Positions 1 through 64,000 of a DNA stretch of 64,000 bases are shown here, piece by piece. The position numbers were made by a program, and so were the translations under genes. The notes below the pieces were generated by a model, which was not told the origin of the DNA, searched no databases, and saw only the letters and a program-made list of their open reading frames with translations. The stretch spans positions 1 through 64,000 of the forward strand of contig QHYI01000138.1 in NCBI GenBank assembly GCA_003223245.1, read 5' to 3'. The first letter of the stretch is position 1, and every line of letters begins with the position of its first letter. The stretch is from Acidobacteriota bacterium. GTDB lineage: Bacteria > Acidobacteriota > Terriglobia > Acidiferrales > UBA7541.

Positions 1-205
1 GCCAGAACACAGGAAAAGGCATGGACGCGGAGCATGTGGTCGGTCCAATGACGGGGCGGGGAGAAGCGAATGCAGTAGGGATCTTTCATCTCTCGGAAGG
101 CTCGCTCGATGTGATGTTGGCCGCGATAGCCAAAGATGATTTGCTCGTCGGTGAGATCGGTGCGATCGGTGAACAAAATCCTTTTGCCCAGAACACGATT
201 TTGGG
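1..205 (-). mobile_element. Transposase C-terminal fragment, IS1634/IS4-like, cut by window edge
   Basis: Reading the minus strand leftwards from about 205 to base 1 gives a continuous peptide containing GKRILFTDRTDLTDEQI, then GYRGQHHIERAFREMKD and HWTDHMLRVHAFSCVL. The order 'LFTD..LT.EQII..YR.QH.IE.AFR.MKD' followed by 'HWTD..LRVHAF' is the C-terminal catalytic region (with the DDE glutamate in IERAF) of IS4-superfamily transposases of the IS1634 type, recognised from memory. No intact N-terminal part is visible to the right, so the element is either truncated at about 205-230 or enters another frame there. The far end lies outside the window. Confidence 0.72.
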
Positions 206-214
206 AGTACCGCC

Positions 215-361
215 GTCGCCGCTCTGGTAAACATCTTAGCCGTGTTCTTCGCATACTCTTTTCGATGGAACCCACCCTTCATTGTGTGGAGCATCATGAC
301 AGGATTTTGGCTGATGGTCGTCTTTATCGCGGCTCAGAAATTTGTGACCAGCCAGCGCAGC
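215..361 (+). other. Hydrophobic open-frame fragment, possible 3' end of a lost membrane gene
   Basis: One plus-strand frame reads through a hydrophobic stretch (VAALVNILAVFFAYSF, then IMTGFWLMVVFIAA) and stops at 361. It would make two transmembrane helices, but there is no start codon with a ribosome site. It lies between the transposase fragment and the defence-gene remnant. I do not recognise it; it may be a leftover of a small membrane gene interrupted by the transposon, or chance. Confidence 0.25.
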
Positions 362-377
362 GGATAGGCCGGCGCCG

Positions 378-815
378 CAGTTCCAGATTACGACGGGTGA
401 GGAAGAAATCGCGGCGATCGAACAAGCTATCGGTCTGCCTGACTTGCTGCAGCCCGTCAGGGAACATTTGAATCAAGCTCTGAAGCTCTTGTCTGACAGG
501 AAGAAGCCGGATTACAGGAATTCCATTAAGGAGTCGATATCGGCGGTCGAGTCCCTGAGCAAGATAATCTCGAAACAGGATAAAGCTACGCTTGGCCCTG
601 CTCTTAACGCGGTGGAGAAATCGACTGCTGCATCCCGTCTTGAAAGAGGCATTTCAGAAACTCTTCGACTACACAAGCGATGCCCAGGCATTCGGCATGC
701 GCTGATGGACGAGCCTACGCTTGATGTTGAAGACGCGAAGTTCATGCTGGTTTCGTGCTCCGCGTTCAGAAACTACCTGGTGGTGAAGGCAAAAAAGTTG
801 GGAGTTCCGATTTAA
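378..815 (+). pseudogene. Frameshifted remnant of an AbiJ/HEPN-like abortive-infection protein (C-terminal part)
   Basis: The frame from about 378 encodes EEEIAAIEQAI, KKPDYRNSIKESISAVESL and DKATLGPAL. After about 625 the conserved sequence continues one frame over as HPVLKEAFQKLFDYTSDAQ, then returns at about 687 to the first frame as GIRHALMDEPTLDVEDAKF and MLVSCSAFRNYL, ending at 815. Joined, this matches my memory of the C-terminal region of AbiJ-type abortive-infection proteins, whose helical HEPN-like end carries the GIRHAL.DEP and DAKFMLV.CSAF signatures. The N-terminal half is missing and two compensating frameshifts bracket about 60 bases, so no normal product is expected. Family assignment is from motif memory; the frameshifts are directly visible. 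Confidence 0.6.
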
Positions 816-1420
816 CCGCCACCAATCGTCATCCTGCGGCTTCGGCTCGAAACCGTGCGCTAACAGCCTCACGCCGGGAAAATAACTTGCGGGGCGAACT
901 GCGGGCCTGCAGGCTCGCAGAAACAGCAGGGAAACAGCAGGGGTATTAGTGGTTCTTATAGGGATAGTATAGACTTGAGTTGAGTCGTGCCTTCGCCAGT
1001 GGGTCGCAGCATGAAAAACTCGTGTTGGCCCGCAGGAAAAACTTGCGTTGGCTCAAGTACTGCGACAAGTATAAACATTGGCTGCCTTCGTCGGTTCAAA
1101 CGCTCAACCGCGACATCTCGGAATTTTGCGTCTCGCAGTTTCCTGCTTTTGGGGTTCCTGGGCCGCTGCGCGCGGGCCCTTCCTCCTGCTGCGGCATAAC
1201 CCCCTTGTAACGCGGCTTTTCGCCCAGAACCGGTTTCTGCGGCCTTTTACCTCACAATTCACGTCCATTAGAATCAATCGATTACGACCAGAACCATGTG
1301 GCCCGTCACTTGCCTTTACCCACCTGGGAGCCTCGGGCGCGCGGGAACCGTCCTCCACCCTTTCCGAATCGTATTTGCAATCAGGCAGCGCTCCGGCTCA
1401 CTCCGCTCCAGGGGATGCCT
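816..1420. other. 600-base stretch without a supportable gene
   Basis: Several overlapping short open frames exist on both strands, but none has a ribosome site, a recognisable motif or a codon pattern like the neighbours. No tRNA-like fold or terminator was seen. It is probably the decayed upstream flank of the next gene together with the tail of the defence-gene remnant. Confidence 0.4.
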
Positions 1421-1903
1421 ATGAGACCATATCGAGACATTGCTACGATCGCGGTCCTGCAAGTCGTCTGTTTCTCCGTTCTAGGCCATTTTGAGCCTCA
1501 ATTCTTTCTCCTTCATCTCTGTCAGACCATCATCTACATGGCGATCCTGATCCTGCTTTTTTACATGGAGGATCGCTGGGCTTACATGATTGGCATGCTC
1601 GCTCCTGTTGCTTGGCTCGGCATGGTGTTCGCTACCGGGCTGCTTGGCGGAGCAGCGCGCCAGGTTCTGCGCCTCACCCGGGGCGAAGGCGTAAGCAACG
1701 ACGTCAGCTTCATCGCTGCCGTCTCTGCGCTTCTCTCCATCCTGATGATTGTCTTCTGCGCGCGGCACTGGAAGCGCGAATACTCAGGCCTCGGCAAAAC
1801 GGCCAGCACCTTCGCGATTAGCGTGGGCATTGTCGCGGCGTATTACGGAATCCTGGTGATTTGGTTTTGGAATTGGATTCCAAACCAGCTCGCTAATGGA
1901 TAA
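1421..1903 (+). CDS. Small four- to five-helix membrane protein of unknown function
   Basis: A 160-residue protein made mostly of hydrophobic helices: an N-terminal helix around IATIAVLQVVCFSVLG, a second around LCQTIIYMAILILLFY, a third through MIGMLAPVAWLGMVFATGL, a fourth at VSALLSILMIVFCARH and a last one near the C-terminus (VGIVAAYYGILVIWFW). The charged linker LTRGEGVSND separates the two halves. I chose the ATG at 1421 because an AGGGG sits about 7 bases upstream; a second ATG six bases earlier is possible. It resembles small conserved membrane proteins common in Acidobacteriota, with no known role. Two hairpin terminators follow it. Confidence 0.7.
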   Translation: MRPYRDIATIAVLQVVCFSVLGHFEPQFFLLHLCQTIIYMAILILLFYMEDRWAYMIGMLAPVAWLGMVFATGLLGGAARQVLRLTRGEGVSNDVSFIAAVSALLSILMIVFCARHWKREYSGLGKTASTFAISVGIVAAYYGILVIWFWNWIPNQLANG

Positions 1904-1938
1904 ATCGAAGACAACCCCAGTTTCGATTTGAACGGAAG

Positions 1939-1965
1939 GCCGGAGGAATTTCCTCTGGCTTTTTG
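1939..1965 (+). terminator. Rho-independent terminator after the small membrane gene
   Basis: A nine-base-pair stem (GCCGGAGGA with TCCTCTGGC, one G-U pair) with a three-base loop is followed at once by TTTTT, about 35 bases after the stop at 1903. This is a standard intrinsic terminator shape on the plus strand. Confidence 0.7.
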
Positions 1966-1991
1966 TTTCGTCGTGTGTCAGCTTTCGCTTG

Positions 1992-2030
1992 GGGAGTGTC
2001 TGGACAAACTGAGACACTCCCATTGTTTTT
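1992..2030 (+). terminator. Second hairpin terminator in tandem
   Basis: A perfect ten-base-pair stem (GGGAGTGTCT with AGACACTCCC) and a ten-base loop, then ATTGTTTTTC. It lies just downstream of the first terminator and just before the stop of the convergent barrel gene; on the minus strand no T-run follows, so it should act mainly on plus-strand transcripts. Confidence 0.6.
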
Positions 2031-2050
2031 CTTTCCCCTGGTCCGCTGAC

Positions 2051-2563
2051 TCACCAGGTGTAGACCAACCCCGCTTCGATCCGCGCGTTATTCTGCGTCG
2101 TGCCGCCGAAGTGCGTATACAAATAGTCGATCTGGATCAGGCGAAGGGAGAAGCGGTCATTATATTTATAGTTGAGTCCGCCCCCTAGGGTCATCGCGAA
2201 GCTATTAAACGATGGACCGTTGGTCCCCTCGTGCTGTCCGCCCAGGAGAAACTGTCCGAAAGGGTTCAACTTCCCGTAGCTCCGGTAGGTCACCCGCGGC
2301 CCGAACAGATAATTAACATCGTGGGCGGTTACGCCGGATGGCAACCCTGTTTCCTTGCAGAAACCGAAGTCGCCCACTCCGCCCAGCCAGTCGTTCAAGT
2401 TATAGGCTAGGTTGAGTCCGAGGCCGTGGCAGCCCCTGCCCGCGGGGTTCAAGTGCTCGTACTCGTACCCCACAAAAAACTCCGTCTTGGGTGCCGTTCC
2501 TTGCGCGCAAGCTGAACCTGCGGCAACGAACATAAGTACCCCTGCAATCAACAAGTTACGCAT
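2051..2563 (-). CDS. Exported small outer-membrane beta-barrel protein
   Basis: A 170-residue protein with a clear Sec signal peptide (MRNLLIAGVLMFVAAGSACA, cleaved before QG) followed by alternating short strands rich in Tyr, Phe and Gly: FFVGYEYEH, GLNLAYNLNDW, YLFGPRVTY, NPFGQFLLGG, FAMTLGGGLNYKY, LRLIQIDYLYTHF and RIEAGLVYTW. The last residue is aromatic (Trp), the usual signal for BAM insertion. Length and pattern fit the eight-stranded OmpA/OmpX-like barrel family common in Acidobacteriota. The specific role is unknown. It converges on the upstream membrane gene. Confidence 0.75.
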   Translation of the reverse strand: MRNLLIAGVLMFVAAGSACAQGTAPKTEFFVGYEYEHLNPAGRGCHGLGLNLAYNLNDWLGGVGDFGFCKETGLPSGVTAHDVNYLFGPRVTYRSYGKLNPFGQFLLGGQHEGTNGPSFNSFAMTLGGGLNYKYNDRFSLRLIQIDYLYTHFGGTTQNNARIEAGLVYTW

Positions 2564-2799
2564 TTCCCCTCCATGTATTTGTTTGAGTACTGGCTAACTT
2601 TACTTGGATTTACCTATTGCTACTGTTTAGGGTGCCGGGCCGCAAGACAAGGAAAGCACACCCCGTGTTTCCTAGGCTGCACCGGGCGGGAGGGCAGAGC
2701 ACCCAGGTCCCCAACCAGCTTACACTAACTTGCGCCGCCACAGTTCCACCACCACCCTTTGTATCGCTCCCCTTGTGAAAAACTTGGGCAGTCGGCCAT

Positions 2800-3285
2800 T
2801 TTCGATTTTCCAAATCCTCATCCCGAAACAATTCGCCCTGGCACTGGCGCTGCACTTAGACGAATCCACCGCTGCGCCTTCGCTTCCCCCATTTTCTCCA
2901 CAAACGTCTGCCGGAACATGCGAATCCAGCTCTCCAGCTCTCGTTCGCCCTCTTCCAGCACCGTCGGCCGGTCAAAAAGGGTCGCTTGCCGCACTTCCAG
3001 GCCGTGCCGCTCGAGCATTCCCGCATATATTCCGCCACACTCGGGTAAAACCACGGGCTCACTCCGTCCGGTGGCCGCGTTCCCAATGCCGTGAACGCTC
3101 GCTGAAATCCCGCCACCAGCTTTTGGATGTTGCCCTTGCCGCCAAACTCCGCCACGAACCCTCCGCCGGGCTTGCCTACGGAGGCAGGCTTCAACACGCG
3201 GGCCCCTCCCGCGATCACTTCCTATGCTCGGAAATCCAGTGCAGCGCAGCATTGGAAAACACCGCGTCAAATCCGACCGTCGCCG
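2800..3285 (-). pseudogene. Decayed SAM-dependent methyltransferase (trans-aconitate methyltransferase-like)
   Basis: Minus-strand pieces in three frames line up in the order of one class I methyltransferase: FDAVFSNAALHWISEH (motif after the SAM site), then ARVLKP...GGGFVAEFGGKGNI, FQRAFTALGTRPPDGVSPW and FYPSVAEY, then after a frameshift near 3030 GMLERHGLEVRQATLFDRP and LESWIRMFRQTFVEKM, then after another shift near 2860 CQGELFRDED. FSNAALHW and RVLKPGG are hallmark motifs of the Tam-like group. The SAM-binding N-terminus (DIGCGDG) could not be found. An 18-base palindromic insertion splits LKP from GGG. Clearly non-functional as written. Confidence 0.65.
3173..3186. repeat. Short palindromic insertion inside the methyltransferase remnant
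   Basis: TGCCT-ACGG-AGGCA forms a five-base stem. Around it 18 bases appear inserted into the codons for the conserved RVLKPGGG motif, leaving it in frame as LKP-ASVGKP-GGG. The 13-base core TTGCCTACGGAGG recurs on the minus strand at 16233-16245, directly in front of the GcvT-like start codon. This may be a small dispersed repeat; two copies are too few to prove it. Confidence 0.4.
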
Positions 3286-3518
3286 CTGCTCGTCACGCCC
3301 ACCTCGCCTGCCGCGTCCGCCTTATCCGTTCCGCCCGCACGGCCTGTAGGGTCGGTCTTCTGCCTGCCCTGAGCGCCAAACCGCACAAGTCGGTCACCGC
3401 GAATCCCCGCGGCTTCTGCGGGGTGAGGGCGCGGCTTTTCGCTTTGTTCTGTGGCTTGATGGCGCTTGGTTTCCTGCGCAGCATCTGCCTGGAACTGCAG
3501 CTGCCGCGCAGGAAGGTT

Positions 3519-4259
3519 TTACTTGGCGTCGAGTTCTTTCAGCAGAGATTTCCCTTTGCGAAACCATGGCCGTTCGCGGCGCTGCATGTAGCGAGGCAAG
3601 GTGCGTTTTTTTGCAAGGAGTTTTTGCGCCCACTCGCGAGCTTCGCCGGGACGGTTCGCGGTTTTCAGGAAAGTCGCGTAGTTGTAGAGCGTTTCGGGCG
3701 TCGTAGAGATTTGCGTCACTTCGGTGAAGAGCGGCTCGGCGCGGTCCAACTGTCCCGTGCGCGCGTAAGCGTCCGCAAGCAATCCCGCGGCGCGGTAATA
3801 ATCGAATTTACGGTTAGCCGTGACCACATGTTCGAGGTCGGGAATCGCGGCGGCGAGATCGTTCATCGCCAGCGAGCATTGGGCGCGTGAATAAAACGTG
3901 TAGATGGAATCGCTGCGCGCGGAAATTGCGTTGGTGAAGGCTTCGCGGCCCTTAGCGTACTGGCCTTGGTCTTTGTAAAGTTCGCCCAGCTCTTCGAAAT
4001 TGGCGGCGGAAGGATTATCGACGATATCGCTTTCGACTTTTTGGATGCGCGACCGGCGCCCGAATCCCTCGACGGTGTCGCGGAGGAGACCCAGGTCGGG
4101 AAGCATTTCCGCGAAAATGTACACACTGGCACCGAGGAAACCACCGAAGAAAATGATGAAGAACCAATAGCTCTCCGGGCGGCGTCGCAGGAAATGCAGA
4201 ATCGCCAGGATCTGCAAGAGGAAGCCCCACGAGGGAAAAAGATGTCGTAGCTCCGACAT
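3519..4259 (-). CDS. Membrane-anchored tetratricopeptide-repeat protein
   Basis: A 246-residue protein. The first 60 residues hold two hydrophobic segments (FPSWGFLLQILAILHFL and YWFFIIFFGGFLGASVYIFAEML) in the style of phospholipase-D-nuclease N-terminal-like membrane anchors. The rest contains TPR-like helix pairs: AANFEELGELYKDQGQYAKG, a following DSIYTFYSRAQCSLAMNDLA, FDYYRAAGLLADAYARTGQL and ETLYNYATFLKTANRPGEA. TPRs mediate protein contacts; the partner is unknown. I start at 4259 (MSELRHLF) because an AGGGGA lies upstream and the longer form adds a poor N-terminus. Its neighbour upstream is a divergent sialidase-like gene. Confidence 0.75.
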   Translation of the reverse strand: MSELRHLFPSWGFLLQILAILHFLRRRPESYWFFIIFFGGFLGASVYIFAEMLPDLGLLRDTVEGFGRRSRIQKVESDIVDNPSAANFEELGELYKDQGQYAKGREAFTNAISARSDSIYTFYSRAQCSLAMNDLAAAIPDLEHVVTANRKFDYYRAAGLLADAYARTGQLDRAEPLFTEVTQISTTPETLYNYATFLKTANRPGEAREWAQKLLAKKRTLPRYMQRRERPWFRKGKSLLKELDAK

Positions 4260-4393
4260 GGACGATTTGTCCCCTGGCCAGGCTCGAGCAATCCCCACCA
4301 GCCAGGAACAGCATCGCTTGGTTTTTGGCGGCGGTCAAACGAAACGTCGGCGTCGGTGTGCAAGTTATTGGCGGCTGGCGTCCACTTCTCAAC

Positions 4394-4422
4394 TTGACTT
4401 CGACGGTTATGAGAAGTAAGAA
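4394..4422 (+). promoter_or_regulatory. Possible sigma-70-like promoter for the sialidase-like gene
   Basis: TTGACT, 17 bases, TAAGAA, about 50 bases before the ATG at 4474. The -35 element is good and the -10 is weak, so this is tentative. Confidence 0.3.
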
Positions 4423-4473
4423 AAAGACGCCCCGCAAGCTTTACCCCTCGAAGTTCGGAGCCAGGAGACGTCC

Positions 4474-5973
4474 ATGAATCTTATTCCCAAGGTTGCTCTC
4501 GTAAGTGCAGCTTGTCTTGTCTTTTCGAGTCAAATTTCGGCGCAGAACTCGTCAACGCACAATCCCACCTGGTGGGCGAAATACCAATATCTGTCGCAAA
4601 ACGGCACATCGCCAGGTGGCGGTCCGGGTTCGTCGCTGACGGTGGGCAGCAACGTTGACGTTTCCAATGAGTGCGGCCCGCAGAGTGAAACCTACATTAC
4701 GCTTAATCCAGCGTCCACCAAGTCTCTGGCGGCAGGATCGAATGAAATTTTCCGCGATTCCATGCGCGGGTATTTTTCGAGCGATGGTGGATCCAACTGG
4801 GGCGGCGTCGACTTGCCGCTTCCACCGCCGCTGCAGGGCACGAACGACGCGCGCTTCGGTTCTGATCCCTCGCTCGCGTTCGATTCGCGGGGGAACCTGT
4901 TTTACAGCTACATCGTGGTGTTCTTCGGCGGAGGGAACGGCATCGATGGCACGGAGATGGCGGTGGCGCGTTCGACCGACGGCGGGAAAAGCTATCCGCA
5001 GATGACGCAGTTTGCGTTTCAGAGCGGGGGCAATCATTTCAATGACAAGCCGATGATCACCGCGGATACGAATATTACTAGTCCGTTTCGCGATCACGTC
5101 TATGTGGCGTGGGATGCCGCTTCCGGGGGAAGCGCCACCGCGGGAGGAATCCACGTGGCGCGTTCAGCGGATTTAGGAGCGTCCTTTACGCTTGCCCGCG
5201 TAGACAATCCTTCAGGGCCGGGGCAAGGAATTGGCGCGGTCCCATTCGTAGGGCCGAATGGCGAAGCTTATGTAGCGTGGAACGATTACAAAAACAATCT
5301 CATTGCGTTCAATCGCTCGTTTGACGGCGGCGTGACGTGGGATACGCAACGCACGATTTCCACGAAGACGGCGGCGTTTGATGTGGGCCTTCCTGCCGAA
5401 CGGTTCCGCCGCGCGCTGGTTTACCCCGCATGTGACGCGGACCGGTCAAACGGCCCGAATCGCGGCCGGCTGTATTGCTCGTGGATGGATCTCACGCCTG
5501 CGGGCGTCACCGACATTTTTGTTTCTTTCTCTGATGATCGTGGAACGACCTGGAGCCCTCCGCAGCCCGCGACAGACCAATTCACACAGCCGGTGGATCG
5601 CTTCAATCAAGGGCTTGCAGTGGATGCAGTGACCGGCGATGTGAATCTGTCCTTCTACGACACACGCAACGACACAACGGGATTCCGCTACATGACAGAT
5701 ACGTATTTCACGCAGTCGGTCGACGGCGGGGTGACCTTTCGTTCGCCGAACGTTCGCGTAAGCTCCGCCAGTTCGAATGAGCACGATTGCAACGGCCTAT
5801 TTCCTTGTCCGGCGATTGACTATGGTAATCAGCAGGGCGATTACGAAGGGCTGGCGTCGCGCGGCGGCGTTTCGCATCCCATTTGGACCGACAGCCGATT
5901 GCAACTGCAATCCGCCTCGGGGTGCCGCACAAATCTTTTGATGGAGGAAGTGTTCACCGCTATCGTCAAGTAA
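4474..5973 (+). CDS. Secreted sialidase/BNR-repeat beta-propeller protein
   Basis: A 499-residue protein with a Sec signal peptide (cleavage after SSQISA) and several Asp-box motifs of the form S.DGG..W: YFSSDGGSNW near residue 105, RSTDGGKSY, RSFDGGVTW, SFSDDRGTTW and QSVDGGVTF. Asp-boxes mark the blades of six-bladed propellers of the sialidase superfamily. The catalytic Arg triad of true sialidases is not obvious, so an enzymatic role cannot be claimed; many acidobacterial relatives are simply called exo-alpha-sialidase or hypothetical. The start has an AGGAGA ribosome site 7 bases upstream. It is probably periplasmic or extracellular, acting alone as a single-gene unit. Confidence 0.75.
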   Translation: MNLIPKVALVSAACLVFSSQISAQNSSTHNPTWWAKYQYLSQNGTSPGGGPGSSLTVGSNVDVSNECGPQSETYITLNPASTKSLAAGSNEIFRDSMRGYFSSDGGSNWGGVDLPLPPPLQGTNDARFGSDPSLAFDSRGNLFYSYIVVFFGGGNGIDGTEMAVARSTDGGKSYPQMTQFAFQSGGNHFNDKPMITADTNITSPFRDHVYVAWDAASGGSATAGGIHVARSADLGASFTLARVDNPSGPGQGIGAVPFVGPNGEAYVAWNDYKNNLIAFNRSFDGGVTWDTQRTISTKTAAFDVGLPAERFRRALVYPACDADRSNGPNRGRLYCSWMDLTPAGVTDIFVSFSDDRGTTWSPPQPATDQFTQPVDRFNQGLAVDAVTGDVNLSFYDTRNDTTGFRYMTDTYFTQSVDGGVTFRSPNVRVSSASSNEHDCNGLFPCPAIDYGNQQGDYEGLASRGGVSHPIWTDSRLQLQSASGCRTNLLMEEVFTAIVK

Positions 5974-6003
5974 CGGCGCGAAGCTGAGGTATGATGAACC
6001 GTA

Positions 6004-6597
6004 GTGAACCCGCTCCAGACGTTAAGCCTCGCGCTCGGCGCCGGATTCTCTTCCGGGTTGAATGTCTACGCCACGGTGGCAACGCTGGGGTTGCTCGAAC
6101 GCTATAGCGTAATTCATCTCCCGGCATCGCTGTGGGCGCTGACGAATCCTTGGGTCATTGGGGTTGCGGCCGCGCTGTATGCGGCCGAGTTCATCGCCGA
6201 CAAAATCCAATACTTCGATACGATGTGGGACTTCATTCACACATTCATACGGCCGCCCGCGGCGGCCTTTCTTGCGTATGCCGCAGCGGGAGGAGCGGGA
6301 GCAGCCTGGCGCTGGGGAGCGGCGCTGCTTGCCTGCGGTGTCGCGCTGACTTCGCATGGAACGAAGGCGAGCACGCGGGCGGCGGTCAATCTAAGCCCGG
6401 AGCCATTCAGCAACTGGACATTGAGTTTTGGCGAGGACATTTTCGCGGTCTGGCTGTCGTGGCTGGCCAGCGTTCATCCCGTCGCCACAGTGATTTTTGT
6501 CGCGATGCTATTGGTGCTTTGCGTGTTTTTGATCTACCACCTGTTTCGCTTCGCGCGGCGCGCGATCGACCGAATGCTGGACTACTACTTCAGGTAA
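6004..6597 (+). CDS. DUF4126 family membrane protein
   Basis: A 197-residue integral membrane protein starting at GTG (MNPLQTLSLALGAGFSSGLNVY). The GFSSGLNVYATVATLGLL opening, the segment DKIQYFDTMWDFIHTFIRPP and the later THGTKASTRAAVNLSPEP-like region are typical of DUF4126, a widespread bacterial family with five or six helices and no settled function. The ATG pair just upstream is in another frame, so GTG is the only start that keeps the family N-terminus. The last 13 bases, including the stop, overlap the end of the convergent S9 peptidase gene. Confidence 0.82.
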   Translation: MNPLQTLSLALGAGFSSGLNVYATVATLGLLERYSVIHLPASLWALTNPWVIGVAAALYAAEFIADKIQYFDTMWDFIHTFIRPPAAAFLAYAAAGGAGAAWRWGAALLACGVALTSHGTKASTRAAVNLSPEPFSNWTLSFGEDIFAVWLSWLASVHPVATVIFVAMLLVLCVFLIYHLFRFARRAIDRMLDYYFR

Positions 6598-8651
6598 AGC
6601 GCCAGCCAGTCGAGAAACGTTTTATACCAGAACTGCGCGTTTTGCGGCTTGAGCACCCAGTGACCTTCGTCGGGGAAAACAACGAGTTTTGACGGCACGC
6701 CTTGCCGCTGCAGCGCGCTAAAGAATTCCAATGATTGCGTGTATGGGACGCGGTAATCGCGCTCGCCGCAGATGACGAGCGTGGGCGTTTTGAATTTGCC
6801 GAGTTCGCCGGCATAGGTGACGGGAGCCCACTTGTGGTAGCTCTCCGGATTCGACCACGGCGTGCCTTGCATGTCATGTTCTTCGAACCACAATTCCTCG
6901 GTGGCGTACATCGCCACTTTGTCGTATACGCCCGCGTGGCTGATGATGGCCTTGAAGCGCCCGTTATGCGTGGCGATCCAGTCGGCCATATAGCCGCCGT
7001 AGGAGCCACCGGCAGCGGCCATGCGCGCGCCATCGATAAATGGAAATTTTTTCAGCGCATAATCCACGCCGTCCATCACGTCGACGTAAGCTTTGCCGCC
7101 CCAGTCGTTGGTGATTTCGTCGGTAAACTTCTGGCCGTAGCCGGTTGAGCCGCGGCGGTTGATCATCAGCGTGAGGTAGCCGGGAGCGGAGAAGACTTCG
7201 GGGTTCCAGCGGTAACCCCAGGCATTCGACCACATGGTTTGCGGGCCGCCATGAAGCAGCACAAGCAGAGGATATTTTTTGCTGGCGTTGAAATTCGGCG
7301 GGCGAATCACCATCGCTTGCACTTTTGTGCCTTCGGCGCCTTCAAACCAAAAGGTCTCCTGCGGATTCATCTCAAGAGTGGCAAGAATTGAAGCGTTGTG
7401 GTGAGTGAGTTGGCGAACGTTGGAGCCATCTGTGTTGGCGGCAAAAACCTCCGCCGGCATTGTTAGGCTGGTGCGTTCGAACGCCATGGTTTTTTCCGTG
7501 CTGCCCGGACCGCTAAAGGAAAGGGCGGAATTGTAGGTGTCCGCGAGGATTTTCTTGGGTTCGGCGCCGGGACGCGCGGCCATTTCGTACAACGGCTTTT
7601 GCGTTTCGTTTTCGGCGGTGAAATAAATGGACTTGCTGTCCGCGGACCAGCCGAGTTCATCGGCGCTGCGATCGAAGCCTTCGGTCAGATTTTCGCTCTT
7701 TCCGGTCCGGCGATCGTAGAGCATCACGCGCCAGCGGTCCGATTCGTACTCGGGAGCGAGCTGAGCGTGATAGGCGATGTATTTTCCGTCGGGCGAATAC
7801 ACCGGCCCGCCGTCAAAACCCGGCTGCTTGGTAAGCTGTTGGATTTCGCCTCCCGCAAGGGGCACAGTGAACAAATCACCGTTGGTGCTGATGGCTTCCA
7901 TTTTGTCGGTGACGGCAGTGAAGCAGATTTCTTTGCTGTCGGGCGAAAAGTTAATGTCGCTTGGACCGCCGCGCTCATCGGGAGGAACGTCGTAGTCGGC
8001 CCCGGGAGTGAGGTCGCGGGGAGCGGCGCTGCCATCGGCAGGAACGACAAACAAGTGACTGCGCTTGCCTTCGTTCCAGTGAGTCCAGTGGCGATAGAGA
8101 AGGTGCTCGGCGACGTGAGCCTTCACTTGGTTCTTTTCTTTTTCTTCATCACGCTTTTTGTTGCAGTCATCGTCTTTGCAGTCGGGATAGACGGGGGAAG
8201 TAAACGCAATCGTCCTTCCGTCGGGAGACCATTTCACGAGATCGGCGCTGGTGGATCGTTTCGTGAGGAGCTGGGCTTCGCCGCCTTCGAGAGAAAGCAA
8301 ATAGACCTGGGACTCGCCGCTGCGGGAGGAGAGAAACGCGATGGTCTTGCCGTCCGGTGACCAGACCGGGGAGGAATCGCGCCCGCTTTGCGTAAGCTGC
8401 TGCCGAGCTCCGCCAGAGGTGGAAACCATCCAGATGTTGGCGACGTTGCGGTTGGCGTCCATGTCCGGAGTGGCCAACGTATAGGCGACCCATTTTCCGT
8501 CGGGAGAGATTTGCGGCTCGGCGACGCGATGCATTTTGATCATGTCGTCGAAAGTGATCGGATGTTTCGCGGCCTGCTGCGCTGAGATAGTGAATCCCCA
8601 TGCCCATACCAAGGCGCTGGCGAGAGCACAACGCAGAGAAAGGCCTTTCAT
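6585..8651 (-). CDS. Exported S9 family prolyl-oligopeptidase-type peptidase
   Basis: A 688-residue serine peptidase with a signal peptide ending at FTISAQQ. Residues about 30-410 form a propeller with PD40/TolB-like repeats (ISPDGKWVAYTLA, WSPDGKTIAFLSS, WSPDGRTIAFTSP, YSPDGKYIAYH). The C-terminal alpha/beta hydrolase domain has LHGGPQTMWSNAW (oxyanion region), the nucleophile in GGSYGG (Ser about 550), the Asp in CGERDYRVP and the His in DEGHWVLKP, so the triad is complete. It cleaves peptides, probably in the periplasm. The start ATG at 8651 follows AGGAGA. It lies 53 bases downstream of an amino-acid permease gene in the same direction, which suggests peptide scavenging linked to uptake. 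Confidence 0.88.
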   Translation of the reverse strand: MKGLSLRCALASALVWAWGFTISAQQAAKHPITFDDMIKMHRVAEPQISPDGKWVAYTLATPDMDANRNVANIWMVSTSGGARQQLTQSGRDSSPVWSPDGKTIAFLSSRSGESQVYLLSLEGGEAQLLTKRSTSADLVKWSPDGRTIAFTSPVYPDCKDDDCNKKRDEEKEKNQVKAHVAEHLLYRHWTHWNEGKRSHLFVVPADGSAAPRDLTPGADYDVPPDERGGPSDINFSPDSKEICFTAVTDKMEAISTNGDLFTVPLAGGEIQQLTKQPGFDGGPVYSPDGKYIAYHAQLAPEYESDRWRVMLYDRRTGKSENLTEGFDRSADELGWSADSKSIYFTAENETQKPLYEMAARPGAEPKKILADTYNSALSFSGPGSTEKTMAFERTSLTMPAEVFAANTDGSNVRQLTHHNASILATLEMNPQETFWFEGAEGTKVQAMVIRPPNFNASKKYPLLVLLHGGPQTMWSNAWGYRWNPEVFSAPGYLTLMINRRGSTGYGQKFTDEITNDWGGKAYVDVMDGVDYALKKFPFIDGARMAAAGGSYGGYMADWIATHNGRFKAIISHAGVYDKVAMYATEELWFEEHDMQGTPWSNPESYHKWAPVTYAGELGKFKTPTLVICGERDYRVPYTQSLEFFSALQRQGVPSKLVVFPDEGHWVLKPQNAQFWYKTFLDWLALYLK

Positions 8652-8678
8652 TTCTTTTCTCCTGAAATTGCTAAGGTG

Positions 8679-8696
8679 AAGGTCCTGCAGAACCTT
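8679..8696. promoter_or_regulatory. Imperfect palindrome between the permease and peptidase genes
   Basis: AAGGT and ACCTT flank a central CTGCAG in an 18-base near-palindrome within the 53-base gap. It could be an operator or a transcript hairpin; nothing identifies a binding protein. Confidence 0.2.
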
Positions 8697-8704
8697 GGAT
8701 GATG

Positions 8705-10054
8705 TCACGTTTCCGGAGCGAATCCAATAGCGCGGCTGCGCGCCCAGAGCCAATTGACGAAAGCAAGGCTGGCAGTAGCGACGATCACAAGAAATTCGCC
8801 GGGATGCATGTGCGTGACGAGAAGGCCGCAAAAAAGAAGCGCAAGCGCGGAAACAAAAATTCCAGCAGGAAGGCGGAAAGCATCGAAGTCCGGATGTTTC
8901 TTGCGCAGCACGGGCAAAGCGGCAGCGACTGACCCGTAGACAAAAAGGCGCGCGACGCTCGAGAGCAGAGCGTTCCAGCGGAAATCGCCGGCGATGGAAA
9001 AAATCAACAGCAGCAGGGCAAAGATCATGATGGAGACATGCGGCGTTCGAAACCGTGAATGCACGCTGCCGAAGAAAGCTGGGAAATCGCCGTGTTCGCC
9101 CATGGCAAAGGTGACGCGCGGCGTGTGTAGAATGTTGGCGCTGAGATAGCCGTAGGCAGAGACGAGAGTGCCTGCGGCAACGATGCGTACGGCCCAATGC
9201 GGCAAAAAGCGGCGCGCGGAGTCGACAACGGGAGCGCCGGACGCGCCGGCATTCGGAATCGAGTGGATGACGAGATACTGCACAGCGATGTAGAGCAGCG
9301 TGGTCGCGCCGATGGCCACGAAGAGCGCGAAAGGAATGTCTTTGCGCGCGTCGCGGGTTTCACCGGAAGCGATGAGCGCCGCTTCAAATCCGCCGTAGGA
9401 GTAAATCATCAGAAGCAGAGCTTCGAACCAATCGGCGGAAGTGGCGAGAGAAGGTGCCGGATTCGCGCGCAGGTTAGGATGAAACGCGAGCGCGGTGAGA
9501 CCGGTGATGACGAAGAAAGCGAGTAAGCTCACTTTCGTGACGGTAAAAATGTTGCTCAGCTGATTGCCGCCAACAACGCCGCGATAGTTTACGATGGCGA
9601 GAAATCCGATGAGAGCGGTGAGAATCGCTGCACGTGGAAGCGGCTTGGTTGCGCCGGGGAAAAATTCGGTCAAATAGGTGATGAAGAGATTAGCCACTGC
9701 GGAAACGGCGGCGATGCGCGTCAGCCAAGTCAGCCAGCCATTTTGAATCGCGAGAAAGCGCCCGAAAGCCACGCGCGTGTAAAGATACGGCCCGCCGGTT
9801 TCCCGGAATTGCGAAGCGACTTCGGCCATGCACGCGGCGATGACGGCGACGATCGCAAAAGCCACGAAGAAGCCCACGGGGCTCAACCTGCCAAGACGAG
9901 CCGCGATCAGTGCGGGCAAGCCAAAAATGCTGGCGCCGACCATAGTGTTGACCATGAGCGCAGCGAGGCTCCAGCGGCCAATGGTGCGAACGAGTCCGGC
10001 GTGAGTTTCGGCCAAGGGTGAGTCCGCCTGTCTTTTGGTGCGACTTCGCTTCAA
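8705..10054 (-). CDS. APC superfamily amino-acid permease
   Basis: A 449-residue transporter with about twelve hydrophobic helices. The first helix has the APC signature MVNTMVGASIFGLPALIA, where the unwound G.SIFG segment binds the amino acid backbone. Further family features are AEVASQFRETGGPYLYTR and the YSYGGFEAALIASGE segment in the middle of the protein. It should sit in the inner membrane and carry amino acids by proton or sodium coupling; the substrate is not predictable. The start is a TTG (10054) with a weak ribosome site, so the N-terminus is uncertain. It is probably co-transcribed with the downstream S9 peptidase. Confidence 0.82.
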   Translation of the reverse strand: MKRSRTKRQADSPLAETHAGLVRTIGRWSLAALMVNTMVGASIFGLPALIAARLGRLSPVGFFVAFAIVAVIAACMAEVASQFRETGGPYLYTRVAFGRFLAIQNGWLTWLTRIAAVSAVANLFITYLTEFFPGATKPLPRAAILTALIGFLAIVNYRGVVGGNQLSNIFTVTKVSLLAFFVITGLTALAFHPNLRANPAPSLATSADWFEALLLMIYSYGGFEAALIASGETRDARKDIPFALFVAIGATTLLYIAVQYLVIHSIPNAGASGAPVVDSARRFLPHWAVRIVAAGTLVSAYGYLSANILHTPRVTFAMGEHGDFPAFFGSVHSRFRTPHVSIMIFALLLLIFSIAGDFRWNALLSSVARLFVYGSVAAALPVLRKKHPDFDAFRLPAGIFVSALALLFCGLLVTHMHPGEFLVIVATASLAFVNWLWARSRAIGFAPET

Positions 10055-10220
10055 GTTCCCAAGAGCGGCGTCAGGCTAACACAAGATCGTGTGCAAGCAA
10101 CCGGCTAGCAACGAGGCACGGACCAGTTGAGATGCTTCGGCTGCAAGAAACGCGGCCTCAGGATGACCCGGTAAGTTGGTGATGCTGGCGAGTCTGCTAC
10201 AATCTTTGCCCGGACCAAGC

Positions 10221-11555
10221 ATGCCAACGAGCGGACTTTTTTCCCGAAATCTAAAAAAGGCATTTCCCATTGCGACGCGCGGGGAAGGCTGCTGGATTGT
10301 CGATCAGAACGGCCGCCGTTTCTTGGACGCGGCGGGGCAAGCCGCTGTAGTGAGCATCGGCCACGGCGTTCGAGAAATCGGGCACGCAATGGCGGAACAA
10401 GCCGCGCAAATCGCCTTCGCGCACACTTCGCAATTCCACACCGAGCCCGCGGAAAAATTGGCGGTACGCTTGCTGGCGCTGGCGCCGCCGAATTTTCGCA
10501 ACGGCGGGCGTGTGTACTTCACGTCGGGTGGTTCGGAAGCAACAGAAACGGCCATCAAGCTGGTGCGGCAGTTTCACGTGGAGACCGGGCAGCCGCAGCG
10601 CTACCGCGTGCTGTCGCGGCGGCAAAGCTACCACGGAAGCACGCTCGGCGCGATGAGCGTCAGCGGAAACGTGGCGCGGCGTGCGCCGTATGCTCCGCTG
10701 ATTCCAGAGTGGGGACACATCGCCCCGTGTTTCTGCTATCACTGCCCGTTCAACAAAACTTTTCCGGAATGCGAGATCGCCTGTGCGGAAGACCTCGAAA
10801 CGTTTGTGCGCGAGCATCAGACGGAGACAGTGGCAGCGTTTATTTTCGAGCCGGTGGTTGGCGCAACGCTCGGCGCTGCGGCGCCTCCGGATGGTTATGC
10901 CAAGCGGATCGCGGAGATTTGCGACAAGCACGGTATTTTGCTGATCGCGGATGAAGTAATGACCGGAATTGGCCGCACGGGAAAACCTTTCGCCGTGCAG
11001 CATTGGGGCATCAAGCCGGACATTATTTTGGTGGGGAAGGGAGTGGCCAGCGGCTATGCGCCCCTCGGCGGCGTTCTCGCTTCGGCGCGAGTCGTGGAGG
11101 CAATCGGAGCGGGCTCGGGCGCGTTCACGCACGGCTTCACGTATCAAGCGCATCCCGTGTGCACGGCGGCGGGCAATGCGGTTCTGGACTATCTCGAAAC
11201 GCACATGCTCTTCGAACGCGTGAGCCCAGCTGGGAAAAATCTGCGCGAGGCGCTTTCTCGGCTGGAAAAGCATCCGCATGTCGGCGACATTCGAGGCCTG
11301 GGGCTGCTGCTGGGCGTGGAATTTGTCAAAGATAAGGCCACGCGCGAACCTTTCTTGAAGTCGGACAATGTTGCGGAAAAAGTCCGTCAGGCCGCTGTGG
11401 CCGAAGGAGTGCTGACGTATCCGACGCAGGGCTGCGTCGACGGGCACCGTGGCGATCACCTCCTGCTCGCGCCGCCGTTTACCATTTCCGAGGAAGAGTG
11501 CAAGCTCGTCGAGAACGCATTATCATCGGCGCTCAAAAAAGTCTTCCCCTCGTGA
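10221..11555 (+). CDS. PLP-dependent class III aminotransferase
   Basis: A 444-residue fold-type I enzyme. Visible family landmarks are the N-terminal GEGCWIVDQNGRRFLDAAG, the phosphate-binding TSGGSEATETAIKLVRQ, YHGSTLGAMSVSG, the cofactor aspartate in LIADEVMTGIGRTGK, and the Schiff-base lysine in ILVGKGVASGYAPLGG, then THGFTYQAHPV. It would move an amino group from an amine or omega-amino acid to a keto acid; the substrate cannot be read from sequence. An internal CFCYHCPF segment with closely spaced cysteines is a feature of one soil-bacterial subgroup. I prefer the ATG at 10221; the frame is open further upstream but without support. The M28 peptidase gene follows closely. Confidence 0.85.
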   Translation: MPTSGLFSRNLKKAFPIATRGEGCWIVDQNGRRFLDAAGQAAVVSIGHGVREIGHAMAEQAAQIAFAHTSQFHTEPAEKLAVRLLALAPPNFRNGGRVYFTSGGSEATETAIKLVRQFHVETGQPQRYRVLSRRQSYHGSTLGAMSVSGNVARRAPYAPLIPEWGHIAPCFCYHCPFNKTFPECEIACAEDLETFVREHQTETVAAFIFEPVVGATLGAAAPPDGYAKRIAEICDKHGILLIADEVMTGIGRTGKPFAVQHWGIKPDIILVGKGVASGYAPLGGVLASARVVEAIGAGSGAFTHGFTYQAHPVCTAAGNAVLDYLETHMLFERVSPAGKNLREALSRLEKHPHVGDIRGLGLLLGVEFVKDKATREPFLKSDNVAEKVRQAAVAEGVLTYPTQGCVDGHRGDHLLLAPPFTISEEECKLVENALSSALKKVFPS

Positions 11556-11595
11556 TTCGATCGTTCATTTGCGCGGCTTGCGGAGAGCCAACCTT

Positions 11596-13797
11596 TTGAC
11601 GCGAAAATTCTCATTGGCAGAGGCCTTTTGTAACGCCGCGCTGCTGGCTCTTTGCGCCGTCATTTTTGCCCGGCAGCAGGAAGCTCCTTCCTTTCCCCCT
11701 TCCACACCGATTCGTGGTTTCACGCTTGCCCACGCGATGGCAGAGCACAAGCTCGAAACGGAATTTCAAGCGATTCCTTCGCCGCAGAAGGCGCGGGAGT
11801 GGCACCGAACGTTCACAGCAGAGCCGCATCCGGCGGCATCCGAGCGCAACAATCAGCTTGCAGACTTCATCGCGGACCAGTGGCGCAAGCAGGGCTGGGA
11901 AGACGTGACGTTGCGGCGCTACGACGTGCTGCATTCGCGCCCGCGCAGCGTCTCGCTGGAAATGACCGCGCCGGTGCATTACACAGCGTCGCTGCGCGAA
12001 GAACCTTACGAAGTCGATCCGGATACGAAGAATCCTGCCGTTTTGGGAGCGTTCTTTGGATACTCGGCCTCGCGCGAGGTGACAGCGGATGTAGTTTACG
12101 CGCACAGCGGGAATCCCGAGGACTACAATGTGCTGCGGAAGAACGGCATCAGCGTCAAAGGGAAAATTGTGCTGGCGCGCTATTCGAATCCGTACAGCTA
12201 CCGCGGATTCAAAGCGCTGACCGCGGAACGCGAAGGCGCGGCCGCCCTGCTGATTTATTCCGACCCTGCGGAAGACGGCTTCGCGCAAGGGAAAGTGTTT
12301 CCTGACGGGCCGTGGGGTCCGGAGAGCCACATTCAGCGCGGAGCGATTACTTACGACTACATCGTGCCGGGAGACCCCACCACGCCGGGCTGGGCTTCGG
12401 TTCCCGGTGCGAGGCACATCAAGCCGGAAGACGCGCGCTCGCTGCCGAACATTCCAGCGCTGCCTCTTTCCTGGCACGATGCGAAACCGCTGCTGGAAAA
12501 CATGAACGGTGCGGAGGCCCCGAAGAGTTGGCAGGGAGCGCTGCCGATCAAATACCGGCTAACTGGAGCCGTAAAGGCGCACGTGAAAGTGGACATGGAC
12601 ACGAGCTTCCAGCCGTACACAGTGGTGGAGGGGCGCATTCGCGGGAGCGAGTTGCCCGACGAATGGGTGCTGGTCGGGAACCACCGCGATGCATGGGTTT
12701 TTGGCGGCGTCGATCCATCGAGCGGAACAGCATCGATGATGGAGCTGACGCGCGCGCTCGGCGAGCTAAAGCGGCGCGGAATGCGGCCGCGGCGCACGGT
12801 GATCGCCTGCAGTTGGGACGGCGAAGAGTACGCGCTGACAGGCTCGACCGAATGGGGGGAGCAGTTCGCCGACGACTTGAAGAAAAGGCTGGTGGCGTAT
12901 TTGAACGTGGACGAATCCGTGGCGGGTGCGGCGACGGCGGCCGGCCCCGAGGGTCTAAGTTTTTCGCCTTCGGCGGTGGCTTCGCTCGCGCCGATGCTCG
13001 TAGAAGCTTCGAAAGATGCGCACGCGCCTTCAGGAAAAACGCTTTACGAAGCGTGGCGGGCGACGAGCAAGCGCGACGAAAAAGCCGACGCGCCTCGGCT
13101 CGACAGCACGCTGGTCGAAACGCGCATCGGGAGCGGGTCGGACCACACGATCTTTCTCAATCATCTGGGACGGCCGGTGATCAATCTAGGATTCAGCGGC
13201 GATTACGGCGTCTATCACTCGATGTACGACGATCACTATTGGATGGAGCATATGGGCGACCCCACGTTCCAATACCACATGGCCCTGACGGATATTTGGG
13301 GACTGCTGGCGCTGCGCCTAGCAAACGCGGATGTGCTGCCGTATGACTTCGGATTCAATGCCATGGCCCTGGACCATTTTCTGACGCAACTGGAAGTGAG
13401 CAACAAAATTGACAAGCACAAGCTGAAACTGAAGAAGCTCCGCGAACGCATCGCCGATTTTCAAAATGCAGGAAACGAACTGCGTGAGGCGGTGGAACAA
13501 GAACTGCGTTCCGGGGCGATTTCTGCGGAAAAGATGCAGCGGCTAAATGAGCAGCTCTTGCAAGTGGAGTCGAACTGGCTCGATCCTAATGGAATTCCCG
13601 GGCGGCCGTGGTTCCAGCATTTGCTGTACGCTGCGCGCTACACCTATGCACATCTGGAGTTTCCCGGGCTGACCGAAGCGGTGGAAAAGCGCGACTGGAA
13701 GCTGGCTTCGGAACAGGCGGCGCTGATTGAACAGGCGCTCGAGAAGAATACCGAATTGCTGCGAAAAGCAAAGAATTCCTGGGAGAAGAGCAATTGA
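11596..13797 (+). CDS. M28B (glutamate carboxypeptidase II-like) metallopeptidase
   Basis: A 733-residue exported peptidase. After a signal/anchor segment (AALLALCAVIFA) it has a protease-associated domain at about 120-260 (VVYAHSGNPEDY, KGKIVLARYSNPYSYRGFK), then the M28 core with two-zinc ligands: His363 in NHRDAWVFGGVDPSSG with its Asp, the catalytic Glu pair near 410 in WDGEEYALTGSTEW, Asp in LNVDESV and a final His in YGVYHSMYDDHYW. The C-terminal 130 residues match the transferrin-receptor-like dimerisation domain. It probably trims acidic or general peptides in the periplasm. The start is probably TTG at 11596, 9 bases after GGAGAG; TTG 11614 is an alternative. The stop overlaps the next start (TGATG). 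Confidence 0.85.
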   Translation: MTRKFSLAEAFCNAALLALCAVIFARQQEAPSFPPSTPIRGFTLAHAMAEHKLETEFQAIPSPQKAREWHRTFTAEPHPAASERNNQLADFIADQWRKQGWEDVTLRRYDVLHSRPRSVSLEMTAPVHYTASLREEPYEVDPDTKNPAVLGAFFGYSASREVTADVVYAHSGNPEDYNVLRKNGISVKGKIVLARYSNPYSYRGFKALTAEREGAAALLIYSDPAEDGFAQGKVFPDGPWGPESHIQRGAITYDYIVPGDPTTPGWASVPGARHIKPEDARSLPNIPALPLSWHDAKPLLENMNGAEAPKSWQGALPIKYRLTGAVKAHVKVDMDTSFQPYTVVEGRIRGSELPDEWVLVGNHRDAWVFGGVDPSSGTASMMELTRALGELKRRGMRPRRTVIACSWDGEEYALTGSTEWGEQFADDLKKRLVAYLNVDESVAGAATAAGPEGLSFSPSAVASLAPMLVEASKDAHAPSGKTLYEAWRATSKRDEKADAPRLDSTLVETRIGSGSDHTIFLNHLGRPVINLGFSGDYGVYHSMYDDHYWMEHMGDPTFQYHMALTDIWGLLALRLANADVLPYDFGFNAMALDHFLTQLEVSNKIDKHKLKLKKLRERIADFQNAGNELREAVEQELRSGAISAEKMQRLNEQLLQVESNWLDPNGIPGRPWFQHLLYAARYTYAHLEFPGLTEAVEKRDWKLASEQAALIEQALEKNTELLRKAKNSWEKSN

Positions 13798-14990
13798 TGC
13801 GTCGCTACGCAGGTTTTTGCTGTGTCTCCATGATGTTTTATTGTGCGGCGGCTGCGTCAGGATTTGCGCAACAAGAAGGGCATCGGAAGCCGCGTGCGCG
13901 CGACCTCGGCGTGCCGTTTGACGGGACGCCGGGCCCGCTGAATGCCATTACGGACGTGGCCGGGGTCGCTGTGGGGCACACGACGCTCATCTCCGGCGAA
14001 GGCAAACTGCAGATCGGCAAAGGGCCCGTGCGTACGGGCGTGACCGCGGTGCTGCCACGCGGAAAAGATTCGATGATGAATCCTGTTTTTGCGGGTTGGT
14101 GGTCGGTCAATGGCAACGGCGAAATGACCGGCACGACCTGGGTAGAAGAGTCTGGCTTTTTGGAAGGCCCGGTGATGATTACCAACACGCACAGCGTCGG
14201 CGTCGTCCGCGACGCGGTGATTCAGTGGCGCGTAGAGCACGGGGAACCCGATCCCACGGGATATTGGTGGTCGCTGCCGGTGGTCGCCGAAACCTGGGAC
14301 GGCTGGCTGAACGACATCAACGGCTTTCACGTCAAGCCGGAGCACGCGTGGCACGCCATTGATACCGCACACGGCGGAGCCGTCGAAGAAGGCAACGTGG
14401 GCGGCGGCACGGGAATGATTTGTAACGGCTTCAAAGGCGGCATCGGCACTTCGTCGAGGAAAGCGGAGACCAAGCTGGGTAATTACACCGTCGGTGTTCT
14501 GTTGCAATGCAATTACGGCTCGCGGAAGAATTTGCGGATTGCGGGAGCGCCGATAGGCTTGGAGATCCCTGAGGATGATGCCTACGCCGATGCTTCGTTC
14601 GCGCAGGAAGACCGCGGCTCGATCATTGTGGTTGTAGCCACGGACGCTCCGCTGGTGGCGCATCAACTGAAACGGCTGGCACGACGCGTTTCGCTGGGCT
14701 TGGGACGAAACGGCAGCATCTCCGGAAACGGCTCCGGCGATATTTTCCTTGCCTTTTCGACGGCGAACTCCGGCGCGGCGAAACCGGACAGTCTCGCGCA
14801 ACTGACCATGCTGCCGAATGACCAGATGAACCCGCTGTTTGAGGCCACGGTCGAGACGACCGAAGAAGCGATCATCAATGCGATGGTGGCAGCGGAGACG
14901 ATGACCGGAATCGAAAACCACAAGGTGATTGCGCTGCCGCACGATAAGCTACGCGCGGTGCTGAAGAAATACAATCGCCTGGTCCAATGA
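13797..14990 (+). CDS. P1 family (DmpA-type) self-processing aminopeptidase
   Basis: A 397-residue protein with a signal peptide (to SGFAQQ), then the S58/P1 peptidase fold: DLGVPFDGTPGPLNAITDVAGVAVGHTT, GPVRTGVTAVLPRGK, the ITNTHSVGVVRDA segment and GGAVEEGNVGGGTGMICNGF followed by KGGIGTSSR. Family members such as DmpA and BapA cut themselves near this last region to free an N-terminal nucleophile and then release N-terminal or beta-amino residues. The later NGSISGNGSGDIFLAFSTAN is also conserved. Its ATG overlaps the M28 stop by one base, so the two peptidases are translationally coupled and may act on the same exported peptides. Confidence 0.85.
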   Translation: MRRYAGFCCVSMMFYCAAAASGFAQQEGHRKPRARDLGVPFDGTPGPLNAITDVAGVAVGHTTLISGEGKLQIGKGPVRTGVTAVLPRGKDSMMNPVFAGWWSVNGNGEMTGTTWVEESGFLEGPVMITNTHSVGVVRDAVIQWRVEHGEPDPTGYWWSLPVVAETWDGWLNDINGFHVKPEHAWHAIDTAHGGAVEEGNVGGGTGMICNGFKGGIGTSSRKAETKLGNYTVGVLLQCNYGSRKNLRIAGAPIGLEIPEDDAYADASFAQEDRGSIIVVVATDAPLVAHQLKRLARRVSLGLGRNGSISGNGSGDIFLAFSTANSGAAKPDSLAQLTMLPNDQMNPLFEATVETTEEAIINAMVAAETMTGIENHKVIALPHDKLRAVLKKYNRLVQ

Positions 14991-15028
14991 GTCGCGTATT
15001 CGTCACGCAAGAACAGCCCGCTCGACAG

Positions 15029-16228
15029 CTAAAGCACAGGCACGACGGTTTTGCGCGGCGGATGAAAGAAGGGAAGAGGGATGACCTTCGCGGAGACGGT
15101 GTGGCGCACGGCTTCGACAGTCATTTCCATGCTGAGCGAAGTACCCGGTCTGGAGCTTTCGCGGCTCACGGAGGCCAGCGCAATCATCTTTTTCAGCGTT
15201 GGAGACCAGGTAGTTGACGTGGCTTTGCCAATCTGGCGCCCGCCGCGATACACCGGTACGGCGACACGCGAGGCCATGCTAGGAACTTGCGGCGCCATTT
15301 TTAGCTTGTCATAAAGGGCTTCCACTTCGTCCCAATTGATTTCCAGTCCAACCAGCGCGCGCGCCGCGCCTTTCTTTGCTTCCTGCACCAGCGCTTGGCG
15401 ACCGACGAAATTTTCCTTCTGCAAGTCAACCAGCTTGCCCAGGCCAATTTCAAACGGAGTGTACTTTTGCGATTCGATGAGAGCTTTCTTGCTCGAAATG
15501 TAGTCGACTTCGATCAAAATTAAGCCTGCTTCGATGCGCGCGATATCCAGCGCAACCATGCCCGCAGCGTGAATGTCGAACGCTTTTCCCTTTGCAATAA
15601 GCGCATCCCAGACTTTTAAGGCGTCGATCCAGGGCATCCAGATTTCGAAGCCCAGATCGCCGGTGTACCCCGTGCGGGAAATGTCCACAGGAACGCCCGC
15701 GATTTTTCCTCGCGTGACGCGAAAATATTTCAGGTTGTCGATGGGAGCGTCGGTCACTTCGCGCAGAACCCGGCCGGACACGGGTCCTTGAAGAGCAAGA
15801 GCAGCGGTTTGCTCGGAAATATCTTCAATCTTCACGTCGAGGGCCAGAGCGTTTTGCTGGAACCACCGCAAGCTGGGATCGGCAGCCGTCCAGCGATATT
15901 CGTTTTCGCCCAGGCGCGTGATGGTGCCGTCGTCGATGACTTTGCCTTCGGGATCGCACCAGCAGCAGTAAATGACCTGATCGACGGCCACTTTGTTGAT
16001 GTCGCGAGCGATGACGCGGTTGACGAACTTTGTGGCGTCACGGCCCGTAACGCGATATTTGAAGAGCGGAGAAATATCGATGAGCGCGGCGGAATTGCGG
16101 ATGGCGTTGTATTCGTGCTCATGCGTCATCTCGTAGACGCTGACCGTGTAGTAGCCCGACCATTCGCGATAGCTCAGGCTTTCGCACAGCGCCAAAGTGC
16201 GCTCATGAAAGGCAGTTCCAATCGGCAC
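15029..16228 (-). CDS. GcvT-like tetrahydrofolate-dependent aminomethyltransferase family protein
   Basis: A 399-residue protein of the GcvT/DmdA fold. Landmarks are the N-terminal AALIDISPLFKYRVTGRDATKFVNRVIARD, GKVIDDGTITRLGENEY, LALQGPVSGRVL, the SRTGYTGDLGFEIW folate-binding segment, RIEAGLILIEVDY, and a C-terminal domain with VYRGGRQIGKATSTTWSP. True GcvT transfers the aminomethyl group of the H protein to folate; relatives demethylate dimethylglycine, sarcosine or DMSP. No gcvH or gcvP is nearby, and the gene is divergent from two FAD oxidoreductases, so a demethylase role is at least as likely. GTG start with GGAGG 5 bases upstream. Confidence 0.8.
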   Translation of the reverse strand: MPIGTAFHERTLALCESLSYREWSGYYTVSVYEMTHEHEYNAIRNSAALIDISPLFKYRVTGRDATKFVNRVIARDINKVAVDQVIYCCWCDPEGKVIDDGTITRLGENEYRWTAADPSLRWFQQNALALDVKIEDISEQTAALALQGPVSGRVLREVTDAPIDNLKYFRVTRGKIAGVPVDISRTGYTGDLGFEIWMPWIDALKVWDALIAKGKAFDIHAAGMVALDIARIEAGLILIEVDYISSKKALIESQKYTPFEIGLGKLVDLQKENFVGRQALVQEAKKGAARALVGLEINWDEVEALYDKLKMAPQVPSMASRVAVPVYRGGRQIGKATSTTWSPTLKKMIALASVSRESSRPGTSLSMEMTVEAVRHTVSAKVIPLPFFHPPRKTVVPVL

Positions 16229-16481
16229 GATTCCTCCGTAGGCAAATTCCCCAAAATGACCGCGGCGAACACGGAATTATAGGTGCGAATTCGCTGCGCT
16301 CGCAACACACGCTAAGGGAGATTCGGGGAAACGAGGTTTCTGGGGGTTGCATGTGCCCATGGCGGCGGGCGGCAACTATCGGTCTTGTTCCGCGACCTTG
16401 TGCCCTATCCGGGGTGTCAGTAGAATATTCATTCTTTGCTTCCCGCATTTTCTCTATTGCGTCATCTCGGAGTCTGACTGC

Positions 16482-18092
16482 ATGGGGCAGCACTACGACG
16501 CTATTGTTATTGGCGGCGGCCACAATGGCCTGGTCAATGCGGCTTACCTTGCGAAAGCGGGGAAGAAAGTTGTCGTTCTCGAGCGCCGACACGTGCTGGG
16601 CGGCGCGGCGGTAACGGAAGAAATCTTTCCGGGCTTCCTGTTTTCCGAGTGCTCTTACGTGGTCTCGCTGCTGCGGCCGGAAATTATTCGCGAACTCGAT
16701 CTTCCCCGGCACGGCTTGGAAATTTTGCCGCTCGACGGCACGTTCACGCCCATGCCGAACGGCGATTACCTGTGGCGCGTAAACGATCACGCCAAAACGG
16801 TGCGCGAAATTCGCCGGCACTCGCGCGTGGATGCCGAAGCGTACGAAGAATTCTCGAAGATGATGGTGCCGATGTGCCGCTTCGTGAAGCCTATCCTCCG
16901 AATGATCCCGCCCGATCCCACCACGCTGAACCCGCGCGACCTCAAGAAATTTCATCTCTTGCTGCAGCGCTTTCGCGAACTGTCCTCCGACGAGCGCTAC
17001 ACCCTGGTGCAGCTCATGACCATGAGCTCGGCGGATTTTCTCGACCAGTGGTTCGAAACCGACGTTTTGAAGGCCACGATGTCGGCTTCAGGAATTATCG
17101 GCACATTTCTGGGGATTCGTTCGCCTGGAACCGCTTATGTGCTGTTGCACCATTACATGGGTGAGATCGACGGCGCTTTTCGGTCCTGGGGTTTTAGCCG
17201 AGGCGGTACGGGCGCTATCTCCAACGCCATCGCCTCCGCCGCGCGCGAACTGGGCGCGGAAATTCGCACCAAAGCGGCGGTTGCGAAAATTCTTACGAAA
17301 AATGGCCGCGCTTGCGGCGTCGTGCTGCAGTCCGGAGAAGAAATTTCTGCGGACGTCGTTTCCTCGAGCGTCGACCCGCATCTCACGTTTGAAAACTTTC
17401 TCGAGCCCAACGAGCTGCCTGCGGATTTTCTGGAGAGCGTGCGCCGCTACAAATTCCGCGGCTCTTCCGGCAAAGTGAACCTCGCGCTTGACGCGCTCCC
17501 CAATTTCAGATGCTTGCCCGGCGCAGGTGCGCATCTGCGCGGAGCGATTTCCATTTCTCCCGGCATGGAGTACATGGAGCGCGCCTACGACGACGCCAAG
17601 TACGGCCACTATTCGCGCCGCCCGTACATTGATATGGTGATTCCGAGCTTGACCGATCCGACCGTGGCGCCGCCCGGCAAACACGTGCTTTCTTGTTTCG
17701 TACAGTACGCGCCGTACAAACTCGCCGAGGGCGCTTGGGACGAGCAGCGCGAAGCCTTCGGCAATAACGTCATCAAGACGATTGCCGAATACGCGCCGAA
17801 CATCAAAGACATCATCATCGGCAAACAAGTTCTTACGCCGCTCGACCTGGAGCGCGAATTTGGCCTCACGCAGGGGAATATTTTTCAAGGCGAACTTTCG
17901 CTTGAGCAGCTTTTCTTCCTGCGGCCCGTTGCGGGATGGGCGTATTACCGCACGCCGGTCGATAACCTTTACATGTGCGGTTCGGCCACGCATCCGGGCG
18001 GCGGCATTATGGGCGCGAACGGGCGCTTGGCGAGCCAGGTCATTTTGAAGAACTGGAAGTTGGGCGCATTTCGTTTGAAGGCGGCGAACTGA
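16482..18092 (+). CDS. FAD-dependent oxidoreductase, phytoene desaturase/PYROXD2-like (first of tandem pair)
   Basis: A 536-residue flavoprotein. The N-terminus YDAIVIGGGHNGLVNAAYLAKAG is the Rossmann GxGxxG motif for the FAD ADP part, followed by VVVLERRHVLGGAAVTEE, the second FAD contact shared by CrtI/COG1233 proteins. The C-terminal NLYMCGSATHPGGGIMGANGR closes the FAD site. The family includes carotenoid desaturases and PYROXD2-type enzymes; no carotenoid genes (crtB, crtE) are near, so an amine or lipid substrate is as likely. There is no signal peptide, so it should be cytoplasmic. ATG 16482 has GGAG about 9 bases upstream. The next paralogue begins one base after its stop. Confidence 0.85.
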   Translation: MGQHYDAIVIGGGHNGLVNAAYLAKAGKKVVVLERRHVLGGAAVTEEIFPGFLFSECSYVVSLLRPEIIRELDLPRHGLEILPLDGTFTPMPNGDYLWRVNDHAKTVREIRRHSRVDAEAYEEFSKMMVPMCRFVKPILRMIPPDPTTLNPRDLKKFHLLLQRFRELSSDERYTLVQLMTMSSADFLDQWFETDVLKATMSASGIIGTFLGIRSPGTAYVLLHHYMGEIDGAFRSWGFSRGGTGAISNAIASAARELGAEIRTKAAVAKILTKNGRACGVVLQSGEEISADVVSSSVDPHLTFENFLEPNELPADFLESVRRYKFRGSSGKVNLALDALPNFRCLPGAGAHLRGAISISPGMEYMERAYDDAKYGHYSRRPYIDMVIPSLTDPTVAPPGKHVLSCFVQYAPYKLAEGAWDEQREAFGNNVIKTIAEYAPNIKDIIIGKQVLTPLDLEREFGLTQGNIFQGELSLEQLFFLRPVAGWAYYRTPVDNLYMCGSATHPGGGIMGANGRLASQVILKNWKLGAFRLKAAN

Positions 18093-18093
18093 C

Positions 18094-19683
18094 ATGCCGC
18101 TCGGCCAGCGCGTGGTCCTTATTGGCGGCGGTCATAACGCACTGATCGCCGCTTTTTATTTGGCCAAGGGTGGATTTAAGCCGCTCGTCCTTGAACGCCG
18201 CGAAATAGTGGGTGGCGGCGCCATCACCGAGGAGTTTTATTCCGGCTTTCGCGTGTCCACGCTGGCGCACACCGTCGGACCCCTGCGTGCCGATATTGCT
18301 CGCGACATGCAGCTCTTCCGCTTTAGCTGTGAGATTCTTTCTCCCAATCCCCGTGTCTTTGCTCCCACGCCCGAAGGCCGAGCGCTATTTTTCTATAACG
18401 ACGCCGCCAAAACCGCCGCAGGCATTGCTGACTTTTCGCAAAAAGACGCCAAGAAATACGCGGAATTCGCGGAGTCGCTCGAATCGATTTCCGAGGTTCT
18501 TACCCAGCTTACCGCGATGACGCCGCCCGCGATCGATAAGCCCAGCCCGGAAGATTTTTGGAATCTTTTTAAGACCGGCCGCGGCGTCCGGCGGCTCGGG
18601 AAAGCGGGCATCTTCAATCTTTTCCGCTGGGCGCCCATGGCCGTTGCGGATTTTGTCGCCGAATTTTTTGAGACGGAATTGCTTCGCGCGGTGATCGCGG
18701 CGCGCGGCATTTTCGGCAATGCGCTGGGGCCCTGGTCTGCCGGATCGACTGCAGTTCTCCTTCTTCGCGCTGCCGCCGATCCGCATCCTGTTGGCTCCGC
18801 CTCTTTTCCTCGCGGCGGTCTCGGCTCGCTCACGCGCGTGCTCGCCGAATCCGCCAAAGAGGCCGGCGCAGAAATCCGCACCGACGCGGAAGTCGCGCAA
18901 ATTCGCGTCAAGGATGGAGCGGTCACCGGCGTCGTACTCAAAGATGGGGAAGAAATCGCCGTCGAAGCCGTTGTTTCTGGCGTCGATCCCAAGCGCACGT
19001 TCTTTCAGCTCATCGATCCTTCACAGCTCGATCCCGTTTTTGCCACGCGCATCAAGAATTTTCGTGCGCGGGGCAATGTCGCAAAAGTGAATCTCGCGCT
19101 CGGCGGCCTGCCCAGCTTCTCCGCGCTCGAAAGCAATGAGAATGCCATCCGGGCTCTCTCCGGCCGCATTCACATCAGTCCGGATATCGATTATTTGGAA
19201 CGCGCCTTCGACGATTCCAAGTACGGCGAGCTTTCCCGCGCGCCCTATCTTGACGTCACGATTCCAACAATTCTCGATCCGCCTCTCGCTCCGGACGGCA
19301 AGCACGTCCTTTCCGCTTACGTGCAGTTCGCTCCCTACAAACTGCGGGAAGGGAACTGGGTTTCGCGCCGGCGCGACCTTGGACTCGCGGTAATCAAAAC
19401 GCTGGGCGCCTATGCACCGAATCTCTCTGGCCTCGTGGAAGGCGTGCAGGTGATCACTCCCGAGGACCTGGAAAAGAATTACGGCTTCACCGGCGGACAT
19501 ATTTTCCACGGCGACCTCGCCCTGGACCAGCTTTTCACCATGCGGCCCGTGCTCGATTGGGCGCGCTACAAAACGCCCATCGACGGGCTCTTCCTGTGCG
19601 GCTCCGGCACGCATCCGGGAAACGGCTTGACCGGCGCCAGCGGCGCCAACGCCGCCCGCGAAATCATCCGCGAACTGCGCTGA
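18094..19683 (+). CDS. FAD-dependent oxidoreductase, phytoene desaturase/PYROXD2-like (second of tandem pair)
   Basis: A 529-residue paralogue of the preceding protein: VVLIGGGHNALIAAFYLAKGG, LVLERREIVGGGAITEE, the middle FPRGGLGSLTRVLAE segment and the C-terminal LFLCGSGTHPGNGLTGASGANA are aligned to the same positions in the partner. The genes are separated by one base (TGAcATG) and must be co-transcribed; the pair may form a heterodimer, as several two-subunit flavoenzymes do. The divergence between the two is high, so the duplication is old. It is cytoplasmic by absence of a signal. The substrate is unknown; the GcvT-like gene across the divergent promoter suggests one-carbon or N-methyl chemistry, which is inference only. 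Confidence 0.85.
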   Translation: MPLGQRVVLIGGGHNALIAAFYLAKGGFKPLVLERREIVGGGAITEEFYSGFRVSTLAHTVGPLRADIARDMQLFRFSCEILSPNPRVFAPTPEGRALFFYNDAAKTAAGIADFSQKDAKKYAEFAESLESISEVLTQLTAMTPPAIDKPSPEDFWNLFKTGRGVRRLGKAGIFNLFRWAPMAVADFVAEFFETELLRAVIAARGIFGNALGPWSAGSTAVLLLRAAADPHPVGSASFPRGGLGSLTRVLAESAKEAGAEIRTDAEVAQIRVKDGAVTGVVLKDGEEIAVEAVVSGVDPKRTFFQLIDPSQLDPVFATRIKNFRARGNVAKVNLALGGLPSFSALESNENAIRALSGRIHISPDIDYLERAFDDSKYGELSRAPYLDVTIPTILDPPLAPDGKHVLSAYVQFAPYKLREGNWVSRRRDLGLAVIKTLGAYAPNLSGLVEGVQVITPEDLEKNYGFTGGHIFHGDLALDQLFTMRPVLDWARYKTPIDGLFLCGSGTHPGNGLTGASGANAAREIIRELR

Positions 19684-19747
19684 CCTCTGAGTTTCTTTGC
19701 GGATAGCGATGCCTCTTTTTGCCTCTCGCCATGATCACATAGTGGCA

Positions 19748-19773
19748 CACTTCGAAAGCACACTTCGAAAGCA
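19748..19773 (+). repeat. Two tandem copies of a 13-base unit
   Basis: CACTTCGAAAGCA is repeated exactly twice, head to tail, just before the vapC remnant. It may be replication slippage in a decaying region. Confidence 0.8.
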
Positions 19774-19782
19774 CATCAGGGT

Positions 19783-19976
19783 GAAGAAGACCCGGCAGAG
19801 TTCTTCCTCGCTGGCTTGAACTGTTTTGATCTGACCGGGACGGCGGCTCGCCTTGCTGGAAAATTCAAATCGGACTGGTCCCGGAAGGGTCGCACGCTTA
19901 CCCTTGCCGATACGCTCGTCGCGACTTTCCAATGCCAGAGTTGCGTGTCTACACGCCGTCAGGTGAATATTCCTAA
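19783..19976 (+). pseudogene. Remnant of a VapC-type PIN-domain toxin
   Basis: From 19783 one frame reads DPAEFFLAGLNCFDLTGTAARLAGKF, then WSRKGRTLTLADTLVAT, which is the middle-to-late part of a PIN domain: the helix before GRTL.L.D is typical of VapC, with the acidic residue in LADTLVA. At 19923 a different frame continues as RDFPMPELRVYTPSGEYS and stops at 19976, the usual VapC C-terminus (...DF.MPEL.VY). The stretch that should hold the third acidic site (TLVT.N..) is missing, so roughly 40-60 bases were lost and the frame broken. The N-terminal metal-binding Asp and any vapB antitoxin are also absent. Non-functional. Confidence 0.65.
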
Positions 19977-20016
19977 CATTGAAAGACCCGTCGGGCGCGC
20001 GTCTTAGCAACACTCT

Positions 20017-21588
20017 CTACGGTTTGCGGCCGCGGGCGCCCGATTGCCAGGCGTCCCAATAGCCAAGCGTTTTCATCTGCTGGTCGAGCCCGGTTTCCTT
20101 CATCTGCGCCTCAATTTCCGTGCGTGTGAGCCGTTTGCCAAACGGCTCCGTGCGGTCGGCGATGCCCCAGGCGGTGAGCGCGGCAAGCACCGTGTGCAGT
20201 TTTAACTCCCGCATGTCCACTTTGTCGAAGGTATCGGAAGCCGCGTGATAATTCGGCAAGTAGTTGGCCTCTTCCTGATTGGCCACAAGTGTGGGCACGC
20301 CTTCGAGCAGAAAATCGAGATTGTCTGTGCCGAAAGAAGCGTCGTGGGTATGATTGTTCGCGCCCCAGGATTCCAGGGGCTTAAGAATTTCGCGCACGCC
20401 CGCTTCGGTGTCACGCCGGCCGCCAAGTGAATAGCCCGTCACGCGGCCGATTCCCGAATCAAACACAATCACGGCACGGACTTTGTCGAGCTCAACGCGA
20501 TGCGCTTTCACGTATTCGTGGGAACCGATGGTTCCTTGCTCTTCGCCGCTAAAGAGCACGAAACGGATGGTGCGCCGCGGAAGGAGCCCCGTCGCTTTGA
20601 TGGCGCGCGCGGCCTCGATGACGAGTGCCGCATTGCAGCCGTTGTCGAGCGCGCCTGTACCCAGTTCCCAGGAATCGAGATGCGCGGCAAGAATGACGGC
20701 TTCGTCTGGCTTTTCGTAGCCGCGAATCTCGCCGACAACATTTTGCTGTTCGACAGGCCCACCGCTCTTATTGGGCATATCGAAATGGACTCGCACTTTC
20801 CCTGGGTACGCTGCTACAGTGCGCGCCAGCCGCATAGAATCCTCCCGCGCGAGGACGGCTTGCGGGATCTTGTCAATTTCTCCAGTCAATGAATTCGTGT
20901 GGCGATACAGAAGCAACCGCTCCCTCGCTCCCATCCATAGGATCGCTACGGCGCCTCCCTTAATTGCGTCGGCAATGATCGCTGGCGGCTTCAAATACTC
21001 ATTGAAAAGGTCAGCCCAAGTCGAGCCAATGTCAGTATGAACGAGCAGGATTGCTCCCTTCATCAGCGCGAACTGCTTGCCGAAATCATCATCAGTGCCA
21101 TAACCCACGTCGAGGATGTTGGAGTCGATTCCGCCGGGCGGCGTTGCCGGGGACCAGCCTGTCGATTTTAGGCGAATGGGAAATTTCACCGGGCCAAGCA
21201 GTTCGATCCGCGTATCGCCCTCGCTCCAGGTGACTGGCAGCGTGTACTTCTCGGTGTGCACCTCGACTCCAGCGGCGCGGAATGCTCCAACCGCCCACTC
21301 GACTGCCTTGGCCATTTCCGGCGAGCCCGTGACGCGGCCCCCGATTTCGTCACTGAGGCGGCGCAGATTTTCTTCCATCGGCGAAGGCCCCATGACGAGG
21401 GGCAGCAATTTGGAAGCGACTTGCGCGCAACTGGAGGCGTCTGTCGTGGAACAGCCCGCCAAGGCGGGACTCTGCGGCGGCGCGAGAGGATTGTTAACGG
21501 GGGGCAGCTGCGCGGCAACTGGTGACCGAAGCGCTGCCAGGCAAAGCGATGACAAAATAACAGCTAAGAAAACAAACAGCCGCCTCAT
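20017..21588 (-). CDS. Exported M28 family aminopeptidase
   Basis: A 523-residue protein with a signal peptide (FLAVILSSLCLAALRSPVAA). The first half includes an inserted protease-associated-like region (FALMKGAILLVHTDIGSTW). The M28 zinc core follows: VILAAHLDSWELGTGALDNG supplies the first His and bridging Asp, FVLFSGEEQGTIGSHEY the catalytic and ligand Glu, VIVFDSGIGRVTG an Asp, and NYLPNYHAASDTFDKVD the last His. It removes N-terminal residues from peptides in the periplasm. I start at MRRLFVFL (21588), preceded by GGGGTG. The gene is alone between the vapC remnant and an alpha/beta hydrolase on the same strand about 230 bases upstream. Confidence 0.86.
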   Translation of the reverse strand: MRRLFVFLAVILSSLCLAALRSPVAAQLPPVNNPLAPPQSPALAGCSTTDASSCAQVASKLLPLVMGPSPMEENLRRLSDEIGGRVTGSPEMAKAVEWAVGAFRAAGVEVHTEKYTLPVTWSEGDTRIELLGPVKFPIRLKSTGWSPATPPGGIDSNILDVGYGTDDDFGKQFALMKGAILLVHTDIGSTWADLFNEYLKPPAIIADAIKGGAVAILWMGARERLLLYRHTNSLTGEIDKIPQAVLAREDSMRLARTVAAYPGKVRVHFDMPNKSGGPVEQQNVVGEIRGYEKPDEAVILAAHLDSWELGTGALDNGCNAALVIEAARAIKATGLLPRRTIRFVLFSGEEQGTIGSHEYVKAHRVELDKVRAVIVFDSGIGRVTGYSLGGRRDTEAGVREILKPLESWGANNHTHDASFGTDNLDFLLEGVPTLVANQEEANYLPNYHAASDTFDKVDMRELKLHTVLAALTAWGIADRTEPFGKRLTRTEIEAQMKETGLDQQMKTLGYWDAWQSGARGRKP

Positions 21589-21817
21589 CGGTTTCACCCC
21601 GTTGCGAAATGCTTCGCGGAGATGCCCAAGATAGAAGCGCGAAGGGAAGTAAGGAGACCGGAATCTTGCCCCACCAACCGTAAAACGATAGCCCATTTCT
21701 GTTTACTAGTCAAGTACTTCTTTAAGTCGTTTGCAGACTGTGGGTTAGCCGGTGGGTTTGGAATGAGCGATTTCACGGGCAAAGGCGAGCTCAAGAATGC
21801 CGGGCTAAAGACCGCCG

Positions 21818-23065
21818 CTACATTCCACCCAGTTTGCGGGCGAGCCAGGGGATGATGACTTCGCGGAAGATGACCGGGTCGGGCCACACTTTGACCTGGC
21901 GGCCCAAATGACCGCCCTGGGGATTGATCCAAGCTTCTTTGGGGACGTCGCCGCCTGAGAGCAGCAGATATGTGTCGGAGATGGGCACTTGGGTATCGAG
22001 CGTGCCGGAGATGATGAGCATGGGCGCAGTGGGCTTGCCTGCCGCGCCCAGCGAGTCGGCCACGCTGCGAGAGGCGCTTGCTGGACCTGCGGCGACGAGG
22101 CCTTGCTTCACGAGCGACAGCTTTTCCATTGCGGTTGCCAGCTCTTCCGGCGATTTCACACCATCAAAAATGGACATGAGCGCGGGGGCCAGCCCAAAAA
22201 GGTATTCGCGATTGCCCAGCGTTTTGTGCAGCACGAAATCTTTTTGGAAAGTGGCGTCTATGGGGGGCGATTGCGCGACGACGGCTTTCAGGCGCGCGTG
22301 CTCAACAATGGCCAGCTTGGTCGCCCAGTACGCGCCGAAACTCTGGCCGTCGACGCCGATGCGCGTTTTATCTACTTCGGGGCGCGTTTCGAGGTAGTCG
22401 ATGACGCGCGAGAACTTTCGCTCGGCGGTTTCGCTGGCTTTGATGGGGGATTGGCCGGTTCCCGGCGAATCGACGCCAATGAATCCGATGCCGTGAGGAA
22501 TCACGGCGCCGAAATTTTCAGCTAGATCTTCTTTGCGGCTATCGAGGCCGCTGATGGCGATGACCACGGGCACGGGACCTTTCGCGTCTTTCGGCAGGCG
22601 CAAATACCCGACGATTTCCGAGCCTTCGAAGGGCATGCGCACGACTTCGAGCGGAGGATCCATGAATTTGGCGTGCGCGAGAAACGCTTCGAGTGCTTTG
22701 GCGTAGGCGCGCTGCTTGACAGGAGAGGAAGGCACGGGCCAGCGACCAAACGAATAGATGCGCCACGCGCGGAGGTAATCGGCGTTGGCTTTGGCGGGAT
22801 CGCGCGCTTCGAGCGATTTCGCCTCGGCCATGTAGCGGTCGCCCACGGCGATGAACGCGGCGGCCCATTCGTCGTAGTCGGGAGTTCTGATGGAGGCGAA
22901 AGCCTGTTTCACGTCGACGGGGTCGAGGCCGATGAGCGGATACATGCCGTTTTCAGCGCGCTTGATGGCTTCGGCTTTGATTTCGTCGAGAGTGCGCTCC
23001 TGGGCGAAGGCCGCGGAAGCGCCGAGGAAACCAATGATTATTGCCAATAGAAAAAGAGCGCGCAT
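21818..23065 (-). CDS. Exported alpha/beta hydrolase, FrsA/pseudooxynicotine-hydrolase-like
   Basis: A 415-residue secreted hydrolase (signal peptide to SAAFAQ). An N-terminal helical cap region (about 25-150, with RAWRIYSFGRWPVPSSPVKQ) precedes the alpha/beta core: PVPVVIAISGLDSRKED near the oxyanion hole, the nucleophile in GVDGQSFGAYWATKLA, the Asp in IISGTLDTQVPIS and the His in PQGGHLGR. This cap-plus-core arrangement is that of the FrsA/2,6-dihydropseudooxynicotine hydrolase group, which cut C-C or ester bonds. The substrate is unknown. A strong AGGAGA ribosome site precedes the ATG. The binding-protein gene lies upstream on the same strand, 84 bases away. Confidence 0.8.
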   Translation of the reverse strand: MRALFLLAIIIGFLGASAAFAQERTLDEIKAEAIKRAENGMYPLIGLDPVDVKQAFASIRTPDYDEWAAAFIAVGDRYMAEAKSLEARDPAKANADYLRAWRIYSFGRWPVPSSPVKQRAYAKALEAFLAHAKFMDPPLEVVRMPFEGSEIVGYLRLPKDAKGPVPVVIAISGLDSRKEDLAENFGAVIPHGIGFIGVDSPGTGQSPIKASETAERKFSRVIDYLETRPEVDKTRIGVDGQSFGAYWATKLAIVEHARLKAVVAQSPPIDATFQKDFVLHKTLGNREYLFGLAPALMSIFDGVKSPEELATAMEKLSLVKQGLVAAGPASASRSVADSLGAAGKPTAPMLIISGTLDTQVPISDTYLLLSGGDVPKEAWINPQGGHLGRQVKVWPDPVIFREVIIPWLARKLGGM

Positions 23066-23149
23066 TTTATGTCTCCTTGGCAGCTTGGCAAGAAAACCGA
23101 AGAGAGATTCTTCGCTCAGAATGGCACACCGGCCGTTTTGAGCGAACCA

Positions 23150-24154
23150 TTACGGCTTGCTCTTTAATTTCGCGAGGGCCGCGCCGTAATACGAGGAGTC
23201 GTAATACTTTTCGGGGGACGGCCGATCCCTGCCCCAGGAGCCTTCGATTTCCGCGCGCAGCTTCAAGACGTTTTTGAAACCTTGGAGATCGAAGGCAGCG
23301 TCTCTCGCGAAGCCGCCGGGTTTGGTCATACTGCTCTCATAAGTTTCGGCGGCAACTTCCGGGGCGAGATGCGCTTCTTTGGTCATCAATGTAAGTACTT
23401 CGTTTTTGTTGGCGGGCGCCATGAGCCAGCGCTGTGCTTCGATGATTGCAGCGAGGAATGAGATTAGCGCCTCGCGGCGTTCCTTGGTTCGCGCACGTTG
23501 GGCGAAAAAGCCAGCGGCCTGATATGGTCCGATGGATTTTTGCACGGAGGCGAGGCTGACGAACCCTTCGCGTTTGGCGATGATGGAACTGGGCGGGCCA
23601 AGCATCGAGGCGGCGTAGGATTTGTTTTCGCGCATAGCGATCAGGCGTTGCGGCGTGGCGCCGACGGGCTTGATTTCGTAATCTTTTCCGGGTTGCAGGC
23701 CGCTGAGGAGCAGGATTTTCTTGAGTTGTACGGCATAGGCGGTATTCGGGGCGTCCACGATGAGGGTTTTGCCGCGGAGATCTTGGATGGATTGGATTCC
23801 CGGTTGCGCGATGAGTTCGTTTTGCGAGCCTTCGCCGCCCATGAGGATGATGACGTCTTGATGCGCCAGGTCGACCATGGCGACAGCGTTGTCCACGGCG
23901 AGATAGGCAAGGTCGCCGTTGCCGGCGGCCAGCTTATCGCGCAATTCCTGGGAATTCGCGGAATTTTCGGGTTCGACTTGGAGGCCGAATTTTGAGAAGA
24001 GGCCAAGCTTTTCGGCGGCCACGAGTTGCAGCGGGCGGCCAAGCAGTGTGAGCAGTTTGATTTTGCTTGGCATTGGTTCCTGCGCGATTGCGGAAGCCGA
24101 AACAAGCGCTCCGATAAGCGATGAGAGCAAAATCGTCCGAAGAGAAAGTCTCAT
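23150..24154 (-). CDS. NMT1/SsuA-type periplasmic substrate-binding protein
   Basis: A 334-residue exported protein (signal peptide to SASAIAQ) with the two-lobed fold of NitT/TauT/thiamine-precursor binding proteins: LLGRPLQLVAAEKLGLFSKF is the typical first beta-strand and helix, then DLAYLAVDNAVAMV, IQDLRGKTLIVDAPNTAY, VGATPQRLIAM and GPPSSIIAKREGF. Such proteins capture small organic anions or amines for an ABC importer. No permease or ATPase gene is near, so it is an orphan or works with a distant transporter. It sits between the alpha/beta hydrolase and the Tat-exported LVIVD protein on the same strand, 47 bases from the latter, so the three may form one operon. Confidence 0.8.
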   Translation of the reverse strand: MRLSLRTILLSSLIGALVSASAIAQEPMPSKIKLLTLLGRPLQLVAAEKLGLFSKFGLQVEPENSANSQELRDKLAAGNGDLAYLAVDNAVAMVDLAHQDVIILMGGEGSQNELIAQPGIQSIQDLRGKTLIVDAPNTAYAVQLKKILLLSGLQPGKDYEIKPVGATPQRLIAMRENKSYAASMLGPPSSIIAKREGFVSLASVQKSIGPYQAAGFFAQRARTKERREALISFLAAIIEAQRWLMAPANKNEVLTLMTKEAHLAPEVAAETYESSMTKPGGFARDAAFDLQGFKNVLKLRAEIEGSWGRDRPSPEKYYDSSYYGAALAKLKSKP

Positions 24155-24201
24155 TGAATCTCCGCTGCTGCTAAAGAAAGAAATTCGAGTCGATCAAAAA
24201 C

Positions 24202-25800
24202 TCAGGGAGCGCCTTCGTTGAGCTTGTCGAGCGACCATTCGGCAACAGGCATGGGATCGAGAATGGGTTTGCCAAGATGGGGGCAACTCAACGCGTACAG
24301 GCCGGTGTCGGCGGCGCACCAAATCACGTTGCGGTCCCATTCGACGAAAACGTTGTCGACCGTACGATCGTAGCTGCCAAAGTTTTTCAAGTCGCCTCCC
24401 TGCGGCGGAATGAAGTAAGCGACTTCTTCCGGTTTTGTGAGCTCGCCAATGTCGTAGCAGCGCAGCCCGGCGATGAAATAGGAATAAGCGATGAATTCAT
24501 GGCGGGGTTTGCCCGGCGCTTTAAGATGCGGCGGATTGTGCGCGCCGAAGCGGCCGCGCTTGAAGCAAAAATCGCGATAAGGAGCTTCGGGCGGAGGAAC
24601 GGGGCGGGGAAGCTGTGCGACGGGCACGGGATGCGCTTGGTCGCGAATGTCGATGACCCAATTCGGCAAATAGATTTGATTGCAGTCCGAGTTGGTGGTT
24701 TCGCCGTTGGAAAGGACGAAGCCGCGCTCGAGAATGCCGCAATAAATCGTGTGAAAAGCGATGCCCATGCCGGAATATTGCGGTGGCGGTTCGAAGCGGC
24801 CGATTTCTTTTTGATGCGCGGGATCGGAAAGGTCGAGAATGATGAAGCCGTTCGAGCCGAACGCGCCATAGCCGCGATTGCCGCCGTCTTCTAATTTTTT
24901 CGGAACATACACAGGGCCGTGCAGTCCCGCGAAGGGAGTCTGATCCGCAACAACTCTTGGCGGAACGAGCTTCGACCAGATCCATTGGTCGTATTCGGCT
25001 TCTTCGCCTTTGCGCGAGCCGGGAACCCACCACATAGAAATTTCTTTGGGGCTGGCGGGATCGGAGCAGTCGATAATCATGTTGCCGTTGACGAGTTCAC
25101 GGAAATAGCTTGGCTGGTGAATGAAAGTTTCATCGGGCGCGGTATCGAGATAGGCGTACCTGCCGCCGTCATAATAATTGCGGTGCGTGCCCTGGCCGGT
25201 GGCGCCGGTGCTGAATTCGGAAATTTTGACGATTTTTGCGGGATCGGTGGCGTCGTAGAAGCGAACGCCGCGGAGGCCTTTGTAATTCTTGCGTTTGTCG
25301 TCGAGGTGCGGGTCATCGTACTTGCCCATGGGCGCTTGGGGCGTGGAATCAGTAATGGGAGTTTGCGCCCCGGTCATGAGAATCCACTTTTTGAGGTTTT
25401 TGTTGTAAGCGACCTGCAGTTGATTGCCCTCGAAACCGCCTTTGTTGAACATCGTAGGTTTGCGAATGTCGCTCGCGTCGATGACGTCACCCTGCTGGAG
25501 AATGTAGCGGCGGCTGCCCACGGCCATCATTTGCATTTTGCCGCCGCGATGCTGCCCGGGAGCAAAGTGGGCGAGGAGGTCCATGTTGCGGATGTACATG
25601 CGGCGGTCGAGGTAAGTAAGGCTGTTGGGCGTGGGATGAGGATGATGGTCGGCCCAGGCCGTGAGGGAAGAGCCGGCGAGCGCGAGGCCTGCGCCGGCGG
25701 CGCTGCGAAGGAACTGGCGGCGGGTCGAGAGAGGCGAGTTGCTGGGGGGATTGCTGGGGATGTTGAGGCACCGCTGTTTGGGACCGTTGGCTCTGCGCAT
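24202..25800 (-). CDS. Tat-exported LVIVD-repeat beta-propeller protein
   Basis: A 532-residue protein beginning with a twin-arginine signal (STRRQFLRSAAGAGLALAG). The body has repeats of the form 'V.FYDATDPAKIV', 'MIIDCSDPASPKEI', 'FIILDLSDPAHQKEI' and 'WVIDIRDQAHPVPV', which are LVIVD blades of a propeller. Relatives are common in Acidobacteriota and soil proteobacteria but have no assigned activity. Tat export implies folding, perhaps with a metal cofactor, before secretion; several His-rich spots (DHHPHP, CFKRGRFGAHNPPH) could bind metal. ATG 25800 has GAGGAG upstream. It diverges from the aldehyde dehydrogenase and the shared region carries an operator-like site. Confidence 0.75.
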   Translation of the reverse strand: MRRANGPKQRCLNIPSNPPSNSPLSTRRQFLRSAAGAGLALAGSSLTAWADHHPHPTPNSLTYLDRRMYIRNMDLLAHFAPGQHRGGKMQMMAVGSRRYILQQGDVIDASDIRKPTMFNKGGFEGNQLQVAYNKNLKKWILMTGAQTPITDSTPQAPMGKYDDPHLDDKRKNYKGLRGVRFYDATDPAKIVKISEFSTGATGQGTHRNYYDGGRYAYLDTAPDETFIHQPSYFRELVNGNMIIDCSDPASPKEISMWWVPGSRKGEEAEYDQWIWSKLVPPRVVADQTPFAGLHGPVYVPKKLEDGGNRGYGAFGSNGFIILDLSDPAHQKEIGRFEPPPQYSGMGIAFHTIYCGILERGFVLSNGETTNSDCNQIYLPNWVIDIRDQAHPVPVAQLPRPVPPPEAPYRDFCFKRGRFGAHNPPHLKAPGKPRHEFIAYSYFIAGLRCYDIGELTKPEEVAYFIPPQGGDLKNFGSYDRTVDNVFVEWDRNVIWCAADTGLYALSCPHLGKPILDPMPVAEWSLDKLNEGAP

Positions 25801-26115
25801 CAATCGCGGCTCCTCTCGTTCAAGCTGGCCAAAAACAGGGCGCAGCCGTTGAAAAGGTATGACCGCTGTACCACTTGGCGGTGAACAGTGTCAAGGGATA
25901 TCCACGGATTGACGGGAAAACGCGGAAGTAGGCTGTTTTGGAGAAGGACATCAGGGTATAGTGGTTGGACCAAGTAGAGGGCTACCAGCTTTGTCGGGGA
26001 ACCGTCTCCATCTTGAAACAATCAATCGGCACCAAGTTGCCTGCGTGTATTTTTAGCGTCGGCGGTGCCTTGCCTTAGACTAGGAAAGGAACGGGATTTT
26101 GGAGGACGAAGAGAA
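25801..26115. other. Divergent promoter region between LVIVD protein and aldehyde dehydrogenase
   Basis: 315 bases without a gene. It holds a TATAGT box and the FadR-type operator described separately, plus a weak inverted repeat around 25877-25898 (CTTG...CAAG). Control of both flanking genes from here is likely. Confidence 0.5.
25957..25972 (+). promoter_or_regulatory. -10-like box overlapping a FadR-type operator
   Basis: TATAGT at 25957 shares its last base with TGGTTGGACCA, an exact fit to TNGTNNNACNA, the consensus published for FadR-subfamily GntR regulators. The same arrangement occurs at 27517-27532 in front of the regulator gene. A repressor here would block RNA polymerase. The -35 is poor. 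Confidence 0.5.
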
Positions 26116-27480
26116 ATGGCAATTGCCACGGTGAATCCCACGACGGGGCAGGTCTTGAAGACGTTCGAAGGGTTGTCGGATGCGCAACTCGAAGTGAAGC
26201 TGCAAAAGGCGGCAGACACGTTCCTGAGCTACCGCAAAACCTCGTTTGCCGAGCGCGCGCGGTGGATGCTGAACGCGGCGGCGGTCCTCGAAAAAGAGAA
26301 AGAGACTTACGCTCGCGTGATGACTACCGAGATGGGCAAAACATTCCGATCAGCGGTGGATGAAGCCGCGAAGTGCGCGTGGGTCTGCCGGTACTACTCG
26401 GAAAATGCCGAGCGGTTCCTGGCGGATGAAGTGGTCGAGACTCCGGCAAAACGCAGCTTCATTCGATATTTGCCGCTCGGGCCGGTACTGGCGGTGATGC
26501 CGTGGAATTTTCCGTTCTGGCAAGTGCTGCGCTTTGCGGCTCCGGCATTGATGGCGGGAAACGTAGGGTTGCTGAAGCACGCTTCGATCGTGCCGCAATC
26601 GGCGCTGATGATCGAAGAGATTTTTCACAAGGCGGGGTTTCCTGACGGCGTGTTTCAGACGCTGCTGATTAGCTCGCAAAAAGTGGATCGCGTGCTGGCA
26701 GATCCGCGTGTCGCAGCGGCTACCTTGACGGGAAGCGAAGGCGCGGGTGTGGAAGTGGGCGTGGGCGCAGCGAAGAGAATCAAGAAGGTGGTGCTGGAGC
26801 TCGGGGGGAGCGATCCGTTTATCGTGATGCCGAGCGCAAATCTGGAGGCGGCCACGAATACGGGGGTGAAGGCGCGGATTTTTAACAACGGGCAATCGTG
26901 CATCGCGGCGAAGCGATTCATCGTTGCGGAAGCGATTGCGGACAAATTTGAAAAGATGTTCGCGGAAAAGATGGCGGCGCTGAGGGTGGGGGATCCCTTC
27001 GAAGAAACGACAGAACTGGGGCCACTGTCGTCAGCCCAAGGACTCGCGGACTTGGATGGCGAAGTTAGGAGAACCGTCGAAATGGGGGCAAAAGTATTGA
27101 CAGGAGGCAAGCCCCTGGATCGGCCGGGCAATTTCTATGCGCCGACGGTGTTGACCCAGATTCCGAAAGGTTCGCCGGCGCATCAGGAAGAGCTGTTCGG
27201 GCCGGTGGCAAGCGTGTTCCGGGCAAAGGACTTGGAGGACGCGATTCGAATCGCCAACGACACGCGCTTTGGATTAGGGGCGAGCGCGTGGACGAATGAC
27301 GATAGGGAGCGGGAGCGCTTCATCGATGGGCTGGAATCGGGAATGGTGTTCATCAACCGAATGGTGGCGTCCGACCCGCGGTTGCCGTTTGGCGGGGTGA
27401 AATGGTCGGGGCACGGAAGAGAGCTAGGCGTTCACGGCATCCGCGAATTCACGAACATCAAGACTGTGTGGATAGAGTAG
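26116..27480 (+). CDS. NAD(P)-dependent aldehyde dehydrogenase, succinate-semialdehyde type
   Basis: A 454-residue aldehyde dehydrogenase. The general base Glu228 lies in VVLELGGSDPFIV and the catalytic Cys262 in NNGQSCIAAKRF; PLGPVLAVMPWNFPFWQVLRF contains the conserved Asn of the oxyanion hole. The HQEELFGPVASVF and SGMVFINRMVASDPRLPFGGVKWSG segments match the GabD/Sad subgroup that oxidises succinate semialdehyde and related short aldehydes to acids. The length is standard. ATG 26116 has an AGGA 12 bases upstream. As first gene of the plus-strand catabolic region it likely removes an aldehyde produced by the pathway; the operator upstream suggests control by the adjacent FadR-type regulator. 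Confidence 0.88.
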   Translation: MAIATVNPTTGQVLKTFEGLSDAQLEVKLQKAADTFLSYRKTSFAERARWMLNAAAVLEKEKETYARVMTTEMGKTFRSAVDEAAKCAWVCRYYSENAERFLADEVVETPAKRSFIRYLPLGPVLAVMPWNFPFWQVLRFAAPALMAGNVGLLKHASIVPQSALMIEEIFHKAGFPDGVFQTLLISSQKVDRVLADPRVAAATLTGSEGAGVEVGVGAAKRIKKVVLELGGSDPFIVMPSANLEAATNTGVKARIFNNGQSCIAAKRFIVAEAIADKFEKMFAEKMAALRVGDPFEETTELGPLSSAQGLADLDGEVRRTVEMGAKVLTGGKPLDRPGNFYAPTVLTQIPKGSPAHQEELFGPVASVFRAKDLEDAIRIANDTRFGLGASAWTNDDRERERFIDGLESGMVFINRMVASDPRLPFGGVKWSGHGRELGVHGIREFTNIKTVWIE

Positions 27481-27493
27481 CGGGATACCGAGA

Positions 27494-27522
27494 TTGCAAA
27501 GGAAAGGGCTGTCTGGTAGATT
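27494..27522 (+). promoter_or_regulatory. Sigma-70-like promoter of the FadR-type regulator gene
   Basis: TTGCAA, exactly 17 bases, then TAGATT, about 125 bases before the regulator's ATG. The operator TGGTCCGACAA begins on the last base of the -10 box. Confidence 0.5.
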
Positions 27523-27532
27523 GGTCCGACAA
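27522..27532 (+). promoter_or_regulatory. FadR-type operator, probable autoregulation site
   Basis: TGGTCCGACAA matches TNGTNNNACNA exactly and overlaps the promoter's -10. The reverse complement shares GGACCAA with the site at 25967-25973. A further TTGGTCC lies at 27588-27594, and a perfect inverted repeat CTCGACCAGTCGAG at 27533-27546 adjoins it. Confidence 0.5.
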
Positions 27533-27648
27533 CTCGACCAGTCGAGGACGGAGGCAACGCTAACTTTTGGAAAATCAGCGGTTTCATTTGGTCCAGCGGT
27601 AATACCATAGCTTAGCGGCAAAGCCCTTCCCCGACTTCTGGAGACCTC

Positions 27649-28302
27649 ATGGTGTACAAGGTTGTGCGTTCCTCCCGTTTGTATGAGCAGATTGTGCAGC
27701 AGGTCGAAGAATCCATCCAAAAGGGCGACTTGAAGACCGGAGACCAGCTGCCTCCAGAGCGCGAATTGGCCCAACAATTTGGCGTGAGCCGAACGGCAGT
27801 ACGGGAAGCCGTGAAGGCGTTGCGGGAGAAGGGCTTTGTCGAGGCCTATCCCGGGCGCGGGACTTTCATCATGGAGACAAGTTCCCATCCGATACGCCTT
27901 TCGCTCGACCGCATGGTAAAGGCCGGACAAGCGGAAGGGTCGCGCTATTTGACGGAAGTCCGAGAAATGATGGAGCCGGAAATCGCTGCGCTGGCGGCGG
28001 AGCGCGCAGAGGGGGAAGATCTTGCGGCTATGCGGGAGTCGCTGGATTTTCACTTGGCCTTGGCGGAAGCAGCGGCGAATCCCATTATCTTGTCGCTGAT
28101 CGATTCGATCGTGGGGCTGCTCCGAGAACAGCGGATGGGGATTTTTCAGGTCGAGGGCGGACCGGAACGGGGCCAATATCATCACAAGAAGATTCTGGAG
28201 GCCGTGGAGCATCGCGATGCCGCGGGAGCGCGAGACGCGATGAAAGCGCATATGCGGCAGGTGCGGGAAGATTCGCGCAAGGCGCGAGCCGGGCGAGTCT
28301 GA
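27649..28302 (+). CDS. FadR/GntR family transcriptional regulator with a short ligand domain
   Basis: A 217-residue regulator. The N-terminal winged helix reads LYEQIVQQVEESI, LKTGDQLPPERELAQQFGVS, RTAVREAVKALREKGFVEA, PGRGTFI, the GntR hallmark. The C-terminal FCD domain has EVREMMEPEIAALAAERA, DFHLALAEAAANPI, YHHKKILEAVEHRDAAGA and KAHMRQV, giving the Asp and three His that bind metal and ligand. Between residues about 128 and 132 some 15-20 residues usual in the family (the helix before DFH) seem absent, so the pocket may be altered. It probably represses the surrounding catabolic genes and releases on binding an acid intermediate. Start ATG follows a GGAG. Confidence 0.86.
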   Translation: MVYKVVRSSRLYEQIVQQVEESIQKGDLKTGDQLPPERELAQQFGVSRTAVREAVKALREKGFVEAYPGRGTFIMETSSHPIRLSLDRMVKAGQAEGSRYLTEVREMMEPEIAALAAERAEGEDLAAMRESLDFHLALAEAAANPIILSLIDSIVGLLREQRMGIFQVEGGPERGQYHHKKILEAVEHRDAAGARDAMKAHMRQVREDSRKARAGRV

Positions 28303-28344
28303 CGGAGAGGGAAAACCGAAGATCGAGCGGGAGAGATAGGGTTC

Positions 28345-29226
28345 ATGGCGAATCTGGGATTCGTGGGTTTGGGAGTGATGGGCAGCGAGATGGTAAACCG
28401 GCTGCTCGCAAAGGGCCACAGCGTAACGGGATACAACCGGACGCGTTCGAAGGCGGAATGGCTGATCAAGAAAGGCATGAAATGGGCGGATACGCCCAAG
28501 GCGGTCGTAGCAGCGAGCGACATCACGTTGTCGATGGTGACCAACTCTGCGGCACTGGCGGCGGTGATGAACGGTCCGGATGGCATGCTGGCAGGCGTCA
28601 AGCCAGGCAAGATTTTTGTGGATCTGAGCACGGTGGGGCCGGCGTTCAGCCGGGAGATTGCCGCAAAGGTGAGAGAAAAGGGCGGGGACATGGTGGACTC
28701 GCCGGTTTCTGGAAGCGTGATCACGCTGCAGGAAGGCAAGCTATCGGTGATGGTGGGCGGGCAGAAAGAAACGTTCGAGAGGGTGAAGCCGTTGCTGCTG
28801 GATATTGGGCCCAAGGTCACGCATGTAGGAGAGAACGGGCAAGCGCTGGTGATGAAGATTGGCGTGAATTTGAGCCTGGCGGTGCAAATGCTGGCGTTTT
28901 GCGAGGGAGTGCTGCTGGCAGAAAAGAGCGGCATCAAGCGGGAGACGGCCGTGGAGGTGCTGACGCACAGCGTGATCGGGTCGCCGATGGTGCAGTACCG
29001 CGGGCCGTTCGTGCTGAAAATGCCGAAAGAGGCTTGGTTCAACGTCAACATGATGCAGAAAGACATGCTGCTGGCGCTGGAGTTGGGGCGGCAACTGGAT
29101 GTGCCAATGCCGACGACGGCGGTAACGAATGAATTTTTGACGGCGGCGCGGGGAATTGGGCTGGCGGAAAAGGATTTCGCGGTAGTGTTTGAAGTTTTGG
29201 CACAAATGGCTGGAGTTTCTCAATGA
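28345..29226 (+). CDS. NAD(P)-dependent beta-hydroxyacid dehydrogenase (3-hydroxyisobutyrate dehydrogenase family)
   Basis: A 293-residue enzyme. The N-terminal Rossmann motif LGFVGLGVMGSEMVNRLLAKG binds NAD(P); an Arg in YNRTRSKAE favours NADP. Then VFVDLSTVGP-like substrate loop (FVDLSTVGPAFSREIA), DSPVSGSVITLQEGKLSVM and the catalytic lysine in NGQALVMKIGVNLSL. Members interconvert beta-hydroxyacids and semialdehydes (3-hydroxyisobutyrate, tartronate semialdehyde, succinate semialdehyde/GHB). With the neighbouring aldehyde dehydrogenase it could manage a semialdehyde intermediate. Its stop overlaps the E1 alpha start by four bases (ATGA), so translation is coupled. Confidence 0.87.
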   Translation: MANLGFVGLGVMGSEMVNRLLAKGHSVTGYNRTRSKAEWLIKKGMKWADTPKAVVAASDITLSMVTNSAALAAVMNGPDGMLAGVKPGKIFVDLSTVGPAFSREIAAKVREKGGDMVDSPVSGSVITLQEGKLSVMVGGQKETFERVKPLLLDIGPKVTHVGENGQALVMKIGVNLSLAVQMLAFCEGVLLAEKSGIKRETAVEVLTHSVIGSPMVQYRGPFVLKMPKEAWFNVNMMQKDMLLALELGRQLDVPMPTTAVTNEFLTAARGIGLAEKDFAVVFEVLAQMAGVSQ

Positions 29227-30221
29227 GCATTGCCACGGATCAAGCCAGGGTGATCGAAGGCGTCAAAGCGGAACAGTGGGTGCGCATTTACCGGCGCATG
29301 GTGATGATCCGGCAGTTTGAGGAGCAGGTGAATGAGCTCTATACGCGCGCGCTGATGCCCGGCTTGGCGCACCTGTATATGGGGGAAGAAGCGGTGGCCG
29401 TGGGGATTTGCGAAGCGCTGCGGCAGACCGACTACATCACCAGCACGCATCGCGGGCACGGGCACTGTCTGGCGAAGGGCGCTTCGCCGGACCGCATGTT
29501 TGCGGAGTTGCTGGGAAAAGAAGCAGGGTATTGCCGGGGAAAGGGCGGCTCGATGCACATTGCCGATCCGGCCACGGGAAATCTGGGCGCGAATGCGATT
29601 GTCGGAGGAAGCGCAGGAATTGCCACGGGCGCGGCGCTTTCTTCGAAGCGGCTGGGCACGGGGCAAGTGACGGTGTGCTTTTTCGGCGAAGGAGCGCTGG
29701 GGCAAGGCGTTTTGTATGAGGTGATGAATTTGGCGGCGCTATGGAAGCTGCCGGTGATCTACGTTTGCGAGAACAATCTTTACAACGAATACACGCATTA
29801 TTCGGAGACGACCGCCGGAGATATGCTGGCACGCGGCGCAGCGTTCGGTGTGCACGCGGAAAGCGTGGATGGGCAAGACGTCCGCGTGGTTTACGCGACG
29901 GCCGAGCGTCTGGTGGAACGCGCGCGCAGGGGAGAAGGACCGGCGTTGCTGGTTTGCAACACGTACCGCTACCACGGGCACCACGTCGGCGACATCAACC
30001 GCGAGTATTACCGGTCGAAGCAAGAAGAGCAGGAGTGGAAGACGAAGCGCGACCCGATCAAGAATTTCGCGGAGTGGATGATCCAGCAGAAAATTTCAGA
30101 TGCGGCGGCACTCGAACAGATGCAGAAGGAAGTACGAGCGGAGATGAAAGCGGCTGTGGAGTTCGCGATTGCTGCGCCGTATCCCAAACCGGAAGAAGCG
30201 GAGCAGGACGTGTATGCCTGA
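29223..30221 (+). CDS. Thiamine-diphosphate-dependent 2-oxoacid dehydrogenase, E1 alpha subunit
   Basis: A 332-residue protein of the PdhA/AcoA family. RMVMIRQFEEQVNELY is the usual first helix, followed by GLAHLYMGEEAVAVGI, STHRGHGHCLAKGA, GKGGSMHIAD, and the ThDP-binding motif that begins FFGEGALGQGVLYEVMN (GDG replaced by GEG) and ends in CENNLYNEYTHY. YRYHGHHVGD is the phosphorylation-loop region. It decarboxylates a 2-oxoacid (or acetoin) and passes the acyl group to lipoyl-E2. The GEG in place of GDG is seen in some acetoin-type enzymes. It overlaps both the upstream dehydrogenase and the downstream E1 beta gene. Confidence 0.88.
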   Translation: MSIATDQARVIEGVKAEQWVRIYRRMVMIRQFEEQVNELYTRALMPGLAHLYMGEEAVAVGICEALRQTDYITSTHRGHGHCLAKGASPDRMFAELLGKEAGYCRGKGGSMHIADPATGNLGANAIVGGSAGIATGAALSSKRLGTGQVTVCFFGEGALGQGVLYEVMNLAALWKLPVIYVCENNLYNEYTHYSETTAGDMLARGAAFGVHAESVDGQDVRVVYATAERLVERARRGEGPALLVCNTYRYHGHHVGDINREYYRSKQEEQEWKTKRDPIKNFAEWMIQQKISDAAALEQMQKEVRAEMKAAVEFAIAAPYPKPEEAEQDVYA

Positions 30222-31209
30222 AATGGCGGTGCGCGAATTAACGTTTGCGCACGCCGTGCGGGAGGCGCTGGCGGAAGAAATGCGGCGCGACTCGCGTGTG
30301 TGCATTTTCGGCGAGGACGTGGCGGAAGCGGGGACGCCGTTCAAAGTTTTGTCGGGATTAGTGGAAGAGTTCGGCCGGGAACGCGTGCTGGATACGCCGA
30401 TTTCGGAGGCAGGATTCACCGGGATGGGCGTGGGCGCAGCGATGACCGGGCTGCGGCCGGTGGTGGACATCATGTTTGGCGACTTCCTGACGCTGACGAT
30501 GGATCAACTGGTGAACCAGGCCGCGAAAGTGCATTACATGTCCGGCGGAACGTGGAAAGTGCCGATGGTGCTGCGAACGACGTTGGGAGCGACGCGGCGT
30601 TCGGCGGCGCAGCACTCGCAATCGCTGCATGCATGGCTGAGCCATGTGCCGGGATTGAAAGTGGCGATGCCGTCGACGCCGTACGACGCAAAGGGGCTGC
30701 TGAAGACGGCGATCCGCGACGACAATCCCGTGGTCTTTTTCGAGGACAAGATGATGTACAAGCTAAAGGGTCCGGTGCCGGAGCAGGAGTACACCATTCC
30801 GTTCGGCGTGGCGGACATGAAACGCGAGGGGGAAGACATCACGATTGTGGCGACGAGCAGCATGGTGCAGGTGGCGTTGGGGGCAGCGGAATGCTTGGAG
30901 AAAATCGGCGTGAGCGCCGAAGTGATTGATCCGCGGACGACATGGCCGCTCGATGAGAAGACACTGGTGGAATCGGCGAAGAAGACTTCGCGCGCGATCG
31001 TGGTGGACGAGGGCTACGGTCGGTACGGCGTGACGGGAGAGATTGCTTCGGTGATTGCGGAAGGTGCGTTCTACAGCCTGGATGCGCCGGTAAAGCGGAT
31101 GGGCGCGATGCACGTGCCGATTCCGTTTTCGCCGCCGTTGGAAGATGTGACGGTGCCGACCGAACAAACGGTTTTTGAGGCGGCGCGGGCGATGTGTGGG
31201 AAAGGCTGA
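30214..31209 (+). CDS. Thiamine-diphosphate-dependent 2-oxoacid dehydrogenase, E1 beta subunit
   Basis: A 331-residue transketolase-like partner of the preceding protein: FAHAVREALAEEMRRDSRV, CIFGEDVAEAGTPFKV, DTPISEAGFTGMGVGAAMTG, RPVVDIMFGDFLTLTMDQLVNQ, GATRRSAAQHSQSLHAW (active-site His) and a C-terminal VVDEGYGRYGVTGEI. It completes the alpha2beta2 E1 active site. I start at ATG 30214, which overlaps the E1 alpha stop by 8 bases and has GGAG upstream; ATG 30223 (MAVRELTF) is possible. The tight overlap shows stoichiometric coupled expression with E1 alpha. Confidence 0.88.
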   Translation: MPEMAVRELTFAHAVREALAEEMRRDSRVCIFGEDVAEAGTPFKVLSGLVEEFGRERVLDTPISEAGFTGMGVGAAMTGLRPVVDIMFGDFLTLTMDQLVNQAAKVHYMSGGTWKVPMVLRTTLGATRRSAAQHSQSLHAWLSHVPGLKVAMPSTPYDAKGLLKTAIRDDNPVVFFEDKMMYKLKGPVPEQEYTIPFGVADMKREGEDITIVATSSMVQVALGAAECLEKIGVSAEVIDPRTTWPLDEKTLVESAKKTSRAIVVDEGYGRYGVTGEIASVIAEGAFYSLDAPVKRMGAMHVPIPFSPPLEDVTVPTEQTVFEAARAMCGKG

Positions 31210-31233
31210 CAAGCGCACAACAGGAGGTGTGGT

Positions 31234-32580
31234 ATGGCGCTGAAAACGTATGGACCGATGGCGGTGGATTGGGAGAACCGCGTAGATTTTGACCGGCTGC
31301 GGCGCGAGCGGTTGGCGCGCGCGAAGGCCCTGCTGGCGAAATCGGAGATGGGCGCGCTGCTGTGCTTCGACATGAACAACGTGCGGTATATCACCGCGAC
31401 GCACATCGGTACGTGGGCGCAAGACAAAATCAGCCGGTTCACGCTGCTGCCGCAAAAGGATGAGCCAATTTTGTGGGATTTCGGAAGCGCGGCGCGGCAT
31501 CACCAGCAGAATTGTCCTTGGCTAGGCGAAAGGTCGCGCGCGGGCATTCCGCTGCTGCGCGGGGCGATGTCTCCGGAAATGGGCCGCGCGGAAAATGTGG
31601 CGCGAAAGATCAAAGTGGAGCTGGAAAAGCGCGGTCTGCACAAGGAACCGCTGGGAATCGACGTGGTCGAGCCGCCGATTCTTTTTGCCCTGCAGAAAGA
31701 AGGCATCAAAGTTGTCGACGGGCAGCAGTTGATGAGCGACGCGCGAGTGATTAAGACGCAAGACGAGATTTCGCTGCTGAATCATTCGGCAATGATGGTG
31801 GACGCGGCGTATGACGAGTTGTACCGCGCGATGAAACCAGGGATGAGCGAGAACCAGGCTGTAGGTCTCGTGAGCAAAGTGTTGTACGACCTGGGCTCGG
31901 AGTTTGTCGAAGCCGTGAACGCGATTTCCGGCGAGCGGTGCAGCCCGCATCCGCATGTGTTTTCCGATCGCGTGCTGCGGCCGGGCGATCCGGTGTACTA
32001 CGACATTTTGCATTCGTATATGGGATACCGCACGTGCTACTACCGGTGCTTCACGATTGGATATGCGTCGCATGCGATGCGCGATGCGTACAAGCGCTGC
32101 CGGGAATACCTGGATGCGGCCATCGAGCTCGTGCGGCCAGGAAGAACGACGGCGGAGATCGCTTCGGTGTGGCCGAAGGCGGAAGAGTTTGGATTTTCGG
32201 ACGAGGAGGCAGCCTTTGCGCTGCAATTCGGGCACGGCATCGGGCTGGCGATTTGGGAGAAGCCGGTCATCAGCCGGTTGGTTTCGCTGGAGCATTCGCA
32301 CGAGATCAAGCCGGGAATGGTCTTTGCGCTCGAAACTTTCTGGCCGTCGAGCGACGGATGGAGCGCGGCGCGCATTGAAGAAGAAATCGTAGTGACCGCA
32401 ACCGGTCACGAAGTGATCACGCGCTTTCCCGCGGAAGAATTGATGGTGGCGGGAGCGCACTACTTCACGGTGGACGGGCCGCTTTCGACGACGCGCGAGA
32501 ACGAGGCGCCGCCGAGCCGGCGAGTGAAAGAAATGGTGGAGGCTAGCGCGAAAGCGGAAGGAGTGGCGGCCACGGACTGA
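31234..32580 (+). CDS. M24 (pita-bread fold) hydrolase with an altered metal site
   Basis: A 448-residue creatinase/prolidase-fold protein. The C-terminal half shows the M24 landmarks: FALQFGHGIGLAIWEKP (His), MVFALETFWPSS (Glu) and ARIEEEIVVT (Glu). The first metal Asp is in VYYDILHSYMGYRTCYYRCF, but the second, expected in a Y.SD..R motif, is replaced by Cys (YRTCYYR). So one of five dinuclear-metal ligands is changed; this may be a non-peptidase such as a creatinase- or ectoine-hydrolase-like amidohydrolase. It lies between E1 beta (24 bases) and E2 and has a perfect AGGAGGTG ribosome site, so it is part of the catabolic operon rather than a housekeeping dipeptidase. Confidence 0.8.
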   Translation: MALKTYGPMAVDWENRVDFDRLRRERLARAKALLAKSEMGALLCFDMNNVRYITATHIGTWAQDKISRFTLLPQKDEPILWDFGSAARHHQQNCPWLGERSRAGIPLLRGAMSPEMGRAENVARKIKVELEKRGLHKEPLGIDVVEPPILFALQKEGIKVVDGQQLMSDARVIKTQDEISLLNHSAMMVDAAYDELYRAMKPGMSENQAVGLVSKVLYDLGSEFVEAVNAISGERCSPHPHVFSDRVLRPGDPVYYDILHSYMGYRTCYYRCFTIGYASHAMRDAYKRCREYLDAAIELVRPGRTTAEIASVWPKAEEFGFSDEEAAFALQFGHGIGLAIWEKPVISRLVSLEHSHEIKPGMVFALETFWPSSDGWSAARIEEEIVVTATGHEVITRFPAEELMVAGAHYFTVDGPLSTTRENEAPPSRRVKEMVEASAKAEGVAATD

Positions 32581-32709
32581 AATAGGTTTCCGTTTTAGGT
32601 GGTAAGTTCGAAGTGAAGAAATTTCGGGATGGCCAATGGCTCGATTGGATCTGAGCCGCCTCTTCCAATGTCTCATTTATCACATTTGAGGGCCCGCGAG
32701 GGTTGAGGG

Positions 32710-33918
32710 ATGGCGATCAGCGTGGTGATGCCGGCGCTCGAAATGGCGCAGGAAACCGGGAAGCTGCTGGCGTGGCGAAAAAAAGAAGGTGAGAGTGTGC
32801 GCAAAGGCGAGCCGCTGCTCGAGATTGAAACTGACAAGGCCGTGGTGGAAGTGGAAGCGCCGGGAGACGGGTTGCTAGCGGGAGTCAGTGCGGAGGTGGG
32901 CGCAGTGATCCCGGTGGGCGAAACGATCGCGTGGCTGGTCGCGCCGGGAGAGAAGCCGCCGGCGAAGGCACGAACGGCAGTGTCCGCTCGGCGCGCCATG
33001 GGCGGAGCCGCACAAACTGCCGTTGGTGCGCAAGCTACAGTTGCTGCGAAGACGGCAGTTGCCCGTATAGCGCCGCAAATTTCGCCGAAAGCGCGTCGGC
33101 GGGCGAAAGAATTGCGCATAGATATTGCGCTCGTACCTGGCACGGGACCCGATGGTGTGATTACCGCAGAAGACGTGCAGAAGTTTGCGGATGCCAAAGC
33201 GGGCGCAGGTGCTGTCGCGGCGCAGGCAACGGCTTCCGGGGTTGAGCCGCCGAGCCCAGTCGCTCGACTCATGGCCGAACGCACGACGCAAAGCTGGACA
33301 AACGTACCGCACTTTTTTCTAGTTCGAGAAGCGGATGCGGGCGAACTGATTGCGGCACAGCGGCGCTTGGGCGAAGAGGCAAAAAAGTCACAGAAATCAG
33401 CACCAACGATTACGGATTTGCTCATTGCTCTCCTTGCGCGAGCGCTGGCGAGACATCCGCGTATGAATGCCAGCTGGGCGGGGGAAAGCATCCGTTCGAA
33501 TACGGAAGTCAATATTAGCGTGGCGATCGCAGTGAAAGATGGAGTGGTCAGCGCTGTCATTCCTAAGGCGGACACGCTGAAGATTGCGGAGATTTCCGCA
33601 CTGCGGCGGGAATTGACAGAGCGGGCGCGAGCGGGAAGGCTGCGCCCGGCGGACATTACCGGCGGCACTTTCACGCTGAGCAATCTTGGAATGTACCAGG
33701 TGGATGCGTTCAGCGCGATCATCACGCCGCCGCAAGCAGCGGTCCTCGCCGTGGGAGCAATTTCCGAACGGGTGGTAGCGGTGGAAGGCCGGCCCGTTGT
33801 GCGGCCGATGATGACGATGACCCTGTCGAGCGATCACCGCGTGGTGGACGGCGCGCGGGCGGCAGAGTTTTTAAACGATTTGGCGGAGGCTGTTCGCGAA
33901 CCAATGAAGTTGCCTTAG
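32710..33918 (+). CDS. Dihydrolipoamide acyltransferase, E2 component of a 2-oxoacid dehydrogenase
   Basis: A 402-residue E2. Residues 1-80 are one lipoyl domain with the lipoylated Lys43 in EIETDKAVVEVEAP. After an Ala-rich linker, ISPKARRRAKELRID and GTGPDGVITAEDVQKF form the peripheral-subunit-binding domain (about 120-160). The catalytic acyltransferase domain follows (from NVPHFFLVREADAG) with the active-site motif SSDHRVVDGARAAEFL and GGTFTLSNLGMYQVDAFSAII. It accepts the acyl group from E1 and gives it to CoA. No E3 lipoamide dehydrogenase is in the window, so the complex must borrow one. A 129-base gap separates it from the M24 gene. Confidence 0.9.
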   Translation: MAISVVMPALEMAQETGKLLAWRKKEGESVRKGEPLLEIETDKAVVEVEAPGDGLLAGVSAEVGAVIPVGETIAWLVAPGEKPPAKARTAVSARRAMGGAAQTAVGAQATVAAKTAVARIAPQISPKARRRAKELRIDIALVPGTGPDGVITAEDVQKFADAKAGAGAVAAQATASGVEPPSPVARLMAERTTQSWTNVPHFFLVREADAGELIAAQRRLGEEAKKSQKSAPTITDLLIALLARALARHPRMNASWAGESIRSNTEVNISVAIAVKDGVVSAVIPKADTLKIAEISALRRELTERARAGRLRPADITGGTFTLSNLGMYQVDAFSAIITPPQAAVLAVGAISERVVAVEGRPVVRPMMTMTLSSDHRVVDGARAAEFLNDLAEAVREPMKLP

Positions 33919-34026
33919 CAGGTCTCGCGATATGCGCGGCCGCCTTCGTGATTTTGATTTCCCAACCAGAACTTCAGATAGAAACGGATTCCAACCGGGC
34001 GTCAGGACTTGTTAGGAGGTATCCCC

Positions 34027-35697
34027 ATGAGCATAGTCAGTCGGCGTGAATTCGTGAAAACCACGGCACTGGCGCCCCTGGCGGCAGCTCCGTTTTCGTT
34101 AAGCGGGCAAACCTCCAAGGATGATCGCTTTGACATTGTGGTGGCGGGCGCTGGGCACAACAGCATGGTCACCGCCGCGTATCTGGCGAAGGCAGGCTAT
34201 CGCTGCCTGCTGCTCGAAGGGCGGCCGATCGTCGGGGGTGGCGTGAAGACCGCGCAATTAACGCTGCGCGGATTCCAAGACGACGTTTGTTCTACGTCGC
34301 ACGCGTTTTTGATGGACAACCCGATGATCAAGAACAACGAGCTCCCGCTGCGGGACTACGGGCTCGAGTACATCGATCCCGATCCGATTTTTCATGTTCC
34401 GTTTGCGGACGGCACTTACCTGACGCAGTGGCGCGACGTGGATCGCACCTGTGAGGAGTTCGGGAAATTCTCAAAGAAAGATGCGGCGGCTTATCGCAAA
34501 ATGCTGGCGGAATTCGACGCCATCAGGCCGATTGTATTTGCAGCAAGCTTTACACCCATTGGCTTCGGCAAACCGGTGAACGACCAGCTGGGGCAATTGC
34601 CGCGCGGTAAATTGTGGCAGCGCCGAATGGCTATGTCCGCGTGGGAAGTCATTCGCGATACGTTTGAGGACGAGCATTCCCGGACGTTCCTCTTATTCAT
34701 GGCGCACCTGGCAGCCGAGCCGCCGGATGGGCCGGTGACGGGAAGATTGGCGTACGGCGCGGCGCGCCAGCAGCATTCGGGGCGCCCCATCCCGAAAGGC
34801 GGATCGGGGATGCTCACTCAAGCACTGGCGCGCTACATCGAAGCGCACAACGGCGTGCTGCTCACCAGCAAATGGGTGAAACGATTGATCGTGGAGAACG
34901 GCCGCTGCGTAGGCGTGGAATGCAGCGATGGGAGCTCCTATCGTGCGGAAAAGGCGGTGGTCTCAACGATCCACATCAAACACCTGGTGGACATGGCGCC
35001 GCGAGAATTGTGGGGCCAGGACTTCCTCGACGGCGTGGACACTTGGCAGGCGGAAAACCCCATGTTTGTGACGCACTACGCGATGAGCGAGCCGCCAAAG
35101 TTTGCCGTGCAAGGAGGCGCTCTCGCGCCGATCGAGGCGGGCATTCTGGCTTCGCCGGAGCGGGCGCTGCGATTTGGGTATGACGACCAACGAGGTGTGG
35201 TGAATTTGGAAGATCCTCCGATGCAAATTATTACCTGCACGGTGGCGGACCCGTCGCGCGCGCCACTAGGAATGCACACCGTCAAAGTGGTCGGGTGGCA
35301 GCCGTACGAACTCAAGGAAGGACCGCAGCACTGGGACAAAATCAAGAACGCAGTCTCGGACAGCTATTTGAAACATTTGCAACGGTATGCCCCGAATTTA
35401 ACTGACGATAAGATTCTCGCGCGGTTCATCGAGAGCCCGCTCGATTTGGAGCGCATGAATCCCCATTTTTGGCATGGCAGCGCGCACGCGGGCGCGCAAT
35501 GTGCGTCGCAAGTTGGACCTATGCGGCCGATGCCCGGCTGGGCGCAGCATCGCATGCCGATTCCCGGCTTATATCAGACCGGAGCCACGACGCATCCTGG
35601 CGGATCGGTGACCGGAGGGCCGGGGCGGAACGCGGCAACGGTTATTCTTAAGGATTTCGGGACCAGCATCGAGGAAGTTGCGAGCAAGAAGGCGTAG
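34027..35697 (+). CDS. Tat-exported FAD-dependent oxidoreductase, phytoene desaturase/PYROXD2-like
   Basis: A 556-residue third member of the same flavoprotein family as the 16.5-19.7 kb pair, but with a twin-arginine signal at the N-terminus (SRREFVKTTALAPLAAAPF). The FAD motif is FDIVVAGAGHNSMVTAAYLAKAG, then CLLLEGRPIVGGGVKTAQ and the closing LYQTGATTHPGGSVTGGPGRNA. Tat export of an FAD enzyme means it folds with cofactor first and works in the periplasm. It starts at ATG 34027 after a perfect TAGGAGGT. Next downstream are a five-heme cytochrome c and a Tat-exported Mo hydroxylase, so electrons from the flavin could be passed to periplasmic cytochrome. The substrate is unknown. Confidence 0.84.
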   Translation: MSIVSRREFVKTTALAPLAAAPFSLSGQTSKDDRFDIVVAGAGHNSMVTAAYLAKAGYRCLLLEGRPIVGGGVKTAQLTLRGFQDDVCSTSHAFLMDNPMIKNNELPLRDYGLEYIDPDPIFHVPFADGTYLTQWRDVDRTCEEFGKFSKKDAAAYRKMLAEFDAIRPIVFAASFTPIGFGKPVNDQLGQLPRGKLWQRRMAMSAWEVIRDTFEDEHSRTFLLFMAHLAAEPPDGPVTGRLAYGAARQQHSGRPIPKGGSGMLTQALARYIEAHNGVLLTSKWVKRLIVENGRCVGVECSDGSSYRAEKAVVSTIHIKHLVDMAPRELWGQDFLDGVDTWQAENPMFVTHYAMSEPPKFAVQGGALAPIEAGILASPERALRFGYDDQRGVVNLEDPPMQIITCTVADPSRAPLGMHTVKVVGWQPYELKEGPQHWDKIKNAVSDSYLKHLQRYAPNLTDDKILARFIESPLDLERMNPHFWHGSAHAGAQCASQVGPMRPMPGWAQHRMPIPGLYQTGATTHPGGSVTGGPGRNAATVILKDFGTSIEEVASKKA

Positions 35698-35725
35698 CCG
35701 CTGAAAAAAGAGAGGAGACGCGGAA

Positions 35726-36298
35726 ATGAAGATGACGAGACCGGTTTCCTTGGGGTTTGTTGGGCTGGCGGTTACTGCAGCGCTTCTCTTTTTTGAAAGA
35801 AGTTTGACGGCTCGACAAAGCCCAGCATCGTCGGCCACGGCAACAAAGAGCATGGTGCCGGACAATCCGAGCGAACATCCTGCGCCTCCGCAGCCGATCC
35901 CCTATAGCCATAAGAAGCATTTGGCGCTCGGATTGGAGTGCAAGACCTGTCATACGAATCCCGAGCCCGGCAAGCTCATGACGTTTCCCGATACCGGCAA
36001 ATGCATGCAATGTCATGTCACAGTTGCAAAGGAGAAACCAACGATTCAGAAACTGGCCAGCTACGCGAAATCGAAGCAAGCGGTTCCCTGGGTGCGCGTT
36101 TATACCGTCTTGCCGGGAGTAACATGGAGTCATAGACCGCATCTTCAGGCCGGTGTCGATTGCGAGACTTGCCACGGGCAAGTGCGCGACATGGAACAAA
36201 TGTCCGAAGTCACCAGCGTGACCACCATGTACGTCTGCTTGAACTGCCACGACACGAATCACGCGAAAACCGCTTGTGACACTTGCCACAAATCTTGA
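35726..36298 (+). CDS. Periplasmic five-heme c-type cytochrome
   Basis: A 190-residue protein with an N-terminal membrane/signal segment (VSLGFVGLAVTAALLFF) and five CxxCH heme sites at Cys 72 (CKTCH), 93 (CMQCH), 146 (CETCH), 171 (CLNCH) and 184 (CDTCH). Extra His residues, as in YSHKKH and WSHRPH, can be the distal ligands, giving bis-His hemes in the class III/c7 style. It should carry electrons in the periplasm. It lies 28 bases after the Tat-exported flavoprotein and 32 bases before the Mo hydroxylase small subunit, so it is the natural acceptor for one or both. A GAGGAG ribosome site precedes the ATG. Confidence 0.88.
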   Translation: MKMTRPVSLGFVGLAVTAALLFFERSLTARQSPASSATATKSMVPDNPSEHPAPPQPIPYSHKKHLALGLECKTCHTNPEPGKLMTFPDTGKCMQCHVTVAKEKPTIQKLASYAKSKQAVPWVRVYTVLPGVTWSHRPHLQAGVDCETCHGQVRDMEQMSEVTSVTTMYVCLNCHDTNHAKTACDTCHKS

Positions 36299-36330
36299 TC
36301 GGGCGGAAAATTTGTTGCCGGGGAGGGCTC

Positions 36331-36804
36331 ATGGCGATGCAAATTGAAGTCAACGGAAAACGCTGCGCTGTCAGCTACCCTCCGGACACGCCACTTTTGT
36401 ATGTGCTGCGCGACGAACTTGGCCTCACGGGCACCAAATATGGCTGCGGAGAAGGGCAGTGCGGCGCATGCACGGTGTTGCTGGCAGGAGCGCCAAGGCG
36501 TTCTTGCCAGATTCCTGTGAGTGCTGCGGCGGCGAAACCCATCACGACCATTGAAGGTTTGGAGAAGGAAGGCAAGCTGCATCCGGTGCAGCAGGCATTT
36601 CTCGACGCAGGCGCGTTTCAGTGCGCCTATTGCACTTCGGGAATGGTGATGAGCAGCGTGGTTTTGCTGCAGACCAATGCCAATCCAAAACGTGAAGAGA
36701 TCGTGCAATTCCTTCAAGGCAATGTCTGCCGGTGCGGGACGCATCCGCGCATCATCGAGGCCGTGCAGCACGCCGCAAAGATGATGCAGGAGCGTGCGCG
36801 GTGA
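36331..36804 (+). CDS. (2Fe-2S) small subunit of a molybdenum hydroxylase
   Basis: A 157-residue iron-sulfur protein of the IorA/CoxS family. The plant-ferredoxin-like cluster is in YGCGEGQCGACTVLL with a fourth Cys in RRSCQIPV; the second cluster is in FQCAYCTSGMVMS and NVCRCGTHPRI. These two clusters relay electrons from the molybdopterin site in the partner subunit. There is no export signal, as usual; it is carried out with the Tat-tagged large subunit. ATG 36331 follows GGGGAGGG. Its stop overlaps the next start (GTGA), showing coupled translation. Confidence 0.9.
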   Translation: MAMQIEVNGKRCAVSYPPDTPLLYVLRDELGLTGTKYGCGEGQCGACTVLLAGAPRRSCQIPVSAAAAKPITTIEGLEKEGKLHPVQQAFLDAGAFQCAYCTSGMVMSSVVLLQTNANPKREEIVQFLQGNVCRCGTHPRIIEAVQHAAKMMQERAR

Positions 36805-38957
36805 ACACCCTAAGAGAGAGACTTGTTGCCGAACCAGAGCGCTTCGAATTTGGCGCTGTGCCGATGCATCAATTCGACTTGGCGCGCCGCGAGTTCTTCA
36901 AGATTCTGGGCGCAGGGATTGCCGTGTTTGCTGTGGCCAAGGATGCGCTCGCGCAAGAGACCGCTCCCGGCTCGCCGTCGTTTCATAGCGAGGAGTCGCC
37001 GAAGGAAATCACTTCGTGGCTGCACATTGGCGAAGACGGAATGGTTACCGGGTTCACCGGCAAGGCCGAAATGGGACAGAATATTCGAACGTCCATCTCG
37101 CAGACGCTAGCGGATGAGCTGCGCGTACCCTTTGAAAGCGTTCGCCTGGTGATGGGAGATACGGCTCTGACGCCCTTCGATGCAGGCACCTTTGGTAGCC
37201 GCACCACGCCAACGATGACGCCGCAATTTCGCCGTGTGGCGGAGGCAGCGCGCAACTTGCTCATCGGCGTCGCGGCGAAAGAATGGAATGTTCCGCCAGA
37301 GGGACTCGTTGCCGCGGACGCCAAGGTGACGCATCCAGCTTCGAAGCGTTCGCTGACCTACGCCGAGCTCGCGCGCGGCAAAACCCTCGCGCAGAACCTG
37401 CCCGCAGAAGATCCCATCACTCCCGCAACGGAATGGAAGATTGCGGGGAAGCCACTTCCTAAAGTGGATGGCCGCGCGTTTGTAACCGGCAATCACAAAT
37501 ACACTAGCGACATCCGGCTCGAGGGAATGCTTTACGGGAAAGTGCTACGCCCGCCGTCGTTTGGCGCGACGCTGGTTTCCTACGACGACAGCGCAGCAAA
37601 AGTGATGAGCGGCGTGACGGTCGTGCGCGACGCGGATTTTATTGGCGTAGCGGCACCAAGCGCGCACGAGGCTCATAAAGCGCTTGACGCTATTCGCACA
37701 CAATGGAAAGAAGTGCCTCAGGTATCGAGCAAGGAGATTTTCTCGTATCTCAAGAAGAACGCAGAACCCTCTTCGAACGAGCGATTTCGCCACCAGAAGG
37801 GTTCGCTAGAGGAAGGACTCGCTGCCGCGACGCATGGCCTGGAGGTAACCTACAACGTGGCGTATATCGCGCACTCTCCGCTCGAGCCCCGCGCGGCTGT
37901 GGCACAATTTGCCGATGGCCAGTTGACGGTATGGACCGGAACGCAGCGACCGTTCGCGAATCGCGACGAACTCGCCAGCGTTTTTCACATGCCGGAAAGC
38001 AAAGTGCGCGTCATTGTTCCCGACACGGGCGCGGCGTATGGCGGGAAACATACGAGCGACGCGGCCCTCGAAGCCGCGCGCTTGGCCCGCGCTGCGGGAA
38101 AGCCCGTAAAAGTTGTCTGGACCCGGGAGGAGGAGTTTACCTGGGCATATTTCCGTCCTGCGGGTGTAATCGAAGTCAAAAGCGGCATCGCTTCAGACGG
38201 CAAACTCACGGCCTGGGAATTTCACAACTACCATTCCGGCATGTCGGCGATCGAAACACCCTACGACGTAGCTAATCAACTGACACAATACCATCAGGTA
38301 CCACTCGTTTTGCGCAGCGGTTCCTATCGCGGCTTGGCCGCCACGGCAAACCATTTCGCGCGCGAAACGCACATGGACGCACTGGCGCACGCGGCGAAAA
38401 TGGATCCCCTCGAATTTCGCTTGAAAAACCTTTCCAACGCGCGGATACGGGCCGTGCTGGAAGCTGCAACAAGATCGTTCGGCTGGCCGCGGAAGAAAAC
38501 GCAGGACGGGCAAGGGTTCGGCCTTGCTTGCGGCACGGAGAAAGGAAGCTGCGTCGCGGCGTGCGCCGAAGTCGCGGTCGACCTTGCTTCCGGCGGCGTG
38601 CGCGTCGTCCGCGTCGTCGAAGCCTTCGAATGCGGCGCAATCGTCAACCCCGATGGCTTGCGCAATCAGGTGGTGGGTGCAATCATCCAAGGATTGGGCG
38701 GAGCGCTCTTCGAAGCCGTCGAATTCGAAAATGGACGAATCACGAATCCGCACTTTGCCACATACCGCGTGCCGCGCTTCCGAGATGTGCCGGAGATCGA
38801 AGCGGTTCTCCTCGACCGGAAGGATCTTCCCTCAGCGGGCGCGGGCGAGACGCCTATCATGGCGATTGCTCCGGCCGTCGGCAACGCGTTGTTCGATGCC
38901 ACTGGCATCCGCCTGAATGATTTGCCTCTGGTTCCGAGTGGCCTAGGTAAGGGCTGA
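36801..38957 (+). CDS. Molybdopterin-binding large subunit of an isoquinoline-oxidoreductase-type hydroxylase
   Basis: A 718-residue protein of the IorB/aldehyde-oxidoreductase family. A Tat signal (LARREFFKILGAGIAVFA) occurs near residue 30. Molybdopterin-binding segments include GKAEMGQNIRTSISQTLADEL, TFGSRTTPTM, VPDTGAAYGGKHTSD, RSGSYRGLAATANHFARE, and the catalytic Glu in SAGAGETPIMAIAPAVGNA. Such enzymes hydroxylate aromatic N-heterocycles or oxidise aldehydes with water as oxygen donor. No FAD-binding middle subunit is present, as in IorAB, which pass electrons to a cytochrome; the five-heme cytochrome is two genes upstream. Starts at GTG 36801, overlapping the small-subunit stop. Somewhat shorter than some relatives (about 740) but no motif is lost. 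Confidence 0.87.
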   Translation: MNTLRERLVAEPERFEFGAVPMHQFDLARREFFKILGAGIAVFAVAKDALAQETAPGSPSFHSEESPKEITSWLHIGEDGMVTGFTGKAEMGQNIRTSISQTLADELRVPFESVRLVMGDTALTPFDAGTFGSRTTPTMTPQFRRVAEAARNLLIGVAAKEWNVPPEGLVAADAKVTHPASKRSLTYAELARGKTLAQNLPAEDPITPATEWKIAGKPLPKVDGRAFVTGNHKYTSDIRLEGMLYGKVLRPPSFGATLVSYDDSAAKVMSGVTVVRDADFIGVAAPSAHEAHKALDAIRTQWKEVPQVSSKEIFSYLKKNAEPSSNERFRHQKGSLEEGLAAATHGLEVTYNVAYIAHSPLEPRAAVAQFADGQLTVWTGTQRPFANRDELASVFHMPESKVRVIVPDTGAAYGGKHTSDAALEAARLARAAGKPVKVVWTREEEFTWAYFRPAGVIEVKSGIASDGKLTAWEFHNYHSGMSAIETPYDVANQLTQYHQVPLVLRSGSYRGLAATANHFARETHMDALAHAAKMDPLEFRLKNLSNARIRAVLEAATRSFGWPRKKTQDGQGFGLACGTEKGSCVAACAEVAVDLASGGVRVVRVVEAFECGAIVNPDGLRNQVVGAIIQGLGGALFEAVEFENGRITNPHFATYRVPRFRDVPEIEAVLLDRKDLPSAGAGETPIMAIAPAVGNALFDATGIRLNDLPLVPSGLGKG

Positions 38958-38999
38958 GACCAGATCGTTGCGAGCGTTAAGAGTTAGAAAGGATCCCGC

Positions 39000-39518
39000 A
39001 TGAAGCATTTCGCTTCGGCCGTGGGAGTTTTTGTAGCGTTTATCGCTATCGGTGCATGCAAAAAGCAAGCGAATGACAACGACGCGATCCGCGCCGGCAT
39101 TCTGCAACATTTGACCTCCGTCGGCACGCTGAACATGAGCGCGATGGACATGGATATCCGGAGCGTCTCCGTCAACGGCAACCAGGCGCACGCGGAAGTT
39201 GAGTTTCGTCCCAGAAACAGCGGCACGCCCGGCGCCGGAATGCATGTGGGGTACAACCTTGAAAAACGCGACGGCGCTTGGGTGGTGCTGAAATCGCAAT
39301 CGCTGGGAGGCATGATTCAGCACCCGGATCCCGGCCAAAATCCGCACGCGAATCCCGACGTGCATTCCGGGACCATGCCGAACTTCAACCAAATCTTGAA
39401 TCCCTCTGGCACGCCAGCGCAGGGCACCCTCCCTCCGGGACACCCCCCGGTGACCTCGCAGCAGCCGAGTTCTCAGACCGGCGCCAAGGAACAAACTTCC
39501 ACCGAAAAACCTCGGTAG
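39000..39518 (+). CDS. Small exported lipoprotein with a proline-rich tail
   Basis: A 172-residue protein whose signal peptide ends in a lipobox (FIAIGAC, Cys 20), so it is probably lipidated and anchored to the membrane. Residues 28-105 form a compact domain (AIRAGILQHLTSVGTLNMSAMDMDI..., HAEVEFRPRN, WVVLKSQSLGG); the last 60 residues are rich in Pro, His, Asn and Gln and look disordered. No known function. It lies 42 bases after the Mo hydroxylase and has an AAAGGA ribosome site, so it may be the last gene of that transcript. Confidence 0.65.
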   Translation: MKHFASAVGVFVAFIAIGACKKQANDNDAIRAGILQHLTSVGTLNMSAMDMDIRSVSVNGNQAHAEVEFRPRNSGTPGAGMHVGYNLEKRDGAWVVLKSQSLGGMIQHPDPGQNPHANPDVHSGTMPNFNQILNPSGTPAQGTLPPGHPPVTSQQPSSQTGAKEQTSTEKPR

Positions 39519-39568
39519 TGAGACCAATTCCCCTCGAGAGCTGAAGAGTCTTACGCGAGAATCGCTGC

Positions 39569-41422
39569 CTAAAAATCCTGCAACTTGTTTGTTGGCAAGG
39601 CCACGCGAACCGCATTGAGCACGGCGAACAGATCGATCAGTTCTTGCCCGATCGCGCCACCGATCGGCTGCAGATAGCCTCCCGCCGCAAAAATCATCCC
39701 TACGATACTGGCAATCATACCGCCGAGCGCGCTTTGCAGCGCGATGCGCCGCATGCGCCGCCCGATGTGCATCAGCTCATCGATTTTGCCGAGCGCCAAC
39801 TCGAGCACGACGGCATCGGCCGCTTCCGCGGTGATGTCGCTGGCCGAGCCAAATGCCACGCCTACGGTCGCCGCTAGGAGAGCCGGAGCATCGTTGATCC
39901 CATCGCCCACGAACAAAGTTTTGTCGTGGGCCGTTTCGCGCTTCACAATCTCCACCTTTTCCTCGGGGCTCGTACCAGCGTGCACTTCCATAATCCCAAC
40001 TGTTTCCGCGAGGTATTGCACTTCGGATTCCCGATCGCCGGAGACGAGCATCACCTTGCGCACCCCGTGGCGCGGCCGGAGATGCTCGATGAACGTGCGA
40101 CTGTCTTTCCGCGGCGTGTCATGAAAACGCAGCGCTGCCGCGTAGCGGCCGTCGATGAAGACCAAACACTCCAATCCACTGGCAAAAGGCGGAAGAGGCA
40201 GATTCTCTGTGGCGATCTTGCCGCGGCCGGTAATCTGAACTTTTCGGCCTCCAACGATGCCCAGCAGCCCTGCTCCGGGGTGCTCGCTGACGTGTGCCAC
40301 AGGCAGCAACGCGAGACTTTCGTGCTTTGCGGCGGTCACGATGGCTGTGGCCAGCGGATGCTTCGAATATTGCTCCAGGCTGCCGATGAGCTGCATTACT
40401 TCCGCGCGATCAAAGCCTATGGCGCAAATCACCGCCGTCAGCGTGGGTTTGCCATAAGTCAGCGTTCCCGTCTTATCGAAAATCAGCGTGCGGCAAGAAT
40501 CAATTTGCTCCAGAATCCCCGGGTTCTTGATGATGATGCCGCGTCGGGCGGACAGCGAGATTGCGCCAACGATGGCCGTGGGAATCGCCAGCAGCAGGGG
40601 GCACGGCGTGGCGATGACCACAACGGCCAAAAACCGGTGCGCGTCGGCACTGAGAAAACCGGCAACGCCGGCGACGGCGAGCGCCAGTGGCGTATACCAC
40701 GCGCCCAACTGATCGCCCAACCGCCGCAAGCGCGGTTTCTGCTGCTCTGTTTCGCGCATCACTTGCATGATTCGCGCATAGCGAGAATCCACCGCCAGCT
40801 TTTCCGCGCGAATCGTCAGGGCCTGCTCCCCGTTAATCGCGCCCGAAATCACTTGTGATCCCGGGGTCTTGGAAATTTCATAGGGCTCGCCGGTAAGGTA
40901 CGCCTCGTTCATGACGGTGTGGCCCTCCAGCACCTCGCCATCGACCGGGCAGATTTCGTGCGGAAACACGGTCAGAACGTCTCCCACGCGAATTTCTTCG
41001 AGCTTCACATCGCGCAGGAGAGAGCCTTCGCGTCGGTGCGCAATGCTCGGCATCCTTCTTGCCAGGGCAGCCAGCACGGAGGAAGCTTTTGCGGTCGCGT
41101 AAAATTCCAGCGTTGCTCCCCCCGATAGCATTAGGACAACGATGGCGGCAACCAGATACTGCGCCAGCAGAACCGCCGTGAAAATCGAGACGCCGGCCAG
41201 AAGGTCCGAGCCAAATTCCATTTTGAAGAGTTTCTTGGCCAACTCAAAGACCAGGGGAATTCCACCAATGAGCAGGGCGATGAACAGGGGCCAGTCGGCA
41301 ACCCCGGGCGGGGTAGCTGGCGCATAGCGCAAGACAAGATGCAAGCCGATTGCAAGAAGCGTGAGGGCAGCAATGTAGGTCTCTTTGGGTAGGCTCGAGA
41401 ACGCTTTCGCAGTCACCTTCAT
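39569..41422 (-). CDS. P1B-type heavy-metal transporting ATPase with a TPCP metal site
   Basis: A 617-residue P-type ATPase. The phosphorylated Asp316 is in FDKTGTLTYGKPTLT; the actuator TGE loop is in AYLTGEPYEISKT; the P1B-specific HP is in EQYSKHPLATAI; the hinge is GDGINDAPALLAA. The membrane metal motif reads VIATPCPLLLAIP: TPCP instead of the usual CPC. There is no N-terminal heavy-metal-associated (GMxCxxC) domain. A TPC-type motif has been linked to the P1B-5 group (Ni/Fe), but that group often has a C-terminal hemerythrin domain, absent here. The exported metal is thus uncertain. No metal regulator is adjacent. Confidence 0.85.
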   Translation of the reverse strand: MKVTAKAFSSLPKETYIAALTLLAIGLHLVLRYAPATPPGVADWPLFIALLIGGIPLVFELAKKLFKMEFGSDLLAGVSIFTAVLLAQYLVAAIVVLMLSGGATLEFYATAKASSVLAALARRMPSIAHRREGSLLRDVKLEEIRVGDVLTVFPHEICPVDGEVLEGHTVMNEAYLTGEPYEISKTPGSQVISGAINGEQALTIRAEKLAVDSRYARIMQVMRETEQQKPRLRRLGDQLGAWYTPLALAVAGVAGFLSADAHRFLAVVVIATPCPLLLAIPTAIVGAISLSARRGIIIKNPGILEQIDSCRTLIFDKTGTLTYGKPTLTAVICAIGFDRAEVMQLIGSLEQYSKHPLATAIVTAAKHESLALLPVAHVSEHPGAGLLGIVGGRKVQITGRGKIATENLPLPPFASGLECLVFIDGRYAAALRFHDTPRKDSRTFIEHLRPRHGVRKVMLVSGDRESEVQYLAETVGIMEVHAGTSPEEKVEIVKRETAHDKTLFVGDGINDAPALLAATVGVAFGSASDITAEAADAVVLELALGKIDELMHIGRRMRRIALQSALGGMIASIVGMIFAAGGYLQPIGGAIGQELIDLFAVLNAVRVALPTNKLQDF

Positions 41423-41510
41423 TGGGTTTATGTTACGGCAGATGCTTTCGGAATACTGTGAGGCGCGTCACAAGGAGGCTTTCCCTACATCACAGAAGTC
41501 ACAACGGACT

Positions 41511-42263
41511 TCAAATGGTTTTGTCCTTCGCGTAGCACAAAGATTGCAGGTTGCATTCCACACATTTTGGCTTGCGCGCTTGGCAAGTCCTCCGCCCGTG
41601 CCAAATGATCTGGTGCGAAAAAAGAATCCACTTGTCTTTGGGAATCACCCTCATCAGATCCTGTTCGATTTTTTTGGGGTCCTCATTGTGCGTCAGGTCC
41701 AACCGGTTGGCGATGCGCTGCACATGGGTATCGACCACAATGCCGCTGGGGATTCCATAGGCGGTTCCCAAAACAACGTTTGCCGTTTTTCGCGCCACAC
41801 CGGGCAATGTAAGGATTTCGTCCATGGTTCGTGGCACTTCGCCGCCGAACTTCTCAATAATCCCCCGGCTCGCGCCCATCACCGACTTGGTTTTGTTGCG
41901 AAAAAAACCCGTGGGACGAATCTCTTGTTCTAGCTCGCCCGGATTGGCGTAGGCCAATGCCTTTGGATCAGGATATTTCTTGAAGAGCGTCTCGGTGACT
42001 TGATTCACGCGCACGTCCGTGCACTGCGCCGAAAGGATTGTGGCGATCAGCAGCTCAAATGCGTTTTTGTGATTCAGTTCGCAGGTGGCGTTGGGATACG
42101 CTTCATCGAGCTTTGCAAGGATGGCCGCCACGCGCTTAGGATCGGTGCCTCCCGCGTGGACGGGCTTCACCGCTTTGGCTGCCTTTGCCGGGTTCGCGGG
42201 TTTTCCCTTCGTGCGAGCTACTTTCCTGATAGCAGATCTCTTTTTCTTCAGCTTCGTTGCCAT
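41511..42263 (-). CDS. nth: Endonuclease III, base-excision DNA glycosylase/lyase
   Basis: A 250-residue HhH-GPD glycosylase. After a Lys/Ala-rich tail it has ELLIATILSAQCTDVRVNQV, the helix-hairpin-helix with catalytic Lys in LTLPGVARKTANVVLG, and the catalytic Asp in VVDTHVQRIANRL. The C-terminal CQARKPKCVECNLQSLC gives the four-cysteine 4Fe-4S cluster. It removes oxidised pyrimidines from DNA and nicks the abasic site. I start at ATG 42263; a TTG three codons earlier is possible. It follows rdgB on the same strand with 11 bases between, so nucleotide-pool cleaning and base repair are co-expressed. Confidence 0.92.
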   Translation of the reverse strand: MATKLKKKRSAIRKVARTKGKPANPAKAAKAVKPVHAGGTDPKRVAAILAKLDEAYPNATCELNHKNAFELLIATILSAQCTDVRVNQVTETLFKKYPDPKALAYANPGELEQEIRPTGFFRNKTKSVMGASRGIIEKFGGEVPRTMDEILTLPGVARKTANVVLGTAYGIPSGIVVDTHVQRIANRLDLTHNEDPKKIEQDLMRVIPKDKWILFSHQIIWHGRRTCQARKPKCVECNLQSLCYAKDKTI

Positions 42264-42274
42264 AAAAGCCAAGA

Positions 42275-42892
42275 CTATAGCATGGAGGAAAGCGCTACGA
42301 GCAACTTGCGGAACGCTTTTCCGCGATGGCTGAGCCCGTTCTTCTCTTCGGCCGAAAGTTCCGCAAAAGTCTTTTTCAGAGGAGGGAAGTAAAACACGGG
42401 ATCGTAGCCAAACCCTCCCGCGCCTCGTGTGGATCCAAGAATCTCACCGTCGACTCGGCCGGTAACCACCGCCAAGGCTCTCCCCTGTCGCGCCAGCGCA
42501 ATGGCGCAGACGAAATGCGCAGCGCGCTGCTCGCCTGTTTTGTCGCGCATTTCGTTCAACAGTTTTTCGATGCGTTTTGAATTGGGCGCATCCACGCCCG
42601 CGTATCTTGCCGAATGCACGCCCGGGGCACCGCCAAGAGAAGGCACAACCAGCCCGGAATCATCGGCAAAAACCAATCCTTCCAGCAGCCGCGAATAATG
42701 CAGCGCCTTGCCTGCCGCATTTTCCGCGAAGGTTGGAGCGTTTTCTTCAAATTCAGTGAGCGATGCAAATTCCGGCACCGGCGCAAGCTCGATGGAAGCA
42801 GAAGCCGGAGCATCAGCTTCCGCGAGCACACGGTACTCCTTGAGCTTTCCTGGATTAGACGAGGCGAGAAACAACTTAACGGGCACGCGCAC
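42275..42892 (-). CDS. rdgB: Non-canonical purine NTP pyrophosphatase (RdgB/HAM1)
   Basis: A 205-residue enzyme that hydrolyses dITP, XTP and dHAPTP to monophosphates, keeping them out of DNA. Family motifs: [15 protein letters not shown] at the N-terminus, [37 protein letters not shown] and [14 protein letters not shown], then [11 protein letters not shown] at the end. The start is GTG 42892, overlapping the rph gene by 17 bases. This rph-rdgB overlap is widespread in bacteria and supports the assignment. Confidence 0.93.
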
Positions 42893-43613
42893 TGAATTTT
42901 AAAGGCAGGACGGCGCGCTGCTCTTCGGTGAGTCGCCGGATTCCCGCGGCCGCGAGCGCAAGCAGGTCCTGCATTTCGCTTCCCGTGAACGCGCGGCCTT
43001 CCGCGGTGGCCTGAATTTCCACAAAGTGCCCGCTTCCCGTCATGACCACGTTCATGTCCACTTCTGCGCGTGAATCTTCTTCATAAGCGAGGTCCAGCAG
43101 CGCGCGGTCGTTTACGATACCCACGCTCGTAGCGGCTACCGTGTCAATCAACGGCGAGCTTTTTAGCATGCCCGCAGCCGTCATGCGTTCCAAGGCGAGC
43201 GCCAAAGCGACAAAAGCTCCGGTGATAGAAGCCGTGCGCGTTCCGCCATCGGCTTGAATCACATCGCAATCCAGCCACACCGTCCGCTCGCCCAGCGTTT
43301 CCTGGTCGGTCACCGCGCGCAGCGACCGCCCGATCAAGCGCTGAATCTCCAGCGTCCGCCCCGACTGTTTTCCCCGCGTCGCTTCGCGCGGCGTCCGCTC
43401 TTCGGTGGCTCGCGGAAGCATTCCATATTCGCTTGTCACCCAACCTTTGCCGGAGCCCTTCAAGAAGGGCGGTACGCCGTCATCCACCGTCGCTGTGCAA
43501 ATCACCCGCGTGTTCCCCAGCTCGATCAGCACGCTGCCTTCGGCCGTGGAAATGAAATCCGGCGTGATTTTTACCGGGCGCATCTGGTCCGCAGCTCGGC
43601 CGTCGCTTCTCAC
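42876..43613 (-). CDS. rph: Ribonuclease PH
   Basis: A 245-residue phosphorolytic 3'-5' exoribonuclease that trims tRNA 3' ends. Motifs are the N-terminal [47 protein letters not shown] with phosphate-binding Arg, [22 protein letters not shown] and the C-terminal [16 protein letters not shown]. Full family length. GTG start (43613) with a good AGGAGGG upstream. It sits between a GerMN-domain gene and rdgB. Confidence 0.94.
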
Positions 43614-43664
43614 CCGCCCTCCTGCCCTGGCTCTTTCGCCCGTTTTCCGTTCTCGAAGATTCTT

Positions 43665-44390
43665 TCACTGCCTCGCCAGTTTGCCGGTGCTGCTGTCCAG
43701 TGTCAACGGTTGTAGAAGCAGGGCCCCGGTCTTGCCGGCAACAGGAGCCGACGAGGGATTGGTCGGCGCCTGTTCTGTGCCAGCGTTCACATCAAACGTT
43801 CCCGTCAGGTCTACGTGGCCGGCGAGTGTTTCCACTTCCTGTCCATGAATCAAAATCTTCAGCCATTTTACCTGCGGCACGTTCGCCTGCAACGTGTGCG
43901 TCATGGACTCAACCGCCAATTGTTCGCTGGCGATTCCCGAGGGGATTGAAGTTGCCAGAGCCTCGGAAAAATCCGCGACCGCGGTGCCGTCCGGCAAAAT
44001 GTAAAACGCCAGCAGCGTCGCATCCGGCGGTAGAGTACGCAACTCGAGATCTACGGGACCAGCCAGCAACGTATCCAATACCTGCTTGGAACGCAGCACC
44101 GGATCACTGGAAAGGGGCAGTTCCACAGTCACGGGCGCCAGCGCCGAATTATCCCTATCGGATAGCCAGAAAAGCTTGGCCTTCACTCGCGGATCGCTGG
44201 GGTTCATGGGAACCGGTTGTATCAATTCGCGGCGCGCCTGCTCTTCGCTTTGTTGCCGCAACTGGGCGGCGCGCTTCATGCGCTTCCGGAGAATCGGAAC
44301 AAAAATCGCAGCGCCGATCAGCGCAAACACCAACAGCGTGGCAAGCCAGAATTTCCATCGTCCGCTTGCGGGTTCTATCGCGGGATCCAT
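43665..44390 (-). CDS. GerMN-domain membrane-anchored protein
   Basis: A 241-residue protein with one N-terminal transmembrane helix (FWLATLLVFALIGAAIFVPIL), a charged linker (KRMKRAAQLRQQSEEQARRE) and a GerMN domain from about 70 to 190 (VKAKLFWLSDRDNSALAPVTVE, LDTLLAGP, DGTAVADFSEAL, AVESMTHTLQANVPQVKWLKILIHG). GerMN is known from the sporulation protein GerM and is thought to bind cell-wall material. The ATG at 44390 overlaps the amidase stop (TGATG), so it is made together with a cell-wall amidase, which supports a peptidoglycan role. GTG 44393 is an alternative start. Confidence 0.82.
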   Translation of the reverse strand: MDPAIEPASGRWKFWLATLLVFALIGAAIFVPILRKRMKRAAQLRQQSEEQARRELIQPVPMNPSDPRVKAKLFWLSDRDNSALAPVTVELPLSSDPVLRSKQVLDTLLAGPVDLELRTLPPDATLLAFYILPDGTAVADFSEALATSIPSGIASEQLAVESMTHTLQANVPQVKWLKILIHGQEVETLAGHVDLTGTFDVNAGTEQAPTNPSSAPVAGKTGALLLQPLTLDSSTGKLARQ

Positions 44391-45235
44391 CACGGCAGCG
44401 CTCCGCCGGTGCTCGCAGTCACATACAGGGGCTTGAAAGCCGCCACGCCGCGCGCAATCGCATCCGCCACGCCCGGAGCCATGTGGTCCAGGTCCGCGCG
44501 GTCGTTCACCAGCACGCTTGAAACCTCCACCGCAATTGCTGGCGCGGCCGTCGTTCGTAGTTGGCGTATGGTTGCGGTTTGCGCGGCATCCGGCGAACCT
44601 TTGAACTGTTGCGTGAGCATTCCTTGCACCAAGTCGCCCAGCTTTCGGCTTAGCCCGAGATAGGGGGCCTGGGCGCGGTCCCAGGGGATAAATCCGTTCG
44701 CTAAGGTTACTGGCGGCAAATCCGAGTTGACGTAGACACGCACGGTTCCCGGGATTCCTGTCGAGGCCACGTGCAGCGTAATGAAGACCGCCGCGCGCTG
44801 TGCGTTGGCGATCGCTGAGCGATCATCAAAAGAGGGGTTATTGTTTCCTTGCCTCGTCTGTAGCACTTGAAATCCTTGCTGCTCCAGCGCGCGCTCGGCC
44901 GCGGCCGCGAATTCCAGCGTAAGGTCACTCTCTTGAATTCCGCCGGTTCCGCGCGCGCCCGTGTCCGTTCCACCGTGGGCTGCGTCAAGCACGACGACGT
45001 TTAGCCCGCCCGGTGATGTTTGCAACCCGGGCGCGGAAGGTTGCGGTGTCGACGTTGCGCTTTGTCCGGCGGGCGCAGTCGTAGCGGGCTGTGACACGGC
45101 GCCCGTGGCAGGTTGTTGTGTTGAAGAGGAAGTTTGCAATGCGAGGGTCATCACCGCGCAGGCAAATGACAGCAAGCCCGCTACCCAAATGGTGAGGAAT
45201 CTTAGCCGCCTGAAGTTTCCCACATCAAGCAGCAT
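44390..45235 (-). CDS. N-acetylmuramoyl-L-alanine amidase (Amidase_3)
   Basis: A 281-residue exported zinc amidase. After a signal/anchor helix (FLTIWVAGLLSFACAVMTLAL) and a Ser/Thr/Pro/Gln-rich linker, the Amidase_3 domain starts at VVVLDAAHGGTDTGARG (first zinc His), continues with a Glu ligand in ESDLTLEFAAAAERAL, FITLHVAST (second His) and ends with the catalytic Glu in APAIAVEVSSVL. It cuts the bond between muramic acid and the stem peptide. It heads a minus-strand cluster amidase - GerMN - rph - rdgB - nth, an order I recall from Acidobacteriota. Confidence 0.87.
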   Translation of the reverse strand: MLLDVGNFRRLRFLTIWVAGLLSFACAVMTLALQTSSSTQQPATGAVSQPATTAPAGQSATSTPQPSAPGLQTSPGGLNVVVLDAAHGGTDTGARGTGGIQESDLTLEFAAAAERALEQQGFQVLQTRQGNNNPSFDDRSAIANAQRAAVFITLHVASTGIPGTVRVYVNSDLPPVTLANGFIPWDRAQAPYLGLSRKLGDLVQGMLTQQFKGSPDAAQTATIRQLRTTAAPAIAVEVSSVLVNDRADLDHMAPGVADAIARGVAAFKPLYVTASTGGALP

Positions 45236-45343
45236 ATCAAATCCGGCCGCCCATTCGCGCGGCTCGGCGTGTGCGACTTCGCGAAATGGAGACCGATCGT
45301 TCTCGCCGCCGCCCTTCTACCCGGAAAGTTTTTTCCTGCGGAT

Positions 45344-48300
45344 CTAACGGCCCGCAGATGTTTCTGTTGTGGTGACGGGCTTCAGATCCTCCTTCTGCAG
45401 CAACGCATTAAGGCTCGCCAAGTCCTTATTCTGAAAATCTGCCCATCGCGCCAGTGTTTCTTCCGCAGCTTTGTCCCACTTTGCGCTCGCCGTTTCGGCA
45501 TCTTCCGTGGGTGCCGCGTCCGCGCTCTCCACGATGGCCATCAAGCCGTTCAGGGTCGACGCAACTTTTGCTAAGGTCTCTTCTTCCTTTCCGGGGAGCG
45601 CGAGACCGAACAGCCCGAACCCGCCACTGGCATCCGGCGCGACCATCTCTTGCAACTTTTGATCCAGCCCCTCGAGTGCTTTGACGACTTCAGCCTTCCC
45701 GCTTGCCTCTTTCTTGCGAGCCTCGGTCTGCTTTCGCAGTTCGGCGATCTGTTCTAGTGCCCTAGCAACTTCGTTCTGGCGCGCCGAGAGCTTCGCAGCC
45801 AGTTCGAACTGTCGCGTCAGCTCTTCTTGAGTCGCTCTTACGCGCGGATCCATCTTGATGGTTAGCGTTTGTGTGGTGTTCTTGCCGTGCGCCGTCAGTT
45901 GCACGGTGTACTTTCCGGGCAGCGCCAACGGTCCGGAAGGCCTGCGAAACGAGGCCCGCGCGCCTTTTGCCGGCGGATACCTCAAGTCCCACACGAAGCG
46001 GTGCATGCCCGCCTCAGCGGAGAGCTTGGGGGGCTGAGGAACCCAGGAGGCTGGGAAGGGGAGCTCGTTCGGATTCACTTTGGGTATTTCGTCATCGCTG
46101 GCAAAACGCCGCACCAGCCTGCCGTCGCTGTTGAAAATCTCCAATTGGATCGGCGCTACGGATTTGTCCTTTAAGTAGTAATCCAGCGCTGCGCCATTCG
46201 GAGCGTTCACCGCCATCGGCTCATCGTCTGGAATCGGTGTGCTTTCGTCGCTTCCCGGGCGCACGCGATATGCCGTTGCCGGCTGGTAGAGCCACACTTC
46301 GGCCGCGGCCACGTGCGCGTCTATCTGCCGCAGTGCCGTTACATTGTCCAACACCCAGAACGAGCGCCCGAATGTTGCAATCACCAAATCGTTTTCGTGC
46401 ACAACCAGGTCACGCACCGAAGTCACCGGCAAGTTGAATTGCAGCGGTTGCCAATGGTCCCCATCATCGAACGAAACATACACGCCTTTTTCCGTGCATG
46501 CGTACAGCAATCCTTTGCGAAGCGGATCTTCCCGGACGCAATTCAAGAAGCTGCCATCCGGGATACCATTCGTAACGCGTTGCCAGCTTTTTCCGAAATC
46601 CCGTGTGCGGTAAAGATACGGTTGATAATCCTCCAGCCGGTGCCGGTCCACTGCGGCGTAAGCCGTGCCTGCATCCGAATGAGACGCTTCGATGTGCGTC
46701 ACCTTGCTCCACGGCGTCAATTCCCTCGGTGTGACGTTCTCCCAGTTCTTGCCTTCATCCTGCGTCAACTGAATCTGTCCATCGTCTGTTCCCGCCCAAA
46801 TGTCTCCTTCCTTCACCTGCGACGGTCCAATCGTGTAAATGACGCCGCGCCGTTTTCCCTTGGGAGCATCCGCTGCGGTTGCCGCGTCCAGATTCGGGGG
46901 CACGCCGGGATCTTCGCGCGTCAAATCCGGGCTGATCGCCTGCCAGGAATTTCCGCCGTCCTCCGTTCGAAACAGAATCTGCGCCCCGAAGTAAAGGACA
47001 TGCGCATCGAGCGGCGAAAACACCAGCGGCAGCGTCCAGGTGCGCCGGAAGGGGCCTTCCTGCGCAATCGTCGGCGGCATCTCCTGAATCTGCTCATTGC
47101 TCAAGTCCTGCCGCGCCACGAATCCGCCGAAGATCACGCCCGGATTCAACGGATCGGGCGCGATGTAGCCGTTTTCATCACCTGCTTCCAGCGGCCGCCA
47201 ATCGTGAAAATTCAGAAAGCGGTACTTGCTGGCGCTTGCCGTTGCCGCTGGCCCGCTATCCTGCTGTGCCCCATACACCCAATACGGAAACCGATTGTCG
47301 GTCGCAACGTGGTAGAACTGCCCCGTCGCTTGGTTGAACCACGAACTCCACGTCTCGCCGCCGTTGTGCGTGACCACTGCACCCTGATCGCAGCTCAAAA
47401 CCATTCGCTTTGAGTCGTCCGGATCAATCCACAGTTCATGATAGTCCGGCCCCGTCGGGTCACCCTTAAACACGGTAAAGCTCTTTCCTCCGTCCACGGA
47501 GCGATAAATCGAAGTATTCGGCACGTACACAATGTCGGGATTTTTCGGATCGACGGTCACTTCGTTGAAGTACCAGCCTCGTCCCCAAATCCGGCGATCC
47601 TTAGAAACTTGTTGCCAATTTTGTCCGCCATCATCCGAGCGGTAAAGGCCGCCCTGTTTGGCGTCCACAATCAGGTAAATCCGTTTCGGATTGCTCGGTG
47701 CAAACGCAATCCCCATTCGCCCCAATCCTTCCGACGGCAAGCCCTGTCCCAACAACTGCCAGTGGTCCCCGCCGTCATTCGAACGATATAGCCCGCTGCC
47801 AGGTCCGTTTGAAGGAGGGTAAACGCTCCACGGCGGCCGGCGCGTCTGCCACAAAGCCACGTAAATTGTCTTTGGATTTCCCGGCTCAAACGCCAAGTCA
47901 ATCGCGCCGGTGTTGTCGTCATGGAAAAGAACTCTCTGCCAGTGTGCTCCTCCATCTTTCGAATTGAAAACGCCGCGCTCCGTATTCGGCCCGTACGCGT
48001 GTCCGAGCGCAGCGACAAAGACGTGGTTCGCATCGCGCGGATCCACCAGAATCCTTCCAATCTGCCGCGTGTCGCTCAATCCAATGTGCTTCCATGTCTT
48101 TCCTGCGTCGGTAGACTTGTACATCCCATTTCCCACAGAAATGGACGACCGCATGTCCGCCTCTCCCGTTCCGACGTACATCACGTTCGCGTCCGAGGGC
48201 GCCACGGCGATCGCCCCAATCGAGGCAATCGGCTCCGAATCAAAAATCGGCTTCCAGGTGCGCCCCCCATCGTTGGTCTTCCACACACCGCCGTCGACCG

Positions 48301-48511
48301 CCCCGAAGTAGTAAGTCTCGGGTTGGCCGCGAACCCCGGTCACCGCCAGCACGCGTCCTCCACGGAACGGCCCGATCAACCGCCAATGCAGCTCTTGAAA
48401 CAGTTTCTGGTCGAATTGCTTTGGCGTGTCTGGTCCGGCAAGCAACCGAACCGACGCCCCAGTGAAAAGCAGCAGAGACACAACGGCGGGAACAACGCGA
48501 CGCAGTTTCAA
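45344..48511 (-). CDS. Large exported BNR/VPS10-type beta-propeller protein (paralogue 1)
   Basis: A 1055-residue protein with a signal peptide (VVSLLLFTGASVRLLAG) and two propeller regions rich in Asp-boxes: VWKTNDGGRTWKPIFD, MYKSTDAGKTWKHIGL, VFNSKDGGAHWQRVLF, LYRSNDGGDHWQLLGQ, IYRSVDGGKSFTVFKG, FRTEDGGNSWQAIS and others. The opening LIGPFRGGRVLAVTGV is the family hallmark. The last 250 residues form a separate beta domain (MHRFVWDLRYPP, GKYTVQLTAHGK) and a coiled coil (about 890-960). It resembles sortilin/VPS10-type propellers; often annotated glycosyl hydrolase, but no catalytic site is visible. TTG 48511 has GGGAG upstream; TTG 48517 is less likely. Confidence 0.83.
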   Translation of the reverse strand: MKLRRVVPAVVSLLLFTGASVRLLAGPDTPKQFDQKLFQELHWRLIGPFRGGRVLAVTGVRGQPETYYFGAVDGGVWKTNDGGRTWKPIFDSEPIASIGAIAVAPSDANVMYVGTGEADMRSSISVGNGMYKSTDAGKTWKHIGLSDTRQIGRILVDPRDANHVFVAALGHAYGPNTERGVFNSKDGGAHWQRVLFHDDNTGAIDLAFEPGNPKTIYVALWQTRRPPWSVYPPSNGPGSGLYRSNDGGDHWQLLGQGLPSEGLGRMGIAFAPSNPKRIYLIVDAKQGGLYRSDDGGQNWQQVSKDRRIWGRGWYFNEVTVDPKNPDIVYVPNTSIYRSVDGGKSFTVFKGDPTGPDYHELWIDPDDSKRMVLSCDQGAVVTHNGGETWSSWFNQATGQFYHVATDNRFPYWVYGAQQDSGPAATASASKYRFLNFHDWRPLEAGDENGYIAPDPLNPGVIFGGFVARQDLSNEQIQEMPPTIAQEGPFRRTWTLPLVFSPLDAHVLYFGAQILFRTEDGGNSWQAISPDLTREDPGVPPNLDAATAADAPKGKRRGVIYTIGPSQVKEGDIWAGTDDGQIQLTQDEGKNWENVTPRELTPWSKVTHIEASHSDAGTAYAAVDRHRLEDYQPYLYRTRDFGKSWQRVTNGIPDGSFLNCVREDPLRKGLLYACTEKGVYVSFDDGDHWQPLQFNLPVTSVRDLVVHENDLVIATFGRSFWVLDNVTALRQIDAHVAAAEVWLYQPATAYRVRPGSDESTPIPDDEPMAVNAPNGAALDYYLKDKSVAPIQLEIFNSDGRLVRRFASDDEIPKVNPNELPFPASWVPQPPKLSAEAGMHRFVWDLRYPPAKGARASFRRPSGPLALPGKYTVQLTAHGKNTTQTLTIKMDPRVRATQEELTRQFELAAKLSARQNEVARALEQIAELRKQTEARKKEASGKAEVVKALEGLDQKLQEMVAPDASGGFGLFGLALPGKEEETLAKVASTLNGLMAIVESADAAPTEDAETASAKWDKAAEETLARWADFQNKDLASLNALLQKEDLKPVTTTETSAGR

Positions 48512-48682
48512 AGTCAACTCCCAAGCTTATTTTGGTGTTTTGAACGAGCGTCGAGTATATCTCACCGCCGCAAAAACAAAACTACGACTCCGGTTCGGCC
48601 GGTTCGGAACGATCCCAAGACAGATAGGCTGATTCCCGACAACTCGCAGAAAATACAGGAGATACTTCCTTGAGGGCTGGCC

Positions 48683-50107
48683 CTAGGCGAGTTCCCGTTC
48701 CTCGGTCCTTCCGGCTGTGACTGGCTTGGCCTGCAGAACGTTCAGCTTGGCGCTCACGAAATAGACCGCAAAGCCGGCGAACATAAGCAGAGCGCCGAAG
48801 AAAAGCCCGTTCATTCCCAGCACACTTTCCTGATTGCTCTCGACCACGGCGAGCAAAAGTAGCAGGAAGGGAAACAAGCCGGTCAAGACCGCACCGGTCA
48901 GGCCGCCCGGAACGCGAAACCCGCGCTTCAACTGCGGTTCCTTGATACGGAGCGCTACCAGCGTCACAAACTCCAGCATCAGACTCGCGCCGTACAGCGT
49001 GATGTCCAGCGTCACCAGCCGCCTGAATCCCAGGCCAAGGCATAGTGCCCAACAGGTCGCGCAAACCACGATTGCCAGCCACGGCGTATCGGAACGCTTG
49101 CTGGTTTTGGCGAATACTTTCGGGAGCATCCCATCCCGGGCCATGGCCAGCGGCAGACGCGAGTAACTCATGACCAGCGCATTGAACATCCCGAAAGCGC
49201 TCATCATCCCGCCCAGCACAACCAGGAATCGCAGCCATTCAAAACCCGCGATCCTTCCTCCCAGTGCTCCGGCAACCGAGGCCCACGAGCCGTCCTCCGC
49301 GAAAAGAGAGGAAGGAGCCCCGGTTAGATACACCGCAGCAAACGGCAGCACGTAGGTCAGCGTAACCAGGATCACTGCGGCAATCATCGCGCGTGGATAG
49401 GTTCTCTGGGGCCGCTCGACTTCTTGCGCAATCGTCGACGCGTTATCCCATCCCATGTAATTCCACATGGCCACGAGCACTCCGCCAAGCAAACCGAGAC
49501 TGGTTGTTGCAGGCGCTGCGTGGGGATCGGCGAGCGCTCCCATTTTGAATGGTGCGAGGACCACGACCAACGCGAACGGCGCGGAGAGCAGAAAAAACAG
49601 CCACAGCGAAGTTAATCCCACCACACGAATCCCTGCGAGGTTCAATGCCGCGCACGTCATCACGACAAACAGCCCTGCACAGATTCCGTGGTTCCCGATG
49701 CCGAACCAGGGCGACATCTGCTTCAAATAAAACACAAACATCGTCGGATAGATCGCCATGTCAAAGATGCTGGCGGCCAGTGAAAGCCAGGCTTCCTGGA
49801 ATCCCCAGAAATTCCCCATGCCGCGCCGCACCCATGCGTAATAGCCGCCCTCCGCAGGCAACGAGCTAGACAGTTCCCCGATCATGAATGCCGTCGGCAA
49901 GCTCCACAGCACAGGCAGGAAGAGCAGGATCAAAATCCCTTGGCCGTAACCGGCGCCGTGAATGATTTCCTCGGTCCCGTACGTCCCGCCAGACACCATG
50001 AAGAAAGTGGCCGCAACAAGAGGCCAGAGCGTCAGCTTCGCAACTTTCTTCTTGGTGATTGGGATTGCGCGGGAAGGGAACTGCGCAGAAACGGATACCG
50101 AACTCAA
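48683..50107 (-). CDS. APC superfamily amino-acid permease
   Basis: A transporter of about 474 residues with about twelve helices. The first reads LTLWPLVAATFFMVSGGTYGTEEII, a variant of the APC substrate loop; ELSSSLPAEGGYYAWVRRGMG and NYMGWDNASTIAQEVERPQRTYPRA are further APC hallmarks, the latter typical of polyamine/amino-acid permeases of the PotE/YfnA kind. The frame is open well upstream and no ATG or clear ribosome site marks the start; TTG 50107 is my best choice, TTG 50209 the longest form. It stands alone, divergent from the ADOP permease. Confidence 0.8.
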   Translation of the reverse strand: MSSVSVSAQFPSRAIPITKKKVAKLTLWPLVAATFFMVSGGTYGTEEIIHGAGYGQGILILLFLPVLWSLPTAFMIGELSSSLPAEGGYYAWVRRGMGNFWGFQEAWLSLAASIFDMAIYPTMFVFYLKQMSPWFGIGNHGICAGLFVVMTCAALNLAGIRVVGLTSLWLFFLLSAPFALVVVLAPFKMGALADPHAAPATTSLGLLGGVLVAMWNYMGWDNASTIAQEVERPQRTYPRAMIAAVILVTLTYVLPFAAVYLTGAPSSLFAEDGSWASVAGALGGRIAGFEWLRFLVVLGGMMSAFGMFNALVMSYSRLPLAMARDGMLPKVFAKTSKRSDTPWLAIVVCATCWALCLGLGFRRLVTLDITLYGASLMLEFVTLVALRIKEPQLKRGFRVPGGLTGAVLTGLFPFLLLLLAVVESNQESVLGMNGLFFGALLMFAGFAVYFVSAKLNVLQAKPVTAGRTEERELA

Positions 50108-50554
50108 TTTATACTCTCTCGTCCTCCTCAGCGAAACTCGCTCGCGTCGCGGCGGGGAGCGCCCGCGATCACAGGTGAAAAATAGCGAACTCGCAGATGC
50201 AGAATACAAGACTCCTCACCGTATGCAAGAGAAAAATGCATTTTAGCCAAAATTTTTTGGCGCTCAGTGCCATGTGTTGCCCGCACCACGATCGCACTCG
50301 CGTCGCATGGCGCCAGCGCCCTCGCTTTATCCCCGAGCGGTGCATGCTAGACTGCTCGTTCACTTTTGCCGTTAGGTTCTATCGCTTCAAAAGGAGCGTC
50401 CGAATGAGCCTGCCCGCCCCTGCGGCATTCCCACCTTTCTCTCTGGTTGTGGTACCCGCTTCCGCTGTGCTTGCGCGCAGGGTCGCGTCCAACCCCTCGG
50501 TCGCATTCCGTGACTTTTGGGCCTTCCAAACGTCTATAGTCCGAGAGAGTTGCC
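50108..50554. other. Divergent intergenic region upstream of the ADOP permease
   Basis: 447 bases without a convincing gene. It has an AT-rich inverted repeat GCCAAAA-TT-TTTTGGC at 50246-50261 that could be an operator. An ATG at 50404 has an AAAGGAG in front, but its frame runs unbroken into the permease gene on another frame and shows no motif, so I do not call it. No PadR-type regulator, the common neighbour of such permeases, is present. Confidence 0.35.
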
Positions 50555-53047
50555 ATGATTTCACTGTGGAAGGACCTGCGGTATGGCCTGCGGGCGCTTC
50601 GCCTCAGTCCAGGGTTTACCCTGATCGCGATCCTGACGCTCGCCTTGGGCATCGGGGCCAATACCGCCATTTTTCAGCTCATCGACGCCATCCGCCTTCG
50701 CACTATCCCCGTGAAGAATCCCGAAGAATTGGCCACCGTGCGCATAGCGGATCGCCACTGGGGCTCCGGCCAGTTTTCCGGGCCGTATTCCCAGCTCAGC
50801 TTCCCGATGTGGCAGCAGATTCGGGACCGCCAGCAAGGATTTGCGCAAATTGCCGCCTGGAGCGCCCAACGTTTCAACCTGGCGACGGGAGGCGAGATTC
50901 GCTACGCCAATGTCTTGCGCGTCAGCGGCGAGTTTTTCCAGGTGCTCGGCGTCGAGCCGTTCCTCGGCCGCTTGCTGGGACCGGCGGATGACCAGCCCGG
51001 CTGCGCCCTTGGCGCAGCGAACATCAGCTATGCGTTTTGGCAGCGCAATTTTGGCGGGGATCCCTCGATTGTAGGCAAGCGGCTCAGTCTGGATGGAAAT
51101 TCGTTTGAGATTGTCGGCGTCACGTCGCCGGGTTTCACGGGCATTTCGGTGGGAGACACGTTTGACGCCGTCGTGCCCATTTGCATTGAGCCTATCGTGA
51201 GTCCCCGCAACAACCGGCTTACCATTCGCCATGCCTGGTGGCTGGCTTCGGTTGGGCGCTTGAAACCGGGTTGGAGCGTTGCGCGCGCGAATGCACAAAT
51301 CAAGGCCGTCACCCCTGCGATTCTGCAAGAAACCATTCCCCCTTTCTATGACTCCGAAGGCATAAAGAAGTACCTTGCGTACCAACTCGGCGTTTTCCAG
51401 GCGGGCACGGGATTCTCAAATTTGCGCCAAGATTCCGAAACGCCGCTTTGGCTGTTGCTCGGAATCTCGGGACTCGTGTTGCTGATTGCCTGCGCCAATC
51501 TGGCGAATCTGATGCTGGCCCGCACGGGGGCAAAGGAACAGCAAATCACCATTCGCCTCGCGCTTGGAGCTACTCGCGGGCGGATGATCCGCGAGTTGCT
51601 TTCCGAGAGTATCCTCCTGGCGTTGGCCGGCTCCCTTGGCGGATTGTTTCTCGCGTTGGCCGTCAGCCGGATGCTGGTGGCATTTCTCAGTACGGCGGGT
51701 AATCGGATTTTCCTGGAGCTCCCGACGGACTGGCGCGTGCTGGAGTTCGCCACGGCGCTCGCCGTTTTGACCACGGTTTTGTTCGGGCTGGCGCCTGCAT
51801 TCCGGGCGACGCGCGTGGAACCCGCAGCGTTGTTGCAATCCGGAAGCCGGGGAATGACCGGTGGGCGCGAGCGGTTTAGCCTGCGTCGAATTCTGGTCGT
51901 TTCGCAAGTCGCCATTTCCGTGGTTTTGCTGATGGGGGCGCTGCTCTTTGCCCGGAGCTTGCACAATTTGACGGCGCTGAACTTAGGATTCCGGCAAAAC
52001 GGGATTCTGATTACCAGTGTCGATTTCAATCGCCTGCAAATTCCCGAGGACCGCTACACGGAATATAAGCGGCAACTCGTCAAGGCCGTGAAAGCCATAC
52101 CGGGCGTGGAATCCGCCGCCCACGCGATGCTGGTTCCTTTTGGAGGCAGCTCTTGGAATGACGACGTCATCACGGAAGGATCGGACGAGGACAAGGGTGT
52201 CGCGTGGCTGAATTACGTGGGGCCGGGCTATTTTCAGACCGTCGGCACGCCTCTTCTGGCCGGACGGGATTTCGATGACCAGGATAGCGCCACTTCCGTC
52301 AAGGTCGCCATCGTCAATCAAGCCTTCGTTCGAAAGATTTTTAAGGGCGCGGATCCGCTGGGAAAAAGATTTCGGATTCACGAACCCCCGGGTAAGCCAC
52401 GCCCGCTCTACCAGATTGTGGGAGTTACCGGCGATCATAAGTTTAACGACATGCATGAGGAGTACCTGCCGTTCATGTATTTTCCGCCCACGCAGCAGGA
52501 AAAACCCAGCCCGGACGATCAGATCATTATTCATTCCTCGCTGCCGCTTGGGAGCTTGATGTCCTCCATCAAACAAGCGATTGGCGACGTTAATCCGGGC
52601 ATCGACTTCGAGTTCAAAGCATTGAAGACACAAGTGCACAACTCTCTTGTGAGCGATGAGTTGATGGCCACGCTTTCCGGCTTCTTCGGATTTCTCGCCG
52701 CGCTGCTGGCAGCGATTGGACTTTACGGAGTGATTGCCTACATGGTTGTCCAGCGCACCAAAGAAATCGGCATCCGAATGGCCATCGGCGCAAAGCGCAC
52801 GGATGTGGTAGGCATGATCCTGAGGGAAGCAGGTATTCTGACCGCCGCAGGCCTGGTGATCGGAACCACGCTGGCATTGGCGTCCGCGCAGGTGGTGAAA
52901 TCGCTGCTCTACGGATTGAAACCGCGCGACCCCTTCACGCTGGTCCTCGCGGTGGTTACGCTGGCGGCTGTTGCGGCGCTCGCGAGCTTCTTGCCGGCTT
53001 ACCGCGCTTCGCGGCTGGATCCCCTGAAGGCTCTTCGTTATGAGTAG
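50555..53047 (+). CDS. Acidobacterial duplicated orphan permease (ADOP), MacB/FtsX type
   Basis: An 830-residue permease with duplicated MacB-type halves. It opens with the ADOP signature WKDLRYGLRALRLSPGFTLIAILTLALGIGANTAIF, has a MacB periplasmic domain (about 80-260), three helices (LLLGISGLVLLIACANLANLM, LALAGSLGGLFLALAVSRML, FATALAVLTTVLFGLAPAFRA), then the second half starting LRRILVVSQVAISVVLLMGA and ending with DPLKALRYE. The KEQQITIRLALGATRGRMIRELLSES and KEIGIRMAIGAKRTDVV segments are the coupling helices for an ABC ATPase. No ATPase gene is adjacent, as usual for this family. Substrate unknown, probably a lipid or peptide. Strong indicator of Acidobacteriota. Confidence 0.92.
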   Translation: MISLWKDLRYGLRALRLSPGFTLIAILTLALGIGANTAIFQLIDAIRLRTIPVKNPEELATVRIADRHWGSGQFSGPYSQLSFPMWQQIRDRQQGFAQIAAWSAQRFNLATGGEIRYANVLRVSGEFFQVLGVEPFLGRLLGPADDQPGCALGAANISYAFWQRNFGGDPSIVGKRLSLDGNSFEIVGVTSPGFTGISVGDTFDAVVPICIEPIVSPRNNRLTIRHAWWLASVGRLKPGWSVARANAQIKAVTPAILQETIPPFYDSEGIKKYLAYQLGVFQAGTGFSNLRQDSETPLWLLLGISGLVLLIACANLANLMLARTGAKEQQITIRLALGATRGRMIRELLSESILLALAGSLGGLFLALAVSRMLVAFLSTAGNRIFLELPTDWRVLEFATALAVLTTVLFGLAPAFRATRVEPAALLQSGSRGMTGGRERFSLRRILVVSQVAISVVLLMGALLFARSLHNLTALNLGFRQNGILITSVDFNRLQIPEDRYTEYKRQLVKAVKAIPGVESAAHAMLVPFGGSSWNDDVITEGSDEDKGVAWLNYVGPGYFQTVGTPLLAGRDFDDQDSATSVKVAIVNQAFVRKIFKGADPLGKRFRIHEPPGKPRPLYQIVGVTGDHKFNDMHEEYLPFMYFPPTQQEKPSPDDQIIIHSSLPLGSLMSSIKQAIGDVNPGIDFEFKALKTQVHNSLVSDELMATLSGFFGFLAALLAAIGLYGVIAYMVVQRTKEIGIRMAIGAKRTDVVGMILREAGILTAAGLVIGTTLALASAQVVKSLLYGLKPRDPFTLVLAVVTLAAVAALASFLPAYRASRLDPLKALRYE

Positions 53048-53052
53048 CTGAG

Positions 53053-53070
53053 AGCGGGCGCGAGCCCGCT
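53053..53070 (+). terminator. Hairpin after the ADOP gene
   Basis: AGCGGGC-GCGA-GCCCGCT, a seven-base-pair GC stem with a four-base loop, 5 bases after the stop. A T-rich stretch follows only 20 bases later, so it may be a terminator or a dispersed REP-like hairpin. Confidence 0.4.
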
Positions 53071-53167
53071 GCAGTATTCGCTGTACATTTTTCAAAGCGA
53101 CATTCATCCTTCCTTTGCTACACTACGCCACCGTCAGATCAGCTATCTCAGCTTCAGGAGCCCTCGC

Positions 53168-55264
53168 ATGAAATTTGCCCTTCGCCTGGCCATCGCCAGT
53201 TTTGCTTTGCCGCTTTCATTGGTTGCGCAGGAAACGACGTCGAAAACCCCGCGCGCAATCACCATTGACGACTTCTTCGCGATTCGCGATGTGTCGCAGC
53301 CTGAAATCAGTCCCGATGGGCAATGGATCGCCTACGCCGTGCGCATGCGCATGCTCAAAGAAGACAAGAACGAGCAGCGCGTGTGGATGATTCCGACCAA
53401 TGGCGGCGACGCGATTCCCATGACGGCAGAAGGCATCTCCTCCGGTCATGCGCGCTGGAGCCCGGACGGCAAGTACCTCTCGTTTCTGTCGGCCCGAGAC
53501 GGCGGAAAATCACAAGTGTGGCTGCTCGACCGACGCGGGGGCGAAGCCGTGCGTCTGACCGATACTGTACAAGGCGTCGACGCCTTCGAATGGTCTCCGG
53601 ATAGCACGCGGCTGGTGCTGATTGTTCGCGATCCCAAGCCGGAGGACATCGAAGCGGCAAAGAACAAGGAAAGGCCCGCTCCTGCCACGCCGTCGAAACC
53701 GAAAACTCCTCCTCCATTCGTGATTGACCGCCTGCAATTTAAGCGCGACACGGTCGGCTATCTGGATCGGCGCCGCACGCACCTCTACGTCTTCAATGTT
53801 GCGGCGAAAACAATGACGCAAATCACTTCGGGGGATTTTGACGACAACGAGCCGGCTTGGTCGCCGGATGGCAAGGCCCTCGCCTTCAGCAGCAACCACA
53901 CCCCGGACGCGGATGCCAACTATAAGGCGCACATTTGGATGGTCGCTGCGGACAATACCGACAAGGGCGCGCACCTGACGCAAGTCACGCCGGAGCCCGG
54001 TCCGGATTCCTCGCCGGTTTGGTCGCCCGACGGCAAATGGATTGCCTACGTGACCGAGCTGGACCCGCATCTTTTTTATTACAACACGCGGCATTTGGCG
54101 GTCGTTCCCTCAACAGGCGGGCAAGCCCATATCCTTACGCGTGCTTTTGATCGCAGCATTCACCACCTGCGTTTTTCGAATGACAGCAAGTACATCTACT
54201 TCACCGCCGAAGACGACGGCACGCAGAATCTTTGCCGCATTCCCGTCGGCGGCGGAGAGATCACGCGCCCGATTGGCGGCCGCCTCGTGGTCGGAGCTTA
54301 TTCGCTCGGCAAAGATGACTCCATCGCCGCGCAAATCACGACTATCGATCGTCCCGATGAAATCTTCTACCTTGCCAACGGCGCGAAAGAACCTACGCGC
54401 CTGACCAAGACCAATGACGCGCTGTTTGCGCAACTGCGCCTCGCGCAAGCCGATTATGTGCACTTCAAGAGCAAGGACGGCACAACGATCGCAGGATATT
54501 TGTACAAACCGCTCGATTACACACCCGGCAAGAAAGTGCCCACACTGCTAAATCCGCATGGCGGGCCTGTAGGCCAATACTCCGCCTCTTTCTACCATCT
54601 AGCCCAGCTTTACGCCGCGAATGGCTACGCCGTGTTGCTGCCCAATCCGCGCGGCTCTTCCGGCTACGGGCAGAAATTCTGCGCCGCGATTTATGCGGAT
54701 TGGGGAAATAAAGACTACCAGGATGACGTGGCCATGGTGGATTACGCGGTCGCGGAAGGCATCGCTGATCCGGACAAACTTGGCGTGGGCGGCTGGTCCT
54801 ATGGCGGTATCTCGACGGACTTCATCATTGCCCAGACCCAACGTTTCAAGGCGGCTATCTCGGGTGCAGGAGTCGCGCTTGTTGCCAGCTTCTACGGCCA
54901 CGACCACTACCAGCGCGATTACGATATCGAACTCGGCTATCCCTGGGACAATAGAGCCGTCTGGGACAGAATCTCGCCCTTCTATCGCGTTGCGAGCATC
55001 ACCACGCCCACGCTGTTCATGGGTGGAGACCTCGATGCAAACGTGCCAATTCTTGGCGGCGAGCAAATGTACGAAGCGATGAAGACGCTTGGGCGCACGA
55101 CGGAGCTTGTCGTCTACCCCGGCGAGTATCACGGCTTCACCGTGCCGTCGCACATCAAGGACCGCATGGAGCGCTATATGGCGTGGTTCAACCATTACGT
55201 CAAGGGCGACTCCGCACCGGCGACACCCGCATCTCCTGAGATCAGGACCGCAGGCGGTGAATAA
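53168..55264 (+). CDS. Exported S9 family prolyl-oligopeptidase-type peptidase
   Basis: A 698-residue serine peptidase, a paralogue of the one at 6.6 kb. The signal peptide ends at LSLVAQ. Propeller repeats (ISPDGQWIAYAVR, WSPDGKYLSFLSA, WSPDSTRLVLIV, WSPDGKALAFSSN, WSPDGKWIAYVTE) precede the catalytic domain: LLNPHGGPVGQYSASF, NPRGSSGYGQKF, the nucleophile Ser544 in GVGGWSYGGIS, Asp in MGGDLDANVPI and His in YPGEYHGFTVP. It is a periplasmic oligo- or dipeptidyl peptidase. The stop overlaps the next start (TAATG), so it is translationally coupled to the gutted aspartoacylase-like gene. Confidence 0.89.
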   Translation: MKFALRLAIASFALPLSLVAQETTSKTPRAITIDDFFAIRDVSQPEISPDGQWIAYAVRMRMLKEDKNEQRVWMIPTNGGDAIPMTAEGISSGHARWSPDGKYLSFLSARDGGKSQVWLLDRRGGEAVRLTDTVQGVDAFEWSPDSTRLVLIVRDPKPEDIEAAKNKERPAPATPSKPKTPPPFVIDRLQFKRDTVGYLDRRRTHLYVFNVAAKTMTQITSGDFDDNEPAWSPDGKALAFSSNHTPDADANYKAHIWMVAADNTDKGAHLTQVTPEPGPDSSPVWSPDGKWIAYVTELDPHLFYYNTRHLAVVPSTGGQAHILTRAFDRSIHHLRFSNDSKYIYFTAEDDGTQNLCRIPVGGGEITRPIGGRLVVGAYSLGKDDSIAAQITTIDRPDEIFYLANGAKEPTRLTKTNDALFAQLRLAQADYVHFKSKDGTTIAGYLYKPLDYTPGKKVPTLLNPHGGPVGQYSASFYHLAQLYAANGYAVLLPNPRGSSGYGQKFCAAIYADWGNKDYQDDVAMVDYAVAEGIADPDKLGVGGWSYGGISTDFIIAQTQRFKAAISGAGVALVASFYGHDHYQRDYDIELGYPWDNRAVWDRISPFYRVASITTPTLFMGGDLDANVPILGGEQMYEAMKTLGRTTELVVYPGEYHGFTVPSHIKDRMERYMAWFNHYVKGDSAPATPASPEIRTAGGE

Positions 55265-55554
55265 TGCGTCTTCCCAGGCGAACTGTTTCGATTCCTTTGC
55301 TTGCGCTCTTGTTCTGTGTTTCTTGTTACGCGCAGTCTTCCTTCACGGTGGGCACGGCTTCGGCGGCGCTGGGGGGCGGCACCGACGTGTCCGCGGGAAT
55401 GAAGCTAGGCACGATCACGGACTACTTCGGCAAAGTCATCGCGGAGCCGCGTGCTCCCGTCACAGGCGTTGTGCTTCATGTCAAGGCCGTGCCTTCTCTG
55501 AAAAAAGGCGACAATATTGCCGACCTCGGCGTGGTGGCCGCTCACGCCCCGTAA
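55264..55554 (+). pseudogene. Aspartoacylase/AstE-like exported protein with the catalytic domain deleted
   Basis: A 96-residue open frame. Residues 1-24 are a signal peptide (LALLFCVSCYAQ), then SFTVGTASAALGG, which matches the N-terminus of exported succinylglutamate-desuccinylase/aspartoacylase-like proteins of Acidobacteriota as I remember them. Directly after comes VSAGMKLGTITDYFGKVI, PRAPVTGVVLHVKAVPSLKK and GDNIADLGV, which is the C-terminal beta domain of the same family (normally about 330-350 residues). About 230-250 residues with the zinc site (H..E..H) are missing, yet the frame is kept. It cannot be an active deacylase. Either a real in-frame deletion or an assembly join. Confidence 0.65.
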
Positions 55555-55687
55555 TCGAGCGGCTTGCGAGGATGCAACGTTATCGGCGCACCCGCATCTT
55601 CGCGCGGTACTGCTGTCTGTCGCACGTCACAGTCAGGTGTACGCGTTTTGTGATAAGCATTCTTCATCCGTCCGGAAGGGAGGACCC

Positions 55688-56347
55688 ATGCGCAAATGGG
55701 GCGTCCTCATTTCCATTATCTATGCGCTGATTGTGTTGGGCTTGCTTACACCGATGGCAGTGTTGCTCGCTGGTCCCTCGGACTTGCGTGAATTCTCGCA
55801 CGGAGTCCTTGCTGCCTATCGGGAATGGCTGGCTTGGTTCCCTATCGTCATTGTTCTGGGCGGGCAGGCGCTTCTGTTTTTCTTGTCGGTGGACACTTCG
55901 CAAAAACGCCTCAAGCCGCGCTCACACATTCTCTTGTCTTGCGTCTTGGCGGGAATTCTCACCGCGCTCCTGGCTTTCGCGCTGATTGGCGCAATTGGCG
56001 TCGCAGTTCAGGGTGATAGGTTCGGAGAAGGGGCGTTTGCGAATCCTTTCCTTTTCTTCGGTCTGGCTTGGCTCTTTTGGGGGATCGTGTTTTATTTTTT
56101 CTTGCGCAATTCCTCCGAGATTGTGAACCGCGTGATGTCCTGGCTGCTGCGAGGCAGCATTTTGGAACTGTTGGTGGTCGTGCCTTGCCATGTCATCGTG
56201 CGGCGGCGCCACGATTGTTCCGCGCCCATGGTCACCAGCTTCGGAATCATCACCGGCATGGCCATCATGCTGCTGTCGTTCGGTCCCAGCGTGCTATTCC
56301 TTTACAAAAAGCGCCTCGAGGCCTATGCGTCTCGTCCCTTGACGTAA
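55688..56347 (+). CDS. Multi-pass membrane protein of unknown function
   Basis: A 219-residue integral membrane protein with about six helices (ISIIYALIVLGLLTPMAVLL, WFPIVIVLGGQALLFFL, HILLSCVLAGILTALLAFALIGAIG, FLFFGLAWLFWGIVFYFFL, GSILELLVVVPCHVIV, ITGMAIMLLSFGPSVLFL). The C-terminal VVVPCHVIVRRRHDCSAP with two Cys is distinctive; I recall a similar motif in unnamed acidobacterial proteins. ATG 55688 follows GGGAGGA. Its role is unknown. It is followed by a hairpin shared with the next, convergent gene. Confidence 0.68.
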   Translation: MRKWGVLISIIYALIVLGLLTPMAVLLAGPSDLREFSHGVLAAYREWLAWFPIVIVLGGQALLFFLSVDTSQKRLKPRSHILLSCVLAGILTALLAFALIGAIGVAVQGDRFGEGAFANPFLFFGLAWLFWGIVFYFFLRNSSEIVNRVMSWLLRGSILELLVVVPCHVIVRRRHDCSAPMVTSFGIITGMAIMLLSFGPSVLFLYKKRLEAYASRPLT

Positions 56348-56359
56348 CGCAGAAATAAA

Positions 56360-56390
56360 AACGGCGCCCGCACCCTCGCGAGGCGCCGTT
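56360..56390 (-). terminator. Terminator hairpin shared by convergent genes
   Basis: AACGGCGCC and GGCGCCGTT form a perfect nine-base-pair stem around a 13-base loop. On the minus strand it is followed by TTTTATTTC, so it best terminates the minus-strand gene at 56418-56843; the plus-strand side has only a short T run. Confidence 0.65.
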
Positions 56391-56417
56391 GGTTTCCACT
56401 TCAAGAATTCGCTTTGC

Positions 56418-56843
56418 TTAATTCTTGCTTGCCACCGCCTCCCGGTGGTCTTCCCGTGGCGTCATGGAGACGACGATATACTCGCGTTCCTTGTCATCTC
56501 CCTCCGCCACTTTCAAGATCAACTTATCCTTGTGGAGCCGATATTGAGCAGTTTCGCCGATGGGCAGCAGCACCGGGTGCTTGTCATCTTTCGGGCGGAT
56601 GCGGTAGACCACCTTCTCCCCCTGCAGCACGTATTCCTGGCAGAGCACTTCCTGGGTCTTTTTGTTTTGCGAGTCGGTTCCGAGCAGCTCGCCTGCCACG
56701 GATTTCCCGCCCTTTTCCTGCATGCCGCAGGGAGCGGAATCCATCCGCAGCAAAGTCCCCTTCTGATAGTCGTCGTGTTCTTTGGCCGAACAAACCCCGG
56801 CAAGCAGCAAACCGCCCGCGAGCGCGAACCACTTGGTGTTCAT
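56418..56843 (-). CDS. Small exported protein of unknown function
   Basis: A 141-residue protein with a signal peptide (KWFALAGGLLLAGVCSA). The mature part has two Cys (APCGMQEKG and VLCQEY) that may form a disulfide, and beta-strand-like segments (YVLQGEKVVYRIRPKD, QYRLHKDKLILKV, REYIVVSMTP). The pattern resembles small acidobacterial periplasmic proteins described only as hypothetical. ATG 56843 has AAAGGGGA about 8 bases upstream; a GAG-rich extension further upstream is unlikely. A terminator follows. Confidence 0.62.
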   Translation of the reverse strand: MNTKWFALAGGLLLAGVCSAKEHDDYQKGTLLRMDSAPCGMQEKGGKSVAGELLGTDSQNKKTQEVLCQEYVLQGEKVVYRIRPKDDKHPVLLPIGETAQYRLHKDKLILKVAEGDDKEREYIVVSMTPREDHREAVASKN

Positions 56844-56980
56844 ACGCTTGTCCCCTTTCTCCACAAAATAAGGGAATCGAGCGAGCCGGGAAATAGCCCG
56901 AGAGTCCGCCTGTGCTCAATGTGTTAAGCGGGGTGCGTCCGCGTGAATTTCGATTATTCTTTGTAGGTGGAAGGGAGTTC

Positions 56981-57551
56981 ATGCTGGCATGGAGCCTGCT
57001 CTTCGGCCTGTCTATCCTCCTAATCGCCTTAGTCCTTTTGTTTCTATGGCATCCGCGGGTGGGGGAGCTGTTTCACCAGCATGTCAAGGATCGTCCCAAG
57101 CGTCGGCTGTTCCTGGCTGCCGTGGGATTTTTTCTGACGCTGGCCCTGGCCCGCTCCATGGCTTACGCCGCCGGGCGGAAGATTGCCCCGTTTCATTACA
57201 TTTATATACGCGGGACGCACGTCCACCACTTGGTCTGGGGAATTCTTTTGCTGTTAGTCGTGGGATTCTGTTGGTTAATCGAAGTGGGAACAGGGACCAA
57301 GGGAACCTCTTTGCTTGCGAGCCGCTTGATGTCGCTGCTTTATGGTGCAAGGGGCCGCGCTCACGCTGGATGAATTTGCCCTCTGGCTCAACCTGAAGGA
57401 CACGCTCTATTGGACCCGCCAAGGGCGCGCCAGCCTCGACGCCATTATGCTCTTTGCAGCCGCCCTGCTCATCGGCATCTGGGGCCGCGAGTTCCTCAAA
57501 GCCCTCCCGCGAGAGATTTTCCGCTTGCGCCGCAAAAAGGCCGAAGAATAA
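56981..57551 (+). pseudogene. Membrane protein gene split by a one-base frameshift
   Basis: The first frame (from ATG 56981, GGAAGGGAG upstream) encodes three hydrophobic segments (AWSLLFGLSILLIALVLLFLW, RLFLAAVGFFLTLALARSM, HHLVWGILLLLVVGFCWLI) and TSLLASRLMSLLYG, then runs into a stop at 57373. From about 57345 the next frame continues the natural sequence: GAALTLDEFALWLNLKD, then YWTRQGRASLDAIMLFAAALL and GIWGREFLKALP, to the stop at 57551. Removing one A in GCAAGGGGCC at 57345-57354 restores a protein of about 190 residues with four helices. The function is unknown. Real frameshift or sequencing error. Confidence 0.7.
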
Positions 57552-58042
57552 TTTCTAGGCTGTCTTAACCGCAGGGTAGCCGAGTCTCCGCAGCAGTCCA
57601 GTGAGATCCTGCCGCGTGAACCGTCACCCGAAAGGCCGGGCGATGGTTTCATAATGCCGCTCAAAAGTAGACGCGGAGTCCTCCCGAGACTACAAATCCT
57701 TGGTCTAGCTTGGTGACGGGGCTGCGCTCCCTCATCCTTCGAGACCCGAGTCGGAATCGAAGCTTTTTGCACAGGCGTGCACAGCTTTCCACAGACAAAA
57801 TCTGAGAAACTTCTTGCCAAGAGAAAACGGCAGGTTTAACCTCCTCCCCAGATTGAGCCGGGAAGCGTTAAAAACTTTGCGGCGCAATTGAACGGGGGCG
57901 CAACAGTCTAACGGCTGCGGCGCCCTCAATTTTTTGGCCCTGTTCGACGCGGCGCATAGCTTCTTCCTCCTCGCAAATGCTTACCTAGATTTGCCCTCCT
58001 GTGTCCGGCAGAGTATCCTCTGCGATTTCGGGGAGGTGCCCG
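57552..58042. other. 490-base region without a supportable gene
   Basis: No complete gene was found. A minus-strand peptide tail (RQDLTGLLRRLGYPAV, stop at 57555) looks protein-like and could be a remnant, but an in-frame stop lies just upstream. The region at 57900-57940 is rich in inverted GC tracts. The final 40 bases carry the GGGGAGG ribosome site of the next gene. Confidence 0.35.
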
Positions 58043-61000
58043 ATGCGTTGTTTGGGTAAGAGTTATGCACCGAGGAATTGGTGTTATGGAGGAATCGCAT
58101 ACGGATTCTGCTTATGCTGCCTATTAACGATTCCGGGGATTGCTGGCCATTCCAAGGAACAGGCCTCCGCATCCTCCGATCGGGAGAGCGCTCCCCTGGA
58201 ACAAAAATTCTTCGGCGAGATGCGCTGGCGTTGCCTCGGACCTTTTCGCGGCGGCCGCACCGTGGCCATTTCCGGCGTGCCGCATCAGCTCAACGTCTTT
58301 TACATGGCGGCAGTCAACGGCGGCGTGTGGAAGACTACGGATTTCGGGAACACCTGGCATGCAATTTTTGATGACCAGCCTACAGGTTCGGTGGGCGCCT
58401 TGGCAGTGGCTCCCTCCGACCCAAACGTAATTTATGTGGGCAGCGGAGAAGGCTTGCAGCGGCCGGACTTGGCAACAGGCGACGGGGTTTACAATTCCAC
58501 GGACGCGGGAGCAACGTGGACCCATCTTGGGCTGCGCGACGCGCAGCAGATCGCCGCGATGATCGTGGATCCGAAGGATGCCAATCGTGTTTTTGTCGCG
58601 GCGCTAGGTCATCCTTATGGCCCGAACGCGGAGCGCGGGGTATTTCGCTCGACCGATGGCGGGCAGACATTCCAGAAAGTGTTGTACCAGGACGAAAACA
58701 CGGGCGCGGCCGATTTGGCGTTTGACCCGTCGAATCCACAGACAGTTTATGCCACGCTTTGGGCCGCGCGCGTCGCGCCATGGGAGATTCGGAGTGGCGC
58801 GTCGTTCATCACTGCTGGCAGTGGAATTTTCAAATCGACCGATGGAGGAACGAATTGGAGTCCGCTCACGAAAGGATTGCCTAGCGCGGAAGAGGGATTG
58901 AGCCGCATCGGCATCGCGGTGGCGCCGAGCGAGCCAAGCCGCATTTATGCCTCGGTGGAAGCAAACAGGAATGGCGGTGTGTACGTTTCGAATGACGCCG
59001 GCGAAACCTGGAAGCTCATCAATGCGGATCACCGAATCGGGGGGCGCGGTCCGGGGGCGATGGGAATTGCGGTTGCCCCGGACAACCCCGACGTTGTTTA
59101 TGTTGCGAACACCACTACTTGGAAATCCACGGACGGAGGGAAGACCTTTGTTGGCTTCAAGGGAGCGCCGGGCGGAGACGATTACCAGCGAATCTGGATC
59201 AGCCAGGAGAACTCGCAGATTATGGCGCTTTCGAGCGATCAAGGGGCTGTCATTAGCGTGAATGGCGGCGAGACCTGGAGCGGCTGGTACAACCAGCCGA
59301 CCGCGCAGCTTTATCACGTTACCACTGACAACCGTTTTCCTTACTGGGTGTACGGCGCGCAACAGGAAAGCGGTTCGGTGGCGACGCTGAGCCGAAGCGA
59401 TTTTGGCCAGATTACATTTCGCGATTGGCGACTGCCGGGTATCTTCGAATACGGAGACATCGCTGTTGATCCGCTCGACCCGAACATTCTCTATGGCGCG
59501 TGGCTAACGCGTACGAAACAGGACATCAGTGAATACGCCCAAGTTACCCCCGAGCCGATTCGCCGGGGCGAATACCGCTACGTGCGGACGCTGCCCGTGG
59601 TTTTCTCGCCGCTCGAGCCGCACACGCTGTACTTCGCGGCCAACGTGCTTTTCAAAACCACCGACGCGGGAAATCGTTGGCAGATCATCAGTCCGGACCT
59701 GACGCGCGAAGCGTATGAAATTCCTGCGAATCTGGGAGTCTTTGCCACGAGCGATCCGGAAAAAGGAAAACATCGAGGTGTGATTTACGCGGTTGCGCCT
59801 TCATTCAAAGAAGCCAATACGATTTGGGCGGGTACGGACGATGGACTGATTCACCTCACACGGGATGGCGGAAAATCCTGGCAAAACGTAACGCCTCCGC
59901 AACTGAAGCCGTGGAGTAAAGTCTCCATCATCGAGGTTTCTCATTTTGATGCGGGCACGGCCTACGCGGCGATCAATTCGTTTCGCTTAGATGATTTGCG
60001 GGCGCACATCTACCGCACACGCGATTTTGGGAAGACCTGGGAGGAAATTACCAGGGGCATTCCTGACGGAGGCGCGAGCAATGTCGTACGCGAAGATCCT
60101 GAGCGAAAGGGACTGCTTTTTGCGGGTACCGAGGGTTCGGTCTACATTTCCTTCAACGACGGCGACGACTGGCAGCCGCTGCAACTCAATCTTCCGCACA
60201 CGTCCATGCGCGACCTGGCGATTCATAGGGATGATCTAATTGTTGCCACGCATGGCCGCTCCTTCTGGATTCTGGATGACATTACGCCGCTGCGGCAACT
60301 GACTCCAGACATTGCCAAGGAAAGCGCGCATCTGTATGCACCAGAGACCGCGATTCGTTTTCGCTGGAACCGCAATCCGGACACGCCATTGCCGCCGGAA
60401 TTTCCGGCAGGGAAGAACCCACCCGATGGAGCGATCATCGACTATTACTTGGAGTCAGCCTCAAGAAATCCCTTGACGCTGGAGATTCTTGATGAGCAGA
60501 AGCGTCTGGTGAGGCGGTACTCCAGCACTGAAAAACCGGAGCCGCTGGAAAAAATCGCCAGGGAGAATCCGATCCCGTTGTACTGGGTAAGGCCAACGCA
60601 AATTCTTTCGGCGGAGACGGGAATGCACCGTTTTGTGTGGGACATGCACTACGCTCCGCCGGAATCGATGCAGCACGAATTCCCAATTTCGGCGATTTAT
60701 CGCGACACGCCGAAATACCCGCTGGGAGCCTGGGCGTTGCCTGGGAACTACACGGTGAAACTCACGATGGACGGTAAGACCTATACACAACCGCTGGTGA
60801 TAAAAATGGATCCGCGCATCACGATTTCGCTTGCTGATTTGCGAAAGCAATTTGAAATGGAGAGCGGCTCTTCGGACGGCATGAATCAAAGTTACGAGGC
60901 GCTCAAGCAAGTTCGTTCGGTGCGCGCGCAATTGAAAGAGTTGGCCGCAAGAGCGGGGAAGGGCAGACTCGCGGATGCCATCACCGGGTTAGACAAGAAG

Positions 61001-61336
61001 GCCGCCGAACTGGAGGGGGCGGCGCAAAGCAGCTTCTACGGATTACCGCCCAGCGGAAAGCAAGCGGAGAACTTCTCTACGCTCAACCAGCATTTTCTGG
61101 GGATGCTCTCGGTCGCCGACAGCGCCGATGCGGCACCAACAACGCAGGCCACTGCAGTATTTGGCGAACTGAGGACCGCGCTGGGGTCATTGCTGTCTCG
61201 TTGGAAAGAGGCGAAAGAGCTGGACATTCCTGCTCTGAACAAAGAGCTTAAGAAAGCCAGGTTATCGGAAGTGGACGCGACGAAACCGCCTGCTGACAAC
61301 CCTTTGGCGGATTCTGAGGGTGGCGACCAACCGTAA
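58043..61336 (+). CDS. Large exported BNR/VPS10-type beta-propeller protein (paralogue 2)
   Basis: A 1097-residue paralogue of the 45.3-48.5 kb protein: signal segment (GFCLCCLLTIPGIAG), then the hallmark CLGPFRGGRTVAISGV, Asp-boxes VWKTTDFGNTWHAIFD, VYNSTDAGATWTHLGL, VFRSTDGGQTFQKVLY, IFKSTDGGTNWSPLTK, VYVSNDAGETWKLIN, TWKSTDGGKTFVGFK, and the segment YNQPTAQLYHVTTDNRFPYW shared by all three. The C-terminal part has the beta domain MHRFVWDMHYAPP and GNYTVKLTMDGKTY, and a helical tail. It is probably a periplasmic or surface scaffold; no enzyme motif is visible. ATG 58043 has GGGGAGG 7 bases upstream. Confidence 0.84.
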   Translation: MRCLGKSYAPRNWCYGGIAYGFCLCCLLTIPGIAGHSKEQASASSDRESAPLEQKFFGEMRWRCLGPFRGGRTVAISGVPHQLNVFYMAAVNGGVWKTTDFGNTWHAIFDDQPTGSVGALAVAPSDPNVIYVGSGEGLQRPDLATGDGVYNSTDAGATWTHLGLRDAQQIAAMIVDPKDANRVFVAALGHPYGPNAERGVFRSTDGGQTFQKVLYQDENTGAADLAFDPSNPQTVYATLWAARVAPWEIRSGASFITAGSGIFKSTDGGTNWSPLTKGLPSAEEGLSRIGIAVAPSEPSRIYASVEANRNGGVYVSNDAGETWKLINADHRIGGRGPGAMGIAVAPDNPDVVYVANTTTWKSTDGGKTFVGFKGAPGGDDYQRIWISQENSQIMALSSDQGAVISVNGGETWSGWYNQPTAQLYHVTTDNRFPYWVYGAQQESGSVATLSRSDFGQITFRDWRLPGIFEYGDIAVDPLDPNILYGAWLTRTKQDISEYAQVTPEPIRRGEYRYVRTLPVVFSPLEPHTLYFAANVLFKTTDAGNRWQIISPDLTREAYEIPANLGVFATSDPEKGKHRGVIYAVAPSFKEANTIWAGTDDGLIHLTRDGGKSWQNVTPPQLKPWSKVSIIEVSHFDAGTAYAAINSFRLDDLRAHIYRTRDFGKTWEEITRGIPDGGASNVVREDPERKGLLFAGTEGSVYISFNDGDDWQPLQLNLPHTSMRDLAIHRDDLIVATHGRSFWILDDITPLRQLTPDIAKESAHLYAPETAIRFRWNRNPDTPLPPEFPAGKNPPDGAIIDYYLESASRNPLTLEILDEQKRLVRRYSSTEKPEPLEKIARENPIPLYWVRPTQILSAETGMHRFVWDMHYAPPESMQHEFPISAIYRDTPKYPLGAWALPGNYTVKLTMDGKTYTQPLVIKMDPRITISLADLRKQFEMESGSSDGMNQSYEALKQVRSVRAQLKELAARAGKGRLADAITGLDKKAAELEGAAQSSFYGLPPSGKQAENFSTLNQHFLGMLSVADSADAAPTTQATAVFGELRTALGSLLSRWKEAKELDIPALNKELKKARLSEVDATKPPADNPLADSEGGDQP

Positions 61337-61349
61337 ACAACGGCGTTGA

Positions 61350-61584
61350 GACGAACCGGGAGAGACAAAAGCCGCATCTCCGACTCTGGGAAGCGGCGCA
61401 GGATTCGGACGCGATCCCCTTGAATGGGCAAGTGGCTCACGAAATCCGATTCACATTGCTCGGATACGGCGGTCCCGCGGACCGGTTCCTCGTGGCCACG
61501 GCAAAAGTATATGATTTGACGCTCGTGACCGCGGACGAGCGGCTCATGAGGGTTCCCGGGCATCGAGTGTTGGCCAATCGTTAA
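61350..61584 (+). pseudogene. 5'-truncated VapC-type PIN-domain toxin remnant
   Basis: In the gap between the two BNR genes one frame reads HLRLWEAAQDSDAIPLNGQV, then GGPADRFLVATAKVYDLTLV, TADERLMRVPGHRVLANR and stops at 61584. The PADRF.VATA...DLTLVTADERL block is the C-terminal half of a PIN/VapC ribonuclease, with the acidic residues in ADRF and TADE kept. No start codon exists in frame before the late ATG, and the N-terminal Asp strand and antitoxin are missing, so it is a relic. The stop lies 24 bases before the next BNR start, whose ribosome site follows it. Confidence 0.72.
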
Positions 61585-61608
61585 ATAATCTGAGACAGGG
61601 AGGGATTC

Positions 61609-64000
61609 ATGTTGCAGGCGATCGGTTGGACCAGTGCGGCCATGCTTGTTGCGCAGGCATGGTTCGCCATGTTTGGGGCAGTCGGGCATGCGATTGCTCA
61701 GGATGTCCCTCCGTCGCTGTATTCCGAAATGAAGTGGCGAATGATTGGGCCATTTCGCGGGGGGAAAGTGAACGGAGTCGCCGGCGTCCCAGGAAACCCA
61801 GCCATTTATTACATGGGAACAGATGGTGGAGGCGTATGGAAGACTACCGATGGCGGCGTCACGTGGAAACCGATTTTTGACCGAGAGTCCGTGGCATCGA
61901 TGGGTGCCATTGCGATGGCGCCAACGAATCCCAACATTATTTATTTGGGGACGGGAGTGAACACGATTTACGGCGACGTTTCATACGGAAACGGTGTTTA
62001 CAAGTCGACGAACGGCGGGGAAACGTGGCAACACTTGGGCTTGGAAGACACGCGGCATATCGCCCGTATCCTGGTTGATCCCCGGAACCCGGACATTGTG
62101 CTAGTGGCGGCGATCGGCGATGGCTATGGGCCAAATGAGGAGCGCGGCGTTTTTCGATCCACGGATGGCGGGAAGAATTGGAACAAAGTCTTGTTCAAAG
62201 ACAACACCACCGGCGCCGTCGATCTCTGCTACGAGCCAGGCAATTCGCGAGTTGTTTATGCGACGCTTTGGCATGTGATTTGGAAGCCGGATGTGAAAGA
62301 TCAACCACTTGAGCCTGGAAGCGGGCTGTACAAGTGCGCCGGGAACGCGCGGGCCGCGCGTTTACTTGATTATCGAAGCGAAACAGAAGAAGGGCGGTCT
62401 GTTTCGTTCGGATGACGGTGGAGCATCGTGGCGCAAAATTACCAACGATCCGCGCATCGAAACGTCCTGGTACATGGGCGAAATTTTTGTGGACCCGAAA
62501 AATCCCGACCTCGTCTATGTGCCGTTGCAGAATTTCTACCGGTCCACGGATGGAGGAAAGAGTTTCACGGCCATCAAGGGTGCGCCGGGAGGCGATGATT
62601 ACCACACCATGTGGATCGATCCGATGAATCCTCAACGGATGATTTTGGGAACGGATCAAGGCGCAACCCTTAGCGTGAACGGGGGCGAGACGTGGAGCCC
62701 CTGGTACAACCAGCCAACGGGGGAATTCTACAGAGTTGCAACCGATCATCGGTTTCCGTATTGGGTGTATGGACCGCAGCAGGATAGCGGCACTGCGGCA
62801 ATTGCGAGCCGCGGAAACAACGGACAAATTACGGTGCGGGACTGGTTTCCGGTAGGCCCGGGAGAAAGCGGTTACACCGTTCCTGATCCTTTGGACCCAG
62901 ACGTGGTTTACAACGCAGGACCCGCCGGCAGCGTGGTTCGGCTTTCCAAAACCACGGGGCAAGTGCGGGATATTTCGCCCGCGCCTATTCCAGAGGGGAG
63001 CAAGTATCGATTCAACTGGACCATCCCCATGGTCTTCTCGCCGCAGGATCCGCACCTGCTTTATTTGGGCACGCAGTTCTTAATGAAGACCAGCAATGCG
63101 GGCACGAGTTGGGACGAAGTCAGTCCTGATCTTACGCGGATTCGCGCCGAGGAGAAGGACACGAAGAAACGGCGCGGGACGATTTTGACGATCGCCCCTT
63201 CCGCCGTGAAGGAAGGTGTGATTTGGGTCGGAACGGACGACGGGAACATCCAGATTACAAAAGACGCTGGGAAAACATGGAAAAACGTAACGCCTGCAGC
63301 GGTCACGGAATGGAGCACGGTAAGTATCGTCGAAGCGTCGCACTTCGATGCCGGCACGGCGTATGCAGCCGTGAATCGCAATAGCCTGGATGACTTGAAG
63401 CCGCACATTTTTCGAATTCGCGATTATGGAGAAAACTGGCAGGAAATTGTTAGCGGGATTGCAGGGAAGGATTTTGCGCGAGCGGTGCGGGAAGATCCGG
63501 TCCGCAGGGGCTTGCTGTATGCAGGAACGGAAACAGGCGCTTACGTTTCTTTTGATGATGGCGACCACTGGCAGTCGTTGCGGCTGAACATGCCGGTGGC
63601 GTCGATTGACGACCTGGCGATTGAACAAGATGACTTGGTGGCGGCGACCTATGGACGCTCATTCTGGATTTTGGATGACGTGACGCCGTTGCGGCAGGTG
63701 AATGCACGCATGGCGTCAGACGGAGAGCACTTGTTTAGGCCGAGAACCGCGATTCGGGTGAGGCGGGATGAGAATCAAGACACGCCGCTGCCGTCGGAAG
63801 TTCCGACAGGAAAGAACCCTCCCGATGGAGCGATCATCGATTATTACCTGCCGCCAAGTTTTTCAGGGGAAGTGCAAGCGGACATTCGCGATGAAGCCGG
63901 CAATCTGGTCCACAGCTATTCAAGCGCGCCGCTTCCAAAGGAAGAAGACGAACTTCCCTTTGTGGCGGAATATTGGATCGCCCATCCTCAGCCACTTTCG
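61609..64000 (+). pseudogene. Large BNR/VPS10-type beta-propeller gene (paralogue 3), frameshifted and cut by window edge
   Basis: It starts at ATG 61609 (AGGGAGGG upstream) with a signal segment (AAMLVAQAWFAMFGAVGHAIA), MIGPFRGGKVNGVAGV, VWKTTDGGVTWKPIFD, VYKSTNGGETWQHLGL, VFRSTDGGKNWNKVLF to EPGSGLYK at about 62333. Then the frame is lost and stops at 62415. One frame over, from about 62342, the protein goes on: GTRGPRVYLIIEAKQKKGG, LFRSDDGGASWRKITND, FYRSTDGGKSFTAIKG, YNQPTGEFYRVATDHRFPYW, to the window end. By comparison with paralogues, one Asp-box (about 25-30 residues) after GLYK is missing, so a small deletion both removed it and shifted the frame. Confidence 0.78.

What the first reader, a model, noticed from the sequence alone, without database searches (positions are those of the whole stretch)
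34027..38957. Periplasmic redox module: Tat flavoprotein, pentaheme cytochrome and FAD-less Mo hydroxylase
The flavoprotein and the Mo large subunit both carry twin-arginine signals, the cytochrome has five CxxCH sites, and the Mo enzyme lacks the FAD subunit, like IorAB enzymes that use cytochromes. The genes are 28, 32 and -4 bases apart. The layout suggests that two different periplasmic oxidations feed one multiheme carrier. A Tat-exported PYROXD2/phytoene-desaturase-like enzyme is itself unusual.
Basis: partly seen in the sequence, partly recalled or inferred. Interest (0 to 1): 0.62.

Follow-up and report, generated by a model that had tools for sequence, protein, structure and literature searches.

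The report
Periplasmic dehydrogenases sharing a five-heme cytochrome
A soil acidobacterium carries an exported flavin enzyme encoded next to a five-heme cytochrome related to a respiratory-complex subunit, and next to an exported molybdenum enzyme, which suggests a plug-in way of feeding electrons from reactions outside the inner membrane into respiration.

Summary
The flavoprotein (FP) is a CrtO/phytoene-desaturase-fold enzyme with a Tat motif; the cytochrome (CYT) has five CxxCH; the molybdenum enzyme is an FAD-less, IorAB-type hydroxylase with a Tat motif. FP–CYT is the core: of 96 distinct FP genes (from capped searches), 34 of 44 Tat-type ones have a pentaheme frame directly downstream against 1 of 46 without Tat, though Tat is nearly a single-clade trait (3 changes). 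FP and adjacent CYT co-vary, also among paralogues of one genome. CYT is kin to ActA (ACIII) and QrcA, and groups with pentahemes encoded beside GMC, PQQ and SpdH-type dehydrogenases, one fused to a PQQ dehydrogenase. The Mo enzyme is a looser member (MoS and MoL in 16 of 34 FP–CYT loci); FAD-less large subunits of separate branches sit near FP–CYT, some without a small-subunit gene. The genome's three FAD subunits each lie beside another large subunit. Closest precedent: NicA2/CycN/Pnao. Most likely a periplasmic dehydrogenase unit; substrate unknown. New variant of a known kind.

The parts
34027..35697 (+). FP: Tat-type CrtO/PYROXD2-like FAD protein, 556 aa
   Evidence: PF01593 49 bits; CrtO NF045689 281 bits, below its cut-off of 1000; model pLDDT 88; closest solved fold 4rep, Z 35.6
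34027..34122 (+). Tat signal region of FP (residues 1-32)
   Evidence: Alignment A1; N-terminus shared by Tat-type relatives; model pLDDT under 50 for residues 1-32
35726..36298 (+). CYT: pentaheme cytochrome of the ActA/QrcA kind, 190 aa, Sec-like N-terminus and no lipobox (by eye), no other strongly hydrophobic segment
   Evidence: QrcA NF041781 70.9 bits, cut-off 180; 8k9e, 6f0k, 6lod, 6btm; 6btm named ACIII subunit A; tree
36331..36804 (+). MoS: small subunit with Fer2 and Fer2_2 domains, 157 aa
36801..38957 (+). MoL: large Mo-binding subunit, Tat motif ARREFFK, part of MoCoBD_2 placed N-terminally, GAGE motif, 718 aa
   Evidence: (best 8gy3_C, E 1e-70)
39000..39518 (+). Small protein with a lipobox-like N-terminus (IGAC, by eye), 42 bases after MoL; matched in two of the fetched genus loci
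   Evidence: (L031, L034, 70-71%); no Pfam family
28345..29226 (+). HIBADH/tartronate-semialdehyde-reductase family gene, first of the co-directional run
29223..30221 (+). 2-oxoacid dehydrogenase E1 alpha
30214..31209 (+). 2-oxoacid dehydrogenase E1 beta (named from position and reading of the sequence; not scanned against a family library)
31234..32580 (+). M24 family hydrolase, 91-98% identical in the genus loci that have it
32710..33918 (+). 2-oxoacid dehydrogenase E2

Best explanation
FP is a periplasmic FAD dehydrogenase: it folds in the cytoplasm, is exported by Tat, oxidises a small organic substrate, and instead of using O2 or NAD(P) passes the electrons to the pentaheme CYT, which is exported by Sec and matured in the periplasm. 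The FAD-less Mo hydroxylase encoded after it is also exported; having no FAD subunit or cytochrome of its own, it reduces the same CYT, most likely oxidising the aldehyde or ring product of the same pathway. CYT, a probably soluble relative of ActA and QrcA, hands the electrons to the respiratory chain (the genome has an ACIII with its own ActA). The oxidised product is taken up and used by the cytoplasmic part of the operon (HIBADH-type reductase, 2-oxoacid dehydrogenase E1/E2, M24 hydrolase). Shown: genes, signal motifs, cofactor motifs, conserved adjacency, co-variation, neighbours of the sister cytochromes. Inferred: electron transfer, substrate class, exit route, uptake.
For: FP–CYT adjacency: 34 of 44 Tat FPs against 1 of 46 non-Tat FPs, down to 45-47% FP identity and in a gammaproteobacterium (L175) and a rhodobacteraceous MAG (L171). 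FP and CYT distances correlate over 35 pairs (r 0.74, maximum of 2000 shuffles 0.48), and the true pairing ranks 1 of 48 when paralogues of one genome are swapped. CYT falls with pentahemes beside GMC, PQQ and SpdH-type dehydrogenases, one fused to a PQQ dehydrogenase (L050), apart from the ACIII and Qrc/CISM pentahemes. Precedent: in the flavin amine-oxidase superfamily, Tat plus an adjacent cytochrome c gene predicted cytochrome c-using dehydrogenases, and NicA2 and Pnao share CycN (PMC12224317, passages). Mo enzyme: CYT-MoS-MoL contiguous in 11 of 19 genus loci, MoS-MoL-FP-CYT in L175 with a MoL from another branch; P. simiae deoxyribose dehydrogenase is IorAB-like + cytochrome c with a possible Tat signal (PMC6365646, passages).
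Against: No biochemical data. The Tat label needs only 3 changes on the FP tree and the independent-pairs sign test has no power (median p 0.5), so the Tat/CYT association is largely one ancestral state kept by descent. Ten Tat FPs have no CYT directly downstream; five of these (L121 x2, L122 x2, L143) have none in the fetched locus. Both Mo genes occur in only 16 of 34 FP–CYT loci, so a shared carrier is unproven. The CYT model without heme is poor (pLDDT 62). The substrate is unknown.
Confidence: 0.62

Rival explanations
1. FP–CYT is the real unit; the Mo enzyme is a pathway neighbour that uses a different acceptor (another cytochrome c, quinone or a copper protein).
For: Of 34 Tat-FP–CYT loci 18 lack a MoS hit and 15 lack both MoS and MoL hits in the fetched DNA, some of it short; L038 keeps the rest of the operon but has no Mo gene in the 9.4 kb after CYT. 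In L042, L044 and L048/L116 the nearby MoL-like gene has no MoS beside it.
Against: Contiguity in 11 of 19 genus loci and in L175 with a different gene order; FAD-less MoLs of separate branches sit near FP–CYT, while FAD-less paralogues of the window's genome lie on other contigs.
Confidence: 0.25
2. FP is a periplasmic O2-using oxidase and CYT serves only the Mo enzyme or another process.
For: In PMC12224317 most tested Tat flavoproteins without a cytochrome gene nearby were fast oxidases (passages); Tat FPs without CYT exist here (L143, L121, L122).
Against: CYT is found with FP far more regularly than with Mo genes; pairs co-vary.
Confidence: 0.08
3. Reverse flow: CYT delivers electrons to FP, which is a reductase or isomerase (CrtISO/RetSat-like) working in the periplasm.
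For: The closest solved fold is a carotenoid desaturase; the superfamily holds isomerases and saturases (recalled).
Against: The sister pentahemes sit beside dehydrogenases (GMC, PQQ, SpdH-type); the operon looks catabolic.
Confidence: 0.05

Closest known systems
NicA2 / CycN / Pnao of Pseudomonas putida S16 and the related Tat flavoprotein + cytochrome c dehydrogenases (PMC12224317, passages read)
   Same: Tat-exported flavoprotein of the amine-oxidase fold superfamily, adjacent Sec-exported cytochrome c, one cytochrome shared by two oxidation steps
   Different: The FP here is of the CrtO/PYROXD2 branch, the carrier has five hemes and is of ActA/QrcA kin, and the second enzyme is a Mo hydroxylase
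Mo aldehyde dehydrogenase of PDB 8gy3 (from acetic acid bacteria, recalled)
   Same: Its large subunit is the best PDB match of MoL
   Different: As I recall (not looked up) its cytochrome subunit is a triheme class I type; no such gene here
IorAB-like deoxyribose dehydrogenase of P. simiae (PMC6365646, passages read)
   Same: IorAB-type subunits, possible Tat signal, cytochrome c gene in the operon, proposed periplasmic oxidation
   Different: Cytochrome with a membrane anchor; I did not compare its sequence; no flavoprotein mentioned
ActA of alternative complex III and QrcA of Qrc
   Same: Sequence family of CYT
   Different: Here without the FeS and NrfD membrane partners; on another side of the tree
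Gluconate dehydrogenase-type GMC + subunit 3 + cytochrome
   Same: Flavoprotein dehydrogenase with a multiheme partner; acidobacterial versions lie beside a sister pentaheme
   Different: GMC enzyme with a separate Tat-type subunit; FP here carries its own signal

Membership tests
Cytochrome c-using flavoprotein dehydrogenase (NicA2-like arrangement) | Tat signal on the flavoprotein | tested here: met
   SRREFVK, kept in Tat-type relatives; motif only, no SignalP available
Cytochrome c-using flavoprotein dehydrogenase (NicA2-like arrangement) | Adjacent cytochrome c gene with a Sec-type signal | tested here: met
   CYT 28 bases downstream; hydrophobic N-terminal segment; cleavage not tested
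Cytochrome c-using flavoprotein dehydrogenase (NicA2-like arrangement) | Reduces its cytochrome much faster than O2 | not testable with these tools
   Needs stopped-flow kinetics
CrtO beta-carotene ketolase (NF045689) | Score over the curated cut-off of 1000 bits | tested here: not met
   281 bits: a relative, not a member
FAD-less IorAB-type Mo hydroxylase | Separate [2Fe-2S] small subunit and Mo large subunit, no FAD subunit | tested here: met
FAD-less IorAB-type Mo hydroxylase | Hydroxylase or aldehyde oxidase activity | not testable with these tools
   Glu motif GAGE present
ACIII (ActA subunit) | Genes for ActB and ActC beside the pentaheme | tested here: not met
   None among the genes around CYT; the genome's ActA, ActB and ActC lie on contig C119
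Qrc (QrcA, NF041781) | Score over the cut-off of 180 bits, six hemes, QrcBCD partners | tested here: not met
   70.9 bits, five hemes, no partner genes nearby (six hemes from PMC8076601)

The most novel reading that the evidence does not exclude
In Acidobacteriota a branch of the ActA/QrcA pentaheme family has left its membrane complexes and become a general plug-in electron acceptor for unrelated periplasmic dehydrogenases (CrtO-like flavoproteins, GMC, PQQ, spermidine-dehydrogenase-like, FAD-less Mo hydroxylases). In the operon studied a whole oxidation branch moved from the cytoplasm (FP without Tat, Mo enzyme with FAD subunit, as in Thermoflexus) to the periplasm (Tat FP, FAD-less Mo enzyme, shared pentaheme). 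The non-Tat FP paralogues encoded just upstream in several relatives may be carried out with the Tat FP as hitchhikers.
Probability: 0.35. Interest if true: 0.68.

Novelty: new variant of a known kind. Interest (0 to 1): 0.52.

Why it matters
Soil acidobacteria are abundant and poorly understood. If a relative of a respiratory-complex cytochrome has become a common acceptor for many periplasmic oxidations, unassigned acidobacterial dehydrogenases can be recognised by this partner and assayed with it. It would also extend the rule 'Tat flavoprotein + adjacent cytochrome = dehydrogenase' to the CrtO/PYROXD2 branch, which annotation models name after carotenoid enzymes.

Tried and rejected
CrtO/carotenoid function: rejected as an annotation (281 of 1000 bits). 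ACIII or Qrc membership of CYT: rejected. Statistical proof of the Tat/CYT link by independent events: failed, 3 changes, median p 0.5; the Fisher value 1e-14 ignores kinship and is not used as proof. Heme-free AlphaFold model of CYT: too poor to use. Substrate: M24, HIBADH and ALDH resemblances point in several directions (DMSP lyase, ectoine hydrolase, tartronate semialdehyde, succinate semialdehyde), all below equivalog cut-offs; I commit to none. A DctA-like carrier lies in the fetched locus of 11 of 34 Tat-FP–CYT genes, but the window has none. Papers: the listings of searches showed no title or abstract start describing an ActA/QrcA-like pentaheme as partner of these dehydrogenases or a Tat CrtO-like FP with a cytochrome; only listings were seen, plus passages of three papers (PMC6365646, PMC12224317, PMC8076601), so this is weak evidence of absence.

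Rows dropped or changed: one search kept the best 80 of 139 relatives (76 loci), so the 96 FPs are a capped sample that leans to close relatives. L150 was flagged Tat by the script and reclassed by eye (an RR just before its start). Five FPs without enough downstream DNA and one N-truncated FP are outside the 2x2 table. In the cytochrome tree identical rows were merged; L060 (labelled ACIII) gave no row under the script's filters. Of the 23 places, 16 were fetched with flanks (five were not; the window and L102 were already held); L213 gave no usable cytochrome gene. GMC labels rest on Pfam for L204 and L208 and on reading N-termini for the other six; Gluconate_2-dh3 on Pfam for L208 and L206; Qrc/CISM and ACIII labels on Pfam for L053, L065, L215 and L066 and on reading for the rest. 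The FAD-subunit search used two of the genome's three FAD subunits; the third could not be read cleanly.
Full report
What is there. The window is G000:C56:1-64000 of a 6.3 Mb genome. The nearest named relatives of the locus are group 2 acidobacterial soil MAGs (L103, FP 92% identical). A co-directional run starts at 28345: HIBADH-type gene, 2-oxoacid dehydrogenase E1 alpha and beta, M24 hydrolase, E2, FP, CYT, MoS, MoL and a small gene with a lipobox-like start.

The flavoprotein. FP matches PF01593 and, below cut-off, the CrtO and CrtI families. Its model is good (pLDDT 88); the closest solved structure is 4rep (Z 35.6, 475 residues, rmsd 2.7), followed at a distance by other CrtI-type proteins and by amine oxidases, NicA2 among them. 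The N-terminal Tat motif is outside the folded part. At E 1e-90 or better, relatives were found in 16 of 36 genomes of the genus and in 3 of 396 genomes drawn evenly from the phylum, the window's own included. A scan of named genomes kept the best 80 of 139 relatives, 76 loci, in Acidobacteriota, Pseudomonadota, Chloroflexota and Actinomycetota.

FP–CYT is the core. Among 96 distinct FP genes (44% or more identical to the window's, a capped sample), 34 of 44 Tat-type ones have a frame with at least four CxxCH within 1.8 kb downstream; of 46 non-Tat ones 1 has, L114:7676. Of the ten Tat exceptions, five (L115, L117 x2, L114, L119) have the cytochrome elsewhere in the fetched locus, which holds another FP copy; L121 x2, L122 x2 and L143 have none. 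The tree warns against over-reading this: Tat needs only three changes, so it marks one mainly acidobacterial clade, with L171 (Rhodobacteraceae) and L175 (Gammaproteobacteria) nested inside and non-Tat paralogues in the genus. What supports a functional pair is retention of adjacency over deep divergence and across phyla, and co-variation: distance correlation 0.74 over 35 pairs (maximum of 2000 shuffles 0.48), the true pairing being the best of 48 within-genome swaps.

The cytochrome is the surprise. CYT resembles ActA of ACIII in the PDB (that 8k9e, 6f0k and 6lod are ACIII is recalled, 6btm is so named) and QrcA among NCBIfam models. Neighbours of its homologues were read. On a quick tree of 68 pentahemes the 4 ACIII and 11 Qrc/CISM rows plus one unassigned row lie on one side, and the dehydrogenase-linked ones (FP 36, GMC 8, PQQ 4, SpdH-type 1) plus three unassigned on the other (SH-aLRT 92); the 36 FP-linked ones are one side of a branch (95). 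Pfam confirms GMC oxidoreductase (L204, L208), Gluconate_2-dh3 (L208, L206), PQQ dehydrogenases (L055, L057, L212) and one open frame in L050 in which a PQQ propeller is followed by the pentaheme. The L049 partner matches spermidine dehydrogenase SpdH at 3e-137. The genome's own ACIII cytochrome lies on C119.

The molybdenum enzyme. MoL is closest in the PDB to the large subunit 8gy3_C. It has no FAD partner: the three PF00941 genes of the genome lie beside other large subunits, and none was found in the window or genus loci. In the genus, MoS and MoL follow CYT directly in 11 of 19 loci, in one of them cut by a contig end; all 11 MoLs have RR-x-F. Over all 34 Tat-FP–CYT loci both genes are in the fetched locus in 16, and a MoL-like gene in 19. 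On the MoL tree large subunits found near FP–CYT come from separate branches of the side without FAD subunits: the window type; L042/L044 and L119; L048/L116; L175. Paralogues of the window's genome on other contigs lie among them. L119 and L175 have a MoS beside MoL; L042, L044 and L048/L116 have none in the locus, so they are weaker cases; in L048/L116 and L119 the Mo genes are not in one direction with CYT, and in L045 and L047 they lie about 8 kb away. The second-branch MoLs also start with a twin arginine before a hydrophobic stretch. Mo large subunits in loci without CYT (L121, L146, L148, L153, L160) fall on the side of the FAD-subunit enzymes; a PF00941-like gene was seen in L121 and L148 (and L149, a near copy), not in L146, L153 or L160. 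L128, which has CYT, has a PF00941-like hit at its far end. These numbers are small and the tree is a quick one with long branches.

How it most likely works. FP oxidises its substrate in the periplasm and reduces CYT; the Mo enzyme oxidises a further or related substrate and reduces CYT too; CYT passes electrons on to respiration; the product enters the cell for the E1/E2, HIBADH-type and M24 steps. The published nearest case is NicA2 and Pnao, two Tat flavoproteins with one cytochrome gene, cycN, between theirs, and the wider finding that Tat plus an adjacent cytochrome gene marks dehydrogenases in that superfamily (PMC12224317, passages). For the Mo part it is the P. simiae deoxyribose dehydrogenase (PMC6365646, passages). 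The exit from CYT to respiration, the substrate and the uptake step are inference.

Verdict. Observation confirmed; interpretation partly supported; a new variant of a known kind, made interesting by the ActA/QrcA-type carrier and its range of partners.

Noticed in passing
L050:3608-5443 (-): One open frame carries a PQQ dehydrogenase propeller followed by an ActA/QrcA-like pentaheme domain.
   Followed up: partly
L204, L206-L210, L214, L217: Acidobacterial GMC oxidoreductases beside an ActA/QrcA-like pentaheme, in most with a small Tat-type gene; that gene is Gluconate_2-dh3 by Pfam in L206 and L208, by eye in others. A gluconate-dehydrogenase-like set with another cytochrome.
   Followed up: partly
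window 15029-19683: Two more CrtO-like flavoproteins without a Tat motif at their start (16482-18092, 18094-19683) beside a GcvT-type protein that scores 286 bits with a TMAO demethylase model (cut-off 1100).
   Followed up: no
window 24202-25803 (-): Tat-motif protein with no full Pfam domain (weak LVIVD), conserved near FP–CYT in L043, L045, L047 with an NMT1-type binding protein and a FrsA-like hydrolase.
   Followed up: no
L220 (G000:C143:120000-136000): Another FAD-less Mo large subunit with Tat motif lies near genes that read like Rieske, cytochrome b and multiheme cytochromes (by eye).
   Followed up: no
L035-L041 and others: A DctA-like carrier sits between E2 and the FP genes in these genus loci, together with non-Tat FP copies; the window lacks both.
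   Followed up: partly
L121, L122, L143: Tat FPs with no cytochrome gene in the fetched locus; by the published rule these could be periplasmic oxidases.
   Followed up: no
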